Assembly: GCA_016935665.1 (NCBI GenBank)
Contig: JAFGQN010000086.1
Span: 1 to 33,833 of the forward strand
DNA from: Deltaproteobacteria bacterium
GTDB taxonomy: Bacteria > Myxococcota_A > Polyangia > JAAYKL01
Length of the DNA: 33,833 bases
Direction of reading: 5' to 3'
The translations under genes were made by a program, and so were the position numbers. Within the stretch, counting starts at the first letter, position 1. Each line of letters opens with the position of its first letter. Below the pieces are notes generated by a model. The model did not search any database. It had not been told where the DNA came from and worked only from the letters and a program-made list of their open reading frames with translations. Of this stretch, positions 1-33,833 are shown one piece after another.

Positions 1-23
1 ATCTGCCGCCGCAACCAGTTTTC

Positions 24-45
24 GGCCGGGGATAAACCCCGGGCC
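24..45. repeat. REP-like GC-rich hairpin
   Basis: A short imperfect palindrome: GGGG (28-31) and CCCC (37-40) flank an ATAAA loop, and the stem extends outward through GGCC/GGCC with one bulged G, giving about 8 bp. The complementary strand reads like the widespread intergenic palindrome of the type GGGCCCGGGGTTTATCCCC. Only one copy lies in this window, so its status as a genome repeat is inferred. Confidence 0.45.
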
Positions 46-239
46 CTACATTATTTTGCTGCAGCGACGACTTTGCGATTGCCCTAACCGCCATCGATAC
101 CGGTCTGCTTAGCAGCGATGGCGCACCGCGTCTCGCCGTGACCTGGCTGATGGAATTCCTCGAACGTCAGTTCTCCCGCACCACCACAGCTGACGATAGT
201 GTTTCAGAGTTCGAACAAACGGATAGCGGATGCTTATGC
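36..239 (+). other. protein-like open stretch, unrecognised remnant
   Basis: The plus frame is open from a stop at 33-35 and reads like real protein at the start (a run beginning CSDDFAIALTAIDTG, then LLSSDGAPRLAVTWLMEFLERQF). Base composition is more GC-rich than downstream. The frame then runs into sequence antisense to the pectate-lyase relic, so it cannot be an intact gene. No family was recognised. It may be the 3' scrap of a gene cut by the same rearrangement that left the palindrome at 24-45. Confidence 0.2.
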
Positions 240-448
240 TTAATTCCAGTGACCCAGGTCCGGTGCGTTGCCGTCGAATGGCAACCCCACATCCACACCG
301 GCGTTGTTCAAATCGCTGCCTGCGGTCCGTTTGAGATAGTCAATGCAGATAGATGGTTTCTCCGGAGCCTGTTCAAAAAAGGGCATCTTCCAATGTGGTT
401 GGGGCATCAACGGTGCCTGCGGCGCCGGCAACTGGTGGAAATTCAGTC
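240..448 (-). pseudogene. pectate lyase (PL9-like) relic with large internal deletion
   Basis: Two pieces of one protein survive side by side on the minus strand in different frames. One piece (about 343-425) reads AAGTVDAPTTLEDALF, stop, TGSGETIYLH. This is the start of the parallel beta-helix in PL9-type pectate lyases, which normally continues GGTY. The other (240 to about 320) reads AGSDLNNAGVDVGLPFDG, then NAPDLGHWN and a stop, which matches the usual C-terminus of the same family. The several hundred residues expected between them are missing, and a stop codon plus a frame change separate the ends. No signal peptide is seen upstream. The family is recognised from these terminal motifs; the deletion is inferred from their juxtaposition. 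It is not functional. Confidence 0.6.
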
Positions 449-597
449 AATGAATCGGTCTGGCCTGCCAGGAAAAAGTCACACGGCGCAATATATTAAA
501 TTGAAAAGCGGCGGACTGTTTTTGAACTGTAATTGTGGGCGTGACTTTCACAAATGTCGGAAATAGCGATTTTTTGGGGGGCGAGCCAGGTTTCGTG

Positions 598-2103
598 TCA
601 GAGGGCGCTCACTATTTTGAGCATGACGACGCTGTGGCCGGGCACATTGTCGACCGTGTACGAGTCGCTGAACGTTCCAACATCGGTATGTGTCCATAAA
701 TTGCGAACTGTGGCATCGCCCTTTTTAAGGCCAATGTCGCTCCAGTTGACAGTCATGGCAAAATTGCCTGTGCCGCGGTTGAAAAGCGCCACTGCGCGCG
801 TGTTGGGCGCCGACAATTCTTTCGACCACACTTCCAGATTATTCCCAGGGGTGGCGACGACTCGGCCCTGATACCCCAGTTTATCCTGGTTGACTGCGAT
901 GACCTCGGGATTCGTGAGGGTCTCGATTGTCGTTGCACTCATTTTGGTGACATCGTTACCGGCGATGAGTGGTGACGCCATAATGGCCCACATACTGAAG
1001 TGTGCCCGACTCTCGGTGTCGCTCAGGCCCGGATTGCCCACCTCCATCATGTCCGGATCGTTCCAGTGCCCCGGGCCCGCTCCAATATATTCATTCCTGT
1101 TGGCATCAATGCACCGGAGCACTTCGTTCCAGCCATCCCATATGTCCATTTCGATGCGCCACATGTTCGCCACCTCGTAGACTTTGAAGTTGAGGCCCAA
1201 AGGGGCGGTCCCGCAGTTTGTCGGTGTGCAGAACGGACCCTGGTTCGCGGGGTTGATGCTGTAAAAGATGGGACGCCCCGTCGCCTTCAGCGCATCACGC
1301 ATCACCATAAAGCTATCCATTTTGCCGGCGCACAGGTCGTACTTGAGGTAGTCAATTCCCCATTCGGCAAACGTTTGTGCGTCGATTTCCTCATATCCGA
1401 GGCTGCCCACGCGTCTGGGATCGTTTCCGTAAAGGCCCGTGCAGGTCAGGGTGTTGGGGGTGGTGTAGATGCCGATTTTGAGTCCCAGATTGTGAATGTA
1501 TTCGGCAAGTGCAGCGATTCCCGACGGGAATTTGCTTTTGTCTACGTTAAAACGATGGGTACCTGGATCGCGTCCATCCATCCAGCAGTCGTCGAGATTG
1601 ACGTATTTGTAACCGGCTGCCGCCATTCCGCTCGAGACGAAGGCATCCGCTGTTGCTTTAACGACGGACTCGTTGAGACCGTTGCATGCGAACGTGTTCC
1701 ACGAATTCCACCCCATAGGTGGGGTTGCCCCAACGATGGCAGGTTCCGTATCTGTGTCGCCGTTGCCATCGGTGTCTGTGTCGCCGTCGGTGTCTGTGTC
1801 GCCGTCGGTGTCTGTATCGCCGTCGGTGTCCGTATCACCGTCAGTGTCCGTATCACCGTCGGTGTCCGTATCACCGTCGGTGTCCGTATCGCCGTCAGTG
1901 TCCGTATCACCGTCAGTGTCCGTATCACCGTCGGTATCTGAGTCGCTGTCACCATCGCTATCAGAATCGGCGTCCGAATTGCCGTTCGAATCGGCTTCTG
2001 ATTCTGATTCGGTACTCTGTTTGCCGTTGGAATCAGTGCTGCACGCTGCCAATACGGCACACCATATCCACATCAATAGACCGAACATGTGTTGATTTTT
2101 CAT
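598..2103 (-). CDS. GH27 alpha-galactosidase, tethered lipoprotein
   Basis: A 501-residue exported enzyme predicted to remove terminal alpha-galactosyl groups from galactomannan or galactosylated hemicellulose. Residues 1-21 are a lipoprotein signal with lipobox LAAC (lipidated Cys21). Residues 30-119 are an acidic tether built mainly of repeated DTDG blocks. The GH27 barrel starts near 126 with TPPMGWNSWN. The nucleophile is D256 (YLKYDLC) and the acid/base is D320 (WRIEMDIWDGW), matched to the equivalent human alpha-galactosidase residues. WNDPDM (347-352) is conserved, and a beta-sandwich fills about 420-501. An in-frame start 8 codons upstream exists, but the ATG at 2103 has AAGGA about 7 bases before it and begins a normal signal peptide. 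The gene is probably its own transcript, with two TTCAATCGAA motifs upstream. Alpha-N-acetylgalactosaminidase activity is possible within the family. Confidence 0.93.
   Translation of the reverse strand: MKNQHMFGLLMWIWCAVLAACSTDSNGKQSTESESEADSNGNSDADSDSDGDSDSDTDGDTDTDGDTDTDGDTDTDGDTDTDGDTDTDGDTDTDGDTDTDGDTDTDGDTDTDGNGDTDTEPAIVGATPPMGWNSWNTFACNGLNESVVKATADAFVSSGMAAAGYKYVNLDDCWMDGRDPGTHRFNVDKSKFPSGIAALAEYIHNLGLKIGIYTTPNTLTCTGLYGNDPRRVGSLGYEEIDAQTFAEWGIDYLKYDLCAGKMDSFMVMRDALKATGRPIFYSINPANQGPFCTPTNCGTAPLGLNFKVYEVANMWRIEMDIWDGWNEVLRCIDANRNEYIGAGPGHWNDPDMMEVGNPGLSDTESRAHFSMWAIMASPLIAGNDVTKMSATTIETLTNPEVIAVNQDKLGYQGRVVATPGNNLEVWSKELSAPNTRAVALFNRGTGNFAMTVNWSDIGLKKGDATVRNLWTHTDVGTFSDSYTVDNVPGHSVVMLKIVSAL
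1747..2016 (-). repeat. 18-bp tandem repeats encoding the GH27 DTDG tether
   Basis: About ten near-identical 18-bp units (clearest at 1759-1938) encode repeating DTDTDG-type hexapeptides. Copies differ by third-position changes such as GTC/ATC and GCC/ACC in the displayed strand. This suggests expansion by slippage or unequal exchange under selection for the acidic product. The region also produces long spurious open frames on the opposite strand. Confidence 0.9.
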
Positions 2104-2140
2104 GGTTTTCCTTGTCTTCAAGAACAAAATTCAAATTGTG

Positions 2141-2173
2141 TTCAATCGAAAATGTCAGCTCTATTCAATCGAA
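2141..2173. promoter_or_regulatory. paired TTCAATCGAA motifs upstream of GH27
   Basis: TTCAATCGAA occurs at 2141-2150 and again at 2164-2173, 23 bases apart start to start, roughly two helical turns. Both sit 38-70 bases upstream of the GH27 start. The motif is one mismatch from a perfect palindrome. A third identical copy lies upstream of the GH3 gene (10468-10477). The arrangement fits a repressor or activator site; no regulator gene is in the window. Confidence 0.4.
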
Positions 2174-2409
2174 TGTGGACAGTAAGATGCGAAACAAGGT
2201 GGATAAACCGCAAATAATGATTCGTGCATTTGGGCCCAACGCAGTGCGAAAGCAGTTTGGCGATGAACCCTAAGTTTCCCGTGTCAATAGTCGATAATTA
2301 TGTATGGGCTGGTGCTGGGGGGATAAGTGGGTTTGGAATTGACGGATATTTGAGGTGTCAAAAAAAGCATGAGGGATTTGAGTTTGAACCGCGTGCTTTC
2401 ATTGATTGA

Positions 2410-2850
2410 GACAATGCAATCGTCAACGCATGGCAGTTCGAAACGGGAACAATTTCGAACACGACCACCGGAACTCAGTTGCAGCATCTCATTCCCGCTG
2501 TGATTGCACCGGGGGATCACATCGTCGCGGAATTCTTTGCGCGCTGTATCTCGGCGACTGCTGGCCAATGTCACTTTGGTGCGCTTTTGGAGATGGCCTT
2601 TTTTCCGTGGACAATTCTGGTGGACTATTTTGATTTGGTAGGAACAGAATGGCGATTCTATCAAGTGCCGCTTGTGGCGTCGACCGCGTTTTCTGCCAAT
2701 GAAACACATCTGACATTTCGACTCGGATATGAAAATCAGAGCATTCAACTCCATCCCGTGCGAGTTATGAACTATGAACCACTCGAGAATCAGAGTCGGC
2801 TGGATTGTCTTCCCAATACGACAGAGCTGTTGTCGAAACTTGAAATTTTC
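2410..2850 (+). pseudogene. N-terminal carbohydrate-binding domain relic, probably of a GH10-type xylanase
   Basis: The 745-base gap between GH27 and GH30 carries a degraded coding stretch in the plus frame. It reads NAWQFETGTISNTTTG, VIAPGDHIVAEFFARC, TEWRFYQVPLVAS, THLTFRLGYENQSIQL and RVMNYEPLENQSRLDCLPNT. These follow in order the jelly-roll domain (CBM4_9-like) found before the catalytic barrel in many bacterial GH10 xylanase-type proteins, which typically has FRLGY..Q.IE and INYG....DLP.T. A stop at 2407-2409 blocks the frame upstream. The homology ends near 2830-2850, exactly where the oppositely oriented GH30 gene ends, so the catalytic part has been lost. The GH10 assignment rests on remembered family architecture and is less certain than the domain type. 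Confidence 0.55.
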
Positions 2851-4399
2851 AATGTTTGCCAACAAAAGTCGTCACACTGTCGGGTTCAAGCGTGGCAGTG
2901 AAACGGGCGTCGGTGACCGGCAGGGGGGATTTGGCAGCAAGGTTGTCGGAATCGGATGTGACCCATGGCGTCATTTCGCAGGGGGCGTTATCCGAAATAT
3001 ACATTGACATGGGGGCCGCATTGCCATTCGGATTTATGGCCACTACAACCACCGTCCCATCTGCAGGATTGGTATACGCCGAAACTTTTACTCCGGAGGG
3101 TGTTTTACCAACCGTTGAAACCCGCATGTAGCCGGGGCGAACGAACCTGGAAAAATTTCCCATTACCCACAGGCGTTTGGTCCAGACATTTGTGTCTGTA
3201 TTGTAAACGCCACTGGTGCCACCGGCCCACAACCACCAATAGTGCCAGGCATTCAGATTGGCGACCGTCAGATCGTTGTGAATTGTTTCAGCGAGCTTTA
3301 GAGCAGTGGGCATGTTGTCCCCTGTGGGATCGCCATCTCCACGACCGGTGTCCACTTCTGTTTGCCAGTATTCCTTGCCGGCTTCCGCTATTAATGGTTC
3401 CGGGCCACGTGGTCCAAGACCATATTCATGGCTTGCAAAAATGCCGACCGAGTTCCATGCCGCAGAATTGTTGCGAATTGCATCGAAGTATTCAGGAAAG
3501 CCCCACCAGTTCATCGTTTCCGGCGCCATGACTTTGGTGTCGGTCTCCGCCAGCGCCGGTCCGAGATAATCCCCAATCCAGTCTGCCAGTTCAACGGGTG
3601 TGAACGGAACTGTATGGTTTAAACTGCCACTGTCCGGTTCATTTTCCGCGGAGATAGCGTAAATCGGTACACCTGCGTCGGCCATCGTGTCCACGAAATT
3701 CACAATCAGACGCGCCCAGCCGGCCGGGTCAATCAGTTTGGGTGGCGGATCGCACGTATCATTGGTTGGGCACATGGGACCGCTTGTGACCGATTCGCTC
3801 ACCTCCCACGGCGTGGCCCACACTTTGACACCGTATTCCACCGCTTTTTGCGCAATGCGGGTTTCCGACGTGGTTTCACCACCAATGCGAATCCGATGCA
3901 GCGTGAGCCCGGCGCCGGTCTCCGTGGACCATAGCATGTCGGGATCCGTCTCTGGATCCCTGAAATTTCCCGCCCACGCACTGGAGACACCGAACCCGGA
4001 AATTTTTTGCTGAAGGTCCGACATATTCACGGTCACATCTCCAGTTTGAGCGGTACCGGTGCTGCAGGCAACAATGACTTCAGCGTCTGTGTCGGTATCA
4101 GAGTCAGCATCTGAATCCGTGTCAGTATCACTATCGCCGTCGCTATCGGTATCAGAGTCAGAGTCAGAGTCGGAATCCGAATCCGAGTCCGTATCTGTAT
4201 CCGTATCTGTATCTGTATCGCTGTCCGTATCGGCATCTGAATCCGTATCGGTATCACTATCGCTGTCGCCATCCGCATCTGTGTCACTGTCAGACTCGAC
4301 TGGCTCGGTTCCCTCGTTATTATTATCCTGTGAACACCCGGTCATCACAAATGTACTGATGGCAAAAAAATATACTATACCCGAGATAAAAGTTTTCAT
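2849..4399 (-). CDS. GH30 endo-xylanase-like glycosidase, tethered lipoprotein
   Basis: A 516-residue lipoprotein with Cys22 in MTGC, a tether of alternating Asp with Ser/Thr (36-106), and a GH30 barrel plus beta-sandwich from about 117 ([14 protein letters not shown]). The acid/base is E254 in AENEP and the nucleophile is E348 in WQTEVD. A C-terminal beta domain holds [15 protein letters not shown]30 retaining enzymes cut beta-linked backbones, and neighbouring xylan-debranching genes favour xylan. The usual glucuronate-binding stretch of GH30_8 glucuronoxylanases (WWYIRR-like) reads [11 protein letters not shown] here and lacks the arginine, so strict dependence on glucuronosyl branches seems unlikely. 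The ATG at 4399 has GGAGG about 7 bases upstream. The stop meets the end of the GH10-like relic. Endo-beta-1,6-galactanase is an alternative. Confidence 0.88.
4082..4294 (-). repeat. repetitive tether-coding tract of GH30
   Basis: Six-base degenerate units encode runs of DSDSDTDT. There is less Gly than in the GH27 tether, and a pure (SD)n run lies near residues 73-82. The copies are more diverged than in GH27. Confidence 0.85.
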
Positions 4400-4550
4400 A
4401 CACGCCTCCAGAATTTTTCATGATGAATCATACTCATATAAATGTGCGCAACCCACTTCCGAACCGGGTGGTTCCATTCAAAATATTTCAATTGTTTCCA
4501 CTGAATTGCAATAATGCTGATTTATAAAGTAAATGCAGTGCGATTTTACA

Positions 4551-6899
4551 TTATTGCCAGACAGATTTGCTCGACGCCGAAACGCTGTTGCACTCCACGC
4601 CTTCATCAGAGGCGGCGGAACAATTTTCATCCGGGACGTTTCCGCCGTTTTGTCCTTCCAGTTCAAAGTAGATACCGTATCTGTCTTTGTAACGCAGATA
4701 GTGCGGGGAAAAAGTCAATCTGTCATCGGCGTCCGTGTTTTTCAATTTGAATTCCAGTGTACCAGCGGATTGCACCAGATTGTCCTTGATATTGCCAATC
4801 CATTCGTTGATGGTCGCCCCTTTGATGGCAATTGAATCGTCCACGGGGATCATGGTTGGTTTGCCCGATGCTTTGTGGCCTTCGAGTACCATGTTTTCGG
4901 TACCGAAACCGGCGCTCAGGACAACGGGGCCGTAAGTGAACGCAACTGCGTTTTCATTATCCGGAAGTCTGGACACGCCCACTTTCATGGGGAAACTGAT
5001 TTCAACAGTGTCATCCGTGCGCCAGACGCGTTCCACTTCGATATATCCATCTGCTTCGATGGCATCACAGGCTTTCCCGTTGACCTTCACAACTGTGGGT
5101 TCGCAGTTGTCGACCCAATACGGTTTTCTAAATTTAATTTTGAGATTATTTTTGGGCGCCCTGTTAATGATGATCCGGACCGTGTCATCCATAGGCAAAT
5201 CGGCCAGGGTGGTGAGTTTCAGATTGCGGTTTGTCCAATCCACGGTTGAACTGATGTAGTTGTTTATCCAAAGGTCTTTGGCATCGTGAAAGTACAGACT
5301 GTTGTCGAGCTTCATGAAGTTTTCCATACCGGTACCGGTGCAGCACCAGAACGAGTTGGTGGGGGTGCCAAACATTTTAAAACCACCGGTGGCCATGGGT
5401 TTGAAGTAGGTGGTCATCCCCGTCTCCGGATTGATGGAGGCGAGAATTTCGTTGATGAAATTCTTTTCGTAGTAGTTGGCATATTTAATATCACCGGTGA
5501 CCATAAACAGGTTGCGAGTCAGTTTCAGCATATTGTGCGAATTGCAGGTTTCGTTGTTGGTATTGTCCCTTTGCGCATTTAGCCGTCCCGGTTCACGGAA
5601 GTGCTCATCCTGACTGTTTCCGCCGGTAACATATGTATGATCTCTTAGCACAATCTCAAAAAACTGTTCCGCGGTTGTTCGATAGAAATCATCATCTTTC
5701 CCCAATGTCCGATAGCGTTTAATGGCGCCCACAACTTTAGGAATCTGGGTGTTGGCATGTTTTCCTGGCAATACATTTCTGCCCTGAGAGATACTGTCAA
5801 ACAGGCTATTGGACCAGTCCTCGTCAAAAACCTTCGCCGCTGCGAGATGTTCGTTTTTTTCGGTTACCTGATACAGCTCGTACAGCACATCGTTCATTCC
5901 CCCGTATTCGGTGGCCAGCACGGAGCGGCGGAGATTTTCATCCCATTTGGATACGCGGCCGTGAACCCAGTCGCCCAGTTTGTCGGCGACCTCTAAAGCG
6001 GTTTCGTTGCCACCGTATATGTAGGCATCCAGAATTCCCTGCAGCAGTTTGTGCATGGTGTACCAGGGAACATATGTAGTGACGTTGTTTTTACCTTCCA
6101 CTGAATCAAAATGTGTCTCAAAAGAACCATAAATAAATCTGTTGCTGCTTTTGTCCTGAAACGATTTTAACTGGTCGATGGTGTAGTCGAGTTTGTCTTT
6201 CACTTCTTTGGCGCGCGTTTCATCTTCGTTATGCAATTGCAGGTATGCGCGGGAGATGGCTGACAGCCAATGCCCCAGGGAGTGGCTGCGCAGATGGAAC
6301 CCCGATCCGGAGGCTTCCCACCCGCCATACGTATCGAGTCTGGTTTTGTCCGGATCGGTGCCTTCGGACACCGCTTTCACTGCGGCCATCAGTTTATCCG
6401 GTTCCAGTGACATCAGATATGCCAGCTCGGCATCGAATAGACTATTGATGTAGTCGTTATTGATAACCACTTTGTCCATTGGGAATTCTGCCAGCACATC
6501 CGCCGGCCCCATGGGATCGGTGTCTTCGCTGAATTTGTCGTCGGTCTCCGTGTCCGAATCCCCGTCAGTGTCACCATCGCTGTCTGAGTCGACATCCGTA
6601 TCCCCATCCCCGTCGGCGTCTGAATCGGTGTCCGTATCTGAATCAGTGTCTGAATCCGAATCCGAATCGGTATCGGTGTCTGAATCGGTATCCGAATCCG
6701 AATCTCCATCTGAATCCGCGTCGCTGCCGGCATCGGAGTCCGTGTCGCTATCCGTATCGCTTGAATTCGATGATGAATCATTACTCCCGCCGCCATTCGA
6801 CGAACAACCGAGGGCAAACAGTAAGGGTATCAGCCACACCAGACTGAATCCGTTTCTATTTGTCGTTTTGCCGTGTTGAACATATTGCATGGTGAGCAT
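4551..6899 (-). CDS. GH127 beta-L-arabinofuranosidase, tethered lipoprotein
   Basis: A 782-residue enzyme with lipobox FALGC (Cys32), an acidic tether at 46-120, and a DUF1680/GH127 (alpha/alpha)6 barrel from about 130. Metal and catalytic residues are visible: E450 and C452 in NNETCNS, and C519-C520 in SFWCCTGTG. In characterised GH127 these form a Zn site and the cysteine nucleophile (here C519). E432 or E436 in SQDEHFRE is the likely acid/base. A beta-sandwich follows from about 540. It should release beta-L-arabinofuranose from arabinan, arabinogalactan proteins or extensin; the related GH146 family is an alternative. The C-terminal tail has two extra Cys. Two starts are plausible: ATG 6899 lies only 2 bases after AAGGAG, and ATG 6890 lies 11 bases after it. 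The frame extends further upstream but without a signal-peptide context. Confidence 0.9.
6540..6764 (-). repeat. repetitive tether-coding tract of GH127
   Basis: Degenerate 6-base units encode alternating Asp with Ser, Thr, Gly and Ala over residues 46-120. The unit order is irregular, unlike the regular 18-bp period in GH27 or CE3. Confidence 0.85.
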
Positions 6900-7315
6900 A
6901 ACTCCTTCCAGTTTTCGTGATGTACTGTCCACTCTTTGAAGACGGGCAGGTTTTTTTTCGTTTTTACATCTGTCTGTTCCCAGACGTTCAGGAAAGAGGG
7001 TGGCGAAAAATGAAAAAAACACCACATTTTCAGCATTTACTGTCTGACGGAAGCATCGAATCAAAACGTTTGGAAAATAATAAGACTGAAATAACTTGTT
7101 TATAAAGCCGTCAGGCGATACAGTTATCAGCGGCTCTTTTGCTTGATTTTGGGGGTGTTTGGTTGGGGACCAGTCCTGATTCGAAGAATAGTTTCACTAA
7201 AAGTCACCTTGTGTTGAAAGTTGGCCAAACAGATGAATCCATAAGGATGTTGAGCAGCAGACACCCGATTTCTCGGTGTTTGGAAATATCAGAAATTCAG
7301 TGAGAAAAAGTTCTC
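6900..7315. other. divergent intergenic region
   Basis: 416 bases between the GH127 gene (leftward) and the membrane glycosyltransferase (rightward). It must hold both promoters. A T-run at 6952-6959 and A-rich stretches around 7008-7020 are visible. No convincing -35/-10 pair, no RNA gene and no TTCAATCGAA copy were found. Confidence 0.4.
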
Positions 7316-9157
7316 ATGAACAAACAGTCTTTGAGCAGAAGCGAAATGAAATTTTCACCATTATCTTCATTTAAATTCAAGTCCATTGTATCCGCTGTCG
7401 GTATTTTGGCAATTATCGTTCTGGCCTGTACAACTTATTTTCGAATCGGTTATATAACAATAAAATATCCCGATGGTTCGCAGAAGATTGCACCTTTGCC
7501 AATCAAGGAAAATCCGGGAAAGATTGGAAAATATCATTACTCCGGTACATTCAAACACACGTTTTTATCACCAACCACTGTTCATATTGTTCCGGATGAT
7601 TGTGTTTTAAAGTTCTCCATCAATGGGAAACCTGTATCCCTGAAGCATATCACGGATAAAGCCCTGTGTGATTATCGTCGTGGCTTCGATATTGACATCA
7701 GTCAGCAGGTCAAACGTGGCGTGAATACGTTTCAAATTCAGATTGAAAACAAAAAGGGAAATGCGGGTTTCTCCATGGAACGAAGCTGGCGCTCACCCAC
7801 TTCAATACTGTTTATTGTATTCTCACTATTGTTTGGAACTATTCTGTTTTACAGCGTGTTGAAAAAGCTGGCACTGCCCCGAACGGTTATTGGGTTGCTT
7901 ATAATGGGCGCCCTGTTTCACCTTTGTTATATTTCCTATACGGATTATACAGAACGGGGAAATGATGTGTCTGGTCATATAGAGCACATCAAATGGATTG
8001 CCACACATCACACAATTCCCAGAAGCAGGGACTGCGAGCAGTGCTATCACCCGCCGCTTTATTATGTCCCGTTGGCAATGCTTTATAAACTGTTCAGTTA
8101 CGCAGGCTTGAACGATCACCAGATATTTCGACTGTTCCAGTTTTTTACCTTTCTGTGGACACAGGTGTTTCTAATATTTGGCGTGTTTATTTTTAAAGAA
8201 ACATTGCGAAGTAAAGTGCAATTTCATATGGCGACACTGCTTCTTTGCGCCTGGCCAATCACTGCAACCTATGCGGCGAGAATTGGAAACGACGCGCTCG
8301 TCTACCCCCTTTTTGCCGCGGCGTTGTATTTCATGATTAGATGGTACAGGACTGAAAAAGGGAGGTACTTTAACCTCTCGCTGATGTTGGGAATCCTGTC
8401 CTTTTTGACCAAGACCAACGGGCTGTTGGCCACCGTTATGCTGCTGGCCCTGTTCGCAGTTAAAGTATTTCAGAAAAAGCAGGAGAGATTTTCATATATA
8501 AAATCAAAAGCAGTGCAGTTTGCGATTCTCGCATTGTTTATTCTTTCAGTTTTCATTGTCCCCAAATTTTACAATTACATGCACGGCGATCAATCCGACT
8601 GGATTGTGTCCAACAGATCAGAAAAGCACTTCACGCAGAAACGTTCCAGATTTCTTGGCAATACAGGCCGCACCTATGCATGGTTTGACGTTAAAACATT
8701 TGTAAACGAACCCTATGTCAGCACAACAAAAGATAAGGGCGGTCGACAATGGTTCTGGAATCACATATTGAAAACATCACTGTTCAGAAGTTCGTCAAAG
8801 AGTGAATACCACAAAAATATTGCACAGATAGTCAGCTTCTTATTTTTAATAATCATGGGGACATCTCTGGTTTATTTTCTTTTTTTAAAACGGGACGAAA
8901 TCTTCGAGCATCTTCCACTTATTTTAAACGCGCTAATCCTGTTGGCAGCAGCGATGTTTATGCGGTACAAGGTGCCGGAATCCTCCATGCAGGAGTTTCG
9001 ATACATCGCATGGTTTCTGTTTTCACTGATTTTTTTCTATGTAAAAAGTCTGGATGTATTCGAAAACCGAAAATTGGTGGTACTTCAGGCGATGTGGTAC
9101 GGAGTCCCCATTCTGTTTTCGGCATTATCGGTCAGCTATTTTCTGATAGAGCCATAA
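7316..9157 (+). CDS. GT39/PMT-like (GT-C fold) integral membrane glycosyltransferase
   Basis: A 613-residue polytopic membrane protein. TM1 spans about 23-42. A soluble, cysteine-containing beta-rich extracytoplasmic domain follows (about 45-158). The main helical bundle starts at about 162-182 and 189-208 and continues with several more helices. Between helices lie NDVSGHIEHIKWI (216-228) and CEQCYHPPLYY (240-250), the acidic loop and HPPLYY motif typical of lipid-phosphate-sugar-dependent transferases such as PMT/ArnT. The inserted beta domain after TM1 is unusual. The donor is probably a polyprenyl-phosphate sugar and the acceptor is unknown. Its place among Ser/Thr-rich tethered enzymes suggests tether glycosylation, but cell-surface glycan assembly is equally possible. 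The start is ambiguous: ATG 7316 has only a weak GA-rich RBS, and ATG 7346 is in frame. The strand and the lack of a tether set it apart from its neighbours. Confidence 0.8.
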   Translation: MNKQSLSRSEMKFSPLSSFKFKSIVSAVGILAIIVLACTTYFRIGYITIKYPDGSQKIAPLPIKENPGKIGKYHYSGTFKHTFLSPTTVHIVPDDCVLKFSINGKPVSLKHITDKALCDYRRGFDIDISQQVKRGVNTFQIQIENKKGNAGFSMERSWRSPTSILFIVFSLLFGTILFYSVLKKLALPRTVIGLLIMGALFHLCYISYTDYTERGNDVSGHIEHIKWIATHHTIPRSRDCEQCYHPPLYYVPLAMLYKLFSYAGLNDHQIFRLFQFFTFLWTQVFLIFGVFIFKETLRSKVQFHMATLLLCAWPITATYAARIGNDALVYPLFAAALYFMIRWYRTEKGRYFNLSLMLGILSFLTKTNGLLATVMLLALFAVKVFQKKQERFSYIKSKAVQFAILALFILSVFIVPKFYNYMHGDQSDWIVSNRSEKHFTQKRSRFLGNTGRTYAWFDVKTFVNEPYVSTTKDKGGRQWFWNHILKTSLFRSSSKSEYHKNIAQIVSFLFLIIMGTSLVYFLFLKRDEIFEHLPLILNALILLAAAMFMRYKVPESSMQEFRYIAWFLFSLIFFYVKSLDVFENRKLVVLQAMWYGVPILFSALSVSYFLIEP

Positions 9158-9170
9158 AAATTCTTATGGC
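9151..9170. terminator. palindrome spanning both convergent stop codons
   Basis: GCCATAA (9151-9157) and TTATGGC (9164-9170) form a perfect 7-bp inverted repeat with a 6-base loop. The first arm ends in the TAA stop of the glycosyltransferase, and the second begins with the complement of the esterase stop. The two convergent genes are only 6 bases apart, so this is the only place for a shared bidirectional terminator. The stem is weak and has no T-tract in either direction. Confidence 0.4.
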
Positions 9171-10297
9171 AGATACTCTTTTATGGCTGCGTACCATACA
9201 CTGGCCATGAATTCGTACCCTTCATCACTGGGATGAATATTGTCCGTAGAGAGGCCATTGGACGGGAATCCGGTCACCATGTCCACCAGGATCATGTGGG
9301 CGCCTGCATCAATTCTGGACTGTACCACCCCGGGAACAGCGGCATTGAAAGTATCTGTTGTGGACTGCTGCATGGGGAAGGGGATGATTGTACTGACCAC
9401 AATCAACGCATCCGGCGCATCTGCGATGAGCGTGTCGAGCAGCGAACCGAGTCTTTCGGGTGCGCCACCGGGATTGTTTCCGTACATGTCGTTTGTGCCA
9501 ATATGCAACAGCACGATGTGGGGCATATCACTAAGTGCCGGGCTGGGTAGACGTCCCTTTATCTGGTCAATGGTCCAACCGCTGTGCCCTTCGTGATTCT
9601 GCGGAAATGGCTGACCATCCACCTGGGCCGGGCCATTTTTTTCTGGTCCCACAAAAGTGATGCTTTTGCTGTCCGCAAGGGCCATGCTGAACAGGGGCAC
9701 ACGGTAGCCGCCGTTACCGTTTGCACTATCTTTCATACCAAACGTAATGGAATCACCAAATGGGAGAATTTTGCAGTCGCCGCTGGCCGGGCAGGGTTTA
9801 AAGTCACTATCTGAATCGCCATCGGAGTCTGTGTCACCATCGCTGTCAGAATCCGAGTCGCCATCTGAATCTGAATCCCCATCGGTGTCCCCATCACTGT
9901 CCCCGTCCGAACCGCTGTCGGTATCCGCGTCTTTGCAGCATTTCAAATCGGCGTCATCGCAGGTGCCTGGCTGCACGGTGCCTCCCCATGAACCACAATG
10001 GGGGAGGCAATCAAATTCACAGGCGCCATCCGAATCCGAATCGGAATCGCCGTCGGTGTCAGAGTCCCCGTCCGAATCGGAATCGCCGTCGGTGTCAGAG
10101 TCCCCGTCGGAATCCGAATCCCCGTCGGAATCGGAATCCCCGTCAGAATCCGAATCCCCGTCAGAATCCGAATCCCCATCATTGTCAGAATCGCTATCCG
10201 CATCTGTTGTTGCATCGCCACCGCCGCAGGCAGAAAGCTGAGCAACCAATAAAGATATACACATGACCAGAAGGGCCCGCACAAGAAACCTGTTCAT
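9164..10297 (-). CDS. CE3-like SGNH acetylxylan esterase with a Cys-rich module between two tethers
   Basis: A 377-residue lipoprotein (lipobox LSAC, Cys24). Its order is unusual: acidic tether 31-90, a compact six-cysteine module at 92-121, a second acidic tether 124-165, then an SGNH hydrolase. Catalytic landmarks are the Ser in GDSITFG (S183), EGHSGW, HIGTND, and the Asp-His pair in [14 protein letters not shown], in the arrangement of CE3 acetylxylan esterases. It should remove O-acetyl groups from xylan or similar polymers. The Cys module follows C-x3-C-x3-C-x11-C-x6-CC and was not recognised; a small disulfide-bonded binding domain is a guess. The start at 10297 has AGGAGG 6 bases upstream. 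It is divergent from GH3, which shares the same first five residues (MNRFL). Confidence 0.88.
9803..9928 (-). repeat. second tether repeat tract of the CE3-like esterase
   Basis: The same DSDSDG grammar as the first tract, over residues 124-165, on the other side of the six-cysteine module. This suggests the module was inserted into a longer tether or that the tether was duplicated. Confidence 0.85.
10028..10207 (-). repeat. first tether repeat tract of the CE3-like esterase
   Basis: A regular 18-bp period encodes DSDSDG hexapeptides over residues 31-90. Units differ mainly at third positions and by Ser/Thr swaps. Confidence 0.88.
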
Positions 10298-10467
10298 CTT
10301 TTCCTCCTGTTTTTCGATTCGCGTTCCAGCGAGTAAATTGTATCAACTGATGGAGCCTTCGAGGCGAATAAGCTGGCTCAAAAAAAATTTTTAAACCAAT
10401 ATCAACCCGGTCAATCATTTGTGGAGTACTTTGCATTGTATTGATGTGTGGCCGACGCGATCAATGC

Positions 10468-10477
10468 TTCAATCGAA
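10468..10477. promoter_or_regulatory. TTCAATCGAA motif upstream of GH3
   Basis: An exact third copy of the 10-mer found twice before GH27, ending 19 bases before the GH3 start codon and just upstream of its GGGAG ribosome-binding site. At this position a bound protein would most likely block elongation or initiation. The 199-base gap around it (10298-10496) also serves the divergent CE3-like gene. Confidence 0.35.
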
Positions 10478-10496
10478 CGGAAATGGGAGAAAACAA

Positions 10497-12734
10497 ATGA
10501 ATCGATTTTTAATACAGCTGACCGCATGTGTTGCGATAGCGAGTCTCTGGGGGTGCTCTCCCGGCAGTGGCAGCAAGGGTGGTGATTTTGACAGCATTAC
10601 CAGCAATACGGATTCCATCGCAGATGACACGGACTCTGCGCGTTTCGAAAATGAAACCGATACCAATATCCAAACGGATGCCGATGATGACACGGACACT
10701 GTGCAAACATTGTCATTTGAGGAACGCGCCACGGCATTGGTCTCACAGATGACGCTGGCGGAGAAGGTCTCTCAATTGGGGCATCGCGCCCCGGATATTT
10801 CAAGACTGGACATTCCCAAACACAACTGGTGGAATGAAGCGTTGCACGGCGTGGCCCGTTCGGGAATCGCGACGGTGTTTCCTCAGTCCATCGCGCTGGC
10901 TGGCACGTTTGATGTGGAATTGATGCATACCGTGGCGGATGTTATTTCCACTGAGGCGCGTGTAAAGCACAATGAAGATGGCAAAGCGTTGACGTACTGG
11001 AGTCCCACGGTGAATCTGGCTCGCGATCCCCGGTGGGGCCGCAATGAAGAAACGTATGGAGAAGATCCGTTTTTGGCATCGCGGATGGCGGTGGCATTTG
11101 TTAAAGGCATGCAGGGGGATGACCCAACTTATATAAAAACGGTTTCCACGCCCAAGCACTTCATCGCCAACAACGAAGAGATTCGCCGGCATACCGGTTC
11201 ATCGGATGTGGATGAGCGCAACCTTCGGGAATTTTACATGCCCGCGTTCGAAGCTGCGGTGGTGGAGGGGGGCGCCATGTCGGTGATGTGTGCCTATAAC
11301 GCGCTCAATGGCATCCCCGCCTGTGCCAATTCATGGCTGTTAAAAGATGTGCTGCGCGACAAGTGGGGATTCACTGGATATGTGGTGTCGGATTGCGGCG
11401 CAGTCGCAGACATTGTGGATAATCATAATTACGTGGCATCCGATATTGATGCATCTGTTGCCGCCATTACTGCCGGCACCGATTTGAACTGCGGTTCCCG
11501 CTATCAGCGGGATTTGCAGGAAGCGGTTGAAAATGAAGTGATATCAGAAGATGTATTGGATACCGCACTGGTGCGTCTGTTTAGCGCGCGATACCGATTG
11601 GGATTGTTCGATGATGCGGAGGATGTCCCCTTTTATGCCATTTCCCCCGACAGCCTGGATAGTCCTTCCCATCAGGCGCTGGCGCTAGATGTGGCGCAAA
11701 AATCAATGGCGCTGCTGAAGAATGATGGTATCCTGCCGCTGGATGCAGAAAAGCTCAATTCGGTGGCAGTTATTGGCCCCCATGCGGATGCTATTGTATT
11801 TGGCGGGTACAGCGGCGATGCGTCCAATCCCATTTCGCCGTTTGACGGTATCGAAGAGCGTTTGGCTTCTTCAGGTGTGACCGTATCCTATGCGCCAGGC
11901 AGTACCTTGACGGGCGTGATTGATGACGACGCGCTTGCTGAAGCGGTGGCTCTGGCAGAAGCAGCTGATGTGGCCATTGCAGTGGTTGGCACTGACCTTT
12001 CCATTGCCAACGAGGAACAGGATCGCACCGATATTACCTTGCCAATGCCGCAGGAGGCGTTATTGCAGGCAGTGTTTGAGGCCAATCGCAATACCATCGC
12101 CGTGCTGGTCACCGGCGCGCCCCTTGCGATTGAATGGGCCAACGACAATCTGCCGGCCATTCTCAACGCCTGGTATGGCGGCCAGGCCGCAGGGGAGGCC
12201 ATTGCCGCTATTTTGTTTGGTGACGTAAATCCCAGCGGCCGACTGCCACAGACGTTTTACCGTTCCGTAACGGATTTGCCACCCTTCGATGACTACGACA
12301 TCATCGGTCAAAAACGCACCTACATGTTTTTCGACGGTGATGTGCTCTATCCGTTTGGCCACGGGCTAAGCTACACCACGTTTAATTACAGCGATATTGC
12401 GCTGTCGGCAAAAACCGTCTCTGTTGAAGACGTGGTGACTGTATCTGTGGATGTCACCAACAGCGGCGCAATGGATGGAGATGAAGTGGTGCAGGTGTAT
12501 GTTCACGATGTTGAAAGTGCTGTTCCATCTGCATTGAAAAAGCTCAAAGGCTTCCAGCGGGTGGCTATCCGGCATGGGGAAACCGAAACGGTTTCTATTG
12601 ATTTAAAGGTATCAGATTTTGGATTCTACAATGTCGCTGAAAAAAAATTTGTTGTGGAACCGGGTGAGTTCGAAATCCAGGTGGGCGCCTCATCCGCTGA
12701 CATCCGTGCGAGCGCCACGCTAACCGTTGAGTAG
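10497..12734 (+). CDS. GH3 beta-xylosidase / alpha-L-arabinofuranosidase, lipoprotein
   Basis: A 745-residue lipoprotein (LWGC, Cys20) with a short, mixed Asp/Thr/Ser tether (30-68), much less repetitive than in its neighbours. The (beta/alpha)8 domain starts near 72. HNWWNEALHGVA, YWSPTVNLARDPRWGR and CAYNALNG are signatures of the xylan 1,4-beta-xylosidase branch of GH3. The nucleophile is D299 in GYVVSDCG, and K220-H221 in STPKHF is the conserved pair. The alpha/beta sandwich follows, with the probable acid/base Glu in IANEEQDR, and a fibronectin-III-like C-terminal domain ends the protein. It should release xylose (or arabinose) from xylo-oligosaccharides made by the GH30 enzyme. The start at 10497 is preferred over an upstream in-frame ATG (10419) because of GGGAG 7 bases before it and the signal peptide. 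It is convergent with GH2, 151 bases apart. Confidence 0.93.
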   Translation: MNRFLIQLTACVAIASLWGCSPGSGSKGGDFDSITSNTDSIADDTDSARFENETDTNIQTDADDDTDTVQTLSFEERATALVSQMTLAEKVSQLGHRAPDISRLDIPKHNWWNEALHGVARSGIATVFPQSIALAGTFDVELMHTVADVISTEARVKHNEDGKALTYWSPTVNLARDPRWGRNEETYGEDPFLASRMAVAFVKGMQGDDPTYIKTVSTPKHFIANNEEIRRHTGSSDVDERNLREFYMPAFEAAVVEGGAMSVMCAYNALNGIPACANSWLLKDVLRDKWGFTGYVVSDCGAVADIVDNHNYVASDIDASVAAITAGTDLNCGSRYQRDLQEAVENEVISEDVLDTALVRLFSARYRLGLFDDAEDVPFYAISPDSLDSPSHQALALDVAQKSMALLKNDGILPLDAEKLNSVAVIGPHADAIVFGGYSGDASNPISPFDGIEERLASSGVTVSYAPGSTLTGVIDDDALAEAVALAEAADVAIAVVGTDLSIANEEQDRTDITLPMPQEALLQAVFEANRNTIAVLVTGAPLAIEWANDNLPAILNAWYGGQAAGEAIAAILFGDVNPSGRLPQTFYRSVTDLPPFDDYDIIGQKRTYMFFDGDVLYPFGHGLSYTTFNYSDIALSAKTVSVEDVVTVSVDVTNSGAMDGDEVVQVYVHDVESAVPSALKKLKGFQRVAIRHGETETVSIDLKVSDFGFYNVAEKKFVVEPGEFEIQVGASSADIRASATLTVE

Positions 12735-12885
12735 ATATTTTTTGCACATTTATCTGGCGTACGTCGGTTGCGTAACCTTTCGCTGAACATAGGCGGATTC
12801 ACTCCCTTGGAGGTCGTCGACGAGGTGGGGTTGCATCACACCGTTCTTTTCAGGATTATAATGTGACGCATTATTGATATTGAAC

Positions 12886-15561
12886 TTATTTCGCTGTAAT
12901 GGTTACCTCTCCCGCAGTCAATCCCTTTGACGATGCCGTCAGTTTTATTTCGCCTCCATCTCCGGTGGATTGAATGATAACCATCACCTTGCCACTGAAG
13001 GCGGAACGCGAATTCCCTTTGTATGATTCGTGGCTGGTGGCGTCTCCGTTATCGACGCCTATAATTTTACCAGGACCTGTCACTGAGAGTTCAATTTTAT
13101 TATTTGCTTTAGGCACAAGGATGCCGTCGCCATCAACCACATCCACTGTCACAAACGAAAGGTCACGACCGTCCGCATTGATGGTGTCTCTGTCGGCGTG
13201 CAGCGAAAGTGCGGCAGCAGCGCCAGCTGTTTTGACCACATCGGTCACCGCGTCACCGCCGCGCGTGGCTTTGGCTTCCAGTGTTCCTGTTTCGAATTTC
13301 ACCGTCCAGTCCAGATGCCCCACAGACGGGTCAACGTTTTTGGAGCCAAGGGATGTCCCGTTCAGGAACAGCTCCACGCTGTCGGCGTTGCTGTACACCA
13401 TTACTTTAACGTTGCTTCCAGGAGACCAGCTCGTCCACTCCATTGGCACAATGTGCACCATGGCAGGACCATCATAGTTCCAGTGGCTCTGATAAAAGTA
13501 AAAAATGTCTTTGGGAAAATTGGCCGTGTCAATGGCGCCAAAGTATGAACTTTTGGACGGCCATTCATAAGGTGTGGGCTCACCAATGTAATCGAACCCG
13601 GTCCAAATGAATTCCCCGGCAATCCAGGGGCGGGTGTTGACATTTTTCCACGATGTTTCCGCAGTATGCCCCCATCCGGCCGCAAAGTTGTCGTAGGAAG
13701 ACGCCTGATTGTTATTGTTGTTGTAAATGCCGCGACTGCGGAAGGCAGACGATGATTCGCTGGCAAACATTTTCCAATCGGAATGGGCGGAGTGCACCGA
13801 GTCGTATCTCTCCGGTGCGTAGTTGATGCCAACGAGATCTTCGAGTCCGGTGATGTCGCTTTCGGGTACCCACGCGGCATATGCCTGGGTAATGGGTCTG
13901 GTTTTGTCCATGGAGTGAATGGCATTTTTTAACTGATTCACTACGTTTTTGTCAGCCGCCTGGGGCACCTCATTGCCAATGCTCCAGATTATCACACTGG
14001 GATGATTGCGGTCACGGGCAACGAAATCCGCCATGTCTGTATCTGCCCACTCTCTGAAGAATCTGGAATAATCGTGAGCAACTTTCGAGCCGTACCACAT
14101 ATCAAACGCTTCATCCACAACGAGAAAGCCCATGCGATCGGCAAAGTCGAGCAGTTCCGGTGCAGGCGGGTTGTGGGACGTGCGAATGGCGTTGGTCCCC
14201 ATCTTCCTGAGTATCTCCATCCGCATTTCAATGGCGCGATGATTAACCGCGGCGCCGAGGGCCCCCAAATCGTGATGGAGACAGACGCCGTTCAGCGTCA
14301 TGCTTTTGCCGTTGAGGGAAAACCCCTTGCCGGCGTCGAATGCGAAACTTCGGATGCCAAAGGGGGTGCGGTATGTATCCACCACGTTCCCGTCCACTGT
14401 CACTGATGTGACAACAGCATACATGGCAGGAGAGTCGGGGGACCACAGTTTGGGACTGGCCACAGTGCCATTGAGAGTGAATTCCTTTTTGTCTCCGCCG
14501 TTGATGGACTGCGCCGATGCCGAAACAGTGTCAATTTCTTTGCCGCTGTCGTCCAGAATGACGCTCTCAACACTCACTGACTGAGCGCCAGCTGACTCAT
14601 TCTGCACGGATACACTGATATTTACTGTGGCGCTCTGATTGGAGATTTCGGGGGTTGTGACAAAAACACCGGTATATGCCACATGGATTGGGTCAACTTT
14701 TTTTAACCAAACATGGCGGTAAATCCCGCTTCCGGAATACCAGCGACTGCTGGGCAGCTCATTGTTGACGCGCACCGCCAGCACGTTTTCGCCGTCAAAC
14801 ACAACTTCATCGGTAATGTCACATTCAAACGACGAATAGCCATATGGGCGATTGCACACCTCGTTGCCATTGAGCCAGACGGTGCTGTCCATATAAACAC
14901 CGTCAAACTGCACATAAATTTTCTGTCCCGCATCGCCTTGCGACAATGAAAAGTATTTCCGATACCAGCCCAGGCCGCCGTCCAGATATCCGCCTCCCGC
15001 ACCGGCGGCAGAATTCTGATTGAAGGGCAAAGCCACGCTCCAGTCATGAGGCACATTCAGGTCTTCGAAGGACGAATCATCAAACATTTGGTTTTCCGCG
15101 CCGCTGGCGTTGCCCAGGTGAAACTTCCATTCATTGTCCAGGCTCACAGTGGTAGCGCGGGCGCCGTCGTACGCATTGACAAATGACGATACTGTGATGT
15201 CACTGTCCGAGTCCGAGTCCGAATCCCCATCCGAATCCCCATCTGCGTCGCCGTCCCCATCCGAATCCGAATCGCTGTCTGTGTCGTTGTCCGCGTCTGT
15301 ATCTCCGTCGGCATCTGAATCGCCGTCACTGTCACCATCGCCATCGGTATCTGTATCCCCATCCCCATCGCTGTCTGAATCTGTATCCCCGTCTCCGTCT
15401 GCGTCGGTATCCATGTCAGCGCCGGTGTCTGTGTCTGTGTCTGTGCCTTTGGATTTGGAATCGTTTGAGCATGCCGTGACGATGACAATCATCGTGCAAA
15501 GCAGCGTTACGAAAAAAGCCAGTCTCCAAACTGTTGTGCGGGATTTGTTATTTTCGGCCAT
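12886..15561 (-). CDS. GH2 beta-galactosidase, tethered lipoprotein
   Basis: An 891-residue lipoprotein (VTAC, Cys31) with an acidic tether at 40-121. GH2 domains follow in order: sugar-binding jelly roll (about 135-290, [10 protein letters not shown]), immunoglobulin-like domain (about 295-400) and TIM barrel (about 410-690). The acid/base is E531 in WSIGNEV. The nucleophile is probably E602 in ASESSS, with [13 protein letters not shown] just after, as in the DUF4982-containing beta-galactosidases. A DUF4982-like segment ([12 protein letters not shown]) and an invasin-like Ig domain ([14 protein letters not shown]) end the protein. It should remove beta-galactosyl residues from arabinogalactan or xyloglucan branches. 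Beta-glucuronidase is less likely given the domain tail. It is the last gene of a minus-strand run, 47 bases after GH43. RBS AAGGTGA precedes the ATG. Confidence 0.9.
15199..15444 (-). repeat. repetitive tether-coding tract of GH2
   Basis: Degenerate 6-base units encode DGDSDGDTD-type sequence over residues 40-121, ending in a run of pure DSDSDS next to the catalytic part. Confidence 0.85.
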
Positions 15562-15608
15562 TAGTTGTTCACCTTTTTACGGACAGGACATTTAACGACA
15601 TCTGTTGA

Positions 15609-17279
15609 TTACGGGATAAATTTCCACCAGTTAAAATTGAACAGGGTGTTGCCGTTGCCTGTAAATTTGAAATACACATCGTGCATGCCGGTGACCCCAC
15701 TCACATCACAGGAAACCGTTTCCCATGATTGCCAGTCCCCGGTTCCCAACACATCACAGGTGCCGGCCAGTGTGCCGGACTCGCCATCCAGGCGAATTTC
15801 AATCTTGCCGCCACCTCCGGCGGATGCCACCCGTGCTTCAAAGCTGCCGGCGCCATTTTTAAAATTGACGCCGAGCACTTTAATCCAGTCACCGTTGCTG
15901 ATCTCCGACACATTCATGCCCCCTTCACTGCAGGGTTCGGTCTCAATGCCGGATTGCCATGCCATGGTTTCGGCTTCCTGCTGTATGTACGGATTCATGC
16001 TGCCCACTCCGGGACGTTTGGCGCTGTTCATGGATATTTCCGGAATTGAACCGTCCGATCTGTATGTGAATTCCGCTGCACAGACAGAGCGGTGGAAGCC
16101 GCCGCCGCCGGGCAGGGCGCCGTTGTGGTAAAACAAATACGATTTGCCCTTGAAGTCCACTACGCCGGGGTGATTGGTGAAACTGCTGCCCGCGGTAGGC
16201 ATGACCACGCCACCGTACGTCCAGGGGCCTGTGGGGCTGGAACTGGTGGAGTATCCGATGTGCTCGGAAATGGGCCCCGCTGCAAATACCATGTAATAAA
16301 GGTCGTTTCGCTTGTAGAACCACGGACCTTCCTCGTAAGTGGTGGGGTAGTCGGGATCCGATTCGCTGCGCGTACCAAAACTGGCCGGAGTCTGATTTAC
16401 GTTCTGAACCTGACCGGAATACGATGTCATATCCTCGTTCAGCTTCACATACTTTAATTGGGGATTTCCCCAGTACAGGTATGCCTGCCCGTCGTCATCA
16501 ATAAATACAGTGGGATCGATGTTGTCCCATCCACCGTCGATGAGGGGTTTGCCTATCGCGTCTTTGAATGGCCCCTCCGGGGTATCCGCAACCGCCACGC
16601 CAATTCCTTTTCCACCACTGGTTTTCACAGGCACATACAGATAAAACCTGTCATTTCTCGGAATGCACTGTGCGGCCCACGCATCGCCCTTAGCCCAGCT
16701 GAAATCCTTGTAATGAATGGGGGAGCCGTGATCGGTCCAGTTCACCATGTCTGTGGTGGAGTAGGTGCGCCAGTCATACATGGTAAAAAAGTTATCCACC
16801 AGATTGTCTTCGTCGTGGGTGGTATATACGTAGAGTCGGTCTTTGTAAACCATGGGCGCCGGGTCAGCAGTGTAAAGGGTTTGAACAATGGGATTGTCTC
16901 CCATTTCGCCGGAATCTTCGGGAAAATCGCCTGGCGCGTCACCGTCTGAATCGCCATCACTGTCACTGTCGGAATCGGAGTCCGTATCCGAGTCCGTGTC
17001 GCCATCCGTATCGCCATCCCCGTCGGTATCCGAGTCCCCATCCGTATCCGAGTCCCCATCCGTGTCCGAATCGCCGTCCGTGTCTGAATCGCCGTCCGCA
17101 TCCGAATCGCTGTCACTGTCGCCATCACTGTCGCCATCGCCATCGCCATCACTGTCGCCGTCCGAATCAGAATCTGAATCGCCGTCAGATGAGGAATCTT
17201 CCGTATCGGATCCGGATGAACTGCCACAGGAGGTCCATATAAACAAAGCAATAATTAAAAAAAAGAGTCTGGTTGTCAT
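15609..17279 (-). CDS. GH43 arabinofuranosidase/xylosidase with C-terminal CBM6, tethered lipoprotein
   Basis: A 556-residue lipoprotein (WTSC, Cys18) with an acidic tether at 24-114. A five-bladed GH43 propeller follows (about 128-425) with the expected inverting triad: base D139 in TADPAP, pKa modulator D255 in NIDPTVF, acid E317 in YEEGPW. The architecture and motifs resemble subfamilies acting on arabinoxylan side chains. Residues 433-556 form a CBM6 ([11 protein letters not shown], then [14 protein letters not shown], ending FNFNWWKF), which in this family binds xylan or other beta-glycans. It lies between CE6 (46 bases upstream) and GH2 (47 bases downstream) on the same strand, so co-transcription is likely. 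The ATG at 17279 has AAAGGA about 6 bases before it. Exact activity (arabinofuranosidase or beta-xylosidase) cannot be decided from motifs. Confidence 0.9.
16938..17210 (-). repeat. repetitive tether-coding tract of GH43
   Basis: Includes a clear tandem series of 18-bp units coding DGDSDT (about residues 62-88), flanked by DSDSDS and DGDG runs. Confidence 0.88.
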
Positions 17280-17325
17280 TGGTCTATCCTTTGGCCTCGC
17301 CTGTGATTGGCAGGCGGCACGCTGC

Positions 17326-18453
17326 CTATTTACTCAACTTGAGGGCGTCTATCATGGATTCGCCGTACCGCTGTCCGAATATCCGAACCCCCGCCGCATC
17401 AAAGTGGTAGTCGTCAACGCCGTTTAACCCTTCTGCCGAAACCCAGTGCGCATTGGAAATAACGTCGGGCAGCTGGTGAATGAGATCGTTGTGTGCTTTG
17501 CAGCAGCCACTGTACAGCAGTTCGCCGGCAATAAATGGAATATCGCCAAGGTCCAGATCGCTTCGCAGGTCTTCCACAATGCCTTTTACTTTATCCACCC
17601 AAACGGCGCGCAGTTCGTCGGTCCAGTCGGATTCGCCCTGGTGGAAAATGATACCGTCGATGCGACCACCCTCATTCTGTGCCAGTCTGGCGCGCTCAAT
17701 CACCCAGTCGTATGCGCTGTCCCAGTGATTGTCGGGCGGAATGGTGAACTCACTGCGGCGCTCTGACACCACACCCTTTCTGAAAAAATCGATGTCCACA
17801 CCGGGGATGGCGCAGGGCACCAGACCGATGGTATGACCTTCGGGATACGCTTCAATCAGCGTTTTTCCAAAATAGTCCCCAGGGCCAATGCCGTTGGACC
17901 AGCAGGAATGCAAAGGAGGCGCAGCAAGATCCCATTCATTGTACTTGCGACCGGTGCTCGCACAGTCGTCATACCCCAGCACCTTGACGCGCTCATTTTC
18001 CTGTTTGTCTTCGCTGTTTGGCGTTTGTCCTCCGGCCATGTTGGATTGGCCAATGAGAAGGAAAACATGGAAAACAGAATCTGTGTCATTTTCATTTCCG
18101 GTATCTGAACCGGTGTCTGCATTACTTTCGGTATCCGCATTCCCGTCGCTATCTGAATCGCCATCGTTGTCCGAGTCTCCGTCACTGTCGGTGTCGCCGT
18201 CGGTGTCACTGTCTGCATCGGAATCTCCGTCGCTATCTGAATCGCCATCTGTATCGGAATCCCCGTCGCTGTCCCCGTCTGAATCGCCATCGCTATCGCC
18301 ATCTGTATCTCCGTCCGAGTCCCCGTCGCTGTCGCTGTCGCTGTCGGCGTCGGTGTCTGAAGTTCCATCTGATGTTGAGTCTGAGTCCGACGAAGAAGAG
18401 CATGCTGTAAATATTGCCAACCCAATTAGTAAAAGGAATAAAATTTTCTTCAA
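17326..18453 (-). CDS. CE6-type carbohydrate acetyl esterase (SASA domain), tethered lipoprotein, TTG start
   Basis: A 375-residue lipoprotein (FTAC, Cys18) with a 105-residue acidic tether (22-126) and a SASA/CE6 esterase domain. Visible landmarks are the catalytic Ser (S137) in [10 protein letters not shown], the oxyanion segment HQGESDW, and the His in [11 protein letters not shown] with GQRYGES. CE6 enzymes deacetylate xylan; sialate O-acetylesterases share the fold but the context favours plant glycans. No ATG precedes the signal peptide. An open frame extends to a TTG at 18483, but the TTG at 18453 gives [18 protein letters not shown] and has AAAGG 9 bases upstream, so I prefer it. It lies 46 bases upstream of GH43 and 182 bases downstream of the SGNH gene. 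Confidence 0.87.
18076..18390 (-). repeat. repetitive tether-coding tract of CE6
   Basis: One of the two longest tethers here (105 residues, equal to that of the SGNH esterase). DGDSDGDSD blocks dominate the centre, and the C-terminal end shifts to an Asn/Glu/Thr-containing sequence ([15 protein letters not shown]) before the catalytic domain. Confidence 0.85.
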
Positions 18454-18635
18454 CTCACTGAACCTTTCTAAAAAGACATCCAAATTGAATGAGGTTGCAC
18501 GACACAGTCAGCCAACGCGTATGTGTTTTCGCCCCGTGGAAAACGGGCGGAATTCGCATCAGATTTTTGTGAAATTGATGAATCGGGCACGAAGGAATTC
18601 ATCCTTTGGAATTCGATTCGGTATGCGCCGACAAT

Positions 18636-19664
18636 TTATTGTGCACAGGCGCCGCCTTCTTTGGGCCAATTGTTTATCAGCGCGCTAAACCACTTGTCCG
18701 CCATTTTTTCTTCGCCCCCTTCATTGGGGTGAATACCATCGAATGTATCCCCGTTTGCGTTGAAGCCTTCGTTCTGGTTCACCACAATCACCGGTGATAT
18801 GTCGGTGTTTAATTCTTCTGCAAGGCCGCCAATTTGGCCGTTGATGTCATTGAGCGACTGCTGGGATTGCGTGGATGGAATGAGCCGGGCCAGCAGAATG
18901 ACTACGCGCTCGTTGTCCCCGCGCAGCAAACCAATTACTTTTTTCAATTCATCCATGGTGCCCTGTGTGGGTTGCGATTGAAACGCGTCGTTTGTCCCAA
19001 GATGAATCAGCGCCACGTCCGGGGTATAACTGTTCAGCCAGCCAGGCAGATCATTCAGTATCTGATCCACCCGCCATCCCCAATGGCCTTCATGGTCCTG
19101 GTCGAATGCGGGATTGGGATAGCTGGGACTTCCGCCGAAATTCTCTTTCAATGACCCGATAAAATCGAACTCGCGGCCTGCAGCTGTCAATTTTTCAAAC
19201 AGCGGATATCGATAACTTTTATGAGTGTTATTGGATTGCGTAATGGAATCTCCCAGTGGCAAAATACAGATTCGAGGGGGTTCGGCGTCGCTGGCGCTTT
19301 CAGATTCAAAATCGCCTTCGGAATCGCTTGCGGTCGCCGTATCCGCCATTTCGGTGTCGGAATCACCATCGGAATCGCCATCTGAATCACTGTCGCCATC
19401 GGAATCGCTGTCGCCATCGGAATCGCCGTCTGAATCCGAGTCCCCATCCGTGTCGGAATCCCCATCCGTGTCGGAATCGCCGTCCCCATCTGTGTCGGAA
19501 TCCCCGTCCGTGTCGGTGTCCGCGTCTGAATCTGCATCTGCGTCACTTGTGAAAGAAGCGTCGTCGGAATCATCGCCTGTGTCGTCTGAGTCGGTTTGAC
19601 ACGCGGAAAGCGTGACGGCGAGCGCAACAAAAATGAGGAACAAAAGCAACACAGAATATCTCAT
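18636..19664 (-). CDS. SGNH/GDSL esterase (CE3-like), tethered lipoprotein
   Basis: A 342-residue lipoprotein (LSAC, Cys22) with tether 24-128 and an SGNH hydrolase. S140 lies in LPLGDSIT, followed by HEGHWGW, HLGTND and the Asp-His pair in DGIHPNEGGEEKMA. It is a paralogue in type of the esterase at 9164-10297 but lacks the Cys module, and it ends in a short tail with one Cys (GGACAQ). It probably removes acetyl or other acyl groups from polysaccharide. The frame runs far upstream through sequence antisense to the divergent cytochrome gene's tether, but only the ATG at 19664 gives a signal peptide, with AGGAAAG about 9 bases upstream. As the first gene of the minus-strand run, it may share a promoter with CE6, GH43 and GH2 despite a 182-base gap. 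Confidence 0.87.
   Translation of the reverse strand: MRYSVLLLFLIFVALAVTLSACQTDSDDTGDDSDDASFTSDADADSDADTDTDGDSDTDGDGDSDTDGDSDTDGDSDSDGDSDGDSDSDGDSDSDGDSDGDSDTEMADTATASDSEGDFESESASDAEPPRICILPLGDSITQSNNTHKSYRYPLFEKLTAAGREFDFIGSLKENFGGSPSYPNPAFDQDHEGHWGWRVDQILNDLPGWLNSYTPDVALIHLGTNDAFQSQPTQGTMDELKKVIGLLRGDNERVVILLARLIPSTQSQQSLNDINGQIGGLAEELNTDISPVIVVNQNEGFNANGDTFDGIHPNEGGEEKMADKWFSALINNWPKEGGACAQ
19281..19595 (-). repeat. repetitive tether-coding tract of the SGNH esterase
   Basis: Regular DGDSDT and DGDSDS units occupy the centre (about residues 50-103). The sequence then becomes Ala/Glu/Ser-rich before the catalytic domain. Confidence 0.85.
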
Positions 19665-19853
19665 ATCAATTCTTTCCTGCAGAGGCGATGATACTTCCTT
19701 AATGTTGTACCACGCAGCATGCAACACGGGTGTGCACTTCGGTTTTAAAAAACGGGTAGAAAAATTCAAGCATTGGCGAGTTTTGTAATGTGAATAACTG
19801 TCGAGCGCACTTCCAAAGAAAACAAAGCGTAAGTTTTTCCTTTTTTGCGAAAC

Positions 19854-19878
19854 GGGGTGCGTATCCACCCCCTTTTTT
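19854..19878 (+). terminator. terminator-like hairpin in the leader of the cytochrome operon
   Basis: GGGGTG (19854-19859) and CACCCC (19866-19871) form a GC-rich stem with a 6-base loop, followed by C and six T (19873-19878). This has the form of a Rho-independent terminator reading rightward. No plus-strand gene ends upstream, and the hairpin sits about 80 bases before the start of the cytochrome lipoprotein, so it may act as an attenuator. The rest of 19665-19956 is a divergent promoter region with nothing else distinct. Confidence 0.5.
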
Positions 19879-19956
19879 GCGCTGGTGCACACATCCTGAC
19901 GAAAGTTCATTCGGTTACCGTTGCCAACCGATACTGATAGGCGACAGGAGGTTTTG

Positions 19957-22107
19957 ATGAGAACTTTACGTTTGGTTTTCACTGTTTGTACGTTTCTGCT
20001 GATGCTGTTGACGCTCGCCTGTTCCAAAGATGGCAGAAGCAATGGTGACGAGGCATCTGATCTGGACAGCGACAAAGGTGGTGATGGGGACGGCGATGGG
20101 GATGGCGATGGGGATGGTGATGGAGACGGCGATGGGGACGGCGATGGTGATGGGGATGGGGACGGAGACGGTGATGGGGATGGGGACGGTGACGGCGATG
20201 GGGACGGCGACGGCGATGGGGACGTGGATACGGATCCGGATGCGCCACTGAAATTCTCCAAATATCGTTCACCATTCGATGTGGCGTATTCCCCCGATGG
20301 CAGCCTGCTGGCGGTATCGGATGCCGCTGTCGGTGCACTCTACGTGCTCGACGCAAAGAGCGATATGATTATCTGTACGGCATCGCTGGAAGGATTTGGC
20401 AAAGGATTGGCGTGGCAGAGTAATCAGTCCGTGTGGGTATCGGAATATGACAACAGTACCATTGCCCAGATTGACGCCGTCCAATGCAGCATATCGAGTC
20501 GAATTGATGTGGGGCCCAAGCCGGTGGGTATTGCCATATCCGAGAATACCGCTGTGGTGGCCGAGTATGGATTGGGGAGCATTTATATTGTCAACCTGGA
20601 GACCGGTTCGGTTGAAAAAAATATTCCTTCCACGAAATATCCACAGTTTGTTGAAATAACACCAGACGGTAAAACCGCTCTCGTTGGTCATCATCTGCCA
20701 ACTGGCGATGCGATGGAGTATGGCATGGCGTCGACCATTTCCGTGGTGGATCTCGCTACTCAGAGTGTGTCCGGTGAAATTTCGATGCCTTTTGGCTCCA
20801 GCAATCTGAATCAGATTCGATGTTCCCCGGATGGCCGGTATGCGTATGCAGTGCACACACTGGGCCGGGTAACGCTGCCCACCACGCAGATTACAAAGGG
20901 GTGGATAAACACCAATGCCCTGTCTATTATCGATTTGAATTCCAAATCCAGATACACCACTGTTCTGTTGGATCGGCTGATGAAAGGGGCTGCAGATCCG
21001 TTTGGAATCGCCATTTCACCGGATGGTGACCGATTATGGGTCAGTGTCGCGGGAACAAAACAGGTTATTCAGGTGGAACTGGACCGATTGCATACGCTGT
21101 TGAAGGAAGGCGTTGGGGACGGGGGACGTTATAATCCATATGCCAGCAGAGATAAACGGCGATATGAACGGCCGTATTCGGATATTTGGCTGCAGATTGC
21201 CGCGGACCCATCTAAAATTGACGTGCTGCAGGATGATCTCGGTGCTTTGTGGGGCGCCGGTCTGTTGAAGATTATCGAAACCGATGGCGACGGCCCAAGA
21301 GGAATTGCTATCTCTCCAGATGGCAATCGCATTGCGGTGGGGGCATACTTCGATGGTACGGTCACCATGATTAACGCTGCGGAAAATGCGGTAGAACAGA
21401 CTGTTTCTCTTGGCGATATGCCCGAAAAAGATGCAGCACGGAGAGGTGAAGAGCTGTTTCACGATGCCACCACCACGCAGCAGATGTGGCTGAGCTGTGC
21501 CACCTGTCACCCAGGGGGACGCGCAGATGCGTTCAACTGGGATTTGTTGAATGACGGTATGGGGAACTCCAAGAACACCAAGTCGTTGATTTATTCGCCA
21601 TTGACTCCCCCCATGATTGCCACGGGCGCCAGACCGGATGTGGATGCATCCATCAACGCGGGTTTTCGGTATATTAAATTTGTCGTGCCCGAAGCGTCGC
21701 AACTGGCTGAAATTCGCGCCTATCTGGATGAAAAACAGGTGGAGCGCAGTCCGTATCGTAAAAATGGACGTCTCTCAAAAGATGCCCTCGCTGGTAAAAA
21801 GCTGTTTGAAGGGGAAGCCGAATGCGCCAAATGCCACAATGGACCCATGTTCACCGATCTCAAATCCTATGATGTAGGGACCAAAACAGACATTGATAAA
21901 ACCGGAACATTCGATACACCCACCGTCCTGGGAATGTGGAGCACAGCGCCATATCTGCATGACGGTTCAGCGGTTACGCTCATGGATGTGTTGACGACGT
22001 TCAATACCAAAGACGAGCATGGTGTGACCTCACATCTTTCCGAAACGCAATTAAAACAACTGGAAGCGTATATGCTTGAGATGGACTATCGGGACATCAC
22101 TAAATGA
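19957..22107 (+). CDS. beta-propeller / di-heme (MauG-CcpA-like) cytochrome c lipoprotein
   Basis: A 716-residue lipoprotein (LTLAC, Cys22) with a nearly pure (Gly-Asp)n tether from 41 to about 88. YVTN/NHL-type beta-propeller repeats follow (about 95-490; PFDVAYSPDGSLLAVSD, PRGIAISPDGNRIAVG). A C-terminal cytochrome domain has two CXXCH sites: CATCH (514-518) and CAKCH (623-627). TPTVLGMWSTAPYLHDGSA near the end is characteristic of di-heme cytochrome c peroxidase/MauG relatives. It probably carries electrons or acts as a peroxidase-like oxidase at the cell surface; the substrate is unknown. The start at 19957 has AGGAGG 5 bases before it; an upstream in-frame ATG (19921) is a poorer choice. 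It is followed after 10 bases by the second cytochrome gene, clearly one operon. Confidence 0.88.
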   Translation: MRTLRLVFTVCTFLLMLLTLACSKDGRSNGDEASDLDSDKGGDGDGDGDGDGDGDGDGDGDGDGDGDGDGDGDGDGDGDGDGDGDGDGDVDTDPDAPLKFSKYRSPFDVAYSPDGSLLAVSDAAVGALYVLDAKSDMIICTASLEGFGKGLAWQSNQSVWVSEYDNSTIAQIDAVQCSISSRIDVGPKPVGIAISENTAVVAEYGLGSIYIVNLETGSVEKNIPSTKYPQFVEITPDGKTALVGHHLPTGDAMEYGMASTISVVDLATQSVSGEISMPFGSSNLNQIRCSPDGRYAYAVHTLGRVTLPTTQITKGWINTNALSIIDLNSKSRYTTVLLDRLMKGAADPFGIAISPDGDRLWVSVAGTKQVIQVELDRLHTLLKEGVGDGGRYNPYASRDKRRYERPYSDIWLQIAADPSKIDVLQDDLGALWGAGLLKIIETDGDGPRGIAISPDGNRIAVGAYFDGTVTMINAAENAVEQTVSLGDMPEKDAARRGEELFHDATTTQQMWLSCATCHPGGRADAFNWDLLNDGMGNSKNTKSLIYSPLTPPMIATGARPDVDASINAGFRYIKFVVPEASQLAEIRAYLDEKQVERSPYRKNGRLSKDALAGKKLFEGEAECAKCHNGPMFTDLKSYDVGTKTDIDKTGTFDTPTVLGMWSTAPYLHDGSAVTLMDVLTTFNTKDEHGVTSHLSETQLKQLEAYMLEMDYRDITK
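20077..20226 (+). repeat. (Gly-Asp)n tether-coding tract
   Basis: Six-base units GGNGAY repeated about 24 times. Unlike the tethers of the glycosidases it contains no Ser or Thr, so it could not be O-glycosylated, but it keeps the acidic flexible character. Confidence 0.9.
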
Positions 22108-22117
22108 GGTAATGCAT

Positions 22118-24295
22118 ATGAGTACTTTAATAAAAAATATCACTATCGCAAAAGCACTCAAAACCCCGGTGGCCGTCATTTTTTCAGCGGCAGCTGCAGC
22201 GGTGCTTCTGTCTTTCAGTGGCACGGCTAAAGCGCAGATTAATCTCAATGACCCACTGTTTGATTTCGATGACATTCTGTTTGTCAGTCGTCCCTTTCTC
22301 GATGCTGTGAATAATCATGGGGCAGGTGGGCACATGTGTGATCAATACCATGGATTCAATGCATCTGAGGGAGGGTTGTATATTTTGGAAAATGCGTTTT
22401 CCGGCAATCCCAATGTACGCAATGTCCTTGAAACCGCAACTGTGGAAAATGGGCGGTTCCAGGGCAAGCGTTTGGATTATGGTGGTTTTTTGTCGCCGGA
22501 TTTGAGCTACGATGGAAAGCAAATTCTGTTCGCGTGGACCGAACGCGGCCCATTTTCGCCCACATGGAATGAGAAGAACACTTTTCATATTTTCAAGGTA
22601 AATGTGGATGGCACTGGATTGACACAGCTCACCGATGGAAAAAACAATGATTTCGATCCGGTGTGGCTGCCGGATGGGCGAATCGTTTTTATCTCGGATC
22701 GCCGTGGTGGTTACGGTCGCTGTCATCCCAGACCCGTGCCCACATATACGCTTCATATTATGAATGACGATGGAGGCAATATTCGAACCATCAGCTGGCA
22801 CGAGACCAACGAATGGCATCCCAGTGTGGATAACAACGGTATGATTATTTATACCCGGTGGGACTATGTGGACAGGGGCGAAAATCAGATGCACGGTCCC
22901 TGGATTACCACACCGGATGGTCTGGACGCACGCGCTGTGAATCTGAATTTTCCCAACGATGAATGGCGATTGCCCAGAATGATTGCTGAATTGAGAGCCA
23001 TTCCGGGTTCGGATAAATACATGGGAATCGCCATGGGGCATCACTCGCAAAGTTATGGCTCCATCATCACCGTGGACCCGAATATCGAAGACGATGACGG
23101 CATGGGCCCCATTGAGCAGATTACTAAGGACGCCGGATTTCCGGAGTCCACTGTTGGTATGAATGCCGACCAGTACTACGCCACACCGTGGCCATTGAGT
23201 GAAGATCTCTTTTTGGCAGCGCACGAACCGGATTATTCCGAATTTCGCATCAGAGATTTGCACTACGGCATTTACGTGGTGGATCGATGGGGCAACAAAC
23301 AGGAGATATTCAGAGACAACAGACTGTCTGTGCTGGATCCCATTCCCGTAAAGGCTCGCCCCAAACCGCCTTCTGTAACGGGACTTTATTTCGACCCCAT
23401 GCCTTCAGCGTTTGAGAAGAATGCGACGGTATCGGTCATGAATGTATATGACAGTCTGATGCCGTTTGATGAGAACGTCAAAATCAAGCAGCTGCGCATA
23501 GTTCAGGTGCTGCCCAAAACCTCGCCCAATAACGCCAATCCGCGCGTGTCTTACTTTATTAATCGCAATACGCGGCAGGTGTTGGGGACAGTTCCGGTGG
23601 AAGACGACGGCAGTGCTTATTTTCAGCTTCCCTACGACGTTCCAGTGTATTTTCAGGCGCTGGATGAGGACGGTCTTGCGTATCAGTCCATGCGCTCGGA
23701 AACATATGTTCCCAAAGGAAACAGTCATATGACCTGTCAGGGCTGTCACGAGCCCAGATATCGGGCGCCTGCCATTCCCAAAAGTTATCCCAAAGCGCTG
23801 CTTCGGGATCCGTCTCCCATCACTCCCGAAACTGTACCCGGTGCAAAACCGTTCAGTTATGCGCGTCTGGTGCAGCCGGTGCTCGAGAAGAATTGTGTGA
23901 GCTGTCATAACGGCAATCGCGCTTTCGGTCTTGGGTCTGCACAGGCGTGGGATACGAAGTTTTACGAATCGTACACCAATCTGTACAAAGGTGGGTATGC
24001 ATTTGGCTACGACGATAGAAATTACGTGCCGGAAATTAACAGGGCGTATTGTACAAAGGATGGCGGTGACGGGCCGGAGTTTTACGCATATCCAAGGTCT
24101 ATCCCTGGTCGCGTGGGCGCTCGGGAATCCAAACTTTACCCGCTCCTTAAGGGCGGTCATGAGAATGTTCAGCTGAGCGCGGAGGACTTGCATCGCATCT
24201 CACTGTGGCTCGACTTAACGTCTCAGTTCCTCGGCACCTACCATGACGTGGAAGCCCAGGCCAACGGTGAAGTGGTGGAACCGTTGTATTATTGA
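22118..24295 (+). CDS. exported hydrazine-synthase-alpha-like multidomain cytochrome c
   Basis: A 725-residue protein with a cleavable Sec signal (GTAKA before Gln40), so soluble or periplasmic, not a lipoprotein. The middle has TolB/PD40 propeller motifs (LSPDLSYDGKQILFAW, NDFDPVWLPDGRIVFISDRR). A beta-rich domain and a C-terminal region follow with heme sites CQGCH (540-544) and CVSCH (593-597). This layout is that of the HzsA-like family, widespread in non-anammox bacteria and of unknown function there. No gene for the other hydrazine-synthase subunits is present, so that activity is not implied. The ATG at 22118 has GAGG about 8 bases upstream; an ATG 6 bases earlier is too close to it. 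It probably receives electrons from, or assembles with, the preceding cytochrome. Confidence 0.85.
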   Translation: MSTLIKNITIAKALKTPVAVIFSAAAAAVLLSFSGTAKAQINLNDPLFDFDDILFVSRPFLDAVNNHGAGGHMCDQYHGFNASEGGLYILENAFSGNPNVRNVLETATVENGRFQGKRLDYGGFLSPDLSYDGKQILFAWTERGPFSPTWNEKNTFHIFKVNVDGTGLTQLTDGKNNDFDPVWLPDGRIVFISDRRGGYGRCHPRPVPTYTLHIMNDDGGNIRTISWHETNEWHPSVDNNGMIIYTRWDYVDRGENQMHGPWITTPDGLDARAVNLNFPNDEWRLPRMIAELRAIPGSDKYMGIAMGHHSQSYGSIITVDPNIEDDDGMGPIEQITKDAGFPESTVGMNADQYYATPWPLSEDLFLAAHEPDYSEFRIRDLHYGIYVVDRWGNKQEIFRDNRLSVLDPIPVKARPKPPSVTGLYFDPMPSAFEKNATVSVMNVYDSLMPFDENVKIKQLRIVQVLPKTSPNNANPRVSYFINRNTRQVLGTVPVEDDGSAYFQLPYDVPVYFQALDEDGLAYQSMRSETYVPKGNSHMTCQGCHEPRYRAPAIPKSYPKALLRDPSPITPETVPGAKPFSYARLVQPVLEKNCVSCHNGNRAFGLGSAQAWDTKFYESYTNLYKGGYAFGYDDRNYVPEINRAYCTKDGGDGPEFYAYPRSIPGRVGARESKLYPLLKGGHENVQLSAEDLHRISLWLDLTSQFLGTYHDVEAQANGEVVEPLYY

Positions 24296-24635
24296 GTAAA
24301 TTCAGCTGCTCGATTTCCCTTGCTTCTCCCGTAATCGGACTCAATCAACGCCAACAGGAATAAGTCTGGTTAGATCTCCATTGTCACTCGAAAACTGTAA
24401 CTGATTCGTCCAGGTCGTTGCAGTGCGCACACACCGGTGCGCCGATTGAGTTGTGTTCGTACCGCAGACTTACTACATTTTCAGCGCACACACCCGGGTG
24501 TGCCCCTAACAGAAAATGTCGCGAAATGACTTGCTGGGCAGAGCCACGTGTGTGCCCTGGTTCGGTGTGTTTGATTTTTAATTGCTGTTTAACTGATGTT
24601 TTTAACAAGCAAGGGAAGGGGGACAAAAAGAAGAA
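24296..24635. other. convergent intergenic region with palindromes
   Basis: 340 bases between the end of the cytochrome operon and the end of the fibro-slime gene. It is rich in CACAC/GTGTG elements: GCGCAC...GTGCGC near 24425-24442, the nested palindrome at 24475-24519, and further GTGTGCCC words to about 24570. Short open frames here have no protein character. Confidence 0.5.
24475..24519. repeat. nested palindrome, possible bidirectional terminator or REP
   Basis: Outer arms ACATTTTC (24475-24482) and GAAAATGT (24512-24519) enclose the perfect 14-base palindrome CACACCCGGGTGTG (24489-24502). On either strand this could fold into a two-stage hairpin. It lies between two convergent genes. 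Confidence 0.5.
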
Positions 24636-26501
24636 TTACTCCACCAGGATATTGCGGCAGGAGGATGGGCAATCGTCATTGTTGGAGAAGTTGCCGTCGT
24701 CGCAATCTTCGTGTTCCTCCTGAAGAATACCGTCGCCACAGTACCCATCGTACTTGCATTCCGCGTTGCACTGAGCGTATCCACCTTCGTTCACGCCGTC
24801 ATCACATTCCTCGCCGAGGCCAAGGATGCCATCTCCGCACTCTGGTGTACAAACGGAACGGGCGGAGTTGAATCCTTGCAGAGTCAGCTTGAACGACGAT
24901 CCGATGGTACGACGCTCCGCATGGAATACGCGAATCTCGTATACGTTTCCATCTTCCATTGCAAACGAGTTGTCGGCGGAGATGGTCACACTTCCAAATT
25001 CGGGGCCGTGAACACCTCCCAAATCAACCGCCAGCTGACCGTTGACAAAGACCCATACGTCGTCGTCCCCGGCGAAATAGAATGTGGCTTCAGTGGATGA
25101 ATCGTAAAGGAACCAGTAGGTGACTTCTGATGTGAAATAAAAGTTGTGCTGCGTTTCTTCGCCCGTGACCTCCTCTTCAGTCATCCAGCCGCCACCCATG
25201 CCGCGGGAATTGGACCAGCCGTACTCCGGTGGGACACCCGCATCAAAAAACTCTGCAGACGGCATGTCGTCCACCGGGAAGAAGAGAGGATTGCCATCAT
25301 ACTCAACTGTGGGCGGCGGACATCCTTCTTCCGGATCTGAGGGACATGGAATGCAACCATCTTCGAGGCAATCATTGACGTCATCCGCGATGGGCTCCAC
25401 CGGAATGGCAACGCCCGTCTGTTCATTTACTTCGTATCCCAACCAGCGCTCTCCGTTCTCGCCATAACGATTGACGAATCCGCCCTCGCCATTGGGATAG
25501 AGCACCAGTTCACTGGCCATAAAGGGAACCGTATCCCCGAAGAGTTCCGGATCGTTGGTATACCAGTCTGAAAGTTGCGTGACACAACTGTCCTCAGCCT
25601 TCTCTGTCGCAACTGGACGCCCATCGTCGCCCAGTTCCGTTTCCACCAGACCGGTGATGAGTTGCTGTCTGCAGTTTCCGCTCGTTTGAAAATCGGGATG
25701 TTCCTCCATAAAATCTCTGAAAATAACCGGTACGCGCAAGACACAGTCCTCATCGTCACATGTTTCCTGAACGCACGTGTATCCTGGCTCCACTTCACAA
25801 TCGGCAGAGCAGCCATCGCCGGAAACCGTATTTCCATCGTCGCACTCTTCGCTTTCGCCAAGAACCAGGCCATCGCCGCACTCGGATTTGCAGGCGCCAC
25901 CGGAACAGTCCGGCTCCCGTTGACAAATAGCTGAGCAACCGTCAAATGGCACCAGGTTTTCGTCATCGCAGCTTTCAGCGCCTTCGGCTTTTCCATCGCC
26001 GCATTCGGTTTTTATGCAATCGCTGGGTTCATCCACACATTTGTATCCCATTTCGATTTGACATTTCTCGTTGCAGCCATCACCGTTTTCGTTATTGCCG
26101 TCATCGCACAATTCAGGGGGTTGTATCTGACCATCGTCACACAGCGCGATTCGATGGCAACTTTTACCGGGGGGAATACATGCATACCCTTCGGTTACTT
26201 CAAGGCAGTCCGCCGAACATCCGTCACCATCTTCGGTATTACCGTCATCACAGGCTTCGTTCTCTTCGAGCTGACTGTTGCCGCACGCCTCGACATCCTC
26301 GGTTTCCTTTTCCTTCTCAGTCTCCTTTTCCTTTTCGGTTTCCTTTTCGGTTTCGACTTCCGTTTCAGTATCCTCAGTCGCGGAATCTTTTTCCCGTTCG
26401 GTTGGAATATCGTCACCAGGGTCTATCGTCTGTTTCTCCGTTCCGCATGCAATCAAAAGGCAGGACAGAAAGACAGACATAAAACAGTAATTGATTTTCA
26501 T
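24636..26501 (-). CDS. fibro-slime domain lipoprotein with DUF4215 Cys-rich repeats
   Basis: A 621-residue lipoprotein (LIAC, Cys19). A Glu/Lys/Thr tether (46-70, TEKEKETEKE-like) replaces the Asp/Ser tether of the enzymes. Four Myxococcus-type Cys-rich repeats (about 72-250; pattern CGDG...E.CDDGN..DGDGCS..C) follow. The fibro-slime domain (about 256-545) includes FAGDDDVWVFVNGQL, AVDLGGVH and the FHAERRT segment, a PA14-related fold with a probable Ca-binding acidic loop. Two more Cys-rich repeats (554-621) end the protein. In Fibrobacter, proteins with this domain are linked to cellulose adhesion, so a surface adhesin for plant fibre is a reasonable inference. RBS is AAGGGA, 11 bases before the ATG. 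It stands alone, with 401 bases of non-coding sequence upstream. Confidence 0.88.
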   Translation of the reverse strand: MKINYCFMSVFLSCLLIACGTEKQTIDPGDDIPTEREKDSATEDTETEVETEKETEKEKETEKEKETEDVEACGNSQLEENEACDDGNTEDGDGCSADCLEVTEGYACIPPGKSCHRIALCDDGQIQPPELCDDGNNENGDGCNEKCQIEMGYKCVDEPSDCIKTECGDGKAEGAESCDDENLVPFDGCSAICQREPDCSGGACKSECGDGLVLGESEECDDGNTVSGDGCSADCEVEPGYTCVQETCDDEDCVLRVPVIFRDFMEEHPDFQTSGNCRQQLITGLVETELGDDGRPVATEKAEDSCVTQLSDWYTNDPELFGDTVPFMASELVLYPNGEGGFVNRYGENGERWLGYEVNEQTGVAIPVEPIADDVNDCLEDGCIPCPSDPEEGCPPPTVEYDGNPLFFPVDDMPSAEFFDAGVPPEYGWSNSRGMGGGWMTEEEVTGEETQHNFYFTSEVTYWFLYDSSTEATFYFAGDDDVWVFVNGQLAVDLGGVHGPEFGSVTISADNSFAMEDGNVYEIRVFHAERRTIGSSFKLTLQGFNSARSVCTPECGDGILGLGEECDDGVNEGGYAQCNAECKYDGYCGDGILQEEHEDCDDGNFSNNDDCPSSCRNILVE

Positions 26502-26902
26502 TTTCTGGATTCCCTTCTTAGCCGCGACATTCTGGAAAAATCGCGTTTTTGGATTGCCTGGCCAAACACATTTTAAAACCGCTAGTGTCCCTTATTAGTC
26601 GGTTTCAACGCCTGAAAAAACGACGTGTCTGTAAAAAACAGGTGCCTTTCAGAAATTGAAAAGGGTCAAAAAAAACGGGCTTCTTCGTATAAATGTTAAT
26701 TATCTTAACTAAGTGCGCAAGCAGATGATTTTTAAAGAATCGCATGTCGAATATTTAATAAAAAATTATTCACTGTTTTTTCTATGTGTCAGCGGACCGA
26801 TGGTCATATTTGCCACGAATTTCCAATTTTAAACATTGCCCAGTTATGCTCACGATAACGCAGTGAGCAGCGTTCTCTCATGCAGTGCAAATAACGCTCC
26901 TG
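26502..26902. other. intergenic region upstream of the fibro-slime gene
   Basis: 401 bases, AT-rich between about 26660 and 26830. On the minus strand TTGCGC (26715-26720) and TAACAT (26693-26698), with a 16-base spacer, form a possible sigma70-type promoter for the fibro-slime gene. An imperfect hairpin with arms AAACCG (26576-26581) and CGGTTT (26600-26605), extended by CTAGT/ATTAG, lies 75 bases before the start codon. GCTCAC/GTGAGC near 26848-26868 is a small inverted repeat past the end of the beta-helix gene. None is conclusive. Confidence 0.3.
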
Positions 26903-28576
26903 TCATGGCAACTCTACGGCTCCCAGGTCGCATGTGTCTTTATTGCGCAGTGTGCCTCTCTGGTCCGTCAGGGGGCATTGTGACCCCGCATTCAGAACGG
27001 GACTGTCGTTCATGGGGGGCATGGTTTCGGTGGGCCCACCATATTCTCCCGGTGTCGCTGTCAGCAGTGGATTTGCTTCTGTGACATCCGATATACATTT
27101 GTCACCGCCACCATCGCCACTGTCGCTGTGCCATTGCAAAACATAGCTGCCATTGACTGTCTCGCTGCAGTTGTTGGCCTGGTTCCAGGGGTTACCGGCG
27201 CTGTTATTTAAAAATATGCTGTTGTGTAAATTGAACCCATCGCCGCCAAACAAAGCGCCTCCGTGTCCTGCGGCAAAGTTGGCCGCGAAGGTAACGTTAT
27301 TGATACGGACTGCACTGCCACTACTGATGGCGCCACCGTATGTTTCAGCCTGGTTGTTATAAAATGTGGTGTTGGTAATGACGCATTCGGGTTCGCAGTC
27401 GAGGTAAAGTGCCCCCCCGTGATTATCGCTGATGTTGGATAAAAAAATGGATTCCCTGATTTCGATTTGCCCATTGCTGATGCGCATTCCGCCACCCAGC
27501 CCGCCGCCGCCGATTTCATTGGCTTCAATGGTCGATTTTTCCACGGTGACCACATCGGGCGGGTAGACCCAGACGTAAACGCCACCGCCACTTCTCAGTC
27601 CATGGTTGTTCTGAAATACAGAGCCGCAGATTTCCACGTTTCCACCAATCGCATCGTCGGGGTCTTCGGATGCACCGTCCGTTCCAATTGCGCCGCCTTC
27701 GCCCCAACCGTTGTCGATGGTACTATTATTGATAAATGTTGAGTGGGTGACCGTGAGCGGTGACAAAAGAGAGTAAATAGCGCCACCATAGTATGATTGA
27801 TTTTCTTCGAAATGACTTCGTTCGACAGTGAGTGCGCTTCCCGTCCATACAGCGACTGCACCACCCCCGCGGCCAGCCCTGTTGTTTTTGAATGTACAGT
27901 TTCGCACTTCAACTTTGCTGCGCCATTGGCCGGCGATAGCGCCGCCAATCCCGTCTGATTCTTCGCTCATGGGTGCCTGACCATTGACAAAGGCGATGTT
28001 CCGGACAGACAGCGTGGTGTTGCCAGGCGCCACAAGAATGCGGTTGCTCCCGTTTCCATCCAATGTAATGGCATTTCCTTCGCCATCAAGAACGGTGCCA
28101 TCCGCTGTTTCGATTTCTTCCGTGACGGAAATAACAACAGGGGCGTCTCCGCAATTAAATGTAACGTGTGCACCTGCTTTCACCGCATCTCCCAACGCTG
28201 TTTGTGTACAACTGGCAGCGGCGCCAGTACCAACAACCCTGGAAAGTGTTGGTACTGGCCAGGGGGTTGGGGCGTCGCAGATTTCGGATTGAGCAGTGTC
28301 GTTTTCGAAAACAGTTTCCGAGTCAGGAGACGTTTCAGTGGTGTCGTTATCTGTTAAAAATGGCATTGACTTCGAGTCTGTGTCCGACGACGTGAGGCTT
28401 CGACTTTCTGTGTCGCTGTCTGTTGAAAAGTGTGTTGCTGCATCGGTTGCAGAGTCTGTGTCGAAAATACTGCTGTCTTTGGTAATTGAGTTGTCGCATC
28501 CCACATGTGTAATACCCACGAACAGAAGAAAAAATGTCCATCGGTTGTAGTGCAAGCGCGTCAGCACGCGTTCCAT
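26903..28576 (-). CDS. PMP-like right-handed beta-helix lipoprotein (choice-of-anchor Q type)
   Basis: A 557-residue lipoprotein (HVGC, Cys27; the next residue is Asp). A Ser/Asp/Thr-rich segment (28-95) leads into a short start motif (VPTLSRVVGTG). A right-handed parallel beta-helix follows with repeated GGAI/GGAL and FxNN motifs (FKNNRAGRGGGAVAV, YYGGAIYS), as in polymorphic outer-membrane proteins and pectin-lyase-fold surface proteins. The end, RNKDTCDLGAVELP, is the motif of 'choice-of-anchor Q' proteins. No lyase active site is recognisable, so structural or adhesive roles are more likely than catalysis. Start ATG 28576 has GAGG about 10 bases upstream. A 13-bp perfect hairpin lies in its early coding region. 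It is separated from the fibro-slime gene by 401 bases, so it is probably a separate transcript. Confidence 0.85.
   Translation of the reverse strand: MERVLTRLHYNRWTFFLLFVGITHVGCDNSITKDSSIFDTDSATDAATHFSTDSDTESRSLTSSDTDSKSMPFLTDNDTTETSPDSETVFENDTAQSEICDAPTPWPVPTLSRVVGTGAAASCTQTALGDAVKAGAHVTFNCGDAPVVISVTEEIETADGTVLDGEGNAITLDGNGSNRILVAPGNTTLSVRNIAFVNGQAPMSEESDGIGGAIAGQWRSKVEVRNCTFKNNRAGRGGGAVAVWTGSALTVERSHFEENQSYYGGAIYSLLSPLTVTHSTFINNSTIDNGWGEGGAIGTDGASEDPDDAIGGNVEICGSVFQNNHGLRSGGGVYVWVYPPDVVTVEKSTIEANEIGGGGLGGGMRISNGQIEIRESIFLSNISDNHGGALYLDCEPECVITNTTFYNNQAETYGGAISSGSAVRINNVTFAANFAAGHGGALFGGDGFNLHNSIFLNNSAGNPWNQANNCSETVNGSYVLQWHSDSGDGGGDKCISDVTEANPLLTATPGEYGGPTETMPPMNDSPVLNAGSQCPLTDQRGTLRNKDTCDLGAVELP
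28223..28259. repeat. 13-bp perfect inverted repeat inside the beta-helix gene
   Basis: GCCAGTACCAACA (28223-28235) and TGTTGGTACTGGC (28247-28259) with an 11-base loop, about residues 106-118 of the product. The encoded start motif (VPTLSRVVGTG) is normal for the family, so the hairpin may be an accident of codon choice or could affect translation. Confidence 0.6.
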
Positions 28577-28937
28577 GTTGCTCGTCCTCTCAATGCGGTA
28601 TGCGGCTATTCACCAGGATACCCAATATTATTCTGGTGTTGGGAAGTGTGTTTTTTTTACTGCATCGGGTGTGCCTTTTTTTCTTTTTAAGATTTTTCGC
28701 CGCTTTTCGTCTGGTGAAACCGTTTGAGTGGGCGTCCATTTGATGAGGACAGGGAAAAAAAATTTCGCCGATATTTTGATGACCCTTTGACAACGGCGAT
28801 GTGCACCATGTACACGAGCGTTGACGTCTGGCTTAAAAAAGTCTGAGAGCGCAGCGGTGATTGTGGTGTGGGTTCCATTTTTTTTAGGATGTCACGTTTT
28901 TTGTTTCGGCCGATAACGATATTTTTGGATGTAGATT
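28577..28937. other. divergent intergenic region
   Basis: 361 bases between the beta-helix gene (leftward) and the TPR gene (rightward). On the plus strand TTGACA (28787-28792) with TACACG 18 bases on (28811-28816) is a weak promoter candidate for the TPR gene. T-rich stretches near 28650-28685 and 28878-28890 are the only other features. No RNA gene was seen. Confidence 0.3.
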
Positions 28938-29918
28938 ATGAAGCTTAATGAATTGGTGACCGGTATCCCCGTGGCTCTGTTGTTTCTAATGTTTCCCTTC
29001 GCCGCATCGACCAGTGAAAATGATGCCAAAGCAATCTTTCACAAAGGCGTCACCCTGTTTGAGAATGGGGAATATGCCAAAGCGGCTGTCGAATTCAGGC
29101 GCGCTTACGATACCGATCCAAGCTGGAAAATCCAATACAACATTGGGCAATGTGAAGCTGCGGCGAAACATCACGGACGCGCCATGGAGGCGTTTGAGCT
29201 GTATTTGTCCATGGGGGGGGACGAGGTGCCAGTCGCCAGGCGCACAGAGGTGACCTCAGAACTTGACCGTCTGCATCATCTGGTTGGATTCATCGCACTG
29301 ACTGCGCCCGAAAGGGCGCTGGTTCTGGTAAACGGTGAAGTTCGCGCAGTCGCGCCGCTCATCGGGAACATTATGGTTGCCGCTGGAGTGGACCATGAGC
29401 TGTTGGTGACGCTGAACGATGTGCCATTGCTCAAACGAAAGTTGCGTGTAAGTGGCACACAGACAGTCATCGTCACTGTCTCTGCTCCCGAATTACAAAT
29501 CGCAGAGGATGTTCCATCCTCTCCGTCCTTGGAGCTGGATGGCGATGTGCTGCAGGGGAGGTCGAATCCCATGCCGGGTCGACGGTTACTCACCAGTGGG
29601 GTTGTTTTAACATCGATTGGCGCGGCATCGCTTTTGGCTGGAGCTGTGACCGGCATGATTGCTGTTCAGAAAAGCAAAGCGCTTGAGGGCAAATGCCCTG
29701 ATGGCGTGTGTGAACCTCAATATCACGATGAAAACAACACTATGCAGAATATGGTCACTGGTACCAATGTGCTGTTCATTGCGGGGGGAACGTTGGCCAT
29801 TGCGGGTGTACTTTTGATTATTGCCGGAAAAAGGCGGCATGAGCGAATGGACAAGGGGACAATGCTTCCAGCGTTTTCAAAGAATACGGCAGGGATTATC
29901 TGGATGAAAGGGTTTTAG
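28938..29918 (+). CDS. TPR protein with PEGA-like domain and two C-terminal membrane helices
   Basis: A 326-residue envelope protein of a type common in Myxococcota; specific function unknown. Order: signal peptide (1 to about 25), a pair of TPR-like helices (28-92; AKAIFHKGVTLFENGEYAKAA, WKIQYNIGQC), a beta-rich PEGA-like segment (about 115-182; VLVNGEVRAV), a Pro/Ser linker, then TM helices at about 218-243 and 275-297. The loop between the helices has two Cys (CPDGVC), likely disulfide-bonded. The short basic tail suggests the C-terminus is cytoplasmic. RBS is weak (GGAT). It ends 3 bases before the Ig/LRR lipoprotein, so the pair is translationally coupled and probably works together at the envelope. 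Confidence 0.8.
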   Translation: MKLNELVTGIPVALLFLMFPFAASTSENDAKAIFHKGVTLFENGEYAKAAVEFRRAYDTDPSWKIQYNIGQCEAAAKHHGRAMEAFELYLSMGGDEVPVARRTEVTSELDRLHHLVGFIALTAPERALVLVNGEVRAVAPLIGNIMVAAGVDHELLVTLNDVPLLKRKLRVSGTQTVIVTVSAPELQIAEDVPSSPSLELDGDVLQGRSNPMPGRRLLTSGVVLTSIGAASLLAGAVTGMIAVQKSKALEGKCPDGVCEPQYHDENNTMQNMVTGTNVLFIAGGTLAIAGVLLIIAGKRRHERMDKGTMLPAFSKNTAGIIWMKGF

Positions 29919-29921
29919 GCA

Positions 29922-31856
29922 ATGCATTATCGTTTTTGGTGTCCTGTCGCTATGCTGACAATGATGTCGATCATATCCTGCGGCGCCTTCGTGGAGGATT
30001 TTGAAAATGGTGACGATTCGAGTTTAAAAGTGGACAGCGAACACCATTCCACAGACAGTTTTTCCTTCGATTTAAAATCTGACACCCTGACGTCCATGCG
30101 AGACTCAGCGACTGCATCTGATTCGGATACCAGCACAACTGGCCAGGATGATACGCATTTTGAACATCTAGACACAGGAAGCGATACCACTACTGTATCG
30201 GATACGGACACCCCGTCTCAAACAGAGAAAGATACCTTGATGATTGTTGAGGATACAGATTCTGAGTCCGAAGGCACCAGTGCAACGGATGTTGCGTTGG
30301 ACTCGGCGACGCAATCAGACGTGGATTCAGATAGCGCGAGCGATTCAGACACTCAGACGGATACCGGCACAGAAACAGAAACAGGAGTTGCGCTAATACG
30401 GTGCGACACGTTGGTGATCAGTGGCGCTACAACCGTACCATCAGGATTGACGCAACAGCTTCGCGCCTCCTGTGATTTTGATAACGGTGACCTGGACGTA
30501 GATGTTTCCTCAAAGGTGCTGTGGGTATCGAACGATACAGAGATTGTCCCTCAACCGACGCAGGGAATGGTTTTGGGGGTAACGGAGGGAACCGCTACCA
30601 TTCGCGCAACGTACGAAAATTCCGACGGGAGTCTGGCGACCGATACTCATGGGATAACGGTTACAGCGGGTTTGCTTGCAGCCGTTCGCGTGTCGGTGGA
30701 CGAGTCACCGATTCCTGCAGGACTAAGTAAACAGTTTGCTGCATATTGCGACTACACAGACCGCACAGATGTTCTTTGCACTCAGGTTGTTTTATGGGAG
30801 AGTACCAATACCGATGTGGCGACGGTAAATAACGACGGGCTGGCAACAACACATCAGCCGGGAGACGCGTTGATTTTTGCGACTCTTGGCAAAGAGTCCG
30901 ATTCTGTTGTATTGAACGTTGGCGACAGCATCCTCGATTCTGTGACTATTCTCGCAACCGGAGCCACTCTGGAAGTGAATCGAACACATGGGTACAGTGC
31001 GAAGTGTTACAGAACTGATGGCACCAGTTACAGCTGTGGTTCTGCGGCCACATGGCAGTCCGCGGATGAAACGATTCTCGGATTTCCCAATAAAACATAT
31101 TTTCAAAAGGGCGAGGCATTTGCCTTTCATATAGGTACCACCGAAATTACAGCCTCTGTTGGAAATATCACATCGGCCACTAAACAGGTTCAGGTCGTTG
31201 TGCCGGCGGGTTGTGACGGGGTGCTGTCGTTCACGGACCCGGATTTGGAAGCCGTTATTCGGGGTGTTCTTGGAATTCCCTCCGCAAACCTCCATTTCGA
31301 GGATGTGATGGATATCACATCATTGTCGGCGGACTATTCCTACATCGACGAACTCACTGGAATTCGCTGTCTCACCGGTCTCACATCGTTGAGTCTTTAC
31401 AGAAATCCCGGTGTCGTTGACGCGACAGAAATATCTGAACTGGCGCAGCTGAGGGATTTGAATCTCGGCTGGAGTTCCATTGTTGAAATTCCCAATTTGC
31501 ATTTGCTTACCGAACTGGAATCCATTTATCTGCAGAATACCGAAAAGCTGAAATCCATTAATGGATTGAGTTATCTGCCCAACCTGGCGGTGGTCAATGT
31601 GGGACCTTCACCATTGATGGATAAATTTGGAATTGCGGCACTATCGACATTGGACAGGCTCACGACTGTCAGCCTGGTGGGCGTGAATGTCGACGATGTG
31701 TCGGATCTGGTGTCCAACAGCGGGATTGGCAGCGGTGATGTGTTGGAATTCTTTGTGTATGACACGGCCGTTTGTGACGTGACATTGTTGCGTGAGCAGT
31801 TGCGCACACTTCAAGCCAGGAATGTCGCTGTCACCACCAATTGTTTCGAGCTGTAG
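29922..31856 (+). CDS. Ig-like (BIG2-type) and leucine-rich-repeat lipoprotein
   Basis: A 644-residue lipoprotein (SIISC, Cys20). A Ser/Thr/Asp-rich tether (27-155) is followed by about three bacterial Ig-like domains (159 to about 430; VPSGLTQQLRASC, IPAGLSKQFAAYC and LEVNRTHGYSAKC begin successive domains, each with a Trp-Ser/Thr core such as LWVSNDTEIV). An internalin-like LRR domain fills about 440-644 (LTGIRCLTGLTSLSLYRNP, LRDLNLGWSSI, LESIYLQNTEKL). It is likely a surface binding or adhesion protein; the ligand is unknown. Its start overlaps the RBS region (AAAGGG) at the end of the TPR gene, showing a two-gene operon. The tether is less repetitive than in the CAZymes. It is convergent with the CBM35-like gene, 72 bases away. 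Confidence 0.87.
   Translation: MHYRFWCPVAMLTMMSIISCGAFVEDFENGDDSSLKVDSEHHSTDSFSFDLKSDTLTSMRDSATASDSDTSTTGQDDTHFEHLDTGSDTTTVSDTDTPSQTEKDTLMIVEDTDSESEGTSATDVALDSATQSDVDSDSASDSDTQTDTGTETETGVALIRCDTLVISGATTVPSGLTQQLRASCDFDNGDLDVDVSSKVLWVSNDTEIVPQPTQGMVLGVTEGTATIRATYENSDGSLATDTHGITVTAGLLAAVRVSVDESPIPAGLSKQFAAYCDYTDRTDVLCTQVVLWESTNTDVATVNNDGLATTHQPGDALIFATLGKESDSVVLNVGDSILDSVTILATGATLEVNRTHGYSAKCYRTDGTSYSCGSAATWQSADETILGFPNKTYFQKGEAFAFHIGTTEITASVGNITSATKQVQVVVPAGCDGVLSFTDPDLEAVIRGVLGIPSANLHFEDVMDITSLSADYSYIDELTGIRCLTGLTSLSLYRNPGVVDATEISELAQLRDLNLGWSSIVEIPNLHLLTELESIYLQNTEKLKSINGLSYLPNLAVVNVGPSPLMDKFGIAALSTLDRLTTVSLVGVNVDDVSDLVSNSGIGSGDVLEFFVYDTAVCDVTLLREQLRTLQARNVAVTTNCFEL
30000..30386 (+). repeat. 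irregular Ser/Thr/Asp tether tract of the LRR lipoprotein
   Basis: Low-complexity coding sequence (DSDT, SDTDT, TETET motifs) without a fixed DNA period, suggesting an older or differently formed tether than the 18-bp arrays of the glycosidases. Confidence 0.7.
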
Positions 31857-31928
31857 AACTTCCGCTTAGAGTATCGAAGATTAATGTCTGAACATTGTCA
31901 TGCAGTCGGTGAGTATTCGCAAAAATCG

Positions 31929-32816
31929 TTATTCACAGGCGCCCGCTGAAACCCCGTATCCAAAGATCGTGAGCGTATCCAGATTGGGCAGTCCCAGGTC
32001 ATCTAGTGAAACAAGCTGGACGCGGTTGTTGCCGGTGGTTAGTGACACTTTTTTTCGAAGAGTATCCCAAATGCTCCAATCCGAAGTGCTGGTAAAACTG
32101 ATAGTGTCCACCTTATTGCTGTTAATTAACAGAACGGCCGGGCGCGTTTCATCCGCGTTACCAATGCTGTATTTCCATTTAAGAGTCGCCATTTGGTCAC
32201 CTTTTACATGTATTGACCATTCCAGAGACTGGTCAATCTCATTGTCAGTATTAAAGTAGCCAATACCGTCATAGCCATCGTTTTTGTGTTCTATGATACC
32301 GTCGTAGGAACAAATGCCATCCAGATCGTCAAACACAACGCTCACAGGTGTGGTATCAATTTCGGTTTCCGTATCTGAATCACTGTCAACGTCCGACGTT
32401 TCTGAGTCGGTGGCAGTCTGGTTGTCGCTGTCGGCTTCGGATGACGTGTCTTCGGAAGCCGTGTCCGATTCGCTTCCAGACGCTGTGTCAAAATCTGTGT
32501 CGGTATAAATAGTGTCTGTATCTTTAGTCGATTCCGTGGGTGTGGTGGTATCAACTTCTTTTGAGTCGCTATCTGTGCGGTATTCATCATCCGTTTCGTC
32601 GTCTGGTTCCTGCTCGGTGGATGGTACCTCTGAAGAGGCTGAATCGTCGGGCTCTTGCCGTGTGTTTGAGTCCAGCTCTTCTTCTCTGCTGCTGGAATCG
32701 AAGTTGTCTGAATACGAATCGTCCTCTTCATCGAGAATTATATCAGCGGTCACATCACACCCCGCGTTGCAAATGATAAAAAGGAACGGAAGTAATGTCA
32801 GCAGTGAACGGTTCAT
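31929..32816 (-). CDS. stand-alone CBM35/CBM6-like carbohydrate-binding lipoprotein
   Basis: A 295-residue lipoprotein (NAGC, Cys20; Asp follows the Cys). A long Ser/Thr/Asp/Glu tether (29-156) carries a single beta-sandwich domain (161-295) with the CBM35-like sequence GYDGIGYFNTDNEIDQSLEW, RPAVLLINSNKV, SDWSIWDT, LTTGNNRVQLVS and LPNLDTLTIFGYGVS. This module normally accompanies xylan-, pectin- or arabinan-active enzymes. Here no catalytic domain is attached, so the protein probably binds polysaccharide at the cell surface. Two Cys (SAGAC at the end and DGICS near the start of the domain) may pair. The in-frame ATG 14 codons upstream is rejected in favour of 32816, which has GGAG 8 bases before it and begins the signal peptide. 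Confidence 0.82.
   Translation of the reverse strand: MNRSLLTLLPFLFIICNAGCDVTADIILDEEDDSYSDNFDSSSREEELDSNTRQEPDDSASSEVPSTEQEPDDETDDEYRTDSDSKEVDTTTPTESTKDTDTIYTDTDFDTASGSESDTASEDTSSEADSDNQTATDSETSDVDSDSDTETEIDTTPVSVVFDDLDGICSYDGIIEHKNDGYDGIGYFNTDNEIDQSLEWSIHVKGDQMATLKWKYSIGNADETRPAVLLINSNKVDTISFTSTSDWSIWDTLRKKVSLTTGNNRVQLVSLDDLGLPNLDTLTIFGYGVSAGACE
32349..32732 (-). repeat. tether tract of the CBM35-like lipoprotein
   Basis: A mixed Asp/Ser/Thr/Glu low-complexity segment of about 128 residues, almost as long as the binding domain it carries. The DNA period is irregular. Confidence 0.65.
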
Positions 32817-33099
32817 GGCTTTTCTCCGGCAAAAAAATGGGCGCAAAATATGAGTCATTTAACTTACTGATAACAACTCACTCAAATAAAATCCAACGAA
32901 AACTGTCGTTCCCGGTCAGTAAAAAAAAATTTAGACATCCACCCTGTTTTCGCACCATCGGTACACCTTTGAAGAGAACATGCAATGTTGTATCACGACT
33001 GTTGGCAGCATTGATATTTCGTTAAAGATGTTGACGTGAACAGGAATTGCCGTTGCAAATTCTGAGTGTTGTTTTGTGCTGAATCCGGAGGTTTGGGAA

Positions 33100-33640
33100 T
33101 GTGTCACCAATGCAGGCGGAGGTGGACGAATCACTGCTGACACTCTGGTATGACAAACCCTCAAAAGAGTGGATGCCAATACCCTTGAGTTTACAGGGCA
33201 ATCCGCCTCCCATGAAGGTGTGACTGGGCAGGTGAAATTCACTACGCGTGTCAAAGTAGTCAACAAAGGTGGGACCATTGCCACTGGTCGCGACACGTTG
33301 GAAGTGAATGGCGCAGATGAAGTGGTCATGATCAATACAGACATGAACTATTGGCCGGCTTGGAAATGTAATCTCTCCGAGTTGCATGAACCCCTCATTA
33401 AAAGAGTGCAGGAGCTTTCTGAAGCCGGCAGGGATACCGCAAAAAGTATGTATGGATGCGACGGCTGAGTGGTGCACCTCAACACTCACATTTGGCTTAT
33501 CTCGAAACGGTGTATCCGATAATGAAATCCGCCAACAGAAACGTTTGAGTTTCCAACGGAGCCAGGGAGAACCTACATTCTTAAACTACCCTGACGTGGG
33601 TGGGCATGAGACGATATGCATCGCGGCCGGTGCCTTGTAT
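33100..33640 (+). pseudogene. GH95 alpha-L-fucosidase relic
   Basis: From about 33166 the plus frame reads ANTLEFTGQSASHEGVTGQV, KFTTRVKVVNKGG, LEVNGADEVVM, then INTDMNYWPAWKCNLSELHE, ELSEAGRDTAKSMYGCDG. The second part is the conserved GH95 segment (TDMNYWPA..NLSELHEPL). About 100 residues that normally separate the two parts are missing at about 33336. A TGA at 33466-33468 replaces the expected Trp: the frame continues VVHLNTHIW, which corresponds to GWVAHHNTDIW. A frameshift then leads to LETVYPIMKSA (about 33499-33531), matching the next GH95 motif. At least one deletion, one nonsense codon and one frameshift make it non-functional. The frame around 33580-33640 (YPDVGGHETICIAAGALY) looks protein-like but I could not place it. 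Confidence 0.72.
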
Positions 33641-33833
33641 TGACAACAAAAAGGGGTTCCACCCGATTTCTTTTCTGAACATGCACTGCGTATTGATGAC
33701 TTGGGAGATGCCGGTATTTCCCCGGAGATTTTTTGATTCATCAGATAGGGAGATTCTATGAACAGGCCCCTCTCCGTTAGTTAAAATTGTTTTAACGAAA
33801 ACATAAACGGGCTCTTGAGGCCCAAACTAACAG
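33641..33833. other. window end, degraded or non-coding
   Basis: A protein-like frame continues past a stop at 33641-33643 (PPDFFSEHALRIDDLGDAG, ending at another stop near 33736), so decay extends here. An ATG at 33759 with AGGGAG upstream opens only an 8-codon frame. GTTAAAA/TTTTAAC (33780-33786 and 33790-33796) is a perfect 7-bp inverted repeat with a 3-base loop, and GGGCTC..GAGGCCC follows near 33809-33823. Confidence 0.3.

Follow-up and report, generated by a model that had tools for sequence, protein, structure and literature searches.

The window analysed here, a stretch of 33,833 nucleotides from an 8.16-Mb Myxococcota genome, contains a two-gene unit at positions 19957-24295 whose predicted products make up a full alpha plus beta-gamma set with four haem motifs, related to all three parts of the hydrazine synthase (HZS) of anammox bacteria. 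Because the pocket of haem gamma-I has been rebuilt, the pair most probably forms a sister redox enzyme with a different small-molecule substrate, rather than a hydrazine synthase.

The first gene ends with a stop at 22107 and, after 10 bases, the second begins with an ATG at 22118. The original prediction had described a GD-tethered lipoprotein with a propeller and two CXXCH motifs, followed by an exported HzsA-like protein with two more, and the open reading frames, the motifs and a PF18582 match all bear this out. The second protein combines a signal peptide with a TolB-like propeller, the PF18582 domain and a pair of CXXCH motifs, and genes for cytochrome c assembly are present in the genome. 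The features of the locus, in window positions, are as follows.

19946..19951, + strand: AGGAGG ribosome-binding site of the beta-gamma gene (sequence)
19957..22107, + strand: HzsB-HzsC-fusion-like lipoprotein, 716 aa, ATG at 19957 (NF052342, E 7e-43; 5c2v_B, E 1.2e-26; 5c2v_C, E 1.2e-21)
19957..20022, + strand: lipoprotein signal peptide, ending in a TLAC lipobox with Cys22 (inspection)
20080..20235, + strand: Gly-Asp tether, an acidic spacer of ~25 GD repeats, residues 42-93
20263..21411, + strand: beta-like seven-bladed propeller (5c2v_B match; model pLDDT mostly 75-94)
21496..21510, + strand: gamma haem I motif, CATCH
21619..21621, + strand: Ala555, where HZS has His144 and CCP/MauG has Trp (alignment)
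21823..21837, + strand: gamma haem II motif, CAKCH
22018..22020, + strand: His688, aligned with HZS gamma-His332, the distal ligand of haem gamma-II (alignment; ligand identity from PMC12607021)
22118..24295, + strand: HzsA-like exported cytochrome, 725 aa from the ATG at 22118 (PF18582, 69.5 bits; 5c2v_A, E 8e-13)
22118..22234, + strand: Sec signal peptide of the alpha-like protein (inspection)
23480..23752, + strand: HZS_alpha middle domain (PF18582)
23735..23761, + strand: alpha haem I motif, CQGCHEPRY, with its CXXCH at 23735-23749
23894..23908, + strand: alpha haem II motif, CVSCH
24158..24160, + strand: His684 (numbered from the codon at 22109), invariant in the group and at most one residue from HZS alpha-His772 (alignment)

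As for the first protein, its earlier label of a MauG-like propeller gives way to that of an HzsB-HzsC fusion. The propeller matches the beta chain of the HZS crystal structure and the haem domain matches the gamma chain (E-values in the list above), in the same beta-then-gamma order as in the Scalindua-type HzsB-HzsC fusion. A seven-sequence profile scored 159 bits against HzsB and 111 against HzsC, versus 52 against CCP and 46 against MbnH, and a Foldseek search with the propeller model placed 5c2v_B first among 350,542 PDB chains (TMt 0.82). In a tree of the gamma domain, the window protein, its orthologue from a second genome of the genus (G001), three Bacteroidota proteins and the HzsC of K. 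stuttgartiensis fall together on one side of a 95/90 branch, with 14 other Myxococcota propeller-MauG proteins on the opposite side; since HzsC sits on a long branch, this grouping is supportive, not final. Judged by sequence and predicted fold, the first protein is thus closer to HzsB plus HzsC than to MauG, and the two genes encode a single set of HZS-like subunits rather than a MauG-like protein beside an isolated HzsA.

The second protein was correctly recognised as HzsA-like. Its PF18582 (HZS_alpha) match stands at 69.5 bits against a cut-off of 26.6, and its match to 5c2v_A, although modest at 51 bits, is backed by Foldseek, in which 5c2v_A came top of the same number of PDB chains, five orders of magnitude before TolB. 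Across the subunit matches, E-values range from 1e-12 to 1e-43, which excludes chance. The single-chain AlphaFold models are weak, with mean pLDDT of 45 for the alpha-like protein and 55 for the beta-gamma protein, and are too poor to judge haem geometry.

The gamma domain departs from that of HZS. In HZS, haem gamma-I has a third cysteine (Cys165), His144 and Asp168, haem gamma-II is liganded by His229 and His332, and haem alpha-I by Tyr591 (PMC12607021 and the main text of PMC12758564). In our alignment, the window protein has no Cys in the region of gamma-Cys165, and the segment that contains Asp168 is missing from its gamma domain. The place of His144 is taken by Ala in the window and in G001 and by Ser in Bacteroidota. 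This is also where MauG and peroxidases carry their inter-haem Trp, which is present in the other Myxococcota propeller-MauG proteins aligned, and the gamma-I pocket therefore has neither the HZS residues nor the Trp. The equivalent of gamma-His332 (His688), on the other hand, is kept in every group member whose sequence includes the C terminus, and both alpha CXXCH motifs are invariant in the group, as is the distal His of haem alpha-II.

This pocket also bears on the idea that the pair works as a surface di-haem peroxidase, or in protein modification of the MauG/MbnH kind using peroxide or oxygen, for which the HzsA-like protein would be partner or substrate. MauG and MbnH do act on partner proteins, and the gamma domain shares with them and with bacterial cytochrome c peroxidase the di-haem CCP_MauG fold. 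However, the replacement of the inter-haem Trp, the His rather than Met or Tyr that is the likely distal ligand of haem II, and the nearness of the gamma domain to HzsC rather than to CCP, MbnH or MauG in profile scores and in the tree make this reading rather unlikely.

The genome of the window belongs to the same genus as the MAG "Deltaproteobacteria bacterium ZodW_Metabat.284" and to the same class as two fen "Myxococcales" MAGs. The recurrence of the pair was surveyed in 96 genomes of relatives. The window-type alpha gene was found in four of them, namely the window's own genome, G001 (83% identity) and the fen genomes G061 (48%) and G066 (46%). Window-type beta-gamma genes occur only in the same four, at 288 bits or more versus at most about 104 bits elsewhere; that is, the two genes co-occur in 4 of the 96 genomes and neither is found in the other 92. 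G001 has both genes in the same order, with 73% identity for beta-gamma, and the tether of its beta-gamma protein is of an SD type. In G061 and G066 the pair is split between contigs, each gene being cut off at the contig end that faces its partner; this agrees with the same order, and adjacency there is presumed. In a plasmid collection, three records, one of Parabacteroides distasonis and two of A. tunicatorum, gave both the top alpha matches and the top full beta-gamma matches. The two genes form a real, conserved unit.

These Bacteroidota clusters (P. distasonis NZ_OY725748, A. tunicatorum pAT2 and pAT4) are 30-33% identical to the window pair in beta-gamma and 26-28% in alpha, over most of the length, and they share the unusual gamma pocket (PPSMISGxR versus PPMIATGAR). 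They differ in that alpha is fused to a SUMF1 domain (plus NPCBM in P. distasonis), in having no GD tether, and in their neighbours, which include IclR, Rid/chorismatase-like and cupin-like genes and, in P. distasonis, the cytochrome c assembly gene CcsA; the cupin-like protein of P. distasonis is a lipoprotein by inspection.

Three further genomes of the phylum have more distant beta-gamma relatives at 244-357 bits, one of them with eight extra haem motifs, and no alpha gene was found beside these. PF18582 matches occur in 31 of the 96 Myxococcota genomes, those beyond the window type being only 20-31% identical, and blastp of the neighbourhoods fetched found no beta-gamma relative near the distant PF18582 genes. 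A scan of genome contigs returned only orthologues already known and one remote match, and a search of the phylum Bacteroidota returned a different, HzsA-only type. Many Myxococcota (L035, L040, L042, L043, L045, L048 and L049) carry two distant HzsA-like genes, one of about 750 aa and one of about 1000 aa, separated by about 4.4 kb and with no HzsBC-like neighbour. In Bacteroidota, HzsA-like genes without HzsBC (L124:8763-11033, L133 and L134) adjoin predicted exported proteins.

The original prediction had suggested, as one example of a role, an oxidative attack on plant polymers in the place where the tethered glycosidases act. In the window, a cluster of CAZyme lipoproteins lies on one side of the pair and a fibro-slime protein on the other. 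The cluster, at 598-19700, consists of tethered lipoprotein glycoside hydrolases and esterases (GH27, GH30, GH127, GH3, GH2, GH43-CBM6, SASA and two GDSL), and the fibro-slime/PA14 lipoprotein, at 24636-26501, has DUF4215 (myxo disulfide) repeats and is convergent to the pair. In G001, a sigma-54 regulator and a histidine kinase flank the pair on one side; on the other come a small gene and then a GH9-CBM3 lipoprotein. Among the neighbours examined in G061 and G066, a subset of open reading frames, none was recognised as a CAZyme; sigma-54 regulator, Kdp, Rid-like and propeller genes were seen there instead. CAZymes thus lie near two of the four Myxococcota copies, in the window and two genes downstream in G001, and the predicted CAZyme association holds in these two genomes but not in the fen genomes, so that the link is weak. 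As for the tether, which had been taken as a hint that the lipoprotein may act where the glycosidases do, it is common to most lipoproteins of the window and to many elsewhere in the genome, and is therefore no sign of a common function. A role on plant polymers is favoured by the large CAZyme cluster next to the pair, by the GH9-CBM3 gene of G001 and by the NPCBM domains that distant alpha homologues carry. Yet proximity by chance is likely in a genome where tethered proteins abound, and no polysaccharide oxidase is known to have this architecture; we consider such a role quite improbable.

It is similarly doubtful, to about the same degree, that the proteins are outer-membrane cytochromes for extracellular electron transfer and no enzyme at all. 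Exported multihaem proteins with a lipid anchor would suit such a function, as would the exported neighbours of the distant Bacteroidota HzsA-like genes, but the pair has four haems only and is clearly similar to an enzyme with open haems, and no porin or multihaem partner adjoins it in the window.

The remaining question is how far the pair resembles anammox HzsABC itself (PDB 5C2V; NF052339-NF052342). The likeness extends to the alpha, beta and gamma parts, with two CXXCH motifs each in alpha and gamma, to the position of beta-gamma upstream of alpha, to the fusion of beta and gamma as in Scalindua, to the gamma-His332 equivalent and to the CxGCH of haem alpha-I. However, the NCBIfam equivalog cut-offs are missed widely (50 of 800 bits for alpha and 147 of 1250 for beta-gamma), the gamma-I residues are missing as described above, and the window pair has a lipid tether and no known hydrazine dehydrogenase partner. 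A search for HAO/HDH-type proteins (PF13447) found no match in the genome, although control genomes gave none either. The position of alpha-Tyr591, which aligns without a gap, holds Tyr in the window and in its two fen orthologues, His in G001 and Asn in Bacteroidota. Since the position is variable, Tyr is no proof of HZS chemistry, and the match, once considered a strong sign of it, was dropped because of the His in an orthologue that is 83% identical. The original prediction took the organism to be non-anammox, and nothing points to anammox. That the pair is a true hydrazine synthase, which would use NO and ammonium to make hydrazine outside anammox bacteria, is extremely improbable, and this identity was rejected on the cut-offs and the active-site residues.

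The reading that we favour is that of a sister enzyme. It is highly probable, going by homology, that the two proteins form an exported alpha plus beta-gamma complex homologous to HZS. The beta-gamma fusion would be anchored by its lipid and long acidic tether, with the soluble alpha subunit docking on it to give four haems c per unit. The bis-His haem gamma-II may exchange electrons with an outside carrier, as in HZS, the chemistry would begin at the open haem gamma-I, and a second site, perhaps reached by a small intermediate, would be provided by haem alpha-I. For complex formation, the electron path and the tunnel, we infer from HZS how the sister enzyme might operate.

A hint as to the substrate of this putative enzyme comes from the neighbours of its homologues. 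In G061, beta-gamma has as neighbours a gene of the Rid-family/chorismatase-like type and a weakly matched Mala_s_1-like propeller gene, and in G066 the only Mala_s_1-like gene of the genome is found beside it. The same Rid-like type stands beside beta-gamma in P. distasonis and on both A. tunicatorum plasmids, and in G272 and G374 it lies no more than about 6 kb away; a Mala_s_1-like gene is found on pAT4 too. The Rid-family/FkbO-chorismatase-like genes near HzsBC-like genes are at L112:2430-3638, L119:3037-4134, L120:1585-2766, L121:1-433, L150:8168-9487 and L152:7094-8503, and the Mala_s_1-like propeller genes beside beta-gamma at L113:1508-3016, L120:3708-4574 and, weakly matched, L112:3617-5155. 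Close to the pair, no Rid-like gene turned up in either the window or G001. A PF21168 search missed known Rid-like copies and is therefore no sign of absence from genome G000. Rid proteins hydrolyse reactive imines and enamines, and the recurrence of a Rid-like gene beside beta-gamma in several lineages therefore suggests a reactive nitrogen intermediate, with an imine- or enamine-like product. A nitrogen-containing substrate is a speculative guess, possible but not probable. The fuller version, in which an HZS sister enzyme at the cell surface does nitrogen-bond chemistry, both in heterotrophic Myxococcota and in Bacteroidota of the gut, and the Rid/chorismatase-like protein handles its reactive product, we regard as unlikely.

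HZS-like genes outside anammox bacteria are known already. A 2023 paper described them in Phycisphaerae and suggested a wider family acting on other substrates (PMC10732223), and Hagglund et al. 2025 (PMC12758564, main text) assigned co-located non-anammox sets of alpha and beta-gamma to four clades, I-IV. Clades I-III, as described there, resemble the window pair in having a co-located alpha and fused beta-gamma and in HZS active-site residues that are reported not to be conserved. They differ from it in an alpha gene that lies upstream, an FG-GAP gene and a Trp in the place of His144, with extra haems on the beta-gamma protein in clade I and without haem alpha-II in clades II-III, whereas the window pair has beta-gamma upstream, Ala in that place and haem alpha-II; no FG-GAP domain was found in the window genes scanned. 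It could belong to the same group as clade IV, whose residues the main text leaves undescribed. That text makes no mention of Myxococcota and brings in Bacteroidota only as beta-gamma matches and enrichment companions, and a search of the available literature found no paper on HZS in gut Parabacteroides. Of the original proposal of a candidate for an undescribed system, what stands is the variant, which is new in that no description of it was found in the literature; sets of this kind outside anammox bacteria had been published. An HzsBC-like protein with eight extra haem motifs, of the clade I type, is encoded at L152:3-3203, in another class of the same phylum.

HZS is often called unique and a de novo origin has been proposed for it, its non-anammox relatives having been recognised only in 2023 and 2025, with no known function. 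The present group retains alpha, beta and gamma in full, together with a gamma-I pocket of a third kind, and its recurrent Rid-like neighbour hints at the chemistry. One relative belongs to P. distasonis, a culturable anaerobe, and the group makes the role of the HZS ancestor testable at the bench. If nitrogen-bond chemistry by a sister enzyme were confirmed, HZS-type two-site haem chemistry would extend well past anammox and into a cultivable gut commensal. An HZS_alpha match alone calls for caution before an organism is called anammox. Viral contigs yielded a single alpha gene, for a planctomycete-like HzsA protein with an NPCBM domain and a third CXXCH, encoded on an IMG/VR contig (L137:6984-10586) beside phage-like genes, probably in host DNA flanking a provirus.
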